A stretch of 64,000 bases of DNA from positions 1,957,501 through 2,021,500 of the forward strand of contig NZ_OY829944.1 of the NCBI RefSeq assembly GCF_963556105.2. The letters run 5' to 3'. The notes under the pieces are model-generated. The model worked only from the letters and a program-made list of their open reading frames with translations, did no database searches and had not been told where the DNA came from. This document shows positions 1 to 64,000 of the stretch, in pieces (the stretch's first letter is position 1; the number at the start of each line of letters is the position of its first letter). A program made the position numbers and the translations under genes. The DNA comes from an uncultured Tolumonas sp. Lineage in GTDB: Bacteria; Pseudomonadota; Gammaproteobacteria; Enterobacterales; Aeromonadaceae.

Positions 1-647
1 GCTATTTTGAGACCAGCTTGAACGATTTAATCACGTCTTACAGTCTGCGTCAGACAACCTGTGGCGAACTGCGTCAGTGGCTGGCTTTTCCGGCAACCCC
101 AGAACTGCGGATGGTCAAAGAGTATTTACTCGACTCGACGCTAATCCGCCGCTCTGAATTGCTGGCTGAATATGCACAGGCATCGTTTTTCGATGACATG
201 TCCGTGCTTCAAGCTACCATCGACTTTATGCATAAAATCTTTCAGGAATTCACCTTTGATCCGGTGGCGACAACCGTCAGCACGCCACCCGAACAGGTAT
301 TAGAAGAAAAGCGAGGCGTTTGTCAGGACTTCGCCCATCTTGCTATTGCCTGTATCCGCTCAGTTGGTTTGCCGGCACGCTATATCAGTGGTTATCTGGA
401 AACACTACCGCCACCGGGCGTAGAAAAACTGGTAGGAGCCGATGCCTCTCATGCATGGTTTTCTGTCTTTATTCCCGAATTTGGCTGGGTTGAATTTGAT
501 CCGACTAATGATCTGATGCCGGGTGAACAACATATTGTTACCGCATGGGGACGTGATTATGCCGATGTAACTCCATTACAGGGCGTGATTTTTGATGGTG
601 GAGAAACATTGGCACTGCAGGTTTCTGTCGATGTACAGCGGGTTTAG
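1..647 (+). CDS. Transglutaminase-like domain protein, 5' end outside window
   Basis: The reading frame is open from the first bases of the window (in frame from base 3) to the stop at 645-647, so this is the C-terminal part of a longer protein. A TTG at 18 is in frame but is unlikely to be the start, because the frame continues upstream. The visible part has the transglutaminase-core triad pattern: Cys in the GVCQDFAHL motif, His in DASHAWFSVF and Asp in VEFDPTND. This is the arrangement of bacterial transglutaminase-like proteases and amidases, often preceded by an N-terminal beta-sandwich that would lie outside the window. The substrate cannot be predicted. The gene is not linked to the nitrogenase functions further right. 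Confidence 0.8.
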   Translation, partial: YFETSLNDLITSYSLRQTTCGELRQWLAFPATPELRMVKEYLLDSTLIRRSELLAEYAQASFFDDMSVLQATIDFMHKIFQEFTFDPVATTVSTPPEQVLEEKRGVCQDFAHLAIACIRSVGLPARYISGYLETLPPPGVEKLVGADASHAWFSVFIPEFGWVEFDPTNDLMPGEQHIVTAWGRDYADVTPLQGVIFDGGETLALQVSVDVQRV

Positions 648-959
648 AAAGCTTTGACACATCAATGTATGCCATACGATAGCGTCACATAAAGTGGTAA
701 AAAACGATAGGCAGGGTTTACATCTTTAAATTGCATCTGAAAGTGAATTATTTGGGTGGGAGCGTGGAAAAAACGAGAACACCAATGGCTTGATTAACAA
801 TACTTGCCGAAAAAGAGCAGCATGTCATGGCTAAAGCAGGCGGATTGCGATGCGATAGCAAGAGATTAAATACATGGCCGAGGGAAATATTAGGCTTTAT
901 AACCCCAGAGCGAAGTTACCATGAACGTGTTCTATGAATGTTGCACTTCATACTTGATA
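648..959. other. Intergenic stretch, nothing recognised
   Basis: About 310 bases between the transglutaminase-like gene and a broken membrane-protein remnant. No convincing open frame, RNA gene or strong terminator was seen. Together with the remnant and IS element to its right, it looks like decaying sequence. Confidence 0.4.
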
Positions 960-1154
960 TTAAGAATTTCCATCATTAACCAGTAAATCAGGTCCGAAGA
1001 CCTCTTTGACATAATCACCAATAAAACCAACAAAGGTCACTACCATGATAAGCAGTCCTAGCATTTTTTCGCCTAAAGACGTCATTAATATTTGAGTCGG
1101 TGTAGCCCAGCCATATATATGTCCTAATGGACATAAGGTAGTACCGTATAGGCA
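960..1154 (-). pseudogene. C-terminal remnant of a membrane protein
   Basis: On the minus strand an open frame runs from just inside 1154 to a TAA at 962-960. It encodes a stretch with one clear hydrophobic helix (MLGLLIMVVTFVGFIG) followed by a polar tail ending DLLVNDGNS. It is preceded in frame by a stop codon and has no ribosome binding site; the first ATG is at 1085 and would give 41 residues. It sits next to an IS element, so it is most likely the end of a disrupted gene. A small one-helix membrane protein is the alternative. The family is not recognised. Confidence 0.35.
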
Positions 1155-1220
1155 TCACAACAACTCAACAAAGCGGCTAAAGATTCAGTAGCGTGACCTG
1201 AAAAATCAAGCATTCATTAA

Positions 1221-1490
1221 TTGTTTTTTACTGGCAGCTTGAGTTATAAAGACGATGCCCTCGCTTTAGCCGAGCGCATTGGCTTTTCCAAAGCAGCAAC
1301 ACAACTCGGTATTCTTGAGTCTCAACTCTATTACTGGCGAAACAAACATCGTCTGCAACAAAGCTCGACTGAGCGCGAACAATCACTGGCGGATGAAAAT
1401 GCCAAACTAAAGCGATTGCTGGCTGAACAAGCCGAGGAGCTGGCGATTGTAAAAAAGGCCGCAGCGTACTTTGCCAAACACCTGAAATAA
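1221..1490 (+). CDS. IS3-family transposase OrfA (possibly 5'-degraded)
   Basis: 89 residues: a helix-turn-helix region ([20 protein letters not shown]) followed by a leucine-zipper-like coiled coil and ending [10 protein letters not shown], all typical of IS3 OrfA. OrfA binds the terminal repeats and, fused to OrfB by -1 frameshifting, forms the full transposase. The only in-frame start is a TTG directly after a TAA, and the usual N-terminal basic segment is short, so the 5' end may be damaged. Confidence 0.75.
1451..1457 (+). promoter_or_regulatory. -1 programmed frameshift slippery site A AAA AAG
   Basis: The heptamer AAAAAAG sits in the right register of orfA (third base of a codon, then AAA AAG). 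Slipping back one base enters the orfB frame, which is open from there through the orfB ATG at 1502. This is the standard way IS3 elements make the OrfAB transposase. Confidence 0.8.
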
Positions 1491-1501
1491 AGTACGCCTT
1501 C

Positions 1502-2353
1502 ATGTTTAAACACAGAAAACAGTTTGCTATTGCGACTATGTGTCGTGTGCTTGGTGTCTCTCGCAGTGGATTTTATACTTGGCTCACCAGGCATCATAAA
1601 CCCAGCCAGTTACGGCATCGTCAGCAGCAAATTGATATGCATGTGGCTAACGCATTTAAAGCGGATAAAAGCCGCAGTGGTGCAATTAGAGTCATGCTGG
1701 CACTGGAGAAGCAAGGCATTCACTATAATCGTAAAACAGTGGCATTAAGCCCGCAACGACAAGGGTTACGGGCGAAAGCCGCCCGTAAATTTAAAGCCAC
1801 GACACAAAGCAAACATAACCTGCCTGTGGCAGATAATTTGCTCCAACAAGACTTTACCGCCAGTCAGCCCAATCAGAAATGGGCGGGTGATATTACCTAT
1901 TTATGGACGAATGAAGGCTGGTATTATCTGGCTGTTGTGCTCGATCTATACTCGCGCAAAGTGATTGGTTGGGCAATGTCAGAACGCATGACGGCCCATT
2001 TAGTTTGCGATGCGTTAACAATGGCCTTGTTCCGGCGGAAACACCCAAAAGGCGTCATCGTGCATACCGACCGAGGCAGTCAATACTGTTCGCATGACTA
2101 TCAAACATTGTTACACGATCACGGTTTAATTTGCAGCATGAGCGCCAAAGGTTGTTGTTACGACAATGCCTGTTCGGAAAGCTTTTTCCATAGCCTGAAG
2201 GTTGAAGCGATCCACGGAGAACAATTTGAAACGCGGCAGCAAATTCGAGAAACGGTATTCGAGTACATCGAAGTGGATTACAATCGCCAACGCTTACACA
2301 GCTATTTGGGTTACAAAAGTCCAGACGAGTTTGAACAACAGAAAATCGCTTAA
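1502..2353 (+). CDS. IS3-family transposase OrfB (DDE integrase core)
   Basis: 283 residues with an N-terminal HTH_21-like region and an rve integrase core. The catalytic triad can be placed at D130 (WAGDITY), D190 (VHTDRGSQY) and E226 (DNACSESFF). The spacing of 35 residues between the second D and the E is the DD(35)E pattern of IS3 elements. The frame is intact, so the catalytic part may still be active if the terminal repeats are complete. Confidence 0.9.
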
Positions 2354-2375
2354 CCGTGTGTCCGTTGTTGCTGGG

Positions 2376-2660
2376 TCAGATCAGTTCTGCCCCGATTGCT
2401 TCAGGCAATGAAAGACAATGTTTGTCTTTTCGATAGCAATCAACCAGATGATTTCTGGCAACCTGAAATAGCCAAGCCCTTGGATTTTTGATAGCACAGA
2501 ATGCTTTACCCTGAGCAATGACTTTCAGGAAAATGTCATGTAAAGCATCTGCGGCTTGTTCATGGTCTGCCAGATGTCGCTGTAACCAGAAACGTAACTC
2601 CGTTTCATGAGTTATCCATGCTGTCAAAATACAAGGGGGTGTATTCGTCTGAAGTTCCAT
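2376..2660 (-). pseudogene. ECF sigma factor truncated by the IS element
   Basis: Starting at ATG 2660, behind an AAAGGAG ribosome binding site, the protein matches sigma-70 region 2 of ECF/SigZ-type factors: an acidic HEQAADALHDIFLKV segment and the NPRAWLFQVARNHLVDCYRK segment that contacts the -10 element. It then runs into the IS right end, where the TGATCTGA of the terminal repeat supplies the stop. Only about 94 residues remain of a usual 170-190, so region 4 (-35 recognition) is lost and the product should be inactive. It follows the phosphatase gene and was probably last in the arsenic operon. Confidence 0.75.
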
Positions 2661-2682
2661 GAACAGCTCCTTTGTGGCGCAT

Positions 2683-3183
2683 TCAGGCATCGAATGAATA
2701 ATGGTTTACCAGATAGTTCACCTGAACCAGTGAAGTCAGCGATTTAGGACGTAACTGCTGGATTTTCGCTTTTATCTCCTGAGCATCATAGCCTGATTCC
2801 AGCATCAGAATTGCAGCCATTAGACCTGTCCGACCTGAACCGCCGTGACAGTGGATCACGATAGTTGCACCTGACGTTATCAAATTGAGCAACGTAGATT
2901 TGTGTATGGCGAATGCCTGCGCAAAAGGTTCTTCGGGGGCACAACCATCATCGACTGGTAACTGATACCAATCCATTCCTAACTCGGCACACAAAGCAGA
3001 TAACTGTTCAGCCTGACTCTCAATGAGTTCAGGCATTGTCATCATGGTTATCACCGCTTGAGCACCTGCGTCTTTGAAGGCGTGTAATGACTCAGCAACG
3101 GAAACGCCTTTCGTGCCGGGGCAGGGCGTGAAAATAAATTTAGCCCCATTATCAAGGGTGAGAATGTCGAACGGGTGTGCCAT
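2683..3183 (-). CDS. Dual-specificity / protein-tyrosine phosphatase-like protein
   Basis: 166 residues from ATG 3183, chosen because GGAG lies eight bases upstream; a TTG two codons earlier is less likely. It has the Cys-based phosphatase signature HCHGGSGRTG, with nucleophile C112 and R118 (CX5R), and a likely general-acid Asp in VDDGCAPEE near residue 79. The family cleaves phosphate monoesters through a phosphocysteine intermediate. It lies about 85 bases after the arsenite exporter gene on the same strand, so it may belong to the ars operon. A role in arsenate handling is only an inference, since this is not the low-molecular-weight ArsC fold by sequence. Confidence 0.8.
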   Translation of the reverse strand: MAHPFDILTLDNGAKFIFTPCPGTKGVSVAESLHAFKDAGAQAVITMMTMPELIESQAEQLSALCAELGMDWYQLPVDDGCAPEEPFAQAFAIHKSTLLNLITSGATIVIHCHGGSGRTGLMAAILMLESGYDAQEIKAKIQQLRPKSLTSLVQVNYLVNHYSFDA

Positions 3184-3269
3184 CGGCAAAACTCCATATG
3201 GTTTGTTGTTTACTTCAATTCATCAGATACGATCTAGCGCCTGTCACGCAATAAAGCCTTAATCACGAT

Positions 3270-4337
3270 TTATCGAATTCCAGCCTCGTACCAGCTTTTA
3301 CTTTGATTCACGATTTTTACTACCAACAGCATGACGGGTACTTCAATCAAAACGCCCACCACCGTTGCCAATGCAGCACCAGAATGAAAGCCGAACAAAC
3401 TAATCGCGGCCGCTACCGCCAATTCAAAGAAATTAGACGCACCAATCAACGCGGAAGGACAAGCAACAGCGTGTTTTTCGCCGATTTTCCGGTTCAGCCA
3501 GTAAGCTAAGGCAGAGTTAAAAAAGACCTGAATTAAGATAGGAATAGCGAGTAATGCAATCACCATAGGTTGACTGATAATAGCATCACCTTGAAAAGCA
3601 AACAGCAGTACCAGTGTCAGCAACAGCGCTGAAATAGACCACGGCTGAATGCGATGCATCACCGCATCAAAATATGCCTGCCCCTTGATAAGCAACGCTT
3701 TACGGATAATTTGCGCAATGATCACCGGGATCACAATGTATAAAACGACCGAGGTAAACAGCGTATCCCACGGCACCGTAATACTGGACACCCCCAACAA
3801 CAGCGCCACTATGGGCGCGAATGCAAACACCATAATGAGATCATTCAGTGCCACCTGCGAAAGCGTAAAATAGGGGTCGCCGCTGGTTAAACGACTCCAG
3901 ACAAACACCATGGCCGTGCACGGTGCTGCCGCTAATAAAATCAAACCCGCAATATAGCTATCAATTTGTTCAGCCGGTAACAGTGACGCAAAAAACACCC
4001 GAATAAACAGCCAGCCCAGAAACGCCATGGAGAACGGTTTGACCAGCCAATTGATCAATAACGTGACCCCAATACCTTTGACGTGTTCTTTTACTTGATG
4101 CAGTGCGGAAAAATCAATTTTCAGCAGCATAGGAATGATCATGACCCAAATCAGCAAACCCACGGGTAAATTAACTTTAGCGATTTCCATCGCGCCAATT
4201 GCTTTAAATATGTTGGGCATTCCCTGACCCAGCAGGATGCCCACGACAATACAAATCGCAACCCACGCGGTCAGATAGCGTTCAAAGAAGCTCATATCGG
4301 CCTTGGGATCCGACACAGATTCGTATTGTGCAGTCAT
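3270..4337 (-). CDS. acr3: Arsenite efflux permease Acr3
   Basis: 355 residues from ATG 4337, preceded by AAAGGA. The start overlaps the arsR stop (TAATG), so the two are translationally coupled. It is a member of the BASS/Acr3 superfamily with about ten membrane helices. The conserved cysteine of Acr3 in a mid-protein helix is present (AAAPCTAMVFVW, near residue 138), as is the LNDLIMVFAF motif. Acr3 exports As(III), and some members also Sb(III), across the inner membrane using the proton gradient. Its position directly behind an arsenic-type ArsR supports the call. Confidence 0.93.
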   Translation of the reverse strand: MTAQYESVSDPKADMSFFERYLTAWVAICIVVGILLGQGMPNIFKAIGAMEIAKVNLPVGLLIWVMIIPMLLKIDFSALHQVKEHVKGIGVTLLINWLVKPFSMAFLGWLFIRVFFASLLPAEQIDSYIAGLILLAAAPCTAMVFVWSRLTSGDPYFTLSQVALNDLIMVFAFAPIVALLLGVSSITVPWDTLFTSVVLYIVIPVIIAQIIRKALLIKGQAYFDAVMHRIQPWSISALLLTLVLLFAFQGDAIISQPMVIALLAIPILIQVFFNSALAYWLNRKIGEKHAVACPSALIGASNFFELAVAAAISLFGFHSGAALATVVGVLIEVPVMLLVVKIVNQSKSWYEAGIR

Positions 4338-4705
4338 TAGTTTTCCTTTGATTTTATCAGCGGAGGCAAAACTGCTGGCGAACAACAAGACTGCTCCCGA
4401 ATGGTTTCACACTGTTCAGGATGCCCCGAACAGCACTCTTCTGTTAGATAGGCAATGACATCCAACATAACGGGTAAGTCGGCTCTATAACGTTGAAAAC
4501 GGCCTTCCTGCTCTACCGTGACAACTCCAGCGTGGGACATTGATTTCAGATGGAAAGAGAGTTTGTTGGGCGCAAGTCCCAGCTCCTGAGCCAGTTCACT
4601 CGCCACTTTTCCGTCAAAACCAGCCCTAACCAGAACACGGTAAATGTCTAACCGGATACCAGAGGCCAATGTTTCAAATATGGTAACTGCGTTTTCTTTT
4701 TTCAT
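4337..4705 (-). CDS. arsR: ArsR-family arsenic-responsive repressor
   Basis: 122 residues: a winged helix-turn-helix (VASELAQELGLAPNKLSFHLKSM) and a C-terminal cysteine cluster, C91 C92, C99 and C107 C108. Paired cysteines plus one nearby in the C-terminal helix resemble the As(III) site of the Acidithiobacillus-type ArsR rather than the CXC site in the DNA-binding helix of the plasmid type. It should repress its own operon with acr3 until As(III) binds. A palindrome directly before the start codon is the likely operator. Confidence 0.92.
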   Translation of the reverse strand: MKKENAVTIFETLASGIRLDIYRVLVRAGFDGKVASELAQELGLAPNKLSFHLKSMSHAGVVTVEQEGRFQRYRADLPVMLDVIAYLTEECCSGHPEQCETIREQSCCSPAVLPPLIKSKEN

Positions 4706-4707
4706 AG

Positions 4708-4732
4708 TTCAATATTACAAGTATTGTTGAAA
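4708..4732. promoter_or_regulatory. Probable ArsR operator (inverted repeat)
   Basis: TTCAATA, a 7-base spacer, then TATTG-TTGAA forms an imperfect palindrome two bases upstream of the arsR start, with the ATA..TAT symmetry usual for ArsR/SmtB operators. A bound repressor here would block the arsR-acr3 promoter. The next ~550 bases to the right (4733-5283) hold no other feature I can support. Confidence 0.6.
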
Positions 4733-5283
4733 TGATCAAGTTGAAAGCTAAAAAATCCATCACATCTGTAGCAAGTTCATTGATTACGATAGTGAGTCAT
4801 TGGTGTCACATTCAAATACTAACAACATCCCATATTACTAAAATTTGCTTAATGTTCGGATGCCGAAGTTAAATTCATGCAAGGAGGCTAGCGTGGAATT
4901 GGACAGAAGCGTGCTTGCTCATAGAGCTCACACGCCGATGGACAACAAATGTGTTGGTTTTTGCATGTTTAACTATCTGTTTTGGATAACCGGAATTAAG
5001 TAAAAGCTAAGTCAATAAAAGAGATTCAGAATGAAATTCATAATTTTCATGCTATTAGATGATCTTAATAAGCTGCATCCATATAATGAACAAGCTACTA
5101 CCGTTCGGATTATTTCACTTTGGTCGTATTAGAAATAAAAAAGAGAATCACCATACCAGTATTCTCTTTTAGCTACACAGTAACAAAAATGAAAGCTCAG
5201 CAAACCCTTACGACATCAACAAAAAGTTCAGCAATGCTCAACATTATGTTTTTCCTTTGTCTCGGTTTCTTTCATCGGTTACT

Positions 5284-5310
5284 AAAAAACCCCAGATTAT
5301 TCAGCCGGGG
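5284..5310 (-). terminator. Rho-independent terminator after the fructose PTS gene
   Basis: On the minus strand, CCCCGG, a short loop region and CTGGGG are followed by TTTTTT, 20 bases after the PTS stop codon. Confidence 0.65.
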
Positions 5311-5331
5311 AAGAGGACGCACATATAAATT

Positions 5332-6711
5332 TTATGCTTCTTGAACTTCCATGGCTGGTTTCAGGACTGCATACATCAAACCGGTGAGCGCTGTACCTGC
5401 TGCAATCGCAATCAGATACATACCCACATGGCCTACTGCATTTGGAATGGCCAGTACAAACAGACCACCATGTGGTGCCATTAATGTGCAGCCAAACAAC
5501 ATAGACAGAGCACCTGCTAATGCACCGCCCGCCATAGTAGAAGGAATAACTCGCATCGGGTCACGTGCTGCAAAGGGAATGGCACCTTCAGAAATAAAAC
5601 ACAAACCTAGCACAAAGGAAGCCTTACCAGCTTCACGTTCAGCTTCGGTGAATTTGTCGCGAGCAACAAAGGTCGCCACCCCCATACCCAATGCGGGAAC
5701 CATACCTGCGGCCATAATTGCAGCCATCGGAAGGTATGATTGAGAGGCTAACAAGCCAACACCAAAGGTATAAGCCGCTTTATTGACCGGACCACCCAAA
5801 TCGAAGCATTGCATAGCTCCCAAAATAACCCCGAGTAAAACGGCATTCGCGGAAGTCATGCCAGCAAGGAAGTGCGTTAGCCCTGCCATGGCTGCTGCTA
5901 CCGGACCGCCGACAACATAGATCATGATAAGCCCGGTCACTAGACTCGAAATTAACGGGATGATCAAGATAGGCTTTAACGCTTCCATGGTTTGCGGCAA
6001 TTTAACATTATCGGCAACAAATTTAGCACTATAACCGCCTAGGAAACCCGCGACTATCCCGCCAAGAAAGCCAGCGCCTGCTGAGGTGGCCAACATACCG
6101 CCGATCAAACCCGGAGCCAGACCTGGCCGGTCAGCAATTGAAAAGGCGATAAACCCGGCCAGTACGGGAACCATCAAACCAAAAGCGCCAGCACCGCCAC
6201 CGATCTGCATTAATGCGGCAGCTAAGGTACCGGGTTCTTTGAATGCCGTGATGCCAAAGACAAAAGAAAGGGCAATACATAAACCACCCGCGACGACCAA
6301 CGGCAGCATGTGCGAAACACCGGTCATCAAATGTTTGTATACACCGGGTAACTCCGCTTTACCGGAACGTGATTGGGTTGCTGTTGAATTACTTTTAAAC
6401 ACCGCTTGTATCGTCAGGGCATGATCAATTTCCTGCGCCGTCTTCTTCAGTGCAGCTCCGGTGCTGGTTTTATAGAGTTTTTTGCCAGCAAACCGAGATA
6501 AATCGAGTTCGATATCGGCGGCAATAATCACAATATCCGCCTGCGCGATCTCTTCGGTGGTTAACGCATTTTTAGCACCAACAGACCCTCGCGTTTCTAC
6601 TTTTATCCAATACCCTCGTTTTTTTGCTTCTTCTTCTAATGCTTCGGCTGCCATAAAGGTATGGGCAACACCGGTTGGACAGGCGGTTACAGCAACAATA
6701 CGTTTGCTCAT
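5332..6711 (-). CDS. PTS fructose-type transporter subunit IIBC
   Basis: 459 residues from ATG 6711 (AAGGTG ribosome binding site). Residues 1-100 are an EIIB-fructose domain with phosphorylated Cys in VTACPTGVAHTFMAAEAL. After a linker, an EIIC membrane domain of many helices runs from about residue 130 to the end. No EIIA domain is fused, so a separate EIIA/HPr donor is needed. The protein would take up and phosphorylate fructose or a related ketose. It is followed upstream by a shikimate-dehydrogenase-like gene on the same strand and faces an SgrR-like regulator, so the three may form a sugar-response locus. The exact sugar is uncertain. Confidence 0.88.
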   Translation of the reverse strand: MSKRIVAVTACPTGVAHTFMAAEALEEEAKKRGYWIKVETRGSVGAKNALTTEEIAQADIVIIAADIELDLSRFAGKKLYKTSTGAALKKTAQEIDHALTIQAVFKSNSTATQSRSGKAELPGVYKHLMTGVSHMLPLVVAGGLCIALSFVFGITAFKEPGTLAAALMQIGGGAGAFGLMVPVLAGFIAFSIADRPGLAPGLIGGMLATSAGAGFLGGIVAGFLGGYSAKFVADNVKLPQTMEALKPILIIPLISSLVTGLIMIYVVGGPVAAAMAGLTHFLAGMTSANAVLLGVILGAMQCFDLGGPVNKAAYTFGVGLLASQSYLPMAAIMAAGMVPALGMGVATFVARDKFTEAEREAGKASFVLGLCFISEGAIPFAARDPMRVIPSTMAGGALAGALSMLFGCTLMAPHGGLFVLAIPNAVGHVGMYLIAIAAGTALTGLMYAVLKPAMEVQEA

Positions 6712-6813
6712 GGGGGACACCTTAGGTTTGTTTTTGGTTTGCTGAATAACAAGCACGTCAGTACTTCACTGTCTCTGCTGTGCTTGTCGTTTTTAAATCG
6801 GCTGACGGAAAAG

Positions 6814-7632
6814 TTATTCCCGGGAATATTTCGCCGCCTGACGGAATAATTCATCGTCAGGGCGAATGCCGGTATATAACGCAAATTGTTCAACGGCTTG
6901 TATGGCAAATACTTCGGAACCGGTGATCACGGTTTTATTTTGCGATTTGGCATAACGGATCAAGGGTGTTTCTGCAGGTAATGCAACCACATCAAAAATC
7001 ACTTTGGCCTGTTGCACTTCTTCTTCGTTATAGGCTAATTTGTCGCTGTCTGGCCCGCCCGACATACCAATCGGGGTGGCATTGATCAACAAGTCGGCTT
7101 GGATGCCATCCATCGATAACTTCCATTCAAAGCCACATAATTCAGCGAGTTGTTTGCCGGTTTTTTCTTCTATTGCGACGATGTAACCTTTCTTAAACCC
7201 AGCATCGCGCAAAGCACAAGCCACTGCTTTAGCCATGCCACCGCTGCCTTTTAAGGCAAATACGTAATCATTAGGCACTTGGTATTGCGCCAGTAATTTC
7301 GCAATCGCGATATAGTCAGTGTTGTAGGCTTTCAAATAGCCATCGGTGTTAACGATAGTATTCACGGAGTTAATTGATTTGGCAGAGGGATCTAACTCAT
7401 CCACCATTGGAATACAGGCTTCTTTAAATGGCATCGAGATCGCACAGCCACGAACGCCTAATGCGCGTACCCCGCCAATTGCAGATTTGAGATCGGTTGT
7501 AGTAAAGGCTTTGTATAAATAATCCAGATCTAATGCATCATATAAATAGTTATGAAACCGCGTGCCAAAATTACTGGGTCTTGCCGCCAGTGACATACAA
7601 ATAGTCGTGTCTTTATTCAGATGTTTTGTCAT
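6814..7632 (-). CDS. Shikimate dehydrogenase-like oxidoreductase (AroE family)
   Basis: 272 residues with the AroE fold: an N-terminal substrate domain including GCAISMPFKE (the catalytic Lys in the family's SMPxK motif) and NTI, then a nucleotide-binding domain with LKGSGGMAKAVACAL and the NATPIGM motif. The divergence from AroE resembles the shikimate dehydrogenase-like subgroup (Haemophilus HI0607 type), whose physiological substrate is poorly defined. It lies about 100 bases upstream of the fructose PTS gene on the same strand, so the two are probably co-transcribed. A housekeeping aroE is likely elsewhere. Confidence 0.83.
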   Translation of the reverse strand: MTKHLNKDTTICMSLAARPSNFGTRFHNYLYDALDLDYLYKAFTTTDLKSAIGGVRALGVRGCAISMPFKEACIPMVDELDPSAKSINSVNTIVNTDGYLKAYNTDYIAIAKLLAQYQVPNDYVFALKGSGGMAKAVACALRDAGFKKGYIVAIEEKTGKQLAELCGFEWKLSMDGIQADLLINATPIGMSGGPDSDKLAYNEEEVQQAKVIFDVVALPAETPLIRYAKSQNKTVITGSEVFAIQAVEQFALYTGIRPDDELFRQAAKYSRE

Positions 7633-7733
7633 CGTTTTAGTTCCATAAATAATTGATGGTTTGACTGACTAAATAAAATTAATCAGGCTGTTTTTCTTAA
7701 TTGCATTAGCAATATTTCACTGTGCTGGTTCGA

Positions 7734-7755
7734 ACTTAATAAGTTGCATTTAAGT
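7734..7755. repeat. 22-bp repeat, copy 1, upstream of the SgrR-like gene
   Basis: ACTTAATAAGTTGCATTTAAGT lies about 105 bases before the regulator start, with ACTTAA..TTAAGT arms and an inner ACTTA-a-TAAGT palindrome. A copy with two mismatches lies just after the same gene, at 9719-9740. Confidence 0.6.
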
Positions 7756-7859
7756 GAAATTTATTTTTCTTTGATTCGAAAGCTTGCGGTTGAGAAAAGA
7801 ATGAACTAAAAAGATGTTATTAAAAATTGCTGACTTTAAAATAAATTGGTTCCTCTTTT

Positions 7860-9668
7860 ATGTCCGGACGTCGTCTTGAACAACAATATCTGAAGTTACT
7901 CAGCCAGTTTGGCTTGCTTGAAGTAGCGACAACGTTACAAGAACTGGCTGATCAACTCTGTTGTACCCGGCGCCATATGCGTAGTTTGCTGACACAAATG
8001 TACTCGTTAGGCTGGATCAACTGGCAAGCAGAAGCGGGCCGGGGGCGTCGTTCATATCTGCAATTACTACGAAATGAACATCAGTTACTGAGCGACAAAG
8101 CCGACAAGTTGCTTGATGCGGGCTGCTTTAGTGAGGCGATTGAGTTGCTGGGTGAAGAGAAACAGCTCATTGCACCGCTATTACGGGCCAAACTGGGCTA
8201 TAGCATCCGGGCTGATCATCAGACTTTGCGAGTGCCTTATTACCGGACGATGCCAAATCTTTATCCTGGCACGCCATTACGTCGTTCTGAGTTGCATCTG
8301 GTTAGACAGATATTTAATGGGTTAACCCGCATAAATGAGGAAAAAGGGGAAGTAGAGGCTGATCTGGCTCACCACTGGCGAATGCTAGAACCACTGCATT
8401 GGCGGTTTTACCTGCGGCCATCTGTGCAATTCCACGATGGCCGTGAATTATGTGCTGCGGATGTTGTAGCTTCACTAACGCGTTGTACGCACTTACCCCT
8501 TTATTCGCATATTGCTCAGATCAGTCAATGTGGAACGCTAGGGGTGGACATTCAACTCTTAGAGCCAGATCTCCATTTGCCCTTATTGTTATCAAATATT
8601 GAAGCCATGATTTTGCCGGCTGATCATGCTTCTCAAATCGCGTTTGCTGCGAAACCTGTCGGTACTGGTGCATATTGTGTGGCGGAAAATAATGATTGGC
8701 ATCTGCGGCTCAAAGCCTTTGATCACTATTTTGGCTTGCGGGCATTACTGGATGAAGTGGAAATATTAATGTGGCCCGAACTGAGCGCACCACAGCAGCT
8801 AGATGAATCGCCCATGCACTTGCAAAAATCAGGGGGAGATAGAGCAAAATCTACCACAGAGATCTCTACTGCAACGGCGACTTGGTTAAGTTCCAGTTTA
8901 AGTGATGTTGATTATGCCGCAGGTCTGGCGGCGAGTTTTACCGGCAAACCATCCGATGTGTTTAGCGAAATGTTCCTTGAAAAAGGCGGCTATTTCTTAC
9001 TTTGTGATAGTCGATCATCGTTTTGGCAAGGAATTGAACAACGGCGCTGGTTGCGGGAAAAATTAAGCCCTCACGTATTACTGCAGCAGTTAATTGAACC
9101 GATACGCCATTTTTGGGTTCCGACCGGCAGTCTGCTACCAACCTGGTTCCACTGCATGATGCCCTGCAATTCGGAAAGCCCATTCCAGTTAGATCAGAAT
9201 ACTAAACCTGTACTGCGGCTGGCGTATCATAAGCAGCATCCGGAATATCAGATGCTGACTGTGTTGATGACAAATTTATTGGCACTAGAGGGAGTGGAAT
9301 TAGAAACTGTAGCGCTTACCTATACTGATTGGGCTGATGGCAATGCAGATGTTGACTTGTGGCTGGGTACCGTCAATTTTGCTGTGCCTGAGGTTTGGAA
9401 TGTCGGTTGTTGGTTACTGGGTACACCGTTATTGCGGCAATCAATTTCCGGCGGAGATATTGCGCAATTGAATGATTGGATGACCAAATGGCGGAATAAC
9501 ACTATTAATGCTGAAGAGTTAATGAGATTTGCAACCACTTCCGGTTGGTTGCAACCTCTATTTCACCATTGGATGCGATTGAAAGGCCCAGAGCAAGCCA
9601 AAGGTATTCACTTAAACAATCTTGGTTGGTTTGATTTTAAATCAACTTGGATTGAGCCTGAAATATAA
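7860..9668 (+). CDS. SgrR-like transcriptional regulator
   Basis: 602 residues. The N-terminus is a winged helix-turn-helix (LQELADQLCCTRRHMRSLLTQM, near residues 26-50). The rest resembles a family 5 oligopeptide-type solute-binding protein, with the characteristic FHDGRELCAADVVASL and GTGAY segments. This layout is that of SgrR, which in enteric bacteria senses sugar-phosphate stress. It is transcribed away from the PTS and AroE-like genes, so control of those genes is a reasonable inference. No SgrS-like small RNA was recognised in the 227-base divergent promoter region. It is somewhat longer than E. coli SgrR (551 residues). Confidence 0.85.
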   Translation: MSGRRLEQQYLKLLSQFGLLEVATTLQELADQLCCTRRHMRSLLTQMYSLGWINWQAEAGRGRRSYLQLLRNEHQLLSDKADKLLDAGCFSEAIELLGEEKQLIAPLLRAKLGYSIRADHQTLRVPYYRTMPNLYPGTPLRRSELHLVRQIFNGLTRINEEKGEVEADLAHHWRMLEPLHWRFYLRPSVQFHDGRELCAADVVASLTRCTHLPLYSHIAQISQCGTLGVDIQLLEPDLHLPLLLSNIEAMILPADHASQIAFAAKPVGTGAYCVAENNDWHLRLKAFDHYFGLRALLDEVEILMWPELSAPQQLDESPMHLQKSGGDRAKSTTEISTATATWLSSSLSDVDYAAGLAASFTGKPSDVFSEMFLEKGGYFLLCDSRSSFWQGIEQRRWLREKLSPHVLLQQLIEPIRHFWVPTGSLLPTWFHCMMPCNSESPFQLDQNTKPVLRLAYHKQHPEYQMLTVLMTNLLALEGVELETVALTYTDWADGNADVDLWLGTVNFAVPEVWNVGCWLLGTPLLRQSISGGDIAQLNDWMTKWRNNTINAEELMRFATTSGWLQPLFHHWMRLKGPEQAKGIHLNNLGWFDFKSTWIEPEI

Positions 9669-9718
9669 ATATATAATTATTAAAGTTTTTCATAATAGCC
9701 TCATATTGCGCACAAGGT

Positions 9719-9740
9719 ACTTAATAAGTTGCACTTGAGT
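9719..9740. repeat. 22-bp repeat, copy 2, downstream of the SgrR-like gene
   Basis: ACTTAATAAGTTGCACTTGAGT differs from the copy at 7734-7755 in two positions. It sits in the 170-base gap between the convergent regulator and ABC ATPase genes, an unusual place for an operator. Confidence 0.6.
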
Positions 9741-9838
9741 TCAATTGACCAACTGAACAGTTAAAAAATGGAATGTTTTAACGTAGTTTTTTGGATGCAT
9801 ATATTCCTGTTCATCATAAACAGACTTGATACTATTGA

Positions 9839-10852
9839 TTACTGAGAACTCAAATCAAAAATCCTTTTCCCAAATCTTAAGTCATCCCGAACTTTCAGCA
9901 TGATCGACTCAATTTCTTCTAATTTTTTTAAGTTCTCTTTTTCTTCTCTTGATGTGGGTAATATTTTAGCAATACCGCCATTTTGAATCACAATACGTTG
10001 TTTACCGCGCAGAGCTAATAGTGGGTCATGCGTAGAAATAAATACGATTTTATCTTCTGAAACCAACAAATCTAACGCGCGTTTTCGATCTACACCTGCA
10101 TTTTCGATTTCATCGATCAGCACTATTGGCGCTGCACCCAATAATGCGGTGTCGGCAATCATCAATGCACGGGTTTGGCCGCCAGAAAGTTGGGTGATTG
10201 AGCAATCGTGGGAGAATTTTTCTCCGGTCAGGTCGTTAGCGCAATCAATAACACGTTGCACAGTTGACTCAATATTTTCTGTTAATCGGCAATGCGCATG
10301 CATGGTGATAAATTCATGCACACTCAGATCGACAACAAAATTCATGTTTTGGGAAAGCTGGGCCACCATTTTGCGGTGCATCGAAAAGCGAGTGTTATAA
10401 TCGGCGGGCGCGCCATTGAGTAATATCTGCCGACGGGTAGGTGTATCTCCCTGTGCCAGACACTCAATATCACTTAGTAAGCAGCTTTTACCTGAACCGG
10501 TAGGCCCAACAATACAAACGATATCACCCGCTTGAACCATTAACTCAATGTTTTCCGGTTCGCCTTGTTTATTGCGTCCGCCAATGATGGTCAATGTTTC
10601 AATCTGCGTTTGATTAGCCTGATAAATGGAATCAACCTCGTGAAGTAGTTGCTGCATATGAGGTAACAACATATCTCTCGCCATGCCGCCATCGGCCAGA
10701 TCTTCATCACTTAAACTGTTGATCCACTCTTTCACCGAAGTGGTTTTAACTGCGTGGGTTAACCCAATGCTATCAATGAATTCAGCGATGCAGGGTTGAT
10801 CACGTTGCAAACGGCGAATGTTCATTGATGATAAATTTTTATACTCACTCAT
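9839..10852 (-). CDS. Soluble ABC-type ATPase of the NifEN-fusion cluster
   Basis: 337 residues from ATG 10852, which overlaps the end of the GTPase gene by eight bases and is preceded by GAGGA. The first ~90 residues belong to no domain I recognise. Then comes one ABC nucleotide-binding domain: Walker A GPTGSGKS (116-123), signature LSGGQ (222-226), Walker B IVLIDE (243-248) and switch STHD. No transmembrane partner is encoded in the cluster, so it may be a soluble ABC ATPase acting on a protein or metal-delivery step rather than a transporter. It is the last gene of a tightly overlapping five-gene operon. Function unknown. Confidence 0.8.
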   Translation of the reverse strand: MSEYKNLSSMNIRRLQRDQPCIAEFIDSIGLTHAVKTTSVKEWINSLSDEDLADGGMARDMLLPHMQQLLHEVDSIYQANQTQIETLTIIGGRNKQGEPENIELMVQAGDIVCIVGPTGSGKSCLLSDIECLAQGDTPTRRQILLNGAPADYNTRFSMHRKMVAQLSQNMNFVVDLSVHEFITMHAHCRLTENIESTVQRVIDCANDLTGEKFSHDCSITQLSGGQTRALMIADTALLGAAPIVLIDEIENAGVDRKRALDLLVSEDKIVFISTHDPLLALRGKQRIVIQNGGIAKILPTSREEKENLKKLEEIESIMLKVRDDLRFGKRIFDLSSQ

Positions 10853-11546
10853 GATGACATTCCTCAAATTGCATTTTTTTGACATGACCTCGTTGATGAC
10901 GAGTTCCGATAGCCGTTTCACCGACACAATAGGGGCAAATTGCAGCGGGCATGGAAAAACGTAGATGTTGGCCATCCAATGATGTAATTGAGCTGCTGCG
11001 ACGCATTTGTAGAGCAATTTCTAGTGAACCTTGGCCAGTAATGCCATTGCAAAAAACGATGTGCGCGCGCGGGTTTGCAAGCCTGGTGTTATAAGCAAAC
11101 ACTTCACGTTCAGCCTGAGAAATGATGTCACCTTTGGTGATCACGACGAGATCGGCCAGTTTCAGCATTGGACCTACTTTCTTTGGCGTATTAATACCGG
11201 CTAACGCATCAACGACACAAATCGCCAGCACATCGTTAATATGCGGAGAGCAACGATTGCATAACCCGGCACTCTCACTGATTAGCATATCGAATTGCTG
11301 GTTTTGGCCCCACGTCAGGCAATCATCAATGTTGCTGACAAAAAAGTGATCGGGGCAAATGCCGCCTGAAATACCCGTTTTTACCGGAATGCCGTGTTTT
11401 TGATAGAGTTTGTCATCAGAGGTAGACAGTGCATCAAATTTAACGATGCCAACTTTCAGACCATCTTGCTTCAGTTGACGAATGGTCTGCAATATCACAG
11501 CAGTCTTACCAACAGAAGGGGCACCCGCGACGGTAATTAGCTGCAT
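10845..11546 (-). CDS. GTPase of the UreG/HypB (SIMIBI) type
   Basis: 233 residues. P-loop GAPSVGKT (8-15), a GGICPDHF segment (61-68), ESAGLCNRC (91-99, with conserved cysteines) and a TKGD base-recognition motif (138-141) place it with the UreG/HypB metallochaperone GTPases, which drive metal insertion into nickel enzymes. A C-terminal CPYC pair (204, 207) and a His/Cys-rich tail (EECHHE) add possible metal ligands. The start overlaps the upstream gene by ten bases behind CAGGAG. In this context it could load a metal or cofactor onto the NifEN-like protein or its client, which is inference. Confidence 0.8.
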   Translation of the reverse strand: MQLITVAGAPSVGKTAVILQTIRQLKQDGLKVGIVKFDALSTSDDKLYQKHGIPVKTGISGGICPDHFFVSNIDDCLTWGQNQQFDMLISESAGLCNRCSPHINDVLAICVVDALAGINTPKKVGPMLKLADLVVITKGDIISQAEREVFAYNTRLANPRAHIVFCNGITGQGSLEIALQMRRSSSITSLDGQHLRFSMPAAICPYCVGETAIGTRHQRGHVKKMQFEECHHE

Positions 11547-12553
11547 TGTTTTTTCTCCTGCTGTTGTAACCAGGCATTAAAGAATAATGTCGATGCCAGC
11601 TCAGTTTGTTGAACTAGATTATGTGCGCGAACATAGTCCCACCCGAGCCATTGAAAACGTGCCTCAGCCGGGATTGCTTGGCACTGTTGTAACAGGGTAG
11701 GTGGGTAGCAGTTGTGCAACAGATATTTGCCCAGTTGTTGGCTGGTTAAATAATCAATAATGGGCTGTAATCTTTCCCGTTTTTCAGGTTTTAACATGAA
11801 GGCGATAGGCATGGTGTACGCGCCATCCTGCGGCCAGATGATCTGACATTGCTGACGACGTGGGCACAGTTCAGCCTGCATCCAGGGCAAAATAGCAATT
11901 GCAGGTGCCTGCTGATTTTTCGACCCCATCAGTCGGGAAATTTCCACATGGTGCAGTAAATGCCGAACATTATGCGCAAAGGCAATGACGCCATTCGGGC
12001 CAAATTCGCGGTACAGCGACAACAACAGGAAGCGGTTGAATTCAGTGTAAGTGCCCGAGTCTGAAGAGCGTGAGCCACCAAACGTGATGTCATTGTGATA
12101 GATGGGATCGAGCAAATCTTCCCAGCATTGTGGGATAGGGCGATTCCCCAGTTTTGTTTTATCAACCAGAAAAACAAACGGGATCACTGAAAAGGGATGG
12201 AAGATGCCTGCTGGATCAGGGATCCCGGCTTTTTGATATACCGGATGAAAATCGGAAGGCTGGAATAAAGCAGGCCCTTGATAATAAGACTGATTTTTTG
12301 AACTCAATATATCTGATGAACAAGTAACGACGAGCATAGAGGGTAATGTTGCCGGATGTGTCGGCGCCACCACACGAGCAAAAGGCTCAAACCATTCACC
12401 GCCGGTCACACTCATACAATTAAGCACCACACCGCTTTTTACTTGATGAGTTGCTACTGCTTTATCCAGCCCCGATTTAAATGCCAATCGAAGCGGAATG
12501 GGCATTCGCCCGAGAAAATCGAGCGATGAAGTAACCGTATTATCAGGAATCAT
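11537..12553 (-). CDS. Solute-binding-protein-like protein without signal peptide
   Basis: 338 residues resembling periplasmic iron/oxyanion-type extracellular solute-binding proteins: a hinge-like VFLVDKTKLG segment, CWEDLLDP, and TFGGSRSSDSGTYTEFN, which looks like an anion-binding loop. The N-terminus (MIPDNTVTSSLDFLGR) has no signal sequence or lipobox, so it is probably cytoplasmic, which is odd for this fold. Its ATG overlaps the preceding ligase stop (ATGA). It could hold a small ligand or metal complex for the GTPase/ATPase pair encoded next. Annotated by fold resemblance only. Confidence 0.65.
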   Translation of the reverse strand: MIPDNTVTSSLDFLGRMPIPLRLAFKSGLDKAVATHQVKSGVVLNCMSVTGGEWFEPFARVVAPTHPATLPSMLVVTCSSDILSSKNQSYYQGPALFQPSDFHPVYQKAGIPDPAGIFHPFSVIPFVFLVDKTKLGNRPIPQCWEDLLDPIYHNDITFGGSRSSDSGTYTEFNRFLLLSLYREFGPNGVIAFAHNVRHLLHHVEISRLMGSKNQQAPAIAILPWMQAELCPRRQQCQIIWPQDGAYTMPIAFMLKPEKRERLQPIIDYLTSQQLGKYLLHNCYPPTLLQQCQAIPAEARFQWLGWDYVRAHNLVQQTELASTLFFNAWLQQQEKKQCS

Positions 12554-13662
12554 ATTGCAAGGCCCCCCGCGTAATACATCTGGCCAGAACGTTGATTGTG
12601 TTCTATCAGATCATGCGAAGGGGTTCGGCGAGTGGCCAGCATATTCCCCAGTAGTGATAAGGATCGGGCTCCTTGTTGTTCACCATGCTGAATCAAGGCA
12701 ATGCGGGCTTTATTGATAACATCGATAGCGGTATGACAGATCTTATCGTCAGAAAACCCCAAGATTGCAGCGCGTTGATAAAGGTGATGATCAGGATAAT
12801 CGGCCCGATCTTCCAACTGATGATCAAGGCAAAGCCCGATTAACAGATAACAACAAGCCGTTAATAATTCCGCCGTAGGCATCGCATCAAAAGCCTTGAA
12901 TTCGATACGACCATGTTCTGATGGAATTCGTGCGGTATAGCAAAGAGGGGCATCGGGTTTATTTGACGCGTTAGCAAACAATTTACAGGTTGGGCGCAAC
13001 CCAGCACGTTCGTAGGTTCTTTTGGATAAACCTTGCCATTGTGCTCCACCAGAAAATGGAGAGCTAAAACTGAACGGAACAATATACGGGCCGTAATAGG
13101 TCAGTTTACGGGCAACATCCAGACTCTTTTCAATGCTCATTTCGCTGAATGAAAGATTGATATCCGGCCCATAACTGAGCGTTGAGATATGCGATGCGGC
13201 ATATTCAGAATGTTGCTCTCGTAGTGTTTTTTCCCACTGATTCAGTGGTGGTTCGTAATGATATTCGGCTAATTCAGGGTTAAAGCCTGAAATGGCAAGC
13301 CCGAGTTTATACTTGTGCAGAGTGAGTGTTAATTGATGTTCAATATCTTTTAAAACTGCAATGGCTTCACATACAGATCCTCTTGGTGGTGTGCGAATCT
13401 CAACGCCTTTTACCGCCATCTGATGAAACGAACCATCGGAGTGAAATCGCTCGTCGCCTTCCAGATACCAATAGCCATTTTTGATGCCTAAATCACCGAC
13501 AGCCAGCGCGTTATCGAATTTTCCCGGCTTTTCTTCCAGTAAATCGGCTATCGATTGAAAGTCGAGATTCGCAAAATTACGCAGACGCCCGGTCTGTTCA
13601 CCTTCGGTATCGATAAGCATATATTCATATTCGATCCCGCATTTCATGTGCAGTGACTTCAT
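12550..13662 (-). CDS. Glutamate-cysteine ligase family 2 (GCS2)-like carboxylate-amine ligase
   Basis: 370 residues from ATG 13662 (GCGAGG ribosome binding site, 14 bases after the nitroreductase stop). The opening CGIEYEYMLID matches the conserved GIExE start of GCS2/YbdK enzymes, followed by DGSFHQMAVKGVEIRTPP and a PDINLSF segment. The family forms an amide between a glutamate gamma-carboxyl (or similar) and an amine with ATP. In a nitrogenase-type cluster it could make a small thiol or amide ligand, but the substrate is not predictable. Its place between a nitroreductase and metal-handling proteins suggests a dedicated pathway rather than glutathione synthesis. Confidence 0.72.
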   Translation of the reverse strand: MKSLHMKCGIEYEYMLIDTEGEQTGRLRNFANLDFQSIADLLEEKPGKFDNALAVGDLGIKNGYWYLEGDERFHSDGSFHQMAVKGVEIRTPPRGSVCEAIAVLKDIEHQLTLTLHKYKLGLAISGFNPELAEYHYEPPLNQWEKTLREQHSEYAASHISTLSYGPDINLSFSEMSIEKSLDVARKLTYYGPYIVPFSFSSPFSGGAQWQGLSKRTYERAGLRPTCKLFANASNKPDAPLCYTARIPSEHGRIEFKAFDAMPTAELLTACCYLLIGLCLDHQLEDRADYPDHHLYQRAAILGFSDDKICHTAIDVINKARIALIQHGEQQGARSLSLLGNMLATRRTPSHDLIEHNQRSGQMYYAGGLAI

Positions 13663-13675
13663 TATATCGGCCTCG

Positions 13676-14269
13676 CTATAACCATTGCGTGTAAGGTTCA
13701 GGGCTATCATCTGGCCGCACAGCAGCAACACTCTCTGTTGGGGTGCCTAAATAGAGAAAGCCGACGATTTGATCGGTATCTTGTAATTCAAACAACTGAT
13801 GCAGTTCACGGCTTTGCATTAACCAGCCAGAGCGCCAGATCCCGTTAAAACCCAAGCTTTGCGCAGCCATTTGCATCATCAGCACAGAAGATGAGGCACA
13901 GAGAATTTGATCAAAAGCAGAGACGTGTTTATTCACAGCTGGTGTTGCAACAACGGTGATCACCACTGGTGCTCGCAATGGCATTTTTCTAACTCGTTCG
14001 ATGACTTGTTCGGGTTTATTCATCACTTTTGCTGACTGTGCAAACAACTCACCTAATCGAATCAGCCCGTCTCCTTTCGCAACTAAAAAACGAAATGGGC
14101 GCATATATTGAAAATCAGGTGCGCGCATCGCTGCCCGTAGAATAATATTTAGCTGTTTTTCATCAGGAGCAGGGAGCGCTAAATGATGGCTTGAATGACG
14201 TGATAATAAAAATTTGGTCACTACATTTAGATCATGTCCCAGGCTAACGGTATTAACTTTAATATCCAC
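13676..14269 (-). CDS. Nitroreductase-family flavoprotein
   Basis: 197 residues, GTG start at 14269 behind AAAGGAG. Nitroreductase fold with the N-terminal FMN-contact segment (LLSRHSSHHLALP), RAPDFQYMRPFRF and the C-terminal GFNGIWRSGW and FLYLGTP segments, closest in pattern to YdjA-like small members. Members reduce nitro groups, quinones or other substrates with NAD(P)H; some are pathway-specific dehydrogenases or reductases. It is the first gene of a five-gene operon behind a strong sigma-54 promoter, so it is expected to be made only when the alternative nitrogenase regulon is on. Confidence 0.82.
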   Translation of the reverse strand: MDIKVNTVSLGHDLNVVTKFLLSRHSSHHLALPAPDEKQLNIILRAAMRAPDFQYMRPFRFLVAKGDGLIRLGELFAQSAKVMNKPEQVIERVRKMPLRAPVVITVVATPAVNKHVSAFDQILCASSSVLMMQMAAQSLGFNGIWRSGWLMQSRELHQLFELQDTDQIVGFLYLGTPTESVAAVRPDDSPEPYTQWL

Positions 14270-14328
14270 CTCATTTCTCCTTTAAATTTGGATGAAATAG
14301 TGAGCATGATTTATATAGAGTTAATAAA

Positions 14329-14345
14329 GGCATTAAATGTGCCAT
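14329..14345 (-). promoter_or_regulatory. Sigma-54 promoter of the nitroreductase operon
   Basis: The minus strand reads ATGGCACATTTAATGCC: TGGCAC at -24 and TGC at -12, with GG and GC exactly twelve bases apart. It is about 60 bases before the nitroreductase start. Confidence 0.78.
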
Positions 14346-14425
14346 TGAGTATTATTTTTAATGGGATATTGTCTATATATTTCAATTGGTTAGCATTTTT
14401 GGTAAAACCGTAATGGATATCTGTT

Positions 14426-14439
14426 GTACTTGTACGAAC
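14426..14439. promoter_or_regulatory. VnfA-type upstream activator site
   Basis: GTAC-TTGTAC-GAAC fits the GTAC-N6-GAAC form of VnfA sites. It is about 85 bases upstream of the sigma-54 promoter at 14345-14329, a normal distance for a sigma-54 activator. Confidence 0.65.
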
Positions 14440-14493
14440 TAATTGCAATATTTTGTGCATTACGGAACTAATGAGTGTCTGACATCTCCGTCA

Positions 14494-17112
14494 TTAAGCG
14501 ATATCTAGCAATAAATTACTGAAATTAAAAATTAAATTCCGGGCGCCCTGATAACCTAACCGTAAAAAATGTGGCACCCCAATATGAGTTGGTTCATGAA
14601 TTCCAATTGCAAAATGTTGAAGTCCTGCATTTTGAGCGAACGAGTAAAATGAATCTGGCGCAATCAATATATTTGCATGAGTTATCTGGGCCATGACTGT
14701 TTGGGTATCCCCAATCAGCACGTTGGACAAAGGAAGTTGAGTCAATAACTTATGGGGAACTGGACTAATTGCTTGCTCGATCGAAATTCCACTCTCTTGC
14801 AGCCAGTATGTCAGGTCGAATAGCAGATCTGGTTCTGCTGCGAGAACTGCTTTCCCCCGGCACAATATTTTGGCGTTATCCATCATCACATCAAGTAATT
14901 GCGCGCGTTGACGAATATATTTAGGTGGTACGTTCTGTCCGGATAATTGTGTAAAAAACTGAATCAAATGATCAGTAGCCTTTAAACCGGTCAGTTTATT
15001 TAATAATAATCCATCTCGTGCAGATTGGTTAAGAGTATGAAATGAATCTCTCATTTGTTCGCCTAAGGCAAGCACAGGAATGTTGCTTTGTTCGCAAGCA
15101 AGGCGTGACAGCGATACACCGCCATTTAATAAATAATCCTCACTGCCGGTGAATTGACCATCTAGTGAGGTGCTTAAATCAGGTAGAAAATACGCACTTA
15201 TTCCAAAGTCATCGGCTAACTGCTTGAGCCACTCAATATCAGCAATCGAGAGATGGGAGCCAACTAACACAATCAGACTAATAGGCGCTGTCTGATGAAG
15301 AACCGTCGAAGGCATCTCCGTGATTTTTTGGGCTACTGCATGAATTGCTTTTCCCCAACCATCTTGCAGTGTTCCCTCAAAATCAGGGGTATAAATATCA
15401 ATCATGTCTGATAGCTGTAATGACTCTGCGTGAGCTTCATTTCGCAAAGTGTGCAGACAAACGCCCTGTGCATCCATCATTCCTGTTGTAACAATAGCGA
15501 TAATAGAGGTATCGGAAGTTGATAAACTGCGTAGTGACTCAACCAATGTGTTTTGTCCGCCATGAATGGTTTCAATTTCATTCAAACTGACCGAATGAAT
15601 ATTGATCTGCTCACCAAAATAGCGACTTAAAAATATCAATCCACTGGCGGCACAGCCCTGTGCACCGAATAGTAGTACCTTTCCACCTTGAATTCCTTGA
15701 ATGGCTAATAACGCTCCCATGGGTTGCGTAAAGGCGAATGGTTGTATATTTCCAATGACAGACGATCGAATAATCTGGCATTGTGAGGCGAGGGCGGGCA
15801 TCGCTGATTTTGCCATTATCTCTGATGAGATCAGTTGTAAAATAGGCATATGCAACATAGCATCTATCTCATTCAATAGCGCAATGATGCCATTCAATCC
15901 AAGTAGGCTGAACTTGCGCTCATGACTCATTTCAACACATGGCACCGCGTATTTTTGCGCGGTATAGCGCATGCCACCCCCAGACAGCAAAATATCTACT
16001 TGCCCGGATTTTAATAATTCCGTTAGCTCTTTTTCCTGCCAATCCGGCAATTTATTGTTCGTGCATTGCTGTTTGATCTCGGCGTGCAATGATTTATCTC
16101 GTTCGTTGCATTTATGCAGAGACACACCACAGATAATGAGCCCGGCGGCTTGAAGATCTTCTATCAGCGACCATGTTTTTAAACCACCTAAATAGATCAG
16201 AACGCGCTTTCCATTCAGTCTGGGCCGTAGTAATTGCAGACACTGTTCAAGTTTTTGTTTCTCAATAAATAGGTAGTGCTCAACATTTGTAGTGAGTTGT
16301 TTGTTTGCCCCTGTTGATACTAGCTGTGCTGCCAACGATTTCAGCGTGTTGGCGAATGGTTTACTGCCATAAAGAGAGCCTTTAATAAATGGAATCGCGT
16401 AGCTCTCGTAAAGACGTTCGGCTAAACCAGGCATGGCCTGAGAGCAAAGATCTAGACTCATTTTTGCACGATGAGCTGATGCAATATGGTTGAAACGACC
16501 ATCACCGGGAATGGATGCTAAAATACGAATCCCCAGTTCAGCCAATATATTATTAAAGGCTTCAACTTCACCCATAACATTAAACTCACCAATGAGATTA
16601 ATGTCAGTTGGTGTTGAAATGTTCGGTTCTTGATAACCAATTACCTGTTCAAGCAGAGTTTTCACTGCGATCTGGTGTCCCTTTTGTTTTCCACCTGCAA
16701 ACCCTGGAGCATCGATGGCGATGATGGGCAAATGCAGCCGTTTTGAAGCGATTTGGCATTCGCTGACAAGGTCATCACCTAACATCGCTGTCAGGCAACT
16801 TTGATAAACAAAAATACCCGCCGGGGCAAAATCATCGGCAATACGGTCGAGCAATGCTTGTAACCGCAGCGTTCCCCCCATAACCAGATCAACTTCACCT
16901 AAGGCGGTTGTTACGCTCAACCTATGCAAATGTAAGTCACTGCTTTGCGTTGGGCGTGATGACCAGACGTGCCCCAGACAACCAGATGTACCATGTACAA
17001 CATGAATAACATCCGTAATGGGTTGCAATGCCAGCTTTGCACCGCGTAAGGCACAACCACCGGGTTTTTCTTTTGATTTATTACATGCAGCAATAGCAGG
17101 AGTCGGGGACAT
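14494..17112 (-). CDS. Fused NifE-NifN-like protein (nitrogenase-family component 1)
   Basis: 872 residues from ATG 17112 (AAGG upstream; a TTG two codons earlier is weaker). Residues 1 to ~430 are NifE-like (GGCALRGAKLALQPI, HGTSGCLGH, YQSCLTAMLGDD, DAPGFAGGKQ, NLIGEFNVMGE) and ~450-872 are NifN-like (QPMGALLA, GAQGCAASG, TTGMMDAQGVCLHTL, LPDLSTSLDG). The cysteines matching the NifEN [4Fe-4S] site are all present: C20, C45 and C106 in the E half and C487 in the N half, plus C223 (DLCSQAM) at the cofactor-precursor position. So it should be a scaffold or reductase that binds FeS clusters as one chain. It is distinct from the separate vnfE and vnfN in this window. It has no dedicated Fe protein; AnfH or VnfH could serve. 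It shares an operon with a TonB receptor and binding protein. Confidence 0.88.
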   Translation of the reverse strand: MSPTPAIAACNKSKEKPGGCALRGAKLALQPITDVIHVVHGTSGCLGHVWSSRPTQSSDLHLHRLSVTTALGEVDLVMGGTLRLQALLDRIADDFAPAGIFVYQSCLTAMLGDDLVSECQIASKRLHLPIIAIDAPGFAGGKQKGHQIAVKTLLEQVIGYQEPNISTPTDINLIGEFNVMGEVEAFNNILAELGIRILASIPGDGRFNHIASAHRAKMSLDLCSQAMPGLAERLYESYAIPFIKGSLYGSKPFANTLKSLAAQLVSTGANKQLTTNVEHYLFIEKQKLEQCLQLLRPRLNGKRVLIYLGGLKTWSLIEDLQAAGLIICGVSLHKCNERDKSLHAEIKQQCTNNKLPDWQEKELTELLKSGQVDILLSGGGMRYTAQKYAVPCVEMSHERKFSLLGLNGIIALLNEIDAMLHMPILQLISSEIMAKSAMPALASQCQIIRSSVIGNIQPFAFTQPMGALLAIQGIQGGKVLLFGAQGCAASGLIFLSRYFGEQINIHSVSLNEIETIHGGQNTLVESLRSLSTSDTSIIAIVTTGMMDAQGVCLHTLRNEAHAESLQLSDMIDIYTPDFEGTLQDGWGKAIHAVAQKITEMPSTVLHQTAPISLIVLVGSHLSIADIEWLKQLADDFGISAYFLPDLSTSLDGQFTGSEDYLLNGGVSLSRLACEQSNIPVLALGEQMRDSFHTLNQSARDGLLLNKLTGLKATDHLIQFFTQLSGQNVPPKYIRQRAQLLDVMMDNAKILCRGKAVLAAEPDLLFDLTYWLQESGISIEQAISPVPHKLLTQLPLSNVLIGDTQTVMAQITHANILIAPDSFYSFAQNAGLQHFAIGIHEPTHIGVPHFLRLGYQGARNLIFNFSNLLLDIA

Positions 17113-17120
17113 AACCAACC

Positions 17121-18221
17121 TTAATTATTCATCAGGTTAATGCGGGTACCCGCTGGTGAAACACCCGATAGCAGTTTTTCACTTTCGGCATCACTTAAGG
17201 CGTAATGATAAAAACGCTGATAGAAATCTCGGAATTCAGTTTTTAAATCAAGATCGTTAAATAGTTTGGGGTAAAGTGTCTTAGCCTCATACTCCATCAG
17301 CAATACACCTTCCAGACCGCCATCCCAGAAAAAAACGCCATCAGGCATTGCGTAAACCCGATGGTGTTTTACTGCGCTGATTTGCTGCCAGCGAGGATCT
17401 GTCGTTACCAGCGAAACCGGATATTGGCGCCCGACAAAGATCACTTGCGGGTCCAAGCGGATCATGTCCTCCATGGTAATTGCCCCTTTACCCATCATGG
17501 CACCTTGGCGTTTTGTTACCATATCGGCACCCGCTAATTCACCATACCAAAAGGTATTGCTGCCACGCCCCTGAGTGCTTAAGGCATCTGGCCCGCGTAA
17601 GTAATAAACCCGAAGTTTCTCTTTGGTTGGTAAATTACTCAGGCTGCTTTTAACAAAGGCCACCTTGTCATCATGATATTTAATCCATGCTTCTGCTTTT
17701 TCATGGGCTTGCTGAGTGTTTAGTGCATTGGCAAATAAGCGAATAGCTTGCCGTTGGCCTTCCAAAAACTCTTCTGCTGTTTCAGATTGTTTAGTAAGCG
17801 GCTGTGAATAAAGTGCAGGAATACCAGCACGAGCATACATGGCGGCTACTTGTTCGGCGTTATAACGATAAAAAATCAGTTCTGTTTTTCTGGCTAATAA
17901 CTCTTCAATATTGGCTTCGCCTATGACTTTCGGGATTTTTTTTACAGCAGGGTTAGTTATTTCCATCCATGGTGCGTTTGTCATCACCATTTGACTGATT
18001 CGTGGACTTTCTCCCAGCATGAATAATTTTTGATAACAGAGCACTTCAAGGCAGGCGATATGATTTGGCTGATTGGGTACTGATATTTTATGACCAGCCA
18101 GATCAGTTATAGTATGCATTGGAATTTTTTCCTCAGATGCATTAGAAAATGAAATAAGCAATATTGATGTAATAAACAGGAAAACATATTTTAACTTACT
18201 CATGATCAATAAAGACATCAT
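17121..18221 (-). CDS. Class III periplasmic metal/metallophore-binding protein
   Basis: About 366 residues with a signal peptide (basic MSKLK then a hydrophobic VFLFITSILLISF and SNA cleavage area). The mature part opens HTITDLAGHKISVP, typical of the FhuD/BtuF-like binding proteins that carry metal chelates. Two adjacent ATGs follow an AAGGAGG site, so the start is 18221 or 18218. It is a divergent paralogue of the binding protein at 31158-32207, sharing the DPRW..I.AVK.HRVY segment. No permease or ATPase gene follows it, so it may deliver to the permease encoded at 30079-31146. Its gene lies between a TonB receptor and the NifEN fusion. Confidence 0.82.
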   Translation of the reverse strand: MMSLLIMSKLKYVFLFITSILLISFSNASEEKIPMHTITDLAGHKISVPNQPNHIACLEVLCYQKLFMLGESPRISQMVMTNAPWMEITNPAVKKIPKVIGEANIEELLARKTELIFYRYNAEQVAAMYARAGIPALYSQPLTKQSETAEEFLEGQRQAIRLFANALNTQQAHEKAEAWIKYHDDKVAFVKSSLSNLPTKEKLRVYYLRGPDALSTQGRGSNTFWYGELAGADMVTKRQGAMMGKGAITMEDMIRLDPQVIFVGRQYPVSLVTTDPRWQQISAVKHHRVYAMPDGVFFWDGGLEGVLLMEYEAKTLYPKLFNDLDLKTEFRDFYQRFYHYALSDAESEKLLSGVSPAGTRINLMNN

Positions 18222-18272
18222 GCCCTCCTTAGCCAGAGAAATAACAGGCCTTTGCAGGCCCGTATAAAATAA

Positions 18273-20420
18273 TCAGAAATTAACTTTCCCTGTGAGACTA
18301 AAAATGCGAGGGGTTCCCAGAGATAATCCATCACCACTGCGATAATAAGACCAATAGCTTTTATCAAACACATTTGAAATATTGAAGTTAACGCTGAATG
18401 GCTTTTTACTAAAACGCACACCGGTATCAAATGTCGCTGCACTATCAATATAATCCGTATTGAGATCATCAACAGCGCGTTTACCGTAATAATTCATACC
18501 ACCAATCAGCGTGAAACGTCGATCTACAGGTAATGTATATTCTGAAAATAACCGAGATTGATATTCCGGCACATTTACAGGTCGTTTACCTTCAATGCTG
18601 GTATTGTTTTTTGCATCTATTATTTTTGCATCTAACCAAGTTGCACCACCAGATAACACTAAATTATCCGTTGCTTTACCGGTTAGTGTCACTTCTAAGC
18701 CTTGATGTTGTTCACGACCATCTTGTTTATAAACATTGTCTGTCGGGTCAGTATATTCATTAATTTTATTAATGCGAAATAACGCAGTATTAAGATCTAT
18801 TGATCCCAGATGTGATTTAGCACCTACTTCATATTGTTTGCTTGCACTTGGCGCCAGCATCTCATTAGCATTTGATGCAGTACTAGGAGCAGTTCCTCCT
18901 GCATTTAATCCCTCCATATACGATACATAAGTCGTGATAGGATCCCAAGGTGTATAAAGTAAGGCGGCACTCGGTGTATTTTTACTTTGTTTATACGATG
19001 TGCTGGCAGAGCTGGATAATGTTGATACCCCATGGGAATATTGCTCTAGTTCTGCATGTGTAATGCCTAGCAAGGTTGAAAAACCATATGGTAAAACAAT
19101 GCGGTCTCCTAAAACGAAGTTGGTCATTGTCTGACCCTGTATGGTGGTTGTTCCTCCCAGCTTAGCGTCAGGATCTGAATAGAAAGTAGGATTATTGATG
19201 TTTGAACTGCCTAGCGTTGTTTTTACATCGACACCACGCGTGTAATCATATTGGGTGCCGGTATAACCGCTGGTAATTTGATGAACTAAAGACCCAGTTT
19301 CAAAATTGGAATCCACCAAGGCATAGGAGGAATGAGTCTGTTCATTCTGTCTTGGTGAAGCCGTATTTATTTCTGTGTAATCACCATTATTATTAGTCAG
19401 CGTTGCACCGACATAATTATATTGGCGCCACATATCACCGTAACGATAGCCAGTACGTAATGTAAAATGTTGCGAAATATCACTTTGGAAACCTGCACCA
19501 ACCAGATCTTTTGTTGACTGATTATATGACCAACTTTGACCATATTGACGGCTGGCTTTAAATTTTGACGCATCTGGAACATATATCCCTTTCGTTGGGT
19601 TGACGTTGATATATGTTTGCAAACTGTTGACGTAATAATCCTGATGCCAGTAATCAAAAGTAACTTTATTTTTCTCATTCAGGTTGGTTGTTACGACACC
19701 TGACAGCAAAGTTCGTTGCTGATTGCCACCATCAATATAGGTTGAACCGTTTTCACGATAAATATTGGTCCGGTACTTGATGACACCGTTATCATCCATC
19801 GGCCCGCCAGCATCCGCATGTAAGTAATTAATCCCACCACCATATGTACCGGTAGACAAATCGGTTAAGCGTTCACTGGTTGGCTGTTTACTCACATAAT
19901 TAACACTGCCTCCCATTGCTGAAAAGCCATATAAAAAGCCTGACAAGCCATTAAGCACTTCGATGCGATCCACATTTTCAAGGGGTGGAAAAGTAAAACT
20001 ACGGTCAACCATACCATCACGTAATTCACTTTGATCGGCGGCAGTAAAACCTCGGATCATAACTCTGGACAGCGATGAATAACCATTCGGTTCCATTAGC
20101 GTTGCAACCGTCGGGTTGGTTTTCAGCGCATCAGATGCCGTGTGTGCGCTACGGTTTCCTATTTGTTCTCCTGACGTCACATTCACAGAATAAGGCGTCT
20201 CTTTCAGCGGTATGTTGCCTAATGGCCCCACACTTGCTTTTTTATAACGATAACCAGAACTTGCTTTCCCCTCGTTCTTTTTATCTTCCGCAACGCCTTT
20301 TACTTTGACCTCTTTAAGTAGAACAGGGTTTTGTTGATCCGATGAACTCTCTGTTGCTGCATGAGCAACCGGAAAAAAGAAAGACATCAGTAAACTAAAT
20401 GCAAGAGTTGGTTTGTTCAT
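18273..20420 (-). CDS. TonB-dependent receptor, siderophore type (system 1)
   Basis: 715 residues with a signal peptide ending AHA. A plug domain follows (LKETPYSVNVTSG, SRVMIRGF, RIEVLNGLSGFLYG, GGSVNYVSKQPT), then a beta-barrel ending in aromatic residues with the final GTPRIFSLTGKVNF. It would import a metal chelate across the outer membrane using TonB-ExbB-ExbD, whose genes lie at 27241-29240. It is a paralogue of the receptor at 32238-34424 (both have a GKAS.GYR...VGPLGN segment). The gene diverges from anfH. Downstream, the binding protein and NifEN fusion follow closely, suggesting one operon. The chelate is not identifiable; a molybdenum, vanadium or iron metallophore fits the context. 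Confidence 0.88.
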   Translation of the reverse strand: MNKPTLAFSLLMSFFFPVAHAATESSSDQQNPVLLKEVKVKGVAEDKKNEGKASSGYRYKKASVGPLGNIPLKETPYSVNVTSGEQIGNRSAHTASDALKTNPTVATLMEPNGYSSLSRVMIRGFTAADQSELRDGMVDRSFTFPPLENVDRIEVLNGLSGFLYGFSAMGGSVNYVSKQPTSERLTDLSTGTYGGGINYLHADAGGPMDDNGVIKYRTNIYRENGSTYIDGGNQQRTLLSGVVTTNLNEKNKVTFDYWHQDYYVNSLQTYINVNPTKGIYVPDASKFKASRQYGQSWSYNQSTKDLVGAGFQSDISQHFTLRTGYRYGDMWRQYNYVGATLTNNNGDYTEINTASPRQNEQTHSSYALVDSNFETGSLVHQITSGYTGTQYDYTRGVDVKTTLGSSNINNPTFYSDPDAKLGGTTTIQGQTMTNFVLGDRIVLPYGFSTLLGITHAELEQYSHGVSTLSSSASTSYKQSKNTPSAALLYTPWDPITTYVSYMEGLNAGGTAPSTASNANEMLAPSASKQYEVGAKSHLGSIDLNTALFRINKINEYTDPTDNVYKQDGREQHQGLEVTLTGKATDNLVLSGGATWLDAKIIDAKNNTSIEGKRPVNVPEYQSRLFSEYTLPVDRRFTLIGGMNYYGKRAVDDLNTDYIDSAATFDTGVRFSKKPFSVNFNISNVFDKSYWSYYRSGDGLSLGTPRIFSLTGKVNF

Positions 20421-20462
20421 AAACAGTTCCTTCCTAGAACATTAAAAACTATTTATGACATC

Positions 20463-20479
20463 TCAACTTATATGCCAGC
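20463..20479 (-). promoter_or_regulatory. Possible sigma-54 promoter of TonB receptor 1
   Basis: The minus strand reads CTGGCATATAAGTTGA, with TGGCA and TTGA at correct spacing; the -12 GC is GA, so the match is imperfect. It lies 45-60 bases before the receptor start. Confidence 0.4.
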
Positions 20480-20597
20480 AAAATAACGAACATTATATGC
20501 ATTACTATAACTTTTTGATTTTGAATGAATTTATTTTTAATAAATCAAAATTTAGTTCTAAAATGTCAAAAAATAATGAGTGATTTTAACTTGATTT

Positions 20598-20611
20598 GTT
20601 CAGCCAAGAAC
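20598..20611. promoter_or_regulatory. Upstream activator site GTTC-N6-GAAC
   Basis: GTTC-AGCCAA-GAAC, extended to seven-base arms (TTTGTTC/GAACAAA, 20595-20614). It is about 125 bases upstream of the TonB receptor 1 promoter candidate and could serve either divergent unit. Confidence 0.55.
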
Positions 20612-20765
20612 AAAAGCACCATGAGTTGTGCAATATGGTAAATAATCTCAAAAATGAAATAATTACATGAATGAACGACTCTGCATTAAAAAAAATTACA
20701 TTTATGAACTTATTGTTCACAGGTAAGTGTTATTTAAAGAAAGATACTCATTAAAACATTAAATA

Positions 20766-20779
20766 GTTCATTTCTGAAC
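20766..20779. promoter_or_regulatory. Upstream activator site of anfHDGK
   Basis: GTTC-ATTTCT-GAAC, about 195 bases before the anfH -24 element. A near match GTTC-AAAAAT-GTAT follows at 20795-20808, so there may be two tandem sites. A further TGAAC/GTTCA inverted pair with five-base spacing at 20705-20719 does not have the right geometry. Confidence 0.6.
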
Positions 20780-20970
20780 AAGTGGACCGCAAATGTTCAA
20801 AAATGTATTTTCTTCTCTTAAATAAAATTTATTTAATCTCCATTTTCTTACATAGTTGTACATATTTAAATTTAACCAAAAAAACAAATAATTGCATTTA
20901 AAATAATTTTATTAAAATTCAATATGTTACTAATGCTTCATCCATATGATCAAAGTACGCAAATGTGCAG

Positions 20971-20987
20971 TTGGCACATGTATTGCG
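20971..20987 (+). promoter_or_regulatory. Sigma-54 promoter of anfHDGK
   Basis: TTGGCACATGTATTGCG: TTGGCAC at -24 and TTGC at -12 with correct twelve-base GG-GC spacing, about 95 bases before the anfH start. Confidence 0.88.
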
Positions 20988-21041
20988 TTTATATTTCGTG
21001 AGCACAATCACATTTGATTCCTTACATCTAAATGGTTTTAG

Positions 21042-21911
<870 letters not shown>

Positions 21912-21926
21912 TTCGTCTGAATGTAA

Positions 21927-23550
<1,624 letters not shown>

Positions 23551-23561
23551 AGGAGATCGCA

Positions 23562-23984
23562 ATGGCTTACACACCGAAAAATATGGCAGAACGTAAGTAC
23601 CAGAAAGTTTATACCAGTAACCCATTGAACGATGCAGATCCAGAATCTAAAGAAAAGATTGCACCACTGGAAAACTACATCATGAAAAACTGTCTTTGGC
23701 AGTTTAACTCTCGCGGGTGGGATCGCCGTAAACAGAACGCAGGAATTCTCGGTCTTACCACGCAATTGTTGTGTGATGAAGCTGTCGACATTACGACGCC
23801 ACAAGAGAAATGTTACTGGGTCGATGCAGTGTGTCTGGATCGGGCTTTCAAAGAGAATTTTTCTTGGATCAAGGCCATGACCAAGGATGACATTATAGCC
23901 CTGATGAAGCTTCTGCATGCTCGCATAGACTGGCTGACTATCGACGGCTCTCTCAACGTCGAACTGACCGTCGTCAACTATTAA
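23562..23984 (+). CDS. anfG: Fe-only nitrogenase delta subunit AnfG
   Basis: 140 residues, behind AAAGGAG eleven bases after the anfD stop. The conserved core of delta subunits is present (NCLWQFNSRGWDRRKQN, CYWVDAVCLDRAFKENF). This subunit is found only in alternative nitrogenases and helps assemble the cofactor-loaded component. It is slightly longer at the N-terminus than VnfG in this window (112 residues), as is usual for AnfG. Confidence 0.95.
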   Translation: MAYTPKNMAERKYQKVYTSNPLNDADPESKEKIAPLENYIMKNCLWQFNSRGWDRRKQNAGILGLTTQLLCDEAVDITTPQEKCYWVDAVCLDRAFKENFSWIKAMTKDDIIALMKLLHARIDWLTIDGSLNVELTVVNY

Positions 23985-23994
23985 GGATACTGCC

Positions 23995-25383
23995 ATGACT
24001 TGTGATATCAAGGAAAAAGACCGCGCGGGTACTATTAACCCGATTTTCACCTGCCAACCTGCTGGTGCTCAATTTGTCAGTATCGGTGTCAAAGATTGTA
24101 TCGGTCTGGTACATGGTGGTCAGGGTTGCGTTATGTTCGTTCGGTTGATCTTTTCTCAGCACTTTAAGGAAAGTTTCGAACTGGCATCGTCGTCTCTGCA
24201 TGAAGATGGCGCGGTATTCGGTGCACTAAATCGTGTGGAAGAGGGCGTTGATGTGCTGCTTGCTCGCTATCCGCACGTCAAAGTGATCCCAATCATAACC
24301 ACTTGTTCTACCGAAGTTATCGGTGATGACGTTGATGGTGTGATTCGTAAACTGAATGACGGCCTGCTTAAAGAGAAATATCCTGATCGGGAAGTGCACC
24401 TGATTGCGATTCATACACCGAGTTTTGTCGGCAGTATGATTAGCGGTTACGACGTCGCGGTGCGTGATTTTGTAAGACATTTTGCGACCAAAACTGAACC
24501 TAACGGCAAGATCAATCTGATCACCGGTTGGGTAAACCCAGGCGACGTCAAAGCCCTCAAAAACCTGCTGGGTGAAATGGATATTGATGCCACCGTATTG
24601 TTCGAAATCGAAAGCTTCGATTCACCACTGATGCCGGATGGCAGTGCCATTTCCCATGGCAATACTACCATCGACGATTTGCGCAGCACAGCCAATGCGG
24701 TTGGTACCATTGCCCTGAATCGTTATGAAGGTGCTAAAGCGGCTGAGTGGCTGAAGAGCGAATTTGACATTCCAGCGATCATCGGGCCAACCCCGATTGG
24801 TATCCGTAACACGGATACCTTCCTGCAAAACCTGAAGAAGATGACTGGCAAACCCATTCCACCATCATTGGTTGAGCAGCGCGGCGTCGCGATTGATGCG
24901 TTAACCGACATTACACACATGTTCCTGGCTGGAAAAAAAGTCGCCATTTATGGCAATCCAGATCTGGTTATCGGGCTTGCCGAGTTCTGTATTGATCTGG
25001 AAATGAAGCCAGTTCTCTTGCTGCTCGGTGACGATAATGTGCAATACAAAGAAGACTCTCGCTTACTTGCATTGAAAGAGAATGTCGACTGGGATATGGA
25101 AGTGATCACCAATGCCGATTTCTGGGAATTGGAAGATCGCATCAAAAACAAAGGCCTTGAGCTTGATCTGATCCTAGGTCATTCAAAAGGCCGTTTTGTA
25201 GCGATTGATAATGATATTCCAATGTTTCGCGTTGGTTTCCCGACCTATGACCGCGCTGGCATGTATCGTCATCCGGTAGTTGGTTATGAAGGTGCAATTT
25301 GGCTGGCAGAGCAAATGGCAAATACCATCTTTACCGACATGGAACATAAGAAAAATAAAGAGTGGATTCTCAACGTTTGGTGA
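23995..25383 (+). CDS. anfK: Fe-only nitrogenase beta subunit AnfK
   Basis: 462 residues, matching the usual AnfK length. P-cluster cysteine regions are PIFTCQPAGAQ, HGGQGCVMFVR and [11 protein letters not shown]. The ending HKKNKEWILNVW is close to that of VnfK ([10 protein letters not shown]). Partner of AnfD at the P-cluster. Eleven bases separate it from anfG, and AAGGA precedes the start. A terminator follows the stop, which may reduce but not abolish read-through into the accessory genes. Confidence 0.96.
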   Translation: MTCDIKEKDRAGTINPIFTCQPAGAQFVSIGVKDCIGLVHGGQGCVMFVRLIFSQHFKESFELASSSLHEDGAVFGALNRVEEGVDVLLARYPHVKVIPIITTCSTEVIGDDVDGVIRKLNDGLLKEKYPDREVHLIAIHTPSFVGSMISGYDVAVRDFVRHFATKTEPNGKINLITGWVNPGDVKALKNLLGEMDIDATVLFEIESFDSPLMPDGSAISHGNTTIDDLRSTANAVGTIALNRYEGAKAAEWLKSEFDIPAIIGPTPIGIRNTDTFLQNLKKMTGKPIPPSLVEQRGVAIDALTDITHMFLAGKKVAIYGNPDLVIGLAEFCIDLEMKPVLLLLGDDNVQYKEDSRLLALKENVDWDMEVITNADFWELEDRIKNKGLELDLILGHSKGRFVAIDNDIPMFRVGFPTYDRAGMYRHPVVGYEGAIWLAEQMANTIFTDMEHKKNKEWILNVW

Positions 25384-25393
25384 TATTCACCTT

Positions 25394-25421
25394 GGGTCCT
25401 GAATATTCAGGACCCATTTTT
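25394..25421 (+). terminator. Terminator or attenuator after anfK
   Basis: GGGTCCTGA, ATAT loop, TCAGGACCC, then ATTTTTC: a perfect nine-pair stem with T-run eleven bases after the anfK stop. Because anf accessory genes follow on the same strand, partial termination is likely. Confidence 0.8.
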
Positions 25422-25435
25422 CTTAGGAATAGCAT

Positions 25436-25885
25436 ATGGCTGACATGATTAGCACTGTATTTGAAACAAATGAAGAGCGGTTCCAACGCTGTTATTTAGA
25501 GGCGAGAGGATATCACTGGCGTGCAAATAAATTTCATGAAGAAGAGAAGCGAGTCAGCCTGATATTTAATGTTGCAGCAATGGCCATAGAATCATATTTA
25601 ATTGCATTGTGCGCATTTCATAATGTCATGCCGCTGAATCACAGTTATCGTTGCTTGATGTTTGACGTTAAAAAACTGGAAAACATAGCCGTTGATTTAG
25701 AAAACCAAATAATAAGTTTAGATAAAATATTTGGCATTTGCTCGCTGGATAACTATTTCCATGGTAATCCAACCATAGATGACATGCTAAACAGCCTTGA
25801 TGTATGCGAAAAAATCTATGCTATTTTCGCTAAAAAAGAGCTCAACGTTAACGATATCTACAGCACTATAGTCAATAAGGAATAA
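25436..25885 (+). CDS. Unrecognised anf-cluster protein, mostly helical
   Basis: 149 residues with a TTAGGAATAG ribosome binding site. No family recognised. The sequence looks alpha-helical and soluble, with a central hydrophobic helix (LIFNVAAMAIESYLIALCAF) and conserved-looking Tyr/His/Cys residues. It lies between anfK and a flavin-fold protein with one base separating the next gene, so it is part of the anf accessory set. It could correspond to one of the small genes seen after anfK in other diazotrophs, but I cannot match it. Confidence 0.7.
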   Translation: MADMISTVFETNEERFQRCYLEARGYHWRANKFHEEEKRVSLIFNVAAMAIESYLIALCAFHNVMPLNHSYRCLMFDVKKLENIAVDLENQIISLDKIFGICSLDNYFHGNPTIDDMLNSLDVCEKIYAIFAKKELNVNDIYSTIVNKE

Positions 25886-25886
25886 T

Positions 25887-26396
25887 ATGAACCATATTCA
25901 TGGAAGTAATAGTATGGATGGTCATCCACATGGAATGATGCGTCGAGATGACAGGGAAATTACTGATCGCAATGAAATCGACGATATCATTAATTCATCG
26001 AAAGTTATGTATTTATCTCTGGCTGATAACAACACACCATTCTGTGTGCCAGTGTTCTACGCCTATGATGGTCAGTATCTCTATTTTCATTCCGCCAAGG
26101 GTGGATCTAAAATTGATATTTTAAATAGAAATAACCAGGTCTGTTTTGTCATTTCCACACAACAAGATGTGATAGAAAGCGATCTTGCCTGTAATTTTGA
26201 AGCAAAACATAAAACAGCTATTGGCACTGGATCAGCCAGTTTCATTGAGAACAAAGAAGAGAAAATAGCGGTTCTTGATAAAATTGTAGGCTTATTTACA
26301 ACAAAAAAATTTGATTATCCTGATGCAAATTTAAAATCAACATTGGTTGTAAAAATAGCGATTGAATCCGTAAAAGGAAAAAAACATGGTTTTTAG
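25887..26396 (+). CDS. Pyridoxamine-5'-phosphate-oxidase-fold flavin/heme-binding protein
   Basis: 169 residues. A His-rich start (MNHIHG...GHPHGMMRR) is followed by DREITDRNEIDDI, SKVMYLSLADNNTPFCVPVFYAYDGQYLYFHSAKGG, typical of the PNPOx-like split-barrel proteins that bind FMN, FAD or heme. Anf-linked PNPOx-like proteins (Anf3 of Azotobacter) have been described as low-potential oxidases that may protect the Fe-only nitrogenase from oxygen; this protein could have that role, but I cannot confirm orthology from motifs alone. NimA-like reductase is the alternative. Confidence 0.72.
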   Translation: MNHIHGSNSMDGHPHGMMRRDDREITDRNEIDDIINSSKVMYLSLADNNTPFCVPVFYAYDGQYLYFHSAKGGSKIDILNRNNQVCFVISTQQDVIESDLACNFEAKHKTAIGTGSASFIENKEEKIAVLDKIVGLFTTKKFDYPDANLKSTLVVKIAIESVKGKKHGF

Positions 26397-26435
26397 TGGC
26401 TAAATGATAGCCCTTATAATTCAAAGGAAATTATT

Positions 26436-27041
26436 ATGAAAATTGCAGTCTATGTTGACTTTTTTGGTAATGCTGCTGATATTTTCGGACAAGGCCATAT
26501 TGAGGTGTTTGAAAAACATGCGGGATGTTGGCATAGACATCAACAGCAAGAGTTTGATGTGAACGAATCGATGAATCTGGATGAAATAAGGAATAGTGCC
26601 TTTGATTTATCCGAAAAATTAGCTGACTGCAAAGTGCTGGTGTTGAAATCAATTCCCGGTGTGTTACAGGCCTTTTTTGAAGGCTGTGGTTTTAAACTGT
26701 GGAAAATGACAGGAGCACCTGATACACACTTTAATTTTATTGAGGATTATCACTTCAAAAAAGAAGATCCAAACAATGAATGTTATGAACTTTTTACAGA
26801 AGAAAAACGAGGTATTTTCAGTGTTGATATGAATAAACTACTGACAGAAAACAAAGCACTAACATCGCGTTCTCTTCTCATGCCATTTATTAAAAATAAA
26901 TCATTCTCCAAGTTAAGCGTTGTATGTAACCATATTCCGAAATGGTTTACAAAAGAGTTACCCGCATTAGGTTTCGACTGGACGGAAGAAAAACTGAGTT
27001 CTGGATTAATCATTGCGACGATAGAACCAGATAATACATAA
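26436..27041 (+). CDS. anfO: Fe-only nitrogenase accessory protein AnfO
   Basis: 201 residues, behind CAAAGGA. The N-terminus MKIAVYVDFFGNAADIF, the VLVLKSIPGVLQAFFEGCGFKLWKM segment and the position after anfHDGK match AnfO, a protein found with Fe-only nitrogenases and required for full activity in those tested. Its biochemical role is not settled. It ends the anf unit; a long inverted repeat (arms AAATGAACA/TGTTCATTT, 27041-27071) follows. Confidence 0.82.
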   Translation: MKIAVYVDFFGNAADIFGQGHIEVFEKHAGCWHRHQQQEFDVNESMNLDEIRNSAFDLSEKLADCKVLVLKSIPGVLQAFFEGCGFKLWKMTGAPDTHFNFIEDYHFKKEDPNNECYELFTEEKRGIFSVDMNKLLTENKALTSRSLLMPFIKNKSFSKLSVVCNHIPKWFTKELPALGFDWTEEKLSSGLIIATIEPDNT

Positions 27042-27071
27042 ATGAACATTTTCAATTCAACTGTTCATTTG
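27041..27071. repeat. Inverted repeat after anfO
   Basis: AAATGAACA and TGTTCATTT, nine-base perfect arms 13 bases apart, starting at the anfO stop. An AT-rich hairpin; no T-run, so a weak terminator at best. The right arm overlaps a near-match activator site. Confidence 0.5.
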
Positions 27072-27076
27072 TGTAA
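27063..27076. promoter_or_regulatory. Near-match upstream activator site of tonB-exbBD
   Basis: GTTC-ATTTGT-GTAA differs by one base from GTTC-N6-GTAC. It is about 125 bases upstream of a weak sigma-54-like promoter. Confidence 0.35.
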
Positions 27077-27189
27077 CCGTCAACAGAGGCATGAGGTGCA
27101 ATATCTGTTAGATAACGATAAATAAAAGGAAAATACCCATATTTTGAGCTATTTATCACTAAAAATATATTTATTCTACTTATGGAAAT

Positions 27190-27206
27190 GTGGCATTTAT
27201 TTTGTA
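27190..27206 (+). promoter_or_regulatory. Possible sigma-54 promoter of tonB-exbBD
   Basis: GTGGCATTTATTTTGTA: TGGCA at -24 and TTGT at -12, where GC would be ideal. About 35 bases before the tonB start. Confidence 0.4.
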
Positions 27207-27240
27207 AGAGAGGTAAGTGGATATTTAGTGGGGGAATCTA

Positions 27241-28065
27241 ATGGAGTATCATAAAAACATTTTAAGAGAGATGGGCTATCCTATTTCGTTCTATTTAGAG
27301 GATATTCTTTATTCACTACCTATCAGCTCAGAATCTTTAGCCTTGTGGATTTTTATTAAAAGAATATTTCTTTGTTTTTTATCTATCATGGCGGTACTAC
27401 TTATTCACTTATGTGCAGTTTTATTGCTTAACTCCGACATTGTTCACACTAATTTGAATAAAGATGTAGCGATAGAAATGAGTGTCATAAATTTAAATCA
27501 ATCAAGTGATGTGATTATAGAGAAAAACGAAGAGACTCATTTTCAGCCTATTAATCCAGCAAAATCAGATATTACCCCGCTTACCACAAACAACACAAGG
27601 CCTAATGAGTATAAGCAAGTAAACAATAAATTACCAAAACCGATCATTATCCATAAAAAAACCATTATCAAAAAAACAGTTTCAGAACAAAAGGAAAAAA
27701 ATGAAATAATTACTCAAGTAGAACATCAAGACTTAAAAATAGAAAAAGCTAATAACAAAAACAGCAACACGTCATACATAACAAAACCTAAATTTGATGC
27801 AAACTATTTGAATAACCCTAAACCAGAATACCCTGACATATCTATTCGGTTGCATGAAGAGGGCATTATCATGCTCAAAGTGTTTGTATCTTCATCAGGG
27901 TTTGCCGAACACGTTCTTATAGAAAAAAGTAGTGGTTTTGAGCGTCTGGATCATTCAGCACTGCTAGTTGTGAAAAAATGGCGATTTATTGCAGCAAAAC
28001 AAGGAGAAGAGAATATCTCCTCGTGGGTTGTTGTCCCTGTAAGTTTCAAGTTAGAGGATGAATAA
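27241..28065 (+). CDS. TonB energy-transducing protein
   Basis: 274 residues. One membrane anchor (IFLCFLSIMAVLLIHLCAVLLL, about 43-64) comes after an unusually long N-terminal cytoplasmic segment. A low-complexity Asn/Lys-rich spacer of ~130 residues follows, instead of the Pro-rich one of E. coli TonB. The C-terminal TonB domain is clear (PEYPDISIRLHEEGIIMLKVFVSSSGF...LDHSALLVVKKWRFIPA-like). It spans the periplasm to energise outer-membrane receptors. Directly followed by exbB (TAAATG), so it is a dedicated set for the nearby TonB receptors. Confidence 0.88.
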   Translation: MEYHKNILREMGYPISFYLEDILYSLPISSESLALWIFIKRIFLCFLSIMAVLLIHLCAVLLLNSDIVHTNLNKDVAIEMSVINLNQSSDVIIEKNEETHFQPINPAKSDITPLTTNNTRPNEYKQVNNKLPKPIIIHKKTIIKKTVSEQKEKNEIITQVEHQDLKIEKANNKNSNTSYITKPKFDANYLNNPKPEYPDISIRLHEEGIIMLKVFVSSSGFAEHVLIEKSSGFERLDHSALLVVKKWRFIAAKQGEENISSWVVVPVSFKLEDE

Positions 28066-28827
28066 ATGGATTTATTAACTCAATTACTTATTGATAGATT
28101 GGACCAAATTCATGTCGTACCTGCCGGCGCAGGGTTTTGTGCTCTCCTTATTCTTATCGTTATGTCATTAATTTGTTGGTATGAAATTGTTCATCGAATA
28201 GCGTGTCGACTATTCCGTTATATCCATTACCGCAATGCGATCAAGAAATTTAGCTCTTTAGAAAAAAGACAATATTTTCCTTCATTTTTAGAAAATTTAA
28301 CAGAAGGTGCATTAAAACGACTAAGTCTATTTACCTGGAACAGTTGGCAAAAAATATCAATTCAAGATATGACCAAAATCAAAGATCGTAAATCCATTAT
28401 GGTAAGTTTAATACAAAATCAATTGGATAAAGAGCGGCTGCAGCTTGAATCAGGTTTAACCTTACTCGCGTGTATTGGTGCATGTGCGCCTTTTGTCGGT
28501 TTATTTGGAACGGTGTGGGGGATATACCATGCATTGCAGGCCATTGGCAGCCAAGGATCATCGAGTCTGGATCAAGTCGCTGGCCCAGTGGGCGAAGCAC
28601 TCATAATGACTGGCATTGGATTACTCGTCGCATTACCCGCAGTTTTTGCTTATAACGCGTTTATTCGATTAAACCGCTGTGAATTAGCGCAGTTAGACAG
28701 TTTTGCGCATGAATTAATATTGTTGATCGTGCATGACATTTCGCTAAAAAACAGCACCAACCGATCAAGTGAATCGTTCCCGTTACCAAATATTGATGAT
28801 TCTGATAAACAAGGGGAACTATTATGA
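28066..28827 (+). CDS. exbB: ExbB/MotA-family proton channel protein
   Basis: 253 residues, start directly after the tonB stop. It has three membrane segments with the family's core: LLACIGACAPFVGLFGTVWGI and GPVGEALIMTGIGLLVALPAVFAYN. With ExbD it makes the proton-driven motor that powers TonB. The gene overlaps exbD by ATGA. Confidence 0.93.
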   Translation: MDLLTQLLIDRLDQIHVVPAGAGFCALLILIVMSLICWYEIVHRIACRLFRYIHYRNAIKKFSSLEKRQYFPSFLENLTEGALKRLSLFTWNSWQKISIQDMTKIKDRKSIMVSLIQNQLDKERLQLESGLTLLACIGACAPFVGLFGTVWGIYHALQAIGSQGSSSLDQVAGPVGEALIMTGIGLLVALPAVFAYNAFIRLNRCELAQLDSFAHELILLIVHDISLKNSTNRSSESFPLPNIDDSDKQGELL

Positions 28828-29240
28828 GTTTTGGCACTCGAAATCATAATAATGATTCGCCAATAGCAGAGATCAACATGGTGCCAATGATCGATATTAT
28901 GTTGGTTTTGTTAATTGTTTTTATGATCACTGCACCATTAATGACAAACTCAGTTAAACTTCAATTACCGCAAGCAAGCAGTCAATTAAATAGCGAACAC
29001 GTTAAAAAAGTGATCATTTCGATTGATGAAGTAGGAAAATATTATGTTGATAATAAATTGGTGGATAAAAGTACATTAATGACTACGCTTGGTATTTTGG
29101 GCAAACAGGTAGAATTACCAGAAATTCAGCTGTATGCTGATCAATCAACCTCATATTCATATGTTGCTGAATTATTAAGTTTATTATCAGAACAAGGATT
29201 ACATAAAATAGCCTTTGTAACACAGCCAACTAATAAATAA
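28824..29240 (+). CDS. exbD: ExbD-family biopolymer transport protein
   Basis: 138 residues. An N-terminal EINMVPMIDIMLVLLIVFMITAPL helix carries the essential Asp (MIDIMLV), followed by a periplasmic domain with YADQSTSYSYVAELLSLL. It is the last gene of the tonB operon, ended by a strong bidirectional terminator. Confidence 0.93.
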   Translation: MSFGTRNHNNDSPIAEINMVPMIDIMLVLLIVFMITAPLMTNSVKLQLPQASSQLNSEHVKKVIISIDEVGKYYVDNKLVDKSTLMTTLGILGKQVELPEIQLYADQSTSYSYVAELLSLLSEQGLHKIAFVTQPTNK

Positions 29241-29257
29241 CAAATGGAAATAAATAA

Positions 29258-29288
29258 GGAAAAGCACTGAATATCTCAGTGCTTTTCC
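29258..29288. terminator. Bidirectional terminator between exbD and the ABC importer
   Basis: GGAAAAGCACTGA, ATATC loop, TCAGTGCTTTTCC: a perfect 13-pair stem between convergent genes. Confidence 0.88.
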
Positions 29289-29303
29289 TTTAGTGGTTAC
29301 GAT

Positions 29304-30077
29304 TTAGGCGGGCACAAAAACCGTATGACCTGCTGCATTGATGGCCTCTACGGTCACATCATATAAATGGTGAATGGTGGCTGGCGTAATAACTGATTTA
29401 GGCGTGCCAAATTGCTCAATTACACCATCAATCAGCAAAGCGACTTTGGTCGATGCACGAAGTGCATGTTCGGGGTGATGTGTGGTCATCAAAATACCAA
29501 AACCGCTGGCAACCAATTCTTGCAGTGTGTCTAACAACCGAAACTGATTGCCATAATCAAGCCCGGTAATGGGTTCATCCATGATAAAAATACGTGCGCC
29601 TTGTGCTAAAGCACGAGCAATCAGTACTAATTGGCGTTCTCCGCCGGATAACTCGGTATAAGCCCGACGGCTCAAATGATTGATCCGCAGTTGCGATATC
29701 GCTGCGTAAGCGGCATCTTTGTCTTCTTGTGTGGGCGCGCGAAAAATGCCGGAATGGGGTATGCGCCCTAAGGTGACCACCTCTTCCACCAGATAGGGGA
29801 AGGGGGGGGTATGCGACTGCGGCACATAAGCAATATGCGTGGCTAACTCACGTCGTGAAAATCGAGCTAATGGCTGATCATTCAGAGAAACATTACCCTG
29901 TTTAGGCTTTAGAAAACCCTGTAACAATTTTAGTAATGTCGTTTTGCCTGCGCCGTTTTTCCCTAGCAGTGAAACCAATTCACCTTGTTTTACCGACAAT
30001 GAAACGCCGCACAATACCGGATGGCCTTTATAGGCATAAGACACGTTGTTTGCGTTAAGTTCAGTGAGGTCATTCAT
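29304..30077 (-). CDS. ABC importer ATPase, FecE/BtuD type
   Basis: 257 residues. Walker A GKNGAGKTT, Q-loop, signature LSGGERQLVLIARAL, Walker B IFIMDEP, switch His TTHHPEHA. It powers the FecCD-type permease encoded immediately upstream (one base between the genes). The system has binding protein, permease, ATPase and TonB receptor all in one minus-strand unit under a sigma-54-type promoter, which is unusual for ordinary siderophore uptake and fits metallophore capture for nitrogenase. Confidence 0.9.
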   Translation of the reverse strand: MNDLTELNANNVSYAYKGHPVLCGVSLSVKQGELVSLLGKNGAGKTTLLKLLQGFLKPKQGNVSLNDQPLARFSRRELATHIAYVPQSHTPPFPYLVEEVVTLGRIPHSGIFRAPTQEDKDAAYAAISQLRINHLSRRAYTELSGGERQLVLIARALAQGARIFIMDEPITGLDYGNQFRLLDTLQELVASGFGILMTTHHPEHALRASTKVALLIDGVIEQFGTPKSVITPATIHHLYDVTVEAINAAGHTVFVPA

Positions 30078-30078
30078 A

Positions 30079-31146
30079 TCAATTCCACCCTTTGCGTGAG
30101 CGTTTTAACACCAGCAAGAACACCGGAATACCTAATATTTCGGTTACGATCCCAATCGGGATTTCACTGTCGGCAATACAGCGTGATATGCAATCAGCGA
30201 GGATCAAAAAGGTAGCGCCAAGAATAATACTGGCCGGTAACACGCGACTATTCGCCGGGCCAAGCATCATTCTGACAATATGGGGGATGAGTAACCCGAC
30301 CCAGCCAATTGTGCCTGCAATAGAAACAGTTAAAGCAGAAATCATGGTGGTTATCGCAATAATGCTATAGCGCACCCACGCAACAGGAATACCTAACGAT
30401 TGCGCTTCATCGTCGCCCATGGAGAGCGCATCAAGCATGCGGCCGCAACCTGCGATCAGCACTATTCCCACGATTAATGGCCCGCCAAAAGTAAGCACTT
30501 GCGGTAAATCTGCTAGTGCCAAATTGCCCATGAGCCAATAGACAATTGATGGCAGCACATTGAGTGGATCGGCGACATATTTAATCACCGAAACTAATGA
30601 TGAAAATAAAGCGCTGCTAATCATGCCACCAAGCACCAACATCACCATCGACGATTGCCCAAACACATTGGCAATCAACACGCTGGCAAACACAGCAATC
30701 AGCCCCATTGAAAACGCCAGCCCTTGAATCACGGCCCAACTGCACCCCAATAAAATACCAAGTGCTGCACCGAATGCGGCCCCGCTTTGCACCCCTAACA
30801 GCCCCGGTGACACTAATGGGTTACGGAATACGGCCTGGAAAGCGGCGCCGGAAACTGACAGTGTCGAGCCTACTAACATAGCTACCAAAATTCGCGGTAA
30901 ACGAATATCAATCAGCACATTATGTAGTGTGTCGAATTGCGCGTTATCCATGACGTTGAAGCCTATCCAATGCAGGAAGAATTGCATGATCGTCAGTAGG
31001 CTGGTTGGATACTTCCCAATAGAAAATGCCAGTAATATGGCTGCGGACAGTCCGCATAAAAGCAGACTGTTCCAGGTTAGCCACTTGAACCAGCTCTGGG
31101 ATCCGGTACTGGGTAAATCAATACAAGAACTGGTAGATGCATCCAT
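30079..31146 (-). CDS. ABC importer permease, FecCD/BtuC family
   Basis: 355 residues, about ten membrane helices. The family's conserved segments are IRLPRILVAMLVGSTLSVSGAAFQAVFRNPLVSPGLLGVQSGAAFGAALGI (N half) and GTIGWVGLLIPHIVRMMLGPANSRVLPASII (C half). Imports metal chelates, vitamin B12 or, in the MolB branch, molybdate. It is the only such permease in the window, so it may also serve the orphan binding protein at 17121-18221. Confidence 0.9.
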   Translation of the reverse strand: MDASTSSCIDLPSTGSQSWFKWLTWNSLLLCGLSAAILLAFSIGKYPTSLLTIMQFFLHWIGFNVMDNAQFDTLHNVLIDIRLPRILVAMLVGSTLSVSGAAFQAVFRNPLVSPGLLGVQSGAAFGAALGILLGCSWAVIQGLAFSMGLIAVFASVLIANVFGQSSMVMLVLGGMISSALFSSLVSVIKYVADPLNVLPSIVYWLMGNLALADLPQVLTFGGPLIVGIVLIAGCGRMLDALSMGDDEAQSLGIPVAWVRYSIIAITTMISALTVSIAGTIGWVGLLIPHIVRMMLGPANSRVLPASIILGATFLILADCISRCIADSEIPIGIVTEILGIPVFLLVLKRSRKGWN

Positions 31147-31157
31147 AACAGACTCCG

Positions 31158-32207
31158 TTAGCTGGTTTTATTCAGCAGTTTGTTGATGGCTGCTTTATCC
31201 AGATCTACCTGAAAAAACAACTTGTAAAACTCTTTCGTTTCTTTTTCTAAATCAATTGGATAAACCGACGGATAGAGTTTATTTGCCAGCCATTGCGCAC
31301 CCATCACACGCATAAATGACGGCGGACGATCGAACCAATTAAATGGTTGGGAAGGAATGGAATAAACCCGGTGTATTTTGACTGCTTCCAATTTGGCCCA
31401 GCGCGGATCGTTATTGATCAAATCGGTGGTTGCCGGGAAACGAGTAACAATGACATCAGGATTAATTTTCAGCAGGGTTTCCATGCCCGCCGTGACATTA
31501 CTGGACTCAATGTCTGCTGGAACAGCCGTTGCGGGGGGTAAATCACTACAGGCCAGCGCGTTAACGGCCCCGGCCAGACGAATGACTTCCGCTCGATCAG
31601 CTTCGCCGCACTGTGATGTCAGACCATCCATCGACTCTGCGTAATAAACACGAACCTTGTCTTTGGCTGGAATCATTGAAACTGCTTTTGCCAGTTTGGC
31701 ACTGGTGGTTTCAATATAACCTGCCAGTTTTTCCCCGCGTTCAGCTTTGCCCAATACTTTTCCCAGAAAACGGAATGTAGCGGGGTAGTCGCTAAGCTTA
31801 TCAACACTCACTAATACAGCGGGAACATCGACCCGACCGAGTTGTTTTAATTGTTCCCGTTGAAAAGCCGCGGTATTCCACCCCACGGCTAAATCAATTT
31901 TTGCTGCTTTAACCTGTTCCAGATTCATATCTTGCCCCACCGACATTTGAGGCAGTTTTTGAACTGGCATTGGTAAATAAGCCATATATTCTGGTTTTAG
32001 TTTGAATGGGTGCGGTAAACCCACTAATTTCTCGGGCGCCAATGCAGTAACAATGGCAAATGAGTGTGAAAAGGTATAGACCCGATCAATTTGGGCTGGA
32101 ATTGTCACTTCCCGACCAGCAAGATCTGAGATCTTTTTTGCCTGTGCTGAAATGCTAATTGCACCAATAACAGCAAGCATTTGATATAACGATTTTATTT
32201 TAGACAT
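31158..32207 (-). CDS. Class III periplasmic metal/metallophore-binding protein (system 2)
   Basis: About 349 residues from ATG 32207, with AAAGGAAT at the right distance (an ATG two codons earlier is too close). Signal peptide MSKIKSLYQMLAVIGAISISAQA. The mature part KKISDLAGREVTIPAQIDRVY is typical of the iron-chelate/MolA binding-protein class. The C-terminal FNWFDRPPSFMRVMGAQWLANKLYP segment resembles oxyanion- or metal-complex-binding members. Binding of molybdate or vanadate-type complexes is plausible given the vnf and anf genes, but not shown by sequence. Confidence 0.82.
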   Translation of the reverse strand: MSKIKSLYQMLAVIGAISISAQAKKISDLAGREVTIPAQIDRVYTFSHSFAIVTALAPEKLVGLPHPFKLKPEYMAYLPMPVQKLPQMSVGQDMNLEQVKAAKIDLAVGWNTAAFQREQLKQLGRVDVPAVLVSVDKLSDYPATFRFLGKVLGKAERGEKLAGYIETTSAKLAKAVSMIPAKDKVRVYYAESMDGLTSQCGEADRAEVIRLAGAVNALACSDLPPATAVPADIESSNVTAGMETLLKINPDVIVTRFPATTDLINNDPRWAKLEAVKIHRVYSIPSQPFNWFDRPPSFMRVMGAQWLANKLYPSVYPIDLEKETKEFYKLFFQVDLDKAAINKLLNKTS

Positions 32208-32237
32208 ACACATATTCCTTTCGTGAGCTGGCTTAAA

Positions 32238-34424
32238 TCAGAAATCAAGCTGCAATGAGGTTTTGAAAGTACGAGGCTCGCCTAAATACGCACTGGATGC
32301 CGCAACTGTGTTTCCTTCGGTATTTCCTGGCATCAATGAAGCCCAATATTGCTTGTCGGTGACATTGTTGACGCCCAAACGCCAGGTCAGAGTTTTGTTA
32401 TTGCCAATTTTTTTGGTAAACCGGGTGCCAATATCAGCAGTGGTGTAGCCATCAGCCCAAGCGGTATTGGTGTTATTCGCGGCACGTTTCCCGGTGTAAT
32501 GAAGGTTGCCTGTGAGTGTTAATCCATTCACCTGAGGAAGGTCATATTCAGCCAGCATATTGGCCTGCCACTTTGGTACACCAATCACCTGTTTATCATC
32601 GGTGGATGCCAATAAGGTGTCTTTGAGTTTTGGATCAAGCCAGGTCACACCACCCATGACAGTGGTGTTCTCGGTTGCCCGGCCCCGGCTATAAAATTCG
32701 ATGCCGTGGTTAACCTGCTGGCCTTGCTCCCGATAGATATTATCCGCACCGGTATAAGCTAAAGGACGTTCAATACGAAAGGCAGCAGTAGTGAATTCCA
32801 TGCTTGCGATGTTCGCTTTATACCCAGCTTCAATTTGTTTGGTGTGGTATGGATCTAATGTTGCGTTGGCATTATTGGCGGTTGTTGGTGCTGTTCCACC
32901 TGGCTGCATACTATCAGCGTAATTAATATAGGTGGTCATGTTTTTGCGGGGTTTATATACCAAAGCCGTGGTATAACTCGGCGCGTAATTCACTGTATGA
33001 GATGGGCCGCCACTTTCGCTGCTACCGCTAGACGAAGAGCTATTTACATCAATCCAGCCATTGCTGACGACTCCCATTACTGACCAGCGATCATTGATGG
33101 CCATAGTGTCACCAAGGATCAAGGTCTGATATGTGGTATCGCCAGTCTTTTCAAAACTGCCATAGCCATTCCAAGCTGGTTCGTTACTGATAAAACACGG
33201 GTTATCAATTGATCCCTTACAGGTGGAAGCAGTAACAGCCGCATTTTTTGCCTGATAACTTGGGTTACGATAGCCATTGGTGCCGATTACTAGATCATGT
33301 TTGAATTGACCGGTTTTTGCTTTTCCATTCAGATAGAGCTGATTACTCAGCAACTCTTGTTTGGTATAACTTTCACTGGTGGTAACAGTAAACGAACCAT
33401 CACTTCCAAAATTTTTGTTACTGGCACCGTGGATGGATCTCAGCACATCCTGCTCTTGTAGCCCGCCACTTATTTTCCAGTCATCATTCAGCTGATGTGT
33501 CACCCGAGCCCCGTAAATATCACTGGTGACTTCTGAGGTCGCAAATGATTGTCCGTAGCCAGCTTTTTTTGCATCTGCTGCACTTGGTAACGATGTGGCT
33601 GTAGTGCTAAGGCCAAAACTACCCGGATATCCTGTTTGATCATAAACATAGTGACTAACATTGGCTTCAATTAACGTCTTATCACTAACTTTAGAGTCAA
33701 CAGCTAAGCCGACCAGTTCACGACGCAGATTGCTATTTTCAACATAACGTTCGCCATCACCATGCATGACGTTTAAACGATAGCCATATTTGTCGTTATT
33801 GCCTGCGCGACCACCAAAGTCTCCACGACTAACAAACTGGCTATGACCTTCATAAGATTGGCTTACACGTCGCAAAGGCGTGTCTGTTGGGCGTTTTAAG
33901 GTTGAGTTAAAAATACCAGCCGCATTAGATGGGCCATAAAATGCGCCTGCTAAGCCATATAGCACATCTTGGCGTTCATAAAGTTCAACGGGCTGCGGAA
34001 AATGAGAACCGACACTGTAACCATCAATCCGCGTGTTTTGCAGCAGATCAGCTTGAAAACCACGAGTCTGGGGACGACCAATTTCACCACCACCACGATA
34101 TTCAACTTGTGCGGATGGCGTGTATTTAAGCAAATCAGGCGTGCTATCAACTTGCTGATTTTGAATCAGATCACTGGAAACAGATTGAACAGAATAGGGG
34201 AGGTCTAAAACCTTTTTATTTCCTAATGGTCCAACATTTGTGTTGGTGACACGATATCCCTGCGAGGCTTTTCCACTATTAGCTAACTTTTTAGCTTGAC
34301 CGGTTACTTGTACTGTAGGCAAAGCTTTCATGGCCGTATTGTCCGCGGCTGTTGCTGGCAGCCCCACAGTAATAAGCGATGTACACAGTACGGATAAACA
34401 AAATTCACGGGGCATTGATTTCAT
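32238..34424 (-). CDS. TonB-dependent receptor, siderophore type (system 2)
   Basis: 728 residues. Signal peptide ends PATAA. Plug domain: LDLPYSVQSVSSDLI, RPQTRGFQADLLQNTRIDGY, ERQDVLYGLAGAFYG, AAGIFNSTLKRPT. The beta-barrel ends EPRTFKTSLQLDF with the C-terminal Phe needed for outer-membrane assembly. It shares the layout and an N-terminal GKASQGYR...VGPLGN segment with the receptor at 18273-20420. First gene of an operon with binding protein, permease and ATPase. Confidence 0.9.
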   Translation of the reverse strand: MKSMPREFCLSVLCTSLITVGLPATAADNTAMKALPTVQVTGQAKKLANSGKASQGYRVTNTNVGPLGNKKVLDLPYSVQSVSSDLIQNQQVDSTPDLLKYTPSAQVEYRGGGEIGRPQTRGFQADLLQNTRIDGYSVGSHFPQPVELYERQDVLYGLAGAFYGPSNAAGIFNSTLKRPTDTPLRRVSQSYEGHSQFVSRGDFGGRAGNNDKYGYRLNVMHGDGERYVENSNLRRELVGLAVDSKVSDKTLIEANVSHYVYDQTGYPGSFGLSTTATSLPSAADAKKAGYGQSFATSEVTSDIYGARVTHQLNDDWKISGGLQEQDVLRSIHGASNKNFGSDGSFTVTTSESYTKQELLSNQLYLNGKAKTGQFKHDLVIGTNGYRNPSYQAKNAAVTASTCKGSIDNPCFISNEPAWNGYGSFEKTGDTTYQTLILGDTMAINDRWSVMGVVSNGWIDVNSSSSSGSSESGGPSHTVNYAPSYTTALVYKPRKNMTTYINYADSMQPGGTAPTTANNANATLDPYHTKQIEAGYKANIASMEFTTAAFRIERPLAYTGADNIYREQGQQVNHGIEFYSRGRATENTTVMGGVTWLDPKLKDTLLASTDDKQVIGVPKWQANMLAEYDLPQVNGLTLTGNLHYTGKRAANNTNTAWADGYTTADIGTRFTKKIGNNKTLTWRLGVNNVTDKQYWASLMPGNTEGNTVAASSAYLGEPRTFKTSLQLDF

Positions 34425-34476
34425 GTGACAGTCCTTTGTTTTCTCAAATTAATGTGATGAAGCTCACATGAGATAT

Positions 34477-34493
34477 ACCAAGAGATGTGCCAC
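34477..34493 (-). promoter_or_regulatory. Sigma-54 promoter of TonB receptor 2 operon
   Basis: The minus strand reads GTGGCACATCTCTTGGT: a perfect TGGCAC -24 element and TTGG at -12 with correct spacing (GG instead of GC). About 55 bases before the receptor start. Confidence 0.6.
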
Positions 34494-34626
34494 AAAAATG
34501 AACAGTTAATTTTTAATTTAAGTAATTGTTTTATAAGGATAAAAAAGATATCTATTTAATAGTGTTCAAAATGGTAAGAAATGCGTAATTTTTGGTTATA
34601 CATTAATGAACAAAAAAAACATAAAA

Positions 34627-34640
34627 GTACGCGATTGAAC
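34627..34640. promoter_or_regulatory. Upstream activator site of TonB receptor 2 operon
   Basis: GTAC-GCGATT-GAAC, about 140 bases upstream of the sigma-54 promoter at 34493-34477. The 340-base gap 34425-34763 holds this site, the promoter and the vnfH terminator. Confidence 0.6.
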
Positions 34641-34677
34641 AATAGTAATTTATTCTATAACTTGCTGTTTAATATGA

Positions 34678-34706
34678 AAAAAGGCGCCATATGCTGGCGC
34701 CTTTTT
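34678..34706 (-). terminator. Terminator after vnfH
   Basis: AAAAAGGCGCC, 7-base loop, GGCGCCTTTTT: a symmetric GC-rich stem with T-runs on both strands, about 60 bases past the vnfH stop. Confidence 0.88.
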
Positions 34707-34763
34707 GGTATCGATATTTCCAACCTGAATAAGTGTCAACGTCATTCAGCGAGAAATATTATT

Positions 34764-35672
<909 letters not shown>

Positions 35673-35687
35673 TTACATATTATATAG

Positions 35688-35704
35688 AGCAACTGGCATG
35701 CCAA
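35688..35704 (-). promoter_or_regulatory. Sigma-54 promoter of vnfH
   Basis: The minus strand reads TTGGCATGCCAGTTGCT: TTGGCA and TTGC with exact spacing, about 45 bases before the vnfH start. Confidence 0.85.
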
Positions 35705-35768
35705 ATATTTAACATGTTGATTTATAAGTATATTTAAATTTATATCGTGATATAGGACTCTATATCAC

Positions 35769-35782
35769 GTTCATCGGAGTAC
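35769..35782. promoter_or_regulatory. Upstream activator site of vnfH
   Basis: GTTC-ATCGGA-GTAC (GTAC-N6-GAAC on the minus strand), about 70 bases upstream of the vnfH promoter. Confidence 0.6.
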
Positions 35783-35869
35783 AAATCAAGGAAAATAGTT
35801 CATAAAAGTAAAAATATTCTGATATATCCTTTAAAAAGATGTTTTTTATTATAAATCGAGAAATTAAAC

Positions 35870-35897
35870 TATAAAAAAAGACGCACAAGGCGTCTTT
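35870..35897 (-). terminator. Terminator after vnfX
   Basis: The minus strand reads AAAGACGC, CTTGT loop, GCGTCTTT followed by more Ts; it ends the vnfA-E-N-X unit about 20 bases past the vnfX stop. Confidence 0.85.
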
Positions 35898-35915
35898 AAA
35901 GTTAAATGTTTTTTC

Positions 35916-36461
35916 TTAATCAGGAATATCTGTCATTAAATTATGCTGTGTCAGATTATTTCCCCAAGATTTATTTTCTAATGAGGCAAATCTATCAGGA
36001 GATTTATTTTTTGCCTTGGCTCGATCAACCCAAGATAAACCACCATGAACTAATGCAAAACTCACTTCATTGAGTAAATCAACTACCTCGTGGCCATAAT
36101 CGACAATGACAGGTTGAATGCCTGCATTCATCAAGCGACGAATAGAAGATGTGCCTATCGATGCCGCATAAACCGCTGCACATTCACCCACAAAGCCGAT
36201 TTTAGCGATGACTTTATCTTCCGTCAGTAAAGCAGGCTGATCTTCTAAGTCGGGTTCAGCTTCAACCGTAAGTGGTTCACCATCTTCATTGCCCGGCACT
36301 TTATCTTTGTGCTCACCCTTCATTGTGGCTTGTTCAAAATGACCCACATCCAACAAGTCAGCCATACCAGGCTGAATTTCAAAAATCATCAATTGTTCAC
36401 TAGCACCAAAGTGCTGGTCGACGTGCTCACCATCTGAGCTGGCAAAGGCGACTTTTAACAT
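35916..36461 (-). CDS. vnfX: NifX/VnfX-family cofactor-binding protein
   Basis: 181 residues from ATG 36461 (AGAGGGAAC upstream); a longer frame back into vnfN is unlikely. The N-terminus MLKVAFASSDGEHVDQHFGASEQLMIFEI is the dinitrogenase cofactor-biosynthesis domain of NifX/NafY/VnfX, which holds cofactor precursors in transit. VnfX of Azotobacter binds NifB-co and the vanadium-containing precursor. An acidic low-complexity insert (EDGEPLTVEAEPDLEDQ) is unusual. It starts 11 bases after vnfN on the same strand. A second NifX-domain gene lies at 45855-46361. Confidence 0.87.
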   Translation of the reverse strand: MLKVAFASSDGEHVDQHFGASEQLMIFEIQPGMADLLDVGHFEQATMKGEHKDKVPGNEDGEPLTVEAEPDLEDQPALLTEDKVIAKIGFVGECAAVYAASIGTSSIRRLMNAGIQPVIVDYGHEVVDLLNEVSFALVHGGLSWVDRAKAKNKSPDRFASLENKSWGNNLTQHNLMTDIPD

Positions 36462-36472
36462 ATCAGTTCCCT

Positions 36473-37891
36473 CTAAATGGACATTATGGTCGGTACAGAA
36501 TGAGTGAGATCGCGTTGAGGCCAAAAACTGGAACGATAAGGCGTCACAGTTTGCTGGCCTGACGCTAACAAGTTATCAATGCGGTAAAGCGTTTGGCGAA
36601 CACCTGCGTAGCCAATCCACTGAGTGGTATGAGCGCCAGCATGTTTGTGCAGCGGGTATCCGGCTGGTAGCAGGGGGATACCCACCCGTTCCGATATTTC
36701 CAAACCATGTGAATTAGTGATCAGCAATTCCGCATGTTGCTGGCATGCCAGATGTTCCAATACACCCAGATCACCAACGGTAATGACATCGGTAGGAAAA
36801 TTTTTCACTCTGGTTTTGATCACAGAAGAATTCGCATCTAGCGGCAAAGTCGGGATCACTGCTGCCACCAATTCACAGCCTGTTTCGCTGAGCCCTGATT
36901 CTAATGCGAATAACAGATCGCTCTCGCAGCCTAATGCAAGACGAGAAACACCTAAGCGAAATTGTGTATCAACCATGGCATCAAGCAGTTGTCGGCGCTG
37001 ACGTTCTTGACGAACAGTGACAGGTTTTCCTGAAAGATCAGACAAAAACAGATTTAGCTGATCACACTCTTTCAAACTGTGTAAGCCAACTAATCTCAAT
37101 TGTGGCACTGCACGGTATGCTTGCAGCCAATCGGCAACGTGGTTGAGGCTTTGACCCAGCGTGATCACGGCATCGCATTCAGCGATTTCGGAAATTTGTG
37201 ACAGTGATGTGCCGCCTTGTGTGAGGGTCGTAAAGCCATCATCCAGTAAATTACCATCCAGAGATAATGAGATATCTGGCAGACAAATCACGTTAAAACC
37301 ATATGACTCAATCCATTCTTTCACTGCCTCAACATCTGCTGGTGTCAGCATGGGCGAGGGTAACAAAGTAATCTTATTTGATTTGTATTTAGGAACAGAT
37401 GCGTATGGCTTAGCCGGTAGCAGGGTTTTCAATATGGCCATCAGTGCCAGCGAGAAACCAGCTTCCAAACCACCTTGGCTATCGCAAGTTTCCACTGGGA
37501 TAACGGCAACATGGGCATATTGTGGACATTGTTCCCGAAATGCTTTTAGGGAATGTTGCAGACAAACACCCTGTGTTGCACTCAACCCAGTAGTCGTTAA
37601 ACCAATCACTGCGGGGTTATTACGTTCACAAATAGTCTGCAATGCTTCGATTACATTGGCATCAGCGCCCATCACAACCGTCGTTAGCTCCATGGCAGTG
37701 GTCTGTAATGGAATTGGCTCACGAAAATGACGCATAAAAAATAGTTTATTGAAAGACGTGCAGCCACGAGCACCATGCTGCAAAGGCATGCTGCGTTCAA
37801 GCCCAAGAAAAGCAAGTGAAGCCCCAATCGATTGACCTACTTTAAGCGGGTTAAGCACCAAGGGTTCTTGTGTTAATTGAAATCTAGCCAT
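36473..37891 (-). CDS. vnfN: VnfN, scaffold subunit for V-nitrogenase cofactor
   Basis: 472 residues behind GAGGAACG, 10 bases after vnfE. NifN/VnfN features: NPLKVGQSIGASLAFLGLERSMPLQHGARGCTSF (with the single cluster-ligand Cys), TTTGLSATQGVCLQ and LPDISLSLDG. With VnfE it forms the heterotetramer on which the NifB-derived cluster is converted to the vanadium cofactor. The pairing with a clear vnfE and vnfA makes the Vnf assignment likely over Nif. Compare the fused paralogue at 14494-17112. Confidence 0.9.
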   Translation of the reverse strand: MARFQLTQEPLVLNPLKVGQSIGASLAFLGLERSMPLQHGARGCTSFNKLFFMRHFREPIPLQTTAMELTTVVMGADANVIEALQTICERNNPAVIGLTTTGLSATQGVCLQHSLKAFREQCPQYAHVAVIPVETCDSQGGLEAGFSLALMAILKTLLPAKPYASVPKYKSNKITLLPSPMLTPADVEAVKEWIESYGFNVICLPDISLSLDGNLLDDGFTTLTQGGTSLSQISEIAECDAVITLGQSLNHVADWLQAYRAVPQLRLVGLHSLKECDQLNLFLSDLSGKPVTVRQERQRRQLLDAMVDTQFRLGVSRLALGCESDLLFALESGLSETGCELVAAVIPTLPLDANSSVIKTRVKNFPTDVITVGDLGVLEHLACQQHAELLITNSHGLEISERVGIPLLPAGYPLHKHAGAHTTQWIGYAGVRQTLYRIDNLLASGQQTVTPYRSSFWPQRDLTHSVPTIMSI

Positions 37892-37901
37892 CGCTCGTTC
37901 C

Positions 37902-39317
37902 TCACGCCACTTTACTGATTTTTAAATCTGGTGCTTCGGGTTGTTCCACCGCCCACGGCGCCGTACGAGAAACATTTTCCCAAACCGGATTTTTCAACGC
38001 GCGAGTGAGTTGACGGGCCAGTTCGTGCACACCGGCATAACCGGTATAAGCAATGTGACGCACATGATCGACATCTAAAAAAGGAATTCGAGATTTAAGA
38101 CTTGGGTAGATATAACGATCACCGGCAATCAGAATGTCGGCTTTCAACTCATGGAATGCGCGGATCAGCGCTTGCTGATCGTTATCATCAATCGTCTTGA
38201 CCTGATCACTCATCAGTTTGGTAATGCGCTCTTTATCTTCTTCCGTCGACTTTTCTGTGCCCGTGGCCACGACATGCATGCCTAACTCTTGCATTGCCGC
38301 CACTAGCGACCACGATTTAAAACCGCCACTGAAAATCAACACCCGTTTTCCCGCCAAAAATGGTTTATAAGGTGCTAAATGTTCAATTAATGCATTCTCT
38401 TCACGAGAAATAAGCGCCTGAACCCGCGTTGTTAAATCGGCATCATCGAGCATGGCCGCCAATTTTCTTAAAGCCGCAGAGGTGTTATTCATGCCGTAAA
38501 AACTGCACTCCGTGTAGGGTGTGCCGTATTTTTCCTGTAAGCCACGCGCTACATTGAGAAAGGCTTTACTACATACCAACAAGTTAGCTTCAGCGCGGTG
38601 CAATGTTTGAACTTCAGCAAAGCGTGAATCGCCAGTTAGTGTTGAAAGCACCCGAACACCTAACTCATCAAGCAGCGGCAAAATTTGCCAAAATTCACCA
38701 CCTACATTCCATTCGCCAATAATGCCAATGTCGTGTGTTTTTCTTACACCATTAGGTTTCCATTCTGCTGGCTCAGGCTCACGAGTACCAATCACCTGAT
38801 TCAGTAAAATTTCACCAGAGAGACGGTTTCCTAAATTTTTACTGCCGTAATAACCGGCACAATCCACCGCGGTGACGGGAATATTCCAACGCGCTGTCGC
38901 TGCACGAGCAACAGCGGCAACATCGTCACCATGCAGTGCTGGCACACAGGTGGTATAGATAAAGATGGCCGCGGGGGAGAATTTTTCGACAATTTGTTGG
39001 ATGGCGAAGTAGAGACGTTCTTCACCACGCCCCATAATGATGTCGATATCACTCAAGTCGGTGGTAAAACCTTTGCGATATAGATCAGCACCAGAAGAGC
39101 GAGAGCCACGATTATCCCATGAAGTGCCAGCGCAACTGATTGGGCCATGCACAATATGGGCGGCATTAGCGATGGGGAGAAGGGCATTTCTGGCGCCATC
39201 AAAAAAACAGCCACCTTGTGTTGCCCCCGGTTTGGCTCTCGCACAGCCACCTTTTCCTGATTTGTTGTGCTGACATGCGGGTTCTTGCTGCAATTTTTCC
39301 AGATCTTTACTATCCAT
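37902..39317 (-). CDS. vnfE: VnfE, scaffold subunit for V-nitrogenase cofactor
   Basis: 471 residues behind CAGGAGAAG. NifE/VnfE features: [43 protein letters not shown], and the Cys near [10 protein letters not shown] at the precursor site. An N-terminal Cys-containing leader ([16 protein letters not shown]) resembles other NifE/VnfE proteins. It acts with VnfN as the assembly scaffold. About 85 bases separate it from vnfA, with no sigma-54 element seen there, so it is probably transcribed with vnfA. Confidence 0.9.
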
Positions 39318-39402
39318 ATGTCTTCTCCTGCCACCCGTTGCATGGTGAGCCTTCTTAAAATTAGATATTCATTCCCGAATATTTTTTCGCATTGCATGGC
39401 TA

Positions 39403-41052
39403 TTAATCAGGGCTAAATGGGCCATCGCCTTGTCGATAGTCTTTATAATTCAGCTGATATTTCGCCATTCTGAGCCCCAAAATCCGTCGGGAAAGACCAA
39501 GATGAACCGCCGCCTCACTGACATTGCCTTGATGCATGGTCAACGCCTCGATGATCATTTCGTATTCAATTTGTGAAAGACGAGCTTCCAAACCACCCTG
39601 TGCACTGATTTCTCCAAGTGCAGGCGGTTGTAGATAAGTGGGCAGGTTATAACTATGAATAACGCCATCTTCGGCAAGTAACACCGCGCGTTCCATGGTG
39701 TTCTCCAGCTCACGCACGTTTCCTGGCCAGTTATAACTGAGCAGTAAATTCAGCGCTGGCGTTGCAATACGGGGTACATCAACCTCTTGCTCTTTCGCAA
39801 AACGAGCAACGAAGTGATCGGCTAATGTCACAATGTCATTACCACGATCTTTCAGTGGTGGAATGGTGATCGGGAATACATTCAGACGATAATAAAGATC
39901 TTCACGAAAGGTGCCTTTTGCCACCATATCGGGTAAGTCACGGTTGGTTGCCGCCAGAATGCGCACATCAACTTTGATAGTGGTGTTACTGCCAACGCGC
40001 TCAAAACTGCGTTCTTGCAATACACGGAGCAATTTGGCTTGCATTGTGAGCGATAATTCACCGACTTCATCAAGGAAGATAGTGCCGCCATTGGCCTCTT
40101 CAAATCGACCGGTACGACGCGAAGTTGCACCAGTAAAAGCCCCTTTTTCATGACCAAATAATTCACTCTCAATGACGCTTTCAGGCAAAGATGCACAGTT
40201 GAATTTAACAAATGAGCCACTAGCACAGTTGCTGTGATAATGGATAGCGCTGGCAACCCGCTCTTTCCCGACACCGCTTTCACCTAAAATAAGTACAGTG
40301 GTCTTTGCGTGGCTGACTTTTTCGATCATGCGGTAAACAGACTGCATGGCTTTGGAGTTACCGATGATATTGGTCGGTTTAAATTTCTCTTTTAATTCAC
40401 TTTTTAACTTTATTGACTGATCGCGCAATACTTTTTGATGCGCGTGTTCCAAGAGATGAAGCTCGACCGCCTGTGCAATGGTGGTTGCAATGATGGCCAA
40501 CAATTCCAAATCGAGATGCAGTAATGCAGGGTTGTCATAACGACGTTCCACACTGATCGACCCCATCACTTTTTGACCACGAATGATGGGCACGCAAATA
40601 AAGGAATGTTTCAGATCATGTTCCTCATCCCAACTACCGGTTCTGTTTAAGAACGACGGCTCATCAGCGATGACCGGAACGATGATCGGTTTACCGCTTT
40701 CTACTACCTTGCCAGTAATGCCTTCACCGGGATAATAGACACCTTTTGCGATTTCATCTTCAGTCAGACCGAGGCTTTCATGAATGAATATTTGATCACA
40801 GCTGGCGTCATAGAGCGAAATCATGGCGCGCACAACTTGTAGATGTTTTTGCAGCAGATCCAGCACCACCTTTAAGGTCTTGGACAAAGAACCATCAGAA
40901 CTCACCACTTTACTGACTTCAGAAAGTAAGGGTAATGACTCAGATCGGCATTCGCCTAAGTCACAGGCGCATGAAGACACCACAGGTATTCTCCGATGTG
41001 ATCGCTCTCTGTGCTCAGTGGGTTCAGAAGTTATTGTTGCCAGATTACCCAT
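39403..41052 (-). CDS. vnfA: VnfA, sigma-54-dependent activator with FeS-type cysteine motif
   Basis: 549 residues from ATG 41052, chosen because GGGAGG lies five bases upstream; longer starts lack a site. Near the N-terminus a C-X-C-X4-C motif (C28, C30, C35; CACDLGEC) matches the VnfA cysteines that carry an oxygen-sensitive FeS cluster. Then come a GAF domain (~40-210), an AAA+ domain with Walker A GESGVGKE, an intact GAFTGA loop and FLDE Walker B, and a Fis-type HTH at the end. It should activate sigma-54 RNA polymerase at vnf promoters when the cluster is reduced. It is the only intact activator in the window, so it may also act on anf. Confidence 0.93.
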   Translation of the reverse strand: MGNLATITSEPTEHRERSHRRIPVVSSCACDLGECRSESLPLLSEVSKVVSSDGSLSKTLKVVLDLLQKHLQVVRAMISLYDASCDQIFIHESLGLTEDEIAKGVYYPGEGITGKVVESGKPIIVPVIADEPSFLNRTGSWDEEHDLKHSFICVPIIRGQKVMGSISVERRYDNPALLHLDLELLAIIATTIAQAVELHLLEHAHQKVLRDQSIKLKSELKEKFKPTNIIGNSKAMQSVYRMIEKVSHAKTTVLILGESGVGKERVASAIHYHSNCASGSFVKFNCASLPESVIESELFGHEKGAFTGATSRRTGRFEEANGGTIFLDEVGELSLTMQAKLLRVLQERSFERVGSNTTIKVDVRILAATNRDLPDMVAKGTFREDLYYRLNVFPITIPPLKDRGNDIVTLADHFVARFAKEQEVDVPRIATPALNLLLSYNWPGNVRELENTMERAVLLAEDGVIHSYNLPTYLQPPALGEISAQGGLEARLSQIEYEMIIEALTMHQGNVSEAAVHLGLSRRILGLRMAKYQLNYKDYRQGDGPFSPD

Positions 41053-41205
41053 ATTGCCTCCCATTACGTTTATCGTTCCCTGACTGCTGGCGACTATTGG
41101 TTTGTCGGGTTTAACACATTGGTTGTCGGTTTTTTGTAGGATCGCTATATATAAACAAGCATAACGAACCATTTTTCACGCCAACAAATGAGATGCAGAT
41201 CACAA

Positions 41206-41222
41206 TGCAAAAGGAAAGCCAC
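41206..41222 (-). promoter_or_regulatory. Sigma-54 promoter of vnfA (vnfA-E-N-X)
   Basis: The minus strand reads GTGGCTTTCCTTTTGCA: TGGC and TTGCA at exact spacing. It is about 150 bases before the chosen vnfA start. Apart from this, the activator site and the vnfD promoter, the 528-base gap 41053-41580 shows nothing else. Confidence 0.65.
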
Positions 41223-41358
41223 CTTCCTTATCGATGTGTATTTTTTTATATAGCGAAGCTTATAAAGAAGAGGCTGGTGTAATCAGAACAGACGATAAAT
41301 GGGTTAGTGACATTGATAATTTGAGATCTGAACCGCTGAGAACATTTAGCTATTTTCT

Positions 41359-41372
41359 GTACATTTGTGAAC
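41359..41372. promoter_or_regulatory. Shared upstream activator site of vnfA and vnfDGK
   Basis: GTAC-ATTTGT-GAAC, about 110 bases upstream of the vnfD promoter and about 140 from the vnfA promoter, centrally placed in the divergent region. Confidence 0.68.
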
Positions 41373-41481
41373 TGAATCACGCACATATAACCATGCATCT
41401 ACGATTCATCAAATCTTCATCGCAAAAATTAACGGCTTATAAATCATGTAGTTGCAAAAAATAACCATCCGTTATGCGTAA

Positions 41482-43001
<1,520 letters not shown>

Positions 43002-43002
<1 letters not shown>

Positions 43003-43340
43003 TGGAACAGAACATCACTGAACTTTACAACTACGTGCAAGAGCGCTGCCTGTGGCAATTCTTCTCACGTAGCTGGGATCGCAAAGAAAACATCGACGGC
43101 ATCATGGCGCAGGCCAAGAAACTGTTTGCCGGAGAAGAGCCTAATGCAGATACGCCCGATGCGCGTTGTCATCTGGCTGATGCCAAGCTGATGGTCGCTG
43201 ATTTCAAATCCCGTTTCCCTTGGGTGAAAGAGACCAGCTTTGCCGATATTAGCCTCATGCTTGATGGTCTGGCCGCGAAATTAACCGACACCGTTATCAC
43301 TGGTTCTAAGAACCGTGAGCTTAACGACAGACTGTATTAA
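43002..43340 (+). CDS. vnfG: Vanadium nitrogenase delta subunit VnfG
   Basis: 112 residues, the usual length. Delta-subunit core RCLWQFFSRSWDRKENI and RCHLADAKLMVADFKSRFPW. Translation is coupled to vnfD by the TAATG overlap, with AAGGAGG just upstream. It docks on VnfD and is needed for cofactor insertion through VnfY/NafY-like carriers in other species. Confidence 0.95.
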
Positions 43341-44822
<1,482 letters not shown>

Positions 44823-44840
44823 GCACCATTTTTCGGGTGG

Positions 44841-44871
44841 AGTTCCGGCCTTCAGGCCGGGCTCTCTTTTT
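44841..44871 (+). terminator. Terminator or attenuator after vnfK
   Basis: GAG-TT-CCGGCC, TTCA loop, GGCCGG-G-CTC then TCTTTTT: a GC-rich stem with T-run. Genes continue on the same strand, so it probably lowers expression of the downstream set relative to vnfDGK. Confidence 0.78.
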
Positions 44872-44896
44872 GGGTATGTGATGTAAGGGTCATTCG

Positions 44897-45853
44897 ATGG
44901 AAACATTAGTCTGTTTGCTTGATGAATTTCGTAAATCGCACGGTAGTAGCTGGCATCAGCCGGAATACCGTGGGTTGGAGATGTATTCTGCGAAAAAACG
45001 CAGCGCTAATGCACAAAAAGTGCAGAGTGACGCTGTGTTTTCAGGCAAACAAACAATGTTGCTATCACTGCAAGGTGCTTGGTCTGCGTTGAATTTGTTA
45101 GAGGCTTATTTCAGCCAACAACAACCACAAACACTTGAAGGTGTCACCAGTTGGCAACGTTATCAGCAGCTACCGAAAAAACAGATCGCGGACAAAATTA
45201 TCGCCGAAACCTACCGGCTTTTGCGTATCGTGCGTGTGGCATGGCTGCATTCTGACGGGCAAATTGAGCAGCGAGGCAACGTGACAGAGTTGTGCTGCAA
45301 CAGTAATCAATATCCACTGATTCTAAAAATAACCGATACCGGATTAGCGCTTCTGCAATCACTGGTGTTTTATTTTCTGAATCGCGTACAAACCCAATAC
45401 GGTGACGCTTACCACGACGCCATGTTGCAAAGCTATTTTACCGATCTGGTCGGGGAATTACGTGGTTTTGAAGATGAAGACCGCGTGCTGTGTCAATTCC
45501 GCCCCGGTTTGAATATCAACCGGCACTGGCGCTTAGACTGTGAAAATCCACGCTATCAGGTGACCGATGGGTTTTGTGTGATCCAACTTAACCCGCGTTA
45601 TGACGATGGTGTTTGTCATCCTATCGATTTTCATTTGCGCTTAAATGATCGGTTTTATGTCGTGCCGATGGAGGCTTTAACGCCTTTTTCTATCGCAGAA
45701 GATAAACGGTATATCAATGCCATTTCTCTTACCGCACTTGATCGCTGGGAATGCCGTTCTGGCTCACAGCCTTCTGAAATATCTAACCAACTATCGTTTA
45801 CAACCCAATCGCTTACCACTCAATGTCCCCCCAATGATGTCAAGGAGAGCTGA
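44897..45853 (+). CDS. Unrecognised protein in the vnf operon
   Basis: 318 residues behind AAGGGTC. I do not recognise a family. It looks soluble and mixed alpha/beta, with no signal peptide. It opens METLVCLLDEFRKSHGSSWHQPEYRGLEMYS, and several Cys (ELCCN, LCQF, DCEN, GVCH, WECRS) are spread over the second half. No vnf gene known to me has this size and sequence. Its place between vnfK and a NifX-domain gene, overlapping neither, suggests a cofactor or electron-transfer accessory role. The last ~40 residues (Ser/Thr/Gln-rich) look like a disordered tail. Confidence 0.7.
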   Translation: METLVCLLDEFRKSHGSSWHQPEYRGLEMYSAKKRSANAQKVQSDAVFSGKQTMLLSLQGAWSALNLLEAYFSQQQPQTLEGVTSWQRYQQLPKKQIADKIIAETYRLLRIVRVAWLHSDGQIEQRGNVTELCCNSNQYPLILKITDTGLALLQSLVFYFLNRVQTQYGDAYHDAMLQSYFTDLVGELRGFEDEDRVLCQFRPGLNINRHWRLDCENPRYQVTDGFCVIQLNPRYDDGVCHPIDFHLRLNDRFYVVPMEALTPFSIAEDKRYINAISLTALDRWECRSGSQPSEISNQLSFTTQSLTTQCPPNDVKES

Positions 45854-45854
45854 A

Positions 45855-46361
45855 ATGTCGAAAAAAATCGGCCATTTGAAAGTTGCTGTTTGCAGCAAAA
45901 ACTTAACCCACGTTGATTCCGCATTTTCATTCTCGCGTCAGGTTGTTTTTTATGACGTCAGTTATGACAGCATCGAATTTATCGACGTTGCTCGCTTTGC
46001 ATCACCACCGCGTCGTAGCGAAGCCGCAGCAGCAGCCCCGAAACAACCTAATGGCACCGGTAAAAAAGGTGGTTGCTGTATGGCTGAGATAGGTGGTAGT
46101 GAAGTCGATCAATTGTCGATGCGTGTCGCCAGTTTAGACGGCTGTGATGTCATGTTCTGCGTTGGCCTGAATGATCTGGCCGCTGTGCGTATTCGCGATG
46201 CTGGCGTTTTCCCAGTAAAAATGGAAGCCTCGCGCGAGATCGATGAAGTACTTTCATCATTGCAGTGGCGCATGAATCATAACCCGCCACTGTGGATCAG
46301 ACGCCTGCTGGGTTATGGCAATCAAAACTCTGAATATCGCGTCGCCGTCGGTGCCATGTAA
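45855..46361 (+). CDS. NifX-domain protein, second copy
   Basis: 168 residues from ATG 45855 (AAGGAG). A NifB/NifX dinitrogenase-cofactor domain: LKVAVCSKNLTHVDSAFSFSRQVVFYDV at the start and LDGCDVMFCVGLNDLAAVRIRDAGVFPV in the middle. Between them is an Ala/Pro-rich stretch and a GGCC motif (KKGGCCMAEIGG) not seen in the other NifX-like protein here. The C-terminus (SLQWRMNHNPPLWIRRLLGY) resembles NifX tails. It probably carries NifB-co, VK-cluster or finished cofactor. VnfY-like function is possible. Confidence 0.8.
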   Translation: MSKKIGHLKVAVCSKNLTHVDSAFSFSRQVVFYDVSYDSIEFIDVARFASPPRRSEAAAAAPKQPNGTGKKGGCCMAEIGGSEVDQLSMRVASLDGCDVMFCVGLNDLAAVRIRDAGVFPVKMEASREIDEVLSSLQWRMNHNPPLWIRRLLGYGNQNSEYRVAVGAM

Positions 46362-46380
46362 GCGAGCAAGGAGTTTACAG

Positions 46381-47172
46381 ATGGAAGGAACTACCCCTGA
46401 ATTGCTATTACAACATGGCCTGAAAATTCTGGTTTTGGCACGCAGTGTGCCGGATAGCAATTTGCCATTCCCGCTGATGCAGGGTACCCCCGATTTTGCT
46501 GCATTCAGCTGGCAGCTAAATCCATTTGACGAAGTGGCTGTGGAAGCAGCTATCCAGTTGCGGCAGCAATTTAAAGATCAACATCCTGATCTACCCGCAG
46601 AGGTTGTGGTAGTCGGAAATTCGAGTTCTGCGGGTATAGCCGCAGTGGAGCGGGCCCTGTCACTGGGGGGGGACAGGGCATTGCTTCTTGATAATGCAAC
46701 TCATGATAAACGTATCGGTCCTGATCAACTGGTTGCCTTGATCAGTGATCTTTCCCCCCATTTAGTATTACTCGGGCGTTTAGCTTTAGGTGAAGAGAAA
46801 GGTGAATTAGCAGGACAATTGGCGGGTTTGTTAGGTTGGCCGTTGGCAACAGCGGTGAGTGAATTGGCGATTGATAAGACGACGCTTAATTTTCTGCAAC
46901 GTCGTATTACCCAATCGCGCCATGCCACAATTGCTATGCCAGCCATCGTCAGTGCCGAACTTGATTTAGCAATACCGCGTTATGTCACGTTACCGGCTTT
47001 AGTTGCAGCCAAGCGTAAACCGAAACAACCTTATGGCATTGATATTACCTCTGCGAAAAATGAGCTGATAACAAAACGCTGGCAACAGCCGCCAAGTCGA
47101 AAAACAGGCCAGCAAGTGAATAGCGTGCTGGAATTAGTCTATCGATTAACCGAGCAAGGGGTGCAGCTATGA
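46381..47172 (+). CDS. fixA: FixA-like electron transfer flavoprotein beta subunit
   Basis: 263 residues from ATG 46381 (AAGGAG). ETF-beta features: LNPFDEVAVEAAIQL and VVVVGNSSSAGIAAVERALSLGGDRALLL near the middle, which bind the AMP/FAD of this fold. It pairs with the FixB-like protein whose gene overlaps by ATGA. In diazotrophs FixABCX uses flavin-based bifurcation to send NADH electrons to ferredoxin/flavodoxin for nitrogenase. Its position at the end of the vnf operon supports this rather than fatty-acid beta-oxidation. Confidence 0.82.
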   Translation: MEGTTPELLLQHGLKILVLARSVPDSNLPFPLMQGTPDFAAFSWQLNPFDEVAVEAAIQLRQQFKDQHPDLPAEVVVVGNSSSAGIAAVERALSLGGDRALLLDNATHDKRIGPDQLVALISDLSPHLVLLGRLALGEEKGELAGQLAGLLGWPLATAVSELAIDKTTLNFLQRRITQSRHATIAMPAIVSAELDLAIPRYVTLPALVAAKRKPKQPYGIDITSAKNELITKRWQQPPSRKTGQQVNSVLELVYRLTEQGVQL

Positions 47173-48176
47173 GTATTTTAGTCATTGCTGAACACACAGC
47201 AGGACAACTGACACAAGCGACACTCCGTGTCTTAGGGGCTGTCAATCACTGGCACTTACCTGTGCATCTGTTGTTGGCGGCTACCGCTGAAGAGATGTCG
47301 GCTCTGCGGCAGCAAACGACGCAATTTCCGTTTATCGATGAACTGTTGATCGCCGAGTCATCGCTCTTTCACTGGCCCGAACCATCAACTTTTGCTGAGT
47401 TACTAAAACCGTTACTTATCAAGTATCAAGCCATGGTAACTCCGCATCAATTAGATATGGTCACTGCGTTAGGGGTGCTGTCTGGTCAAGAAGGCTCACC
47501 ATTGGTAGCCGACATTGTGGGGTTTGAAGAAAACAACCCCCAACAGTTACCCGCATCATTCCTGACGGCACATTACGATCAGCAAGTGTGGCGCTGGGTT
47601 GAACGAGCCAATGGCAGTAACTCTTGCCTATTGTTAACACTTCAAGCGGGCCGTTTTGCATTACCTGATCTGCAAAATTCACGATTAACGCCAATGCCCG
47701 TGCAGAAATTGGTTGTTTCGGAATCGTCGCTGGCAGCGAAGACCCAAGACCATGAAAAAGCAACAACTCAGAGCCAGCGCCTCGATGAAGCGAAAATAGT
47801 TATCGCTGGCGGCCGGCCTTTAGGCAAACGTTTTATGCAAACGATCAAACCGCTCGCGTCCCGGCTTTCCGCATCGATTGGTGCAACGCGTGGGGCCGTC
47901 GATGCCGGCTTAGTGCCTTTCACTTGTCAGATTGGGCAAACGGGTTCTCATATTGCGCCAGAGCTCTACATCGCTGTCGGGCTATCAGGTGCCCCACAAC
48001 ATGTAGCTGGCATAGGGCAAAGTCAAATCATTGTCGCAATTAACAAAGATGCATCAGCACCGATTTGCCAGATGGCTGATTACATTTTGCAAGGTGACAT
48101 GTTTGAGTTATTACCGCAGCTTTGCGAAGCGATTGATCATAAAGATGTTGCTGAAATAGCGGAGTCCGTCTCTTGA
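47169..48176 (+). CDS. fixB: FixB-like electron transfer flavoprotein alpha subunit
   Basis: 335 residues, ATGA overlap with fixA. The ETF-alpha C-terminal FAD domain is clear: VIAGGRPLGKRFMQTIKPLASRLSASIGATRGAVDAGLVPFTCQIGQTG, then APELYIAVGLSGAPQHVAGIGQSQIIVAINKDASAPI. Forms the heterodimer with FixA that carries electrons to the FixC-FixX-like protein encoded next. Confidence 0.86.
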   Translation: MSILVIAEHTAGQLTQATLRVLGAVNHWHLPVHLLLAATAEEMSALRQQTTQFPFIDELLIAESSLFHWPEPSTFAELLKPLLIKYQAMVTPHQLDMVTALGVLSGQEGSPLVADIVGFEENNPQQLPASFLTAHYDQQVWRWVERANGSNSCLLLTLQAGRFALPDLQNSRLTPMPVQKLVVSESSLAAKTQDHEKATTQSQRLDEAKIVIAGGRPLGKRFMQTIKPLASRLSASIGATRGAVDAGLVPFTCQIGQTGSHIAPELYIAVGLSGAPQHVAGIGQSQIIVAINKDASAPICQMADYILQGDMFELLPQLCEAIDHKDVAEIAESVS

Positions 48177-49792
48177 GTAACGACGTTGATTTAGCGCTCA
48201 CCTACGATGTATTAATCGTTGGGGCTGGCCCTGCTGGTCTGGCTGCGGCTATTCACATCAAACAGCTCTCACCATCGACAACCGTTTGTGTTCTGGAGAA
48301 AGCTGCCGCTATCGGCGCGCATCAATTGTCTGGCGCGATTGTTCCCGCTGATTATTTGGCGCCATTAGCATCACTTCAAAATTTCGCAACCTCGCCACCC
48401 GATACAACACCATTAAGCACAAGTAAGTGGTGTTGGCTGACTAAAAAAAGTGCCATCAAACTACCTTCTTGGTTGTTACCGCCAGCATTCAAACATAGCA
48501 GCTCGCAACCAGAACAATTAATTCAACTGAGCTCAGTGTGCCGCTGGCTTGGTGATGAAGCGCTTAACTTAGGTGTTGAAATATTCACCGCACAAGCTGC
48601 TGTGAGTGCAATTTATAATGAACAAGACAGTGTGATTGGCGTGATGACGGGGGAAATGGGGTGTATGGAAGACGGTTCGCCAGGGCCACAGTACGCTCCT
48701 GGCATTGCTATACATGCGTCTTATACACTACTAGCTGAAGGTGCCAAAGGCTCATTAAGTCGCGATATTACTAAACAATTTGGTTGTGCCGCCAAAACAC
48801 CACAACACTACGGGATAGGCTTTAAAGAACGCTGGCATCTGCCCAAAGGTGGTCTAGTGGCAGGGCAAGTCATACATACTATGGGCTGGCCTCTCGGAAA
48901 TAACTCAGGTGGTGGTTTTCTTTATGCCTTTAGCGAACATGAACTGGCTGTGGGTTTGATCTTGCAGCTTGATTACCCTGACGCGACGCTTGATCCCTTT
49001 ACGTTATATCAGCAATTTAAACAACACCCATCAGTTGCATCTTTGCTGGAAGGTGCAGAATGTCAGGGCTTTGGTGCACGGACATTAGTAGAAGGCGGCT
49101 GGCAGTCATTAGGCAAGCTCACTTTTCCCGGCGGGGCTTTTTTAGGTTGTGCGGGCGGATTATTGGATTTACTGCGTCAGCAGGGTATTCCGCATGCAAT
49201 TCAATCCGGCGCTTTAGCCGCGAAAGCCTGCGTTAATGCGCTTGCAGCGGGCAGATCGCACGATGAATTAAGCACATACGAACTCGATATAAAAAATGGT
49301 CCAATCGGAAAATCGTTAAGAAAAGCCGCAGCGATCAAACCGGCATTAGGCACGTTTGGCGGTATCATCGGCACTACTTATGTTGGACTACATTACTGGT
49401 TAAATCATGTCGGTTTATGTTTACCAAAGTTTCAATATCGTCGTGCAGACCATGAGTACACACAAGCATCAAAAGACACACCGCAAGAAACAGGCATTGC
49501 GTTACAACGAGATAACTCACTTTATCTGGCCAGAATTAAACATAACGAAACGCAACCCGAGCATCTTTATTTAGTCGATGGACAATTTGCACATAACTAC
49601 ACTGATTCCCAAGCAAAAAAATTGCTCTGTTACTGTTGTCCTGCTGGTGTATATGTCGAAGAGAATGATCAGTTTATTGTTCGGGCAAATCGTTGCTTAC
49701 ATTGTAAATGTTGTGAAATTAAAGACTTGAAGCAGCAGATTCACTGGACGCCACCGGAAGGCGGCAGTGGACCGGCATACATTGGATTATAA
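48173..49792 (+). CDS. FixC-FixX fusion (ETF:quinone oxidoreductase-like)
   Basis: 539 residues with a TTG start overlapping the fixB stop (TTGA). Residues 1-430 are FixC-like: Rossmann motif VLIVGAGPAGLAAAIHI, HQLSGAIV, PKGGLVAGQVIHTMGWPL. The C-terminal ~90 residues are a FixX-type ferredoxin domain with cysteines C486, C488, C489 and C508, C511, C513, C514. In most fix operons FixC and FixX are separate; a single chain is the arrangement of ETF:ubiquinone oxidoreductase. So it either works in a four-function FixABCX bifurcating complex with three chains, or links ETF to the quinone pool. The vnf context favours the first. Confidence 0.85.
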   Translation: MSNDVDLALTYDVLIVGAGPAGLAAAIHIKQLSPSTTVCVLEKAAAIGAHQLSGAIVPADYLAPLASLQNFATSPPDTTPLSTSKWCWLTKKSAIKLPSWLLPPAFKHSSSQPEQLIQLSSVCRWLGDEALNLGVEIFTAQAAVSAIYNEQDSVIGVMTGEMGCMEDGSPGPQYAPGIAIHASYTLLAEGAKGSLSRDITKQFGCAAKTPQHYGIGFKERWHLPKGGLVAGQVIHTMGWPLGNNSGGGFLYAFSEHELAVGLILQLDYPDATLDPFTLYQQFKQHPSVASLLEGAECQGFGARTLVEGGWQSLGKLTFPGGAFLGCAGGLLDLLRQQGIPHAIQSGALAAKACVNALAAGRSHDELSTYELDIKNGPIGKSLRKAAAIKPALGTFGGIIGTTYVGLHYWLNHVGLCLPKFQYRRADHEYTQASKDTPQETGIALQRDNSLYLARIKHNETQPEHLYLVDGQFAHNYTDSQAKKLLCYCCPAGVYVEENDQFIVRANRCLHCKCCEIKDLKQQIHWTPPEGGSGPAYIGL

Positions 49793-49950
49793 AAATCATT
49801 ATCTATTTGTTATCAAAGTAAAAAACCATAGAGGCTATGCTGGCTTTTATACAACGATAAAAAGTATGGTTTTAATGCTGATAGCCCCAAATAGCTGTCA
49901 GTTGGGAAGAGTATAAAATTAAATTGTAGTTACTTGATAAGGAAAATCGT

Positions 49951-50379
49951 ATGGCTATCAGCGCTCGTAATGTGTTTGCAGGAACGGTAAGTGAAATTCG
50001 TGAAGGCGCCGTTAATGCTGAAGTCTCTCTGTCTGTTACTGGTGGTGACGTAATTGTTGCTACTGTGACCTTAGACAGCCTGAAAAATTTGGGTTTAGTA
50101 GTTGGAACAGCTGCCACTGCATTTGTAAAAGCGCCGGCAATCATGATTGTGACTGGCGATGATTCTGTTCGTTACAGCGCTCGTAATCATCTTAAGGGTT
50201 CTGTTACTGAACTGAAAACAGGCGCAGTGAACAGCGAAGTCGTTGTGAAACTGGCTGGCGGTAGTGAAGTTAAAGCGATCATTACCAATGACGCAGTAAC
50301 AGATCTTGGCTTGGCTGTTGGTTCAACTGCTAGTGTATTGTTCAAAGCAGGCAGCGTAATTCTGGGTGTTTCTGCCTGA
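49951..50379 (+). CDS. modG: Two-domain molbindin (ModG type)
   Basis: 142 residues, the size of Azotobacter ModG. Two tandem Mop repeats: residues 2-70 (ISARNVFAGTVSEIREGAVNAEV...) and 73-142 (YSARNHLKGSVTELKTGAVNSEV...), each with the SARN and GAVN anion-site motifs. Molbindins store molybdate (and tungstate) in the cytoplasm. In an organism running Mo-free nitrogenases it may buffer molybdate and so affect the choice of nitrogenase. Stands alone between the fix genes and a NifA-like gene. AAGGA precedes the ATG. Confidence 0.9.
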   Translation: MAISARNVFAGTVSEIREGAVNAEVSLSVTGGDVIVATVTLDSLKNLGLVVGTAATAFVKAPAIMIVTGDDSVRYSARNHLKGSVTELKTGAVNSEVVVKLAGGSEVKAIITNDAVTDLGLAVGSTASVLFKAGSVILGVSA

Positions 50380-50393
50380 TTTTAACATAGAAG

Positions 50394-50428
50394 AAAATGA
50401 GCCTCATTTTGCTGTGGGGCTCATTTTT
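50394..50428 (+). terminator. Terminator after the molbindin gene
   Basis: AAAATGAGCC, loop, GGCTCATTTTT about 15 bases after the stop. Confidence 0.88.
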
Positions 50429-50620
50429 ACCTCATAATGTACCGTTATGTCATATTTTGGTGATAAATCTTACATTTCAGACACCCAATCACTTATCTAA
50501 TACCCAGCCATTCTTAATAAATAATTATAAATCAGTTGGTTATGACAAGAGCTGTCTTCCTGCTTGATGGCCCCATTTTTGCTTTATATCGTTATGCAAA
50601 TTTTTATACAGGGGTTGGAT

Positions 50621-51763
50621 ATGCAAGAACACACAGCACAATCAAACATCGCTATAGAGCACCCCAAATCAGAAGCGCACAGACAACACAAAGCGCAGGA
50701 ATGTAAATCGCGGAAAGTGCATTCGCATCATGCGGTTGGACATATTATTTCGCATTCACCTGCAATGAAGCAGATGCTTGAAATGATAAATCAAATAGCA
50801 CCAACTCGTTCAGCTGTTCTGCTGCGAGGAGAACCTGGTACGGGAAAAGACGTGATTGCTCGAACCATCCATGCTCAATCACAGAATAAACAAGGCCCGT
50901 TCATCAAAGTTTGCTGTGAACATATCTCTGATGAACAACTCATGCTCGATCTCTTCGGTTGTGAAGCAGACTTCTTACCTGGAATCACACAAAGTCGACA
51001 AGGTCGCGTATCGCAAGCATTAGGCGGCACATTATTTTTAAGTGAAATTGGACATTTTTCACTGGCGATGCAAAGTCGGTTGCTGCGGATTTTACAAGAG
51101 CAAAAGTACGAGCCGCTGGGTAGCAATCATGTTGAATCAAGTAACATAAGAATTATTTGTGCATCAGAAAAAAACCTGGAAACCTTAGTGTTACAAGAAC
51201 GTTTTTTACCTGAACTCTATTATCGCATTCATGTTGCCTCAATCGCTTTACCATCGCTGCGAGAAAGAACAGAAGATCTTCCTGATTTAGTCGATTATTT
51301 TTTTGAACGTTACAATAAAGCAAATGGCAAAAATATCTCGATTACACAAAGCGCCATGGAACACCTTTATGCCTGTGATTGGCCGGGTAATGTCCGTGAT
51401 CTCGAAAATTGTTTGGAACATGCAGCATTGTTATCGAAATCAGATGTTATACAACAACTGCCTTGTGCAACTGGTCAATGTATCCGCCGTCGTTTGAACC
51501 AAACTATTCAGCAAAAAGAAACTCTCAATGCGCCGATTAATGGTTTGCTTACAGTTGGACCGGCGCTTGGTGAATCAACTCAAGTTGAATATCGTATTGG
51601 AGGCGCACCGGCTGCCTATAAAGAAACAGATCGTAGTCGTTTAGTGATGGCATTAGAAAAATGTGGCTGGGTAAAAGCAAAAGCCGCACGCCATTTGGGT
51701 ATAACCCCCAGACAGCTCGGTTATGCATTACAGAAATTACAGATCGAAGTGAAGAAATATTGA
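50621..51763 (+). CDS. NifA-like protein with degenerate sigma-54 activation motifs
   Basis: 380 residues from ATG 50621 (AGGGGTTGG upstream; an in-frame ATG at 50564 is less likely). It lacks the N-terminal GAF domain. AAA+ domain: Walker A GEPGTGKD (70-77) is intact, but the GAFTGA loop that touches sigma-54 reads DFLPGI (117-122), Walker B FLDE is FLSE (139-142), and the FREDLYYR segment is FLPELYYR. All four cysteines of the oxygen-sensitive NifA type are kept: C252-X11-C264, then C282-X4-C287. The Fis-type HTH at the C-terminus is intact (AKAARHLGITPRQLGYAL). So it should bind DNA but probably cannot open sigma-54 promoters; an antagonist or sensor is possible. Confidence 0.85.
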   Translation: MQEHTAQSNIAIEHPKSEAHRQHKAQECKSRKVHSHHAVGHIISHSPAMKQMLEMINQIAPTRSAVLLRGEPGTGKDVIARTIHAQSQNKQGPFIKVCCEHISDEQLMLDLFGCEADFLPGITQSRQGRVSQALGGTLFLSEIGHFSLAMQSRLLRILQEQKYEPLGSNHVESSNIRIICASEKNLETLVLQERFLPELYYRIHVASIALPSLRERTEDLPDLVDYFFERYNKANGKNISITQSAMEHLYACDWPGNVRDLENCLEHAALLSKSDVIQQLPCATGQCIRRRLNQTIQQKETLNAPINGLLTVGPALGESTQVEYRIGGAPAAYKETDRSRLVMALEKCGWVKAKAARHLGITPRQLGYALQKLQIEVKKY

Positions 51764-51792
51764 TCCCCAATAGGGGATCTGTACAACTGCTA

Positions 51793-52860
51793 TTAGATCA
51801 CATGCAACTCATCGCGATGGAATGCAAAACGCTGGCAGGTATGCAATAAGTCGGTGGTATCAAGTGCCGATCGAGGTACTCGTGCATGGTAAGGACTGCC
51901 ATTCACATTTAGCGTTAGTCGCTGACTGCCAATCCCGGGATAGATCCGTTCAACTATGGCTTCAAAACAGATCAACCCTGTCGATGGCAACGCCGCTCTT
52001 GAGTTGTAATGAAAAATTGCATCCCCAGGTAAACAGCAGTGTGAAATTGGCGAAATAGGTGTGTGTAATAGAGATACCTCAATATTTCCCGGCAAGCTGA
52101 TCTGATTATTGGTGATGTAGTGGCAGGGTAAGATGTTATCCATAGCTACCAGTCTGGCCACTTGTTCATCAACAGGGCGTCGCATCACCACCTCTGGTGC
52201 ATCATCTTGAATAATCTGACCATTTGATAAGATCAAAGCCCGTTGCGCAAAATTGAGAACATCTGTGAATAAATGACTTACCAGTAACGTGGTTATGCCG
52301 TGAGCGCTGGCATAGAGTCTGATTTTTTCAATAACCTCGCGTCGGGTCGATACATCCAATGATGACGAGGGTTCATCCAACAATAACAACTCTGGTTCAC
52401 CAATCACCGCTCGCGCCAGGCAGACACGTTGTGCTTCCCCGCCAGACAGTTCGGTAGCATATCGTTGGGCTAAGTGCTCACAACCGAAATCTTGCAGCAC
52501 TTGTTTTATCCGGCCAGGAATATTTTGACGTGGTGTATCGTGAAAACGTAATGTGCAGGCCAAATTGTCATAAACACTCATATTGAGCAGCAAATTATCT
52601 TGAAACACCAACGCACAACGACGTCGTAGTTGTGTTGAGTCGCTCTTTTTTACGTCATGACCAAATAGATAAAACATACCGGAGAATGGTTGTAAAAGAT
52701 TGATGGTTTGCAGTAGCGTGCTCTTCCCAGCTCCGTTATGCCCCAATAATGCGATAAGCTCTCCGGGCTGAATGGTGAGTGAGTCGAGATCCAACACTTT
52801 GTGCCCAGTGGCATGTTCAACACTGAGCTGCTGCATGTTTAATAGAGGAGGGGTTGCCAT
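51793..52860 (-). CDS. Tungstate/vanadate/molybdate-type ABC transporter ATPase
   Basis: 355 residues. Walker A GHNGAGKST, signature LSGGEAQRVCLARAV, Walker B LLLLDEPSSSLD, switch VSHL. Residues ~240-355 form a C-terminal regulatory region in the place of the TOBE/Mop domain of ModC, but with low similarity to Mop. Together with the TupB-like permease and TupA-like binding protein it makes an oxyanion importer. It overlaps none of its neighbours and converges with the NifA-like gene. Confidence 0.88.
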   Translation of the reverse strand: MATPPLLNMQQLSVEHATGHKVLDLDSLTIQPGELIALLGHNGAGKSTLLQTINLLQPFSGMFYLFGHDVKKSDSTQLRRRCALVFQDNLLLNMSVYDNLACTLRFHDTPRQNIPGRIKQVLQDFGCEHLAQRYATELSGGEAQRVCLARAVIGEPELLLLDEPSSSLDVSTRREVIEKIRLYASAHGITTLLVSHLFTDVLNFAQRALILSNGQIIQDDAPEVVMRRPVDEQVARLVAMDNILPCHYITNNQISLPGNIEVSLLHTPISPISHCCLPGDAIFHYNSRAALPSTGLICFEAIVERIYPGIGSQRLTLNVNGSPYHARVPRSALDTTDLLHTCQRFAFHRDELHVI

Positions 52861-52876
52861 AATCGCCTAACCTTAT

Positions 52877-53572
52877 TTAACGTTCATGCGTGCTAACTTT
52901 CGTGTTTTGATGTTGTAAATAAGTCATTAGCCAAACGATGATAAATGTCACCAGCAGTAAAATAACGCCTATTGCTAAAGCAATATCGTAGTTACCTTTG
53001 CCTACTTCCATCACGGTTGCGGTAGCCAGAACCCGAGTTTGACCGCGGATATTTCCGCCAACCATCATGGATGCACCTACTTCTGAAACCACACGCCCAA
53101 AACCAGCGATCACGGCAGCCATCAGCCCAATGCGAGCTTCACGCACTAATAACCATTGGGCCTGCCATTGACTTGCGCCTAATGAAAGCAGCTGCAAATA
53201 TAATTTCGAATTTAAGCTACAAATCGCGGAAAAGCTCAGGCTAGCAACAATTGGAATGGCCACAATGGCTTGTACAATAATCATCGCTTTGGGAGTGTAC
53301 ATCCAGCCTAATTCCCCCAAAGGGCCATAACGCCATAGCAGTAAGCTCACCATCAAACCAACTACAACAGGTGGAAGCCCCATGCCAAAATTCAGTAGTG
53401 CACACAATAGTGTTTTTCCACGGAATGCGTTTAATGCCATCCATACTCCAGCAGGAACACCAACCACAATGCTGATAAAAGTAGCGGTGAATGAAACTTG
53501 CAGCGTCAGGCCGGTAATATCTAATACATCAGTATCAGCAAGCTGGTGAACAACACTAAAAAGATCAGGCAT
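52877..53572 (-). CDS. TupB-like oxyanion ABC transporter permease
   Basis: 231 residues behind CAGGAG. Five or six membrane helices with the EAA loop region (LQLLSLGASQWQAQWLLVREARIGLMAAVIAGFGRVVSEVGASMMVGGNIRG). This Gly-rich ending is typical of the TupB/ModB family that imports tungstate or molybdate. In an operon with tupA- and tupC-like genes. Confidence 0.9.
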   Translation of the reverse strand: MPDLFSVVHQLADTDVLDITGLTLQVSFTATFISIVVGVPAGVWMALNAFRGKTLLCALLNFGMGLPPVVVGLMVSLLLWRYGPLGELGWMYTPKAMIIVQAIVAIPIVASLSFSAICSLNSKLYLQLLSLGASQWQAQWLLVREARIGLMAAVIAGFGRVVSEVGASMMVGGNIRGQTRVLATATVMEVGKGNYDIALAIGVILLLVTFIIVWLMTYLQHQNTKVSTHER

Positions 53573-53587
53573 GGGGAACTCCTGTCA

Positions 53588-54436
53588 TTAGAATCCGTAG
53601 TCTTTTTCTGACTTGCCGCCATCAACAATAAATAACGGCTTTCCGAATTGTTTAATGCCATGTTCCGCAATCAATTTTTGCCCTTGTTTCGATAACAAGA
53701 AATCAATGAATGCCTTTCCGCCAGCAGCATTCACTTTGTTAAATTTTGCAGGGTTGGTTTGCATCGCATGGAATAGATTTAACAGACGATCTTCACCAGA
53801 TACCTGAACTTCCAACGACAATGATTTTTTCAAAAAGGTGAATGTGCCGCTATCAGTCAGGGTATACGCGTTCTTTTCATCACTGATCCGTAATGCATCT
53901 GCCATCCCTGCGCCAATCTCTTTATACCAATCACCAGCAGGTTGAACTCCCGCTAATTTCCACAAGCTTAATTCCATTTTGTGGGTGCCAGAATTATCGC
54001 CACGGGAAACAAACAGTTTTTGCGTTTCATTGATTTTTTTCAGTGCAGAAAGAGAGTCCAGTTTGCTGATTTTTGCAGGATCATTAGCGGGGCCAACAAT
54101 TTCGTATTGGTTATGCATTATCAGCTTACGGTTAATGACATCGCCTTTACTTTCGACCGCTTGTTCTGCTTTCGGCGCACAAACCAGCAAGGCATCCACT
54201 TCGCCTTTTTCTGCTAACGCTAAAGCTTGCCCGGTACCAATCGAGAGTTTTTTTACAGTGTAACCACTTTGTTTTTCAAACGGGGGCAAAATAACATCCA
54301 GCAATCCACTGTCTTCAATGCTGGTTGTCAGCGCAATAATGACTTCTTTTTTCTCATTTCCGGCCCACAAGGGCAGGGGAAGAGTGCCAGAGAGAACAGC
54401 GGAGAGTAAAATCCCTTTTTTGATAAGACTTTTCAT
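53588..54436 (-). CDS. TupA/VupA-like oxyanion-binding protein
   Basis: 282 residues from ATG 54436 (AGGG at good distance; an ATG three codons earlier abuts it). Signal peptide MKSLIKKGILLSAVLSGTLPLPLWAG. TupA-type sequence: TTSIEDSGLLDVILPPFEKQSGYTV, GTGQALALAEKGEVDALLVCAP, FVSRGDNSGTHKMELSLW. The TTTS anion-binding motif of tungstate-specific TupA reads LTTS here. The VupABC vanadate system of cyanobacteria belongs to the same family, and the sigma-54 promoter with a VnfA-type site points to vanadate as the cargo. Tungstate remains the alternative. Confidence 0.86.
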   Translation of the reverse strand: MKSLIKKGILLSAVLSGTLPLPLWAGNEKKEVIIALTTSIEDSGLLDVILPPFEKQSGYTVKKLSIGTGQALALAEKGEVDALLVCAPKAEQAVESKGDVINRKLIMHNQYEIVGPANDPAKISKLDSLSALKKINETQKLFVSRGDNSGTHKMELSLWKLAGVQPAGDWYKEIGAGMADALRISDEKNAYTLTDSGTFTFLKKSLSLEVQVSGEDRLLNLFHAMQTNPAKFNKVNAAGGKAFIDFLLSKQGQKLIAEHGIKQFGKPLFIVDGGKSEKDYGF

Positions 54437-54477
54437 TATGTGCATCCCTATATTCGTGATGAGGTTCACACACAAGG

Positions 54478-54494
54478 TGCAAGCCATATGCCAC
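54478..54494 (-). promoter_or_regulatory. Sigma-54 promoter of the TupABC/VupABC operon
   Basis: The minus strand reads GTGGCATATGGCTTGCA: TGGCA and TTGCA at exact twelve-base spacing, about 45 bases before the binding-protein start. Confidence 0.82.
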
Positions 54495-54588
54495 GTAATA
54501 TAATTATTTACATGACGACCAAGTACACAAATGAAATTTAAGTTATTGATAAGAAATGAATTAATTTTTACGCTTTATGTGCGAAATA

Positions 54589-54618
54589 TTAGCAATGTTC
54601 ATATTTGAACATTGCTAA
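54589..54618. promoter_or_regulatory. Long palindromic activator site of the TupABC/VupABC operon
   Basis: Perfect 13-base arms, TTAGCAATGTTCA and TGAACATTGCTAA, around TATT. Its core GTTC-ATATTT-GAAC (54597-54610) is the same activator-site form seen at the vnf and anf promoters. A related half, GTTC-AAATAT-GAGT, follows at 54627-54640. About 105 bases upstream of the sigma-54 promoter. Confidence 0.65.
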
Positions 54619-54719
54619 ATTAAAAAGTTCAAATATGAGTAATTTCAGGAATATGCTGAAAATCAATTAATCACAAAGGTATTCCATGATGGAGTATCTC
54701 TATTTTTCTGAGGGGAATT

Positions 54720-55595
54720 ATGCCAATAAACATAATTGAACTAGGTAGTTTAGCTGTTGCTTTTATAGCCCTGATTTTCAGTTTCATCAGTTTCCGTCGT
54801 TCTGAACAACTGAATACTCAAGTGGCGTTACAAACTCATCTGGCTGAACAAAAAAACGCGATCAAGAAAATCTGGCATGAGAGCAAACCAGTTATTGTTC
54901 AGATGAACCAGATCTTGAGCGGAGGATATAGTTTAACTGAAATAGGCAAAACCCTGAATTCTATAGAATCAAAATCGGAATACACCGAGGGTCGACCATT
55001 ACGTCATCATTTTTATGATTTGCATTCAGCTTGTTTTGATCAACTCGAAGATGCTATTACTGCACCTGAACAGCATAGAGAAGTTCAGTTAATCGCTTCG
55101 CTGCTAAATATAGTTTATGAGGGTGATATTCAGCCGCTTTTGTCTGGTAAAACACCCAAAAACAACTTCAAGACCTTCGATATTCTGCACACCAAAAGTG
55201 GTGCAAAAAAATATGCCGTTCTGAGCGGAATTAGCAGAAAAGACCGTGAATTGCTCTATAAACAGATAGTCAATAAAGCAACTGAAGCTTTCTGCGTTTA
55301 CACAATCCATAAATCAAAGATTGATAGTTGGTTAAGTGAATTAGAAATCGTAAAAATGGATAACGAACTCGATAACTTCAGCATCAATCAGAACACCAAA
55401 TTACAACGTCGTTTCAACATTATGTTCAATATGCTTTCATTTTTTCAATCAAGGGAGCTGGAGTATCTCGTTAAGCCTTACGATACAAGAGATGTCGATG
55501 CTGGATGCATTCTTCATGGAGCAGTGACTTTGTATCTGTTTGGCAAACTTGCCGAAGCGTATGTGCAAGGTGATTATCAGAAAATAGAGCAATAA
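54720..55595 (+). CDS. Unrecognised membrane-anchored protein
   Basis: 291 residues behind AGGGGAATT. An N-terminal membrane helix (LGSLAVAFIALIFSFISF) is followed by a charged, mostly helical cytoplasmic domain with no motif I recognise. It stands between the oxyanion transporter and the dif site and is transcribed toward dif. AT-rich like the neighbouring recombinase region, so it may be part of an accessory insertion rather than the nitrogenase regulon. Confidence 0.65.
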   Translation: MPINIIELGSLAVAFIALIFSFISFRRSEQLNTQVALQTHLAEQKNAIKKIWHESKPVIVQMNQILSGGYSLTEIGKTLNSIESKSEYTEGRPLRHHFYDLHSACFDQLEDAITAPEQHREVQLIASLLNIVYEGDIQPLLSGKTPKNNFKTFDILHTKSGAKKYAVLSGISRKDRELLYKQIVNKATEAFCVYTIHKSKIDSWLSELEIVKMDNELDNFSINQNTKLQRRFNIMFNMLSFFQSRELEYLVKPYDTRDVDAGCILHGAVTLYLFGKLAEAYVQGDYQKIEQ

Positions 55596-55657
55596 CTCCA
55601 TAATGATATTCACGCAAACCAGATCGCGCTACAAAAGTTAGTAAACTTAAATAGTTA

Positions 55658-55685
55658 ATTTAACATAATATACATTATGCGAAAT
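55658..55685 (-). other. dif: dif site (XerCD chromosome dimer resolution site)
   Basis: On the minus strand: XerC arm ATTTCGCATAA, centre TGTATA, XerD arm TTATGTTAAAT. The XerD arm, centre and the CGCATAA of the XerC arm are identical to E. coli dif, and the whole fits the gammaproteobacterial dif consensus as I know it. Flanking bases extend the symmetry to ATAGTTA/TAACTAT (55651-55692). This is where XerC/XerD and FtsK resolve chromosome dimers, so it marks the replication terminus, or a copy made by a dif-integrated element. Confidence 0.93.
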
Positions 55686-55753
55686 TAACTATGATATCTA
55701 ATATGAGCATCAACAATACCGTTTAACGGCGTTTTCCACCTATAAGATTAATA

Positions 55754-57052
55754 TCACTCAATACCGCTCAAACGGTTAATTTGTTTTCTGGCTGCAGTTT
55801 CATGCCGTTCTGTTTTACTGACATGTAAATATTGTGATGTTGTGTCAATGCTGTCATGTCCGGCATCTGCTTGTACATGCGATAACGGTCGGCCATTTAA
55901 ATTGATGTCATGCGTAATGCCAGTATGACGAATACTGTGCGGCGTCATTTGCCGCATTTCCTGAGCATCTTGTTCAAAACCATCTTCCAACGCCAGATCT
56001 GCTGCAGTCTGGATCAGATGATTGATTTCATCACGGATCTGACGGATCCCAAGATTAGCATTCCGCAACCCGACATCACGACCACGGCCAGCCGCTTTAT
56101 GACGCATAAATAAAGGAATGCTTTCGTTCGGTGCTGGCAATGCTGATAAGCCCAAATAGGCTCGATAACGTTGTAACGCAGTAATTAACTGATTTGAAAC
56201 GGCAACGGTTCTGCGTTTTCCACCTTTGCTAACGGGAATAAAAAATCCCCAGACACCGGTATGGTTATCACGCCGAAATTGCCCCATAACGGGTGAAAAA
56301 CCAGGCCTTGCCGCCACTTCTGAAATACGCAGATAACAGCTATACATTAAGCTGACTAAGAACAGGGTTCGTTCATGTTGTTCTGGCTGCTCATTTGCCA
56401 GTTTTTCAGCTGCAGACATGACGTAAGACCACTGTAATTCGCTGAATGATTTGATGTTTTCTTCATCATCTAACCCCTGAATTCTCAGCGGTTGTGATGC
56501 AAATCGGCTATGCCGCATCCACATCATGGCGGGGTTACGTTCGGTATACTCTTCGTTAATTAAATAACCGTAAAATGCAGATAATATGGCTATTTTTGTC
56601 TTTAACGCCTTATCACTGAGCCGATATGGTAATACCTGATTATTCTCTTTTTTGCCCAAAAAAGGACGCCAGTGCGGATTCGGCGCTCGCTCACCCCACT
56701 CTTTAATGGCGACAAATTGCGCAACATTACGATATGCAATCAGCTCTGCGGGCGGATCAAGGCAATAATCAACATAACGGTTCATCATCCGACGGTTAAT
56801 TTCTGCCAAAGAAATGCCTTCCACATCAAAACACCAATGCAAAAATGTGGTTAATTCGCTGCGATAAGTTTTGTAATTGTTTTCATTAAAACGCTGCTCA
56901 GAAAGCCAATCAACGGCATATTCATAAACTAAGGCGGCATCATTGACCCGATTAATTGTTATTGAAGCCAGATGCTGATTTACAGTGGCATTACCTTCGT
57001 CAAGATATTGAATCGAGTCAAACAACGGAATAACGGGCGGTTTATCTTGCAT
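55754..57052 (-). CDS. Tyrosine recombinase (integrase) beside dif
   Basis: 432 residues. All catalytic residues of the family are visible: R242 (CYLRISEVA), K276 (VSKGGKRR), H372 and R375 (TPHSIRHTG), H399 (DAGHDSID) and the nucleophile Y408 (TTSQYLHVSK). An N-terminal SAM-like core-binding domain lies at about 40-170. It is longer than XerC/XerD (~300 residues), with an extended middle, so it is not the host Xer pair. It ends 69 bases from dif and starts about 50 bases from a second dif-shaped palindrome, so it may recombine at one of these. It could be the integrase of a dif-associated element. Confidence 0.88.
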   Translation of the reverse strand: MQDKPPVIPLFDSIQYLDEGNATVNQHLASITINRVNDAALVYEYAVDWLSEQRFNENNYKTYRSELTTFLHWCFDVEGISLAEINRRMMNRYVDYCLDPPAELIAYRNVAQFVAIKEWGERAPNPHWRPFLGKKENNQVLPYRLSDKALKTKIAILSAFYGYLINEEYTERNPAMMWMRHSRFASQPLRIQGLDDEENIKSFSELQWSYVMSAAEKLANEQPEQHERTLFLVSLMYSCYLRISEVAARPGFSPVMGQFRRDNHTGVWGFFIPVSKGGKRRTVAVSNQLITALQRYRAYLGLSALPAPNESIPLFMRHKAAGRGRDVGLRNANLGIRQIRDEINHLIQTAADLALEDGFEQDAQEMRQMTPHSIRHTGITHDINLNGRPLSHVQADAGHDSIDTTSQYLHVSKTERHETAARKQINRLSGIE

Positions 57053-57102
57053 AGAAAGCTCTGATAATTACTTATATTTCAATTATATACCAAGAAAAAC
57101 CC

Positions 57103-57130
57103 AATGCCGATAAATTGCGTTATCGGCATT
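57103..57130. other. dif-shaped palindrome (11-6-11) upstream of the recombinase gene
   Basis: AATGCCGATAA, ATTGCG, TTATCGGCATT: perfect 11-base inverted arms around six bases, the exact architecture of Xer sites, with the ATAA/TTAT inner ends shared with dif. It lies 51 bases upstream of the recombinase start. On the minus strand it is followed by GGGTTTTT, so a hairpin terminator-like role is the alternative. Confidence 0.6.
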
Positions 57131-57268
57131 AATGTATCAATGAAATCCGACGAAAATCGCGTTGATCACTGTCAGCCCTCTTCAACAGAAAATGTTATGA
57201 TATAAATTCAGCTATAGATGATTCACTACGATAATTTCCATAAATCATTCGGCCGGAGTTTCCCCAGC

Positions 57269-58465
57269 ATGTTTCAACACGTAGACATCTACCCAGGCGA
57301 CCCTATTCTTTCGCTGGTAGACACATTCAAAAAAGACCCCCGCTCTCACAAAGTTAATCTCGGCATTGGTATCTATTACGATGAAGCGGGCCTGATCCCT
57401 GTTTTAGGTTCTGTACAAAAAGCCGAATCTGAAATAGCGCAAACTGTCACTCCTCGCCCCTACTTACCGATGGAAGGTGCACCTGTTTATCGTAAAGCGG
57501 TGCAGGAATTACTTTGGGGCGCCGATCATGCAGCACTGAAAGCGGGTCGCATTGTTACTATTCAAACGCTGGGTGGCTCAGGTGCATTGAAAGTAGGAGC
57601 TGATTTCCTGCACCGCTACTTCCCGGAAAGTGAAGTCTGGGTTAGTGACCCAACATGGGATAATCACCACGCTATTTTCCAAGGTGCTGGTGTTAATACA
57701 CACACCTACCCTTACTATGATGAAAAAACGGGTGGTGTTCGTTTTGCCGATATGCTGGAAACATTCCGTACGCTACCACTGAAAAGCATCGTGTTACTGC
57801 ACCCTTGCTGTCATAACCCTACTGGTGTTGATCTTTCACCACAACAATGGGAAGTATTGCTGCCTGTTATTAAAGAACGCGAACTGATCCCATTCCTGGA
57901 TATTGCTTATCAGGGTTTTGGCGACAGCATTATCGACGATACGTTTGCCGTACGCATGTTAACTGAAGCGAATATCAGCTTCTTTGTCAGTAATTCTTTC
58001 TCAAAAAATCTGTCGTTGTATAGCGAACGCTGTGGTGGTTTATCCGTCGTTTGCCCTACTGCGGAAGAAGCCGACCGCGTATTAGGCCAATTAAAACTGA
58101 CCGTACGCAAAATTTACTCCAGCCCACCAAGCCATGGCGCACAAGTTGTCTCTTCTGTACTGACTCAATCTGAGTTACGTGCCGCATGGGAACAGGAAGT
58201 CGCTGAAATGCGTGAGCGTATTAAAGCTATGCGCCAGAAACTGTATGAAACCTTAACCGCAAAAGTTCCCGGTAAAGATTTCAGTTACATGATCATGCAG
58301 CGCGGTATGTTTAGCTACACCGGTTTAACACCGGAACAGGTTGATCGTCTGCGTGAAGAGTTTGCGGTTTATCTGGTGAGAACCGGTCGTATGTGCGTTG
58401 CGGGTCTGAATACCAGCAATGTTGAGTACGTTGCCAATTCAATGGCCACCGTGCTGCAAGATTAG
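57269..58465 (+). CDS. tyrB: Aromatic-amino-acid aminotransferase TyrB
   Basis: 398 residues from ATG 57269 ([20 protein letters not shown]), the same start and length as E. coli TyrB; an ATG 17 codons earlier adds unlike sequence. Class I PLP aminotransferase: [32 protein letters not shown], and PLP-binding Lys in [17 protein letters not shown]. Makes tyrosine and phenylalanine, with some leucine and aspartate activity. No TyrR box was found upstream. First gene of the housekeeping block right of dif. Confidence 0.93.
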
Positions 58466-58479
58466 TATGTAATATACTG

Positions 58480-58510
58480 CCGGGATACTGTGTTACAGCT
58501 AGTATCCCGG
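58480..58510 (+). terminator. Hairpin after tyrB
   Basis: CCGGGATAC and GTATCCCGG, nine-base perfect arms about 15 bases after the stop. There is no T-run, so it may stabilise the transcript or act as a weak terminator. Confidence 0.5.
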
Positions 58511-58740
58511 TGGATCAAATCTGTCTCTTCCATAAGTTGTCACAATCTTATTCCACTTTTATCCCCAGAAATTGTGGATAACCTGCCCCTCGATACAAAT
58601 TAAACACATTATTGATAATCCATCCCTCAGAAAACCTTTCTATAAAATAGAAAGATAGCGCCTATTTTATGCCATTTATTTCTTTTAAATAGAAGATATA
58701 GTGACTATCAACACATAATGCCCACATCGAGGTATAAATA

Positions 58741-59346
58741 ATGAGCAATGTTTTAGTAATTCAATCAAGTATTCTTGGCCCTTACTCCCAATCAACCAAA
58801 TTGCTGGATAATTTTGCTGTTGAATGGAAACAAAAACACCCTGCTGACAACATCGTTGTTCGTGATTTAGCTGGTGAACCATTGCCAGTGCTGGATGGCG
58901 AAATCATTGCTGCACTGGGTGGCAATGGTGAACTGAATGAACGTCAAAAAGCGGCAGCAGAGCTGTCTTTAGCACTGATTGAAGAAGTAAAAACGGCAAA
59001 TTATGTTGCGATTGCAGTACCAATGTATAACTTTGGTATTCCAGTTCAACTGAAAACCTGGATCGACCTGATTTGTCGTGCTGGCATCACCTTCTCTTAC
59101 ACTGAAACCGGCCCGCAAGGTCTGTTGACTGGCAAGAAAGTGCTGATCGTAACCACCACTGGTGGTGCTCATCGTAATACCGCGACTGATCTGGCTCTGG
59201 CTCACGCACAAACTGTATTGAGCTTCGTGGGTCTGAAAGACATCACTGTTGCTTATGCAGAAGCGTTGGCGATGGGTCCTGAAGCTCAGGAACGTGGTCT
59301 GGCTGATGCAACTAATGCCATTCAAGCGTTTATTGCCGCACATTAA
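58741..59346 (+). CDS. azoR: FMN-dependent NADH-azoreductase
   Basis: 201 residues. Flavodoxin-like fold with MSNVLVIQSSILGPYSQSTKLLDNF, the FMN-contact VPMYNFGIPVQLKTWIDLICRAG and TTTGGAHRN. AzoR homodimers reduce quinones and azo dyes with NADH and protect from thiol stress. Single-gene unit with a strong terminator. Confidence 0.93.
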   Translation: MSNVLVIQSSILGPYSQSTKLLDNFAVEWKQKHPADNIVVRDLAGEPLPVLDGEIIAALGGNGELNERQKAAAELSLALIEEVKTANYVAIAVPMYNFGIPVQLKTWIDLICRAGITFSYTETGPQGLLTGKKVLIVTTTGGAHRNTATDLALAHAQTVLSFVGLKDITVAYAEALAMGPEAQERGLADATNAIQAFIAAH

Positions 59347-59353
59347 TTAGTGT

Positions 59354-59390
59354 TATGCTGAGGGAAGTCATTCTTTCCTCGGCATTTTTT
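59354..59390 (+). terminator. Terminator after azoR
   Basis: TGCTGAGGGAA, GTCATTC loop, TTTCCTCGGCA and TTTTTT. It ends directly before the ATG of the next gene. Confidence 0.88.
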
Positions 59391-60011
59391 ATGACCCCCA
59401 CTGTAAATTCTGCTTTTCGTTCCGCTATTGAAGCTTACATTTCTCAACATGCTCTTCCCGCTGATAAATACAGCCATCAGCCTCGTCTCTATGCACTCGC
59501 TTTAACTCTGGCACAAACCGCACAGCTTTCATTTGATGATGATATTTTGCATGCTGCTGTTTGGTTACATGATTTAGGTGTGTTTGAAGGCCACAGACCG
59601 GTAAATCCAACGCTATTAGCAAGCTGGGATAATGTGGCGTATGCCTGCCGGGTAATTCCGGAGTTATTGCAGCAGTGGAACTTTCCGGCTGAAAAAATTC
59701 CCGCGGTAATTAATGCCATTGAACAACATGCTGCGCATTGTAAGCCGGCCACACCAGAAGCCATGCTGTTACATGACGCTGATTTACTGGAGCAATTAGG
59801 TGCTGTAGGCATCATGCGTACGTTGTGTAAAGTCGGGCGTGATACCCGCTATGCCACTCACGGCTCTGCTGTAAAAGTGTTGGAAAAGGCATTGGAATTG
59901 CCCGCATTTCTGTTGTTACCCGCTGCACAATCACTGGCTGAACAGCGAATTAAGCTGCTGCATCACTTTTTGTCGTCACTTGCAGATGAAACATTTAATG
60001 TCGATTTTTGA
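59391..60011 (+). CDS. HD-domain metal-dependent phosphohydrolase
   Basis: 206 residues from ATG 59391. An earlier in-frame ATG (59355) lies inside the azoR terminator and is unlikely, though neither start has a good ribosome binding site. HD superfamily: AVWLHDLGVFEGH carries the HD pair, AIEQHAAH and LLHDADLLEQLG give further His/Asp metal ligands. Substrate unknown; members cleave nucleotides or related phosphates. Confidence 0.8.
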   Translation: MTPTVNSAFRSAIEAYISQHALPADKYSHQPRLYALALTLAQTAQLSFDDDILHAAVWLHDLGVFEGHRPVNPTLLASWDNVAYACRVIPELLQQWNFPAEKIPAVINAIEQHAAHCKPATPEAMLLHDADLLEQLGAVGIMRTLCKVGRDTRYATHGSAVKVLEKALELPAFLLLPAAQSLAEQRIKLLHHFLSSLADETFNVDF

Positions 60012-60217
60012 CGGTTTCGTAAGCTTCTGCAAAGTGGATCACAAGGGTTGGCGGATTTATTTGACCAACATCTACCTTTAAAAAAGCAATAAATGGTTAT
60101 ATGAGCTTGTGTTGATGAAGTTAAAAACTCCAGATACAAGCAGTGGGTGTCAGCATAATCAAAAAGATAAGTGTACTGACATTCGTATCATGAGCACATT
60201 AGTGGCGAGTAGTATTT

Positions 60218-60958
60218 ATGCATCCAAGACATTCTGTGATTTTAGAGCTGGTTAACAGCTCAGGGCGGATCAGTGTGGTTGATTTATCCACACAGCTAGG
60301 CGTTTCTGAAGTGACGATCCGACAAGATCTGACACAACTGGAAAATCAGGGTTTTTTGAAACGGGTTCATGGCGCAGCGACCGTGCTCGACAGCGAAGAT
60401 CCCGAACATCGCTTGTGGGCAAACAGTAAAGTAAAACAAGACATCGCCGCGTATGCCTATTCCCTCATTAAGCGTGATGATTGTGTATTAATTGAAGGTG
60501 GCAGCGTCAACGTCATGCTGGCTAAGTTGTTAGCTGAACGCGCCGATATCACGATTATCACATCAAGCTCTTATATCGCGCATCAGCTACGCGCCAGCAA
60601 AGCAGAAATCATTTTGTTAGGTGGTCAATATCAGACCAGCAGTGAAAGTCTGGTTGGCCCGCTGACCCGTTTATGTATTGAGCACGTGCATTTCAGTAAG
60701 GCGTTTATTGGCGTTGATGGCTTTGATACTCAGACTGGGTTTACAAACCGGAACATGATGCGGGCTGATATTGCTAATGCCATTTTGAATAAACGGCAGG
60801 AAGTGTTTGTACTGACGGATTCCAGTAAATTTGGTCGTATTCATCCGGCAGCTATTGGCCCAACATCCATGATCAAACATGTGATCACAGATAAAAATGC
60901 ACCGGACAGCTCATTAAAGTGGCTGACACAACAAGGTGTGCAAGTTCACCTGATTTAA
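60218..60958 (+). CDS. DeoR/GlpR-family transcriptional regulator
   Basis: 246 residues. N-terminal DeoR HTH (MHPRHSVILELVNSSGRISVVDLSTQLGVSEVTIRQDLTQLE) and a sugar-phosphate-sensing DeoRC domain with IEGGSVNVMLAKLL and FIGVDGFD. It would repress a sugar or nucleoside pathway until a phosphorylated ligand binds. No target gene is next to it. The 200 bases before it show nothing recognised. Confidence 0.88.
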   Translation: MHPRHSVILELVNSSGRISVVDLSTQLGVSEVTIRQDLTQLENQGFLKRVHGAATVLDSEDPEHRLWANSKVKQDIAAYAYSLIKRDDCVLIEGGSVNVMLAKLLAERADITIITSSSYIAHQLRASKAEIILLGGQYQTSSESLVGPLTRLCIEHVHFSKAFIGVDGFDTQTGFTNRNMMRADIANAILNKRQEVFVLTDSSKFGRIHPAAIGPTSMIKHVITDKNAPDSSLKWLTQQGVQVHLI

Positions 60959-60980
60959 GTGAATTGAGAGTTAAAATGAA

Positions 60981-61000
60981 AAAGCCCCGAAAGGGGCTTT
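60981..61000. terminator. Bidirectional terminator between deoR-type gene and dcd
   Basis: AAAGCCCC, GAAA tetraloop-like centre, GGGGCTTT. It overlaps the dcd stop codon. Confidence 0.88.
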
Positions 61001-61580
61001 AATCTTGGTCGATACGGCTGGCAACCGCACCTTGCTGCGTTTTATATTTCGCATTCGTGCGTTTGTTATACGGGCGAGCAGCAGAGCCTGACATCGTCTC
61101 GAAGTTCAAAGCCCCAATCACCATGCCTGGGCGCAATGCTAACGGCAGACGACCACCGTTATAAAACTCGAGCACAATGCGGCCAGACCAACCCGGATCG
61201 ATACGGTGCGCGGTCACATGCACCATCAACCCCAGTCGGGCTAAAGAAGAACGACCGTCTAACCAACCGACAATATTGTCCGGCAATGTGACTGATTCAT
61301 GCGTCACCGCCAGTGCTAATTCACCGGGGTGAAGGATAAAGACATCACTATCGTTAATGTAAATTTCATCACTCATTACACGATCAATAGCGGCAGAAAC
61401 TTCTTCTTTCGGGCCACTCAAATCGATATACGGTGCGGTATGAGCCTGAAAAACCCGGAACTCATTACCGAGCAACACATCAACACTGACACCACTGATC
61501 CGTGAACTGTCAGGACGCGGCTCAATCACGATTTTACCTTCTTCAAGGTGCTGTTCTATGTCGCGATCACAAAGACGCAT
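60999..61580 (-). CDS. dcd: dCTP deaminase
   Basis: 193 residues, as in E. coli. Motifs [45 protein letters not shown] and the glycine-rich C-terminal lid region. The homotrimer deaminates dCTP to dUTP for dTMP synthesis. Transcribed with udk upstream (21-base gap). Confidence 0.96.
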
Positions 61581-61600
61581 GTTTTCTCCAGAATAAATAA

Positions 61601-62245
61601 TCAGCTCAGCAGTAAATGACGGATCCGCGATTTCAACATTTCAATCGCGATACGGTTACGACCGCCTCGGGGAATAATAATATCGGCGTATTGCTTCGAT
61701 GGCTCGATAAATTGCAAAAACATCGGGCGTACGGTTTTTTGATACTGTTCCAGCACGGAATCCATGGTTCTGCCACGCTCCTGAACGTCTCGTGCCAGAC
61801 GGCGAACTAAGCAAATATCCAATGGCGTATCCATAAAAATACTGACGTTCAGCAATTTACGCAGTGTGGAATCGTTAAGCAGTAAAATCCCTTCCACAAT
61901 GATGATCCGCTTCGGGGTGAAATGTAACGTTTGTTCTGTGCGGGTATGCTCTGAATAGGAGTAGGTTGGAATATCAACCGCCTTCCCTGCTATCAATTGT
62001 TTCAGATGTTCAGCTAACAGCGCATGATCGAAGGCATTCGGGTGATCATAGTTTGTCTTCACCCGCTCAGACATCGGCAGATGACTTTGATCCTTGTAAT
62101 AGCAATCTTCCGTGATAACACCAATCTGATCTTCACCCAACTCAGCCGTCAGTTCATTGTAGATAGTTCTGGCGATCAAACTCTTACCTGACGCAGATGC
62201 ACCAGCAATACCTATGATTACGCACTCGGGTTGCTTATCAGACAT
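61601..62245 (-). CDS. udk: Uridine kinase
   Basis: 214 residues from ATG 62245 ([22 protein letters not shown]); a longer frame from 62314 lacks homology. P-loop [26 protein letters not shown] and [13 protein letters not shown]. Phosphorylates uridine and cytidine with GTP or ATP in pyrimidine salvage. Confidence 0.95.
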
Positions 62246-62317
62246 GGATCGTTCTCTTTTCGCTATTTTAAGCGGCGCATTATATATAAATTGCCGCTTG
62301 AAATAACATGCCATTAC

Positions 62318-63391
62318 CTAGCGATTAACAGCAAAAATCGTGCTTGGCTCGGTTTTTCCTGAAAAATAAAGCGAAGCCGCGATTTTTCTGGCGATCTTCT
62401 GATAATTAACGGCCAGTTTACCGTGTGGTTCTGCAACGACAATTGGGACACCATCATCGCTTTGTTCACGAATATGGATGTGTAATGGCACTTGTCCCAG
62501 CAACTGAACGCCTTGTTGCTGTGCCATTTTAATGCCGCCACCCTCACCGAAAATCATCTCTTTGTGCCCGCATTTACTGCAGACGTGGTAACTCATATTT
62601 TCAATCACACCCAGCACTGGAATATTCACTTTTTCAAACATGGATATCCCTTTGCGGGCATCAATTAATGCCAGATCCTGCGGTGTGGTGATCACCACTG
62701 CGGCGGTTGTTGGCACTTGTTGCGCAATCGTGAGCTGAATATCGCCGGTTCCCGGCGGTAGATCGGCAATCAGATAATCCAGATCACCCCAACGGGTATC
62801 ATACAAAATCTGAGACAATGCTTTACTTGCCATCGGGCCACGCCAGACCGCGGCTTCATTTTCCGGCACTAAAAAGCCGATACTGTTACATAGCACGGAA
62901 TGCGCTTTAACCGGACGCATGTATTTTTCATCAATAATTTCCGGGTGCGCATTGGGCTTGCCCAGCAATAATGGGATCGATGGGCCATAGATGTCTGCAT
63001 CTAATAAGCCGACCCGTGCACCTTCCTGATGTAATGCTAATGCCAGATTAACCGCGGTCGTTGATTTGCCTACCCCGCCTTTACCAGAACTAATGGCAAT
63101 CAAATTACGCACTCCAGGAATGGCCGGTACGGTATTTTGGCGCGCGATACTTTCGACCATGATATCGGTTTGCCAATCGATGCGGCTGATATCCGCAACC
63201 TGACGAATGCGCTCATCCAGCAGTGTTTGGATCTCTTCCCCCCACGATAAACCAGCAAACGGTAACTGGATATGTATATGCAGTTTGCGATCAACAAGTT
63301 CGATTTTTTTTACAAAACCGGATGACAATAAATCCTTCTCCCAGGCTGCCGGTTTAAATTCACTTAGCAGCTGGCGTACAGTTTCAATCAC
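62318..63391 (-). CDS. mrp: Mrp/ApbC iron-sulfur cluster carrier protein
   Basis: 357 residues. An N-terminal DUF59-like region (1-90), then a deviant Walker A SSGKGGVGKST and LLDADIYGPSIPLLLG. A C-terminal CSKCGHKE pair holds the [4Fe-4S] cluster bound at the dimer interface. Delivers FeS clusters to client proteins; useful but not specific to nitrogenase. Diverges from metG as in other gammaproteobacteria. Confidence 0.94.
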   Translation of the reverse strand: MIETVRQLLSEFKPAAWEKDLLSSGFVKKIELVDRKLHIHIQLPFAGLSWGEEIQTLLDERIRQVADISRIDWQTDIMVESIARQNTVPAIPGVRNLIAISSGKGGVGKSTTAVNLALALHQEGARVGLLDADIYGPSIPLLLGKPNAHPEIIDEKYMRPVKAHSVLCNSIGFLVPENEAAVWRGPMASKALSQILYDTRWGDLDYLIADLPPGTGDIQLTIAQQVPTTAAVVITTPQDLALIDARKGISMFEKVNIPVLGVIENMSYHVCSKCGHKEMIFGEGGGIKMAQQQGVQLLGQVPLHIHIREQSDDGVPIVVAEPHGKLAVNYQKIARKIAASLYFSGKTEPSTIFAVNR

Positions 63392-63517
63392 AAAGACCCC
63401 CTTGAATGGAGCAAATCATAGATTAATGCGCGAGATAACAGCCATTGAGCCTAGGCAGTCAGAGCGTAATTCAGGTAACATTGCCATTATTTTCATTCAA
63501 AACAAAGTCAGAACACT

Positions 63518-64000
63518 ATGTCGAGCGCATCAAGAAATATTCTGGTTACCTGTGCCTTACCTTACGCCAACGGTTCTATTCATCTCGGACATATGCTGGA
63601 ACATGTCCAGGCTGATATCTGGGTTCGTTTTCAACGCATGCGCGGGCATAACATTCATTTTATCTGTGCCGATGATGCCCACGGCACACCGATTATGCTC
63701 AAAGCGCAACAACTGGGTATTACCCCTGAAGAAATGATTGCGGCAGTTTCCGAAGAGCATCAAACCGATTTCGCGGGTTTCAAAATCAGCTTTGATAACT
63801 ATCACTCAACTCACAGCGATGAAAACCGTCATTTCTCTGAATTGATCTATACGAAGCTAAAAGAGAATGGGTTCATCAAGAGCAAGACTATTTCTCAATT
63901 GTACGATCCGGAAAAGAATATGTTCCTGCCCGATCGTTTTGTGAAAGGCACTTGCCCGAAATGTAAAGCTGCTGATCAATACGGTGATAACTGTGAAGTT
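63518..64000 (+). CDS. metG: Methionyl-tRNA synthetase, 3' end outside window
   Basis: 161 codons visible, open to the window end. ATG 63518 gives [29 protein letters not shown], with the HIGH-type motif HLGH at 22-25, then [11 protein letters not shown] and the zinc-knuckle start [17 protein letters not shown]. Typical MetG; it charges tRNA-Met. Confidence 0.95.

Follow-up and report, generated by a model that had tools for sequence, protein, structure and literature searches.

Two adjoining operons lie beside the alternative nitrogenase genes in the 64-kb stretch of Tolumonas DNA analyzed here (the window), and they raise the question of what a NifE-NifN-like protein does at the end of a chelate-uptake operon. 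A preliminary description had taken them for a candidate undescribed system. All eight reading frames were present at the positions it gave, and the families agreed with its naming, with limits for the GCS2-like protein and the GTPase. Our analysis indicates that the two operons are probably the metal-supply branch of a VnfA/sigma-54 regulon accompanying the alternative nitrogenases and serve to acquire and handle heterometal; the NifEN-derived protein would be the cluster-bearing last component. The fusion operon consists of three genes and the five-gene operon follows it on the same strand:

18273..20420, minus strand, TonB-dependent siderophore-type receptor (TonB1), first gene of the fusion operon; TIGR01783 258.8 bits, cut-off 223.5
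17121..18221, minus strand, periplasmic metal-chelate binding protein (Peripla_BP_2); PF01497 47.3 bits
14494..17112, minus strand, NifE-NifN-like fusion; PF00148 twice; 872 residues when started at the ATG at 17112, the open frame extending to a TTG at 17118
13676..14269, minus strand, nitroreductase (YdjA-like), first gene of the five-gene operon; PF00881 59.4 bits; PRK10828 170.8 bits, cut-off 183
12550..13731, minus strand, GCS2-like protein (weak); TIGR02050 E 3e-6, below cut-off; conserved in four species
11537..12553, minus strand, SBP_bac_6-type binding protein (SBP); no signal peptide by eye; predicted ferric-binding-protein fold
10845..11546, minus strand, G3E (CobW/HypB/UreG superfamily) GTPase; PF02492 46.5 bits, cut-off 20.7
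9839..10852, minus strand, soluble ABC-type ATPase, no permease gene in the operon; PF00005 61 bits; ATG at 10852, start choice inferred

The surrounding genes provide two alternative nitrogenases and a second uptake operon:

21081..25383, plus strand, anfH-type Fe protein, anfD, anfG and anfK, divergent from the fusion operon
29304..34424, minus strand, TonB2 operon: second TonB receptor, binding protein, FecCD permease and ATPase; VnfA-type site at 34627
34764..44822, vnfH-type Fe protein, NifX-family protein, vnfN, vnfE, vnfA-type regulator, vnfD and vnfK

The scores of anfD, anfG and anfK all exceed their cut-offs; vnfD does so with 955.2 (cut-off 823.1), and vnfK falls just short with 854.5 (cut-off 873.95). 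The products named vnfE and vnfN, on the basis of position and tree, score above the nifE and nifN cut-offs, and a separate nifDKEN set lies on contig C2 of the same genome. The earlier statement that separate vnfE and vnfN occur in the window and that the fusion is not the V-cofactor scaffold was thus borne out. The fusion operon itself contains no permease, ATPase or Fe-protein gene, and no NifX-type gene adjoins the fusion.

Start and stop codons of the last four genes of the five-gene operon overlap as had been described, by 4 bases (GCS2-like/SBP), 10 bases (SBP/GTPase) and, on the inferred choice of the existing ATG at 10852, 8 bases (GTPase/ABC). The GTPase had been called UreG/HypB-like; it belongs to the superfamily but lies below both equivalog cut-offs (hypB 51.9 against 121.2; ureG 34.1 against 204.2). 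It shares the P-loop GTPase domain and the conserved Cys-Pro-Asp-His with G3E metallochaperones (HypB, UreG, MeaB, COG0523), and differs from them in additional CxRC and CxxC motifs and in its partners, an ABC ATPase and a cytosolic SBP. The CPDH, CxRC and C-terminal CxxC (here CPYC) motifs are invariant in four diverse relatives. The assignment behind the name "GCS2-like ligase" is weak, with matches below the cut-off of both TIGR02050 (26.8 bits, cut-off 176.4) and Pfam (PF04107, 16.5 against 21). Its frame opens at 13731, the portion aligned in four species starts near 13659, and an AlphaFold model built from 4 sequences has a mean pLDDT of 38.8, unusable for the fold. The SBP shares its predicted fold with FbpA and FutA at about 8–14% identity in structural alignments. 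In a column-by-column comparison of 23 SBP relatives, no Tyr was found at positions that are fully or almost fully conserved.

The fusion is related to NifEN without being an ordinary NifEN, as it scores below the cut-offs of nifE (391.9 against 505.1), nifN (309.5 against 326.8) and the NifEN fusion model (633.8 against 1229). Its best match among solved structures is 9i0g, a 919-residue chain aligned across both halves (E 3.5e-123). The cluster cysteines C20, C45, C106, C223 and C487 of the preliminary description (872-residue count; C22, C47, C108, C225 and C489 in the 874-residue frame used hereafter) are all kept, without variation across the NifE/VnfE or NifN/VnfN rows used for comparison. 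They include the [4Fe-4S] ligand positions (A. vinelandii NifE C37, C62 and C124, with NifN C44 nearby) and C225, the equivalent of the internal cluster ligand Cys250 of NifE. Roles of the NifEN cluster residues, including NifE Gln419, are given in PMC13031127. At the Gln419 place a His occurs in both fusions, in all four readable stand-alone NifE-like relatives (orphan E) and in 8/8 VnfE rows, and Gln in 10 NifE rows of Mo type; two ordinary NifE-type rows (G452 and Pelosinus) also carry His. The N-terminal NifB-co docking pair of NifE, C15 and C25 (PMC13128457), is not intact in the fusions, where the two Cys columns hold Ile and a gap and one Cys (C12) lies near. In the N half, 13 of the 54 columns conserved in NifN/VnfN are altered.

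The E half of the fusion and the orphan E proteins form one clade (100/100), whose genes stand with uptake genes in two bacterial classes. Of the 10 vnfD genomes of one alphaproteobacterial family, 5 have the orphan E gene at the end of a chelate-uptake operon, behind a Peripla_BP_2 gene, with no N gene following it where this could be seen. TonB1 is 49% identical to the M. fulvum cassette receptor, and the Peripla_BP_2 protein is 42% and 50% identical to the cassette proteins of M. fulvum and G427. Judged from these sequences, the fusion is best read as a NifEN paralogue derived from an alphaproteobacterial-type NifE and fused in the Tolumonas lineage, its relatives retaining the E half only.

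Promoter motifs suggest that both operons are switched on with the alternative nitrogenases, as had been proposed. The candidate sites are as follows:

14329..14344, minus strand, sigma-54 promoter-like site TGGCAC-N5-ATGCC before the five-gene operon
14426..14439, VnfA-type site before the five-gene operon, published motif (PMC9542535)
20462..20477, minus strand, possible sigma-54-like site TGGCAT-N5-TTGAG before TonB1, found by eye, imperfect -12 element
20598..20611, VnfA-type site in a symmetric variant (GTTC-N6-GAAC) in the gap separating TonB1 and anfH; retained in the G009 species
20766..20779, another symmetric variant in the same gap, likewise retained in the G009 species

The TGGCAC and ATGCC elements are invariant in four species, whereas column identity over the alignment averages 65%. 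The VnfA1 motif given in PMC9542535, GT(T/A)C-N6-GTAC, has four matches in the window, all of them upstream of vnfH, vnfD/vnfA, TonB2 or the five-gene operon. With the symmetric form, an extension of the motif made in the present analysis, three more are added (two in the TonB1–anfH gap and one before a TupABC-like operon); by our own gene list all seven are intergenic, with none in coding sequence against 3.3 in shuffles. The exact motif was not found upstream of TonB1, and the sigma-54-like site there, identical in the G009 species, was not listed by the sigma-54 scan. In the five-gene operons of the other three species, the sigma-54 site is kept in all and the exact VnfA1 motif in one; it was not found upstream of the operon in G002 and G003, although G002 has one relaxed match.

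The five-gene operon was found in four Tolumonas species, a recurrence beyond chance. The fusion occurs in two of these four, and the GCS2-like gene in none of the 35 other genomes carrying the GTPase, so both are optional, and the fusion, GTPase, ABC ATPase and ligase do not make up the single system that had been suggested. The fusion is also dispensable, as just two of the seven Aeromonadaceae genomes that have vnfD or anfD carry it. One carrier, G009, has anfD and no vnfD was found in its genome; vanadium therefore cannot be the only metal of the fusion. A conserved, metal-related-looking set linked to alternative nitrogenases, also part of the preliminary description, was recovered. Among 55 genomes of the alphaproteobacterial family, a close GTPase (at least 338 bits) occurs in 9 of 10 with vnfD and in 1 of 45 without it, the latter having anfD (p 1.5e-8, uncorrected for kinship). 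The nitroreductase and ABC ATPase stand beside it in all nine vnfD genomes and the SBP in eight, the contig of G476 ending first. Within this family, the four genes are thus in nearly one-to-one association with vanadium nitrogenase. The close GTPase was not found in the vnfD genome G462, and occurs in one of the three family genomes with anfD and no vnfD (G502, G511 and G514).

The term "undescribed" fails, as close counterparts have been published for Azotobacter; in the papers searched, none of these proteins came with functional data. PMC9542535 describes a VnfA1-dependent sigma-54 operon of A. vinelandii, Avin_02430-02390, encoding a substrate-binding protein, a "nickel binding GTPase", an ABC ATP-binding protein, a nitroreductase and a glutamate-cysteine ligase, and reports the set, minus the ligase, as conserved with vanadium nitrogenase. 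By product description, the Tolumonas five-gene operon has the same five products (the ligase weak here), the sigma-54 promoter, the VnfA1 site and the V-nitrogenase link, but with the nitroreductase and ligase ahead of SBP-GTPase-ABC rather than behind. It differs further in G009, where it adjoins anf in a genome with no vnfD found. The same source describes a VnfA1-dependent TonB-ABC operon, Avin_39890-39870, on mainly without Mo and V, that contains a TonB receptor gene (Avin_39890) and ABC component genes and ends in a "NifD-like" gene (Avin_39870). Going by that description, the fusion operon resembles it in the receptor, the ABC component and a component-1-like gene at the 3' end; it differs in the NifE-NifN fusion as last gene and in the absent permease and ATPase genes. 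Upstream of it, the candidate sites are the symmetric motif variant and the sigma-54-like site with the imperfect -12 element. The form with a fused NifE-NifN-like protein appears to be new.

From the genes present, how they are conserved, their association with vnf and the motifs in their promoters, we infer the following steps of import, handling and fusion function. TonB1 and its binding protein would import a metal chelate when molybdenum is scarce; the TonB2 operon, which encodes a permease and an ATPase, would supply both. In the cytosol, the flavin nitroreductase, the SBP, the GTPase and the ABC ATPase may free, reduce or hand on the metal (V, Mo or Fe), a handling that would be NTP-driven by analogy with other G3E metallochaperones for Ni or cobalamin. 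The NifE-NifN-like protein would carry a NifB-co-type iron-sulfur cluster and act at the end of the route, either as an auxiliary scaffold receiving the heterometal or as keeper of a usable metal state. The route of V and Mo to the nitrogenase assembly line is poorly known, and the comparison singles out four genes and a NifE-derived protein tied to a chelate-uptake operon, with named residues for mutation. Counting against the metal-supply reading are the patchy distribution of the fusion, of the GTPase in anfD-only genomes and its absence from G462, the missing exact VnfA1 motifs, the spread of the trio in anaerobes, the lack of a conserved SBP Tyr and the His of the G452 and Pelosinus NifE.

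Rather than a scaffold, the fusion might be a catalyst. With AnfH or VnfH as electron donor, such a nitrogenase-like reductase would release the metal of the imported chelate by reduction or modify the chelator. The fusion terminates the chelate-uptake operon, and its docking pair is not intact. As in catalytic NifD, strong ligands occupy both cluster ends, C225 at one and the MSHER His at the other; the position of NifD H195 is His in both fusions, against Asn in 10 of 16 NifE rows. However, VnfE, a scaffold, shares the His at the Gln419 place, and the fusion operon lacks an Fe-protein gene. Among the orphan E relatives, the H195 position is Thr, Ser or Ala and no N gene follows where this could be seen, so the resemblance to the active site does not extend through the clade. 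We consider this rather unlikely. A broader version, in which the whole NifE-derived clade was recruited to chelate uptake as a soluble protein whose NifB-co-type cluster, held by Cys and His, is reduced by the alternative nitrogenase Fe protein and strips or reduces the heterometal, is still more doubtful; if true, it would be a nitrogenase-like enzyme dedicated to metal acquisition. That the fusion is a diverged extra NifEN backing up FeMo-co or FeV-co assembly fits the 9i0g match and the retained [4Fe-4S] and Cys250-equivalent ligands, but is improbable given the sub-threshold scores, the incomplete docking pair, the altered N half, the lack of an adjoining nifX, the uptake context in two classes and the NifEN and VnfEN already encoded in the genome.

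The remaining alternatives concern the metal-supply set as a whole. Both TonB systems and the quartet could simply provide the iron that Fe-hungry nitrogenases need, and have no role specific to V or Mo. This is unlikely, as the close GTPase tracks vnfD and not nitrogenase at large: 47 of the 55 family genomes have a NifE-type match (E 1e-80) and 10 the close GTPase. Frames resembling ModA and ModB, labeled by reading and without a background control, also occur at 13 and 11 of 80 trio loci in other phyla. The pathway of the preliminary description, in which a metal cofactor would be built, ligated or modified with the help of the GCS2-like enzyme, draws on the presence of the GCS2-like gene in the same operon in four species and of a ligase at the end of the A. 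vinelandii operon. The absence of this gene from all 35 other GTPase genomes, its sub-threshold match and the naming of the ligase gene as the non-conserved one in PMC9542535 leave this pathway unsupported and very improbable. The neighbors do occur beyond diazotrophs, as had been considered, but no known function for them emerged there: the SBP-GTPase-ABC core is widespread in anaerobes, the GTPase has at least 576 confirmed relatives, and in 2 of 35 genomes carrying the GTPase no nitrogenase-like match was found (search with the fusion, E 1e-15). The function of the core is therefore a wider question of cytosolic metal handling. In a Fusobacterium relative, a DUF1858 domain precedes the SBP (54 bits, cut-off 32.2), and the same domain is weakly matched in L048 (23 bits).

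The window (G000:C1:1957501-2021500) lies in a genome of 4.0 Mb, and all eight reading frames named in the preliminary description were found in it. The features are arranged as follows:

18273-20420, minus strand: TonB siderophore-type receptor (TonB1), first gene of the fusion operon
17121-18221, minus strand: Peripla_BP_2 protein, fusion operon
14494-17112, minus strand: NifE-NifN-like fusion of 872 aa, fusion operon
Adjoining the fusion operon: second operon, encoding a nitroreductase, a GCS2-like protein, an SBP_bac_6 protein (SBP), a CobW/HypB/UreG GTPase and an ABC ATPase
Divergent from the fusion operon: anfHDGK
Past anf: TonB-ExbBD, a second receptor-binding protein-FecCD-ATPase operon (TonB2), vnfH, a NifX-family gene, vnfNE, a vnfA-type regulator and vnfDK
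Past vnfDK: FixABC-like genes, a Mop-type protein, another nifA-type regulator and a TupABC-like transporter

The nifDKEN genes are sited on a contig other than the window's, which gives the genome the full set of three nitrogenases. The FixABC-like electron-transfer flavoprotein genes (46315-49792) come after the vnf genes and are retained in another Tolumonas species (G002, locus L160). Within the nitrogenase region, the frames at 25436-25885 and 54720-55595 had no family match in Pfam and NCBIfam, and the frame at 44897-45853 had none in Pfam.

The preliminary description took the cluster for a candidate undescribed system, a proposal that the published work on Azotobacter vinelandii does not bear out. 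According to PMC9542535, the Avin_02430-02390 genes encode a substrate-binding protein (02430), a "nickel binding GTPase" (02420), an ABC ATP-binding protein (02410), a nitroreductase (02400) and a glutamate-cysteine ligase (02390), and they make up a single operon that depends on VnfA1 and has a sigma-54 promoter; Avin_02430-02400, without the last gene, are conserved in Proteobacteria with vanadium nitrogenases. The same paper describes three TonB-receptor operons that depend on VnfA1 and are strongly expressed only when both Mo and V are absent. The last gene of one of them, Avin_39870, is NifD-like and "does not influence growth" when Mo is supplied. This kind of operon is already known; the literature that we searched yielded no paper on the function of these proteins, and the Avin locus tags occurred in a single paper of it. 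As far as that literature shows, the new elements are the fused NifE-NifN form, a NifE-derived clade with an uptake operon in two classes, the cluster-site residues of that clade, the spread of the SBP-GTPase-ABC core, and the counts given below.

The five-gene operon and the fusion have different distributions within the genus. The GCS2-like protein, for which the predicted structure model was unusable, was present in 4 of 61 genomes (the window's genome and 60 relatives), all of one genus, with the identical gene order nitroreductase-GCS2-SBP-GTPase-ABC. All four have vnf or anf genes at a distance of about 10 kb or less from the operon (in G002, on L013 and the adjoining L160). The fusion was found in only two of these four species, G000 and G009 (80% identity), and adjoins anf in both; the remaining fusion matches in the 14 genomes searched resemble, by identity, ordinary NifE/NifN/VnfE/VnfN or D/K types. 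The fusion and the five-gene operon are thus separable, and the fusion was rejected as the marker of the single system that had been proposed to include it. Its earlier exclusion as the V-cofactor scaffold is upheld, because vnfE and vnfN are present in the window and no vnfD was found in the genome of the fusion carrier G009. No relative turned up when a collection of 84,980 species was scanned with only the fusion as query; the fusion's 8-residue patterns were poor. Plasmid searches returned 248 records for the fusion, the 15 listed carrying nifE and nifN annotation (34-36%), and 89 for the binding protein, every one below 60% identity.

The SBP-GTPase-ABC core extends well beyond the genus. 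The 84,980-species collection was scanned with four GTPases, giving at least 576 confirmed relatives, and in the best 80 loci of these (tblastn, E 1e-10) an ABC match was present in 79, an SBP match in 73, all three components in 72, and a nitroreductase match in 6, all alphaproteobacterial. A Fusobacterium record also holds the trio, as DUF1858-SBP, GTPase and ABC. Pfam found no DUF1858 ahead of the Tolumonas ABC ATPase, the N-terminus of which looks alike by eye, and a search of the SBP sequence against solved structures gave nothing at E 0.001. Frequent neighbours in the best 80 loci, counted by crude reading-frame clustering with labels of our own reading and no background control, were Peripla_BP_2 (14), ModA-like (13), ModB-like (11), NifD-like (9), FecCD (9) and NifK-like (8) proteins. 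Among the closest GTPase relatives listed, which are 64–71% identical, three alphaproteobacterial loci (L046, L047 and L050) have vnfD and vnfK matches. For 36 of the best 80 loci, some nitrogenase-like match was present in 33 of the 35 genomes behind them, the other two (G437 and G461) having none at E 1e-15, and the GCS2-like protein was found in none of the 35. In sampled genomes, two GTPase matches were obtained at E 1e-25 among 369 of the class (the window and G400) and two at E 1e-60 among 398 of the phylum (the window and G657, which shares its place with G475). In G400 the SBP is replaced, with no SBP match seen at its locus L041, where a PF04060 Fe-S protein (L041:8639-9304) adjoins a more distant GTPase-ABC pair. 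At L061:7098-7337, 3' of the trio, is the gene of a small protein (about 80 residues) that is rich in Cys and has no Pfam match; relatives occur in 14 of the 80 loci.

Co-occurrence with vnfD was analyzed in the 55 genomes of the alphaproteobacterial family of Magnetospirillum fulvum, ten of which have a vnfD with 82–84% identity to that of the window. A GTPase match of at least 338 bits was present in 9 of these ten (the exception being G462) versus 1 of the 45 others, the anfD-bearing G514 (Fisher p 1.5e-8, relatedness uncorrected). G502 and G511, with anfD only, have no GTPase at that score; weaker matches occur in G512 (232 bits) and G470 (143 bits). A nitroreductase match adjoins the GTPase in all nine vnf genomes (G428 at L043, G427 at L042, G490, G485, G481, G493, G496, G475 and G476, the contig of G476 stopping short of the SBP), and none was seen beside the GTPase in G514, G512 or the Aeromonadaceae genomes G008 and G014. 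Among 13 Aeromonadaceae genomes, the GTPase was found in 5 of the 7 with vnfD or anfD versus 1 of the other 6 (p 0.08); G001 and G010 have vnfD without the GTPase, in fragmented assemblies of 730 and 390 contigs.

The same 55 genomes were searched with the E half of the fusion and three relatives. Five of the ten genomes with vnfD (G428, G427, G490, G485 and G481) have, immediately 3' of a Peripla_BP_2 gene, a stand-alone NifE-like gene, here called orphan E. The order is TonB-FecCD-ATPase-PBP2-E in four, and G427 has ATPase-PBP2-E on a 3.7-kb contig. The cassette shares a contig with vnf in G428, G481 and G490; in G485 and G427 it is on another contig. Two alphaproteobacterial training rows scored far above the rest, and score alone does not tell further orphan-E members apart; gene neighbourhood does. 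Orphan E was counted in 5 of 10 genomes with vnfD versus 0 of 45 others (p 7e-5), the zero being based on scores and on checks of G514, G511 and G478 only, whose second NifE-type matches are ordinary nifEN. Behind the E gene of M. fulvum lie frames that we read as UmuD-like and UmuC-like, and no N gene. The G490 frame (L181:11301-12645) is broken near its end, due to either sequencing error or decay.

A careful tree built from 34 rows unites the E halves of the two fusions with the five orphan E proteins in one clade (support 100/100), nested in an alphaproteobacterial NifE group (100/98) apart from VnfE and from the NifE of the genus itself; a quick tree made earlier, with two of the orphans, was concordant (support 99). 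The fusions sit on a long stem (2.0 changes per column), which makes their exact placement within this clade unsure. The N halves group with alphaproteobacterial NifN with a weaker support of 88. The simplest history suggested by these sequences would be that an alphaproteobacterial NifEN-like pair was transferred, fused in Tolumonas, and cut to E elsewhere. A Geobacteraceae MAG (G452, L125:1354-4191) carries a fused NifEN of its own, which falls outside the orphan-E clade; NifE and NifN became fused more than once.

The places of NifD H195, H442, C275 and Q191 were set by motifs, drawn in part from the literature. At the His195 place, the fusions have His, the orphans Thr, Ser or Ala, and Asn occurs in NifE (10 of 16) and VnfE (8 of 8). 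At the place of A. vinelandii NifE Gln419, at the far cluster end, the fusions read MSHER, and the four orphans that could be read there have NHER or THGR; VnfE has DHVR (8 rows) and NifE has NQER in ten rows (nine proteobacterial and one Seleniivibrio). His at this place also occurs in the G452 fused NifEN and in Pelosinus NifE, and four NifE rows were unmatched by the pattern. The cluster cysteines are kept, as had been read from the sequence earlier: the positions equivalent to C37, C62, C124 and C250 of A. vinelandii NifE are conserved in all seven E-type sequences, and NifN C44 in the N half of the fusion. Cysteine roles were taken from PMC13031127 and PMC13128457; in the latter, two N-terminal cysteines of NifE dock NifB-co, and this pair is not present in full in the fusion.

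The VnfA1 motif, given as GT(T/A)C-N6-GTAC in PMC9542535, occurs four times in the 64 kb, each time in a gap: upstream of the five-gene operon, of TonB2, of vnfH and of vnfD/vnfA. Since shuffled windows average 3.5 matches, the signal is the placing of the motif and not its number. A symmetric form of the motif, our own extension devised after the sites had been seen, matches seven times, all intergenic, in a sequence that is 11% non-coding (p 2e-7), with 3.3 matches expected in coding sequence and none there. It adds sites at 20598 and 20766, in the TonB1-anfH gap, and at 54597, before the TupABC-like operon. The sigma-54 site upstream of the nitroreductase gene is invariant across four species. 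The exact motif was present in 4 of 17 alphaproteobacterial upstream stretches (TonB-E at L181 and L183, TonB2 at L043 and SBP at L042), and its absence from the other 13 is weak because gene starts there were taken as tblastn ends. In the other Tolumonas species it was present in 1 of 6 stretches (nitroreductase operon of L015), with a relaxed match in L013 and GTTC-N6-GAAC in four (L015 twice, L160 and TonB2 of L014). The palindrome GTTC-N6-GAAC at 54597 precedes the TupABC-like (tungstate-type) transporter operon (51793-54487), which may belong to the same regulon. The TonB1-anfH gap (20426-20780) contains four GTTC/GAAC palindromes, two of them N6-spaced, that are largely kept in the G009 species.
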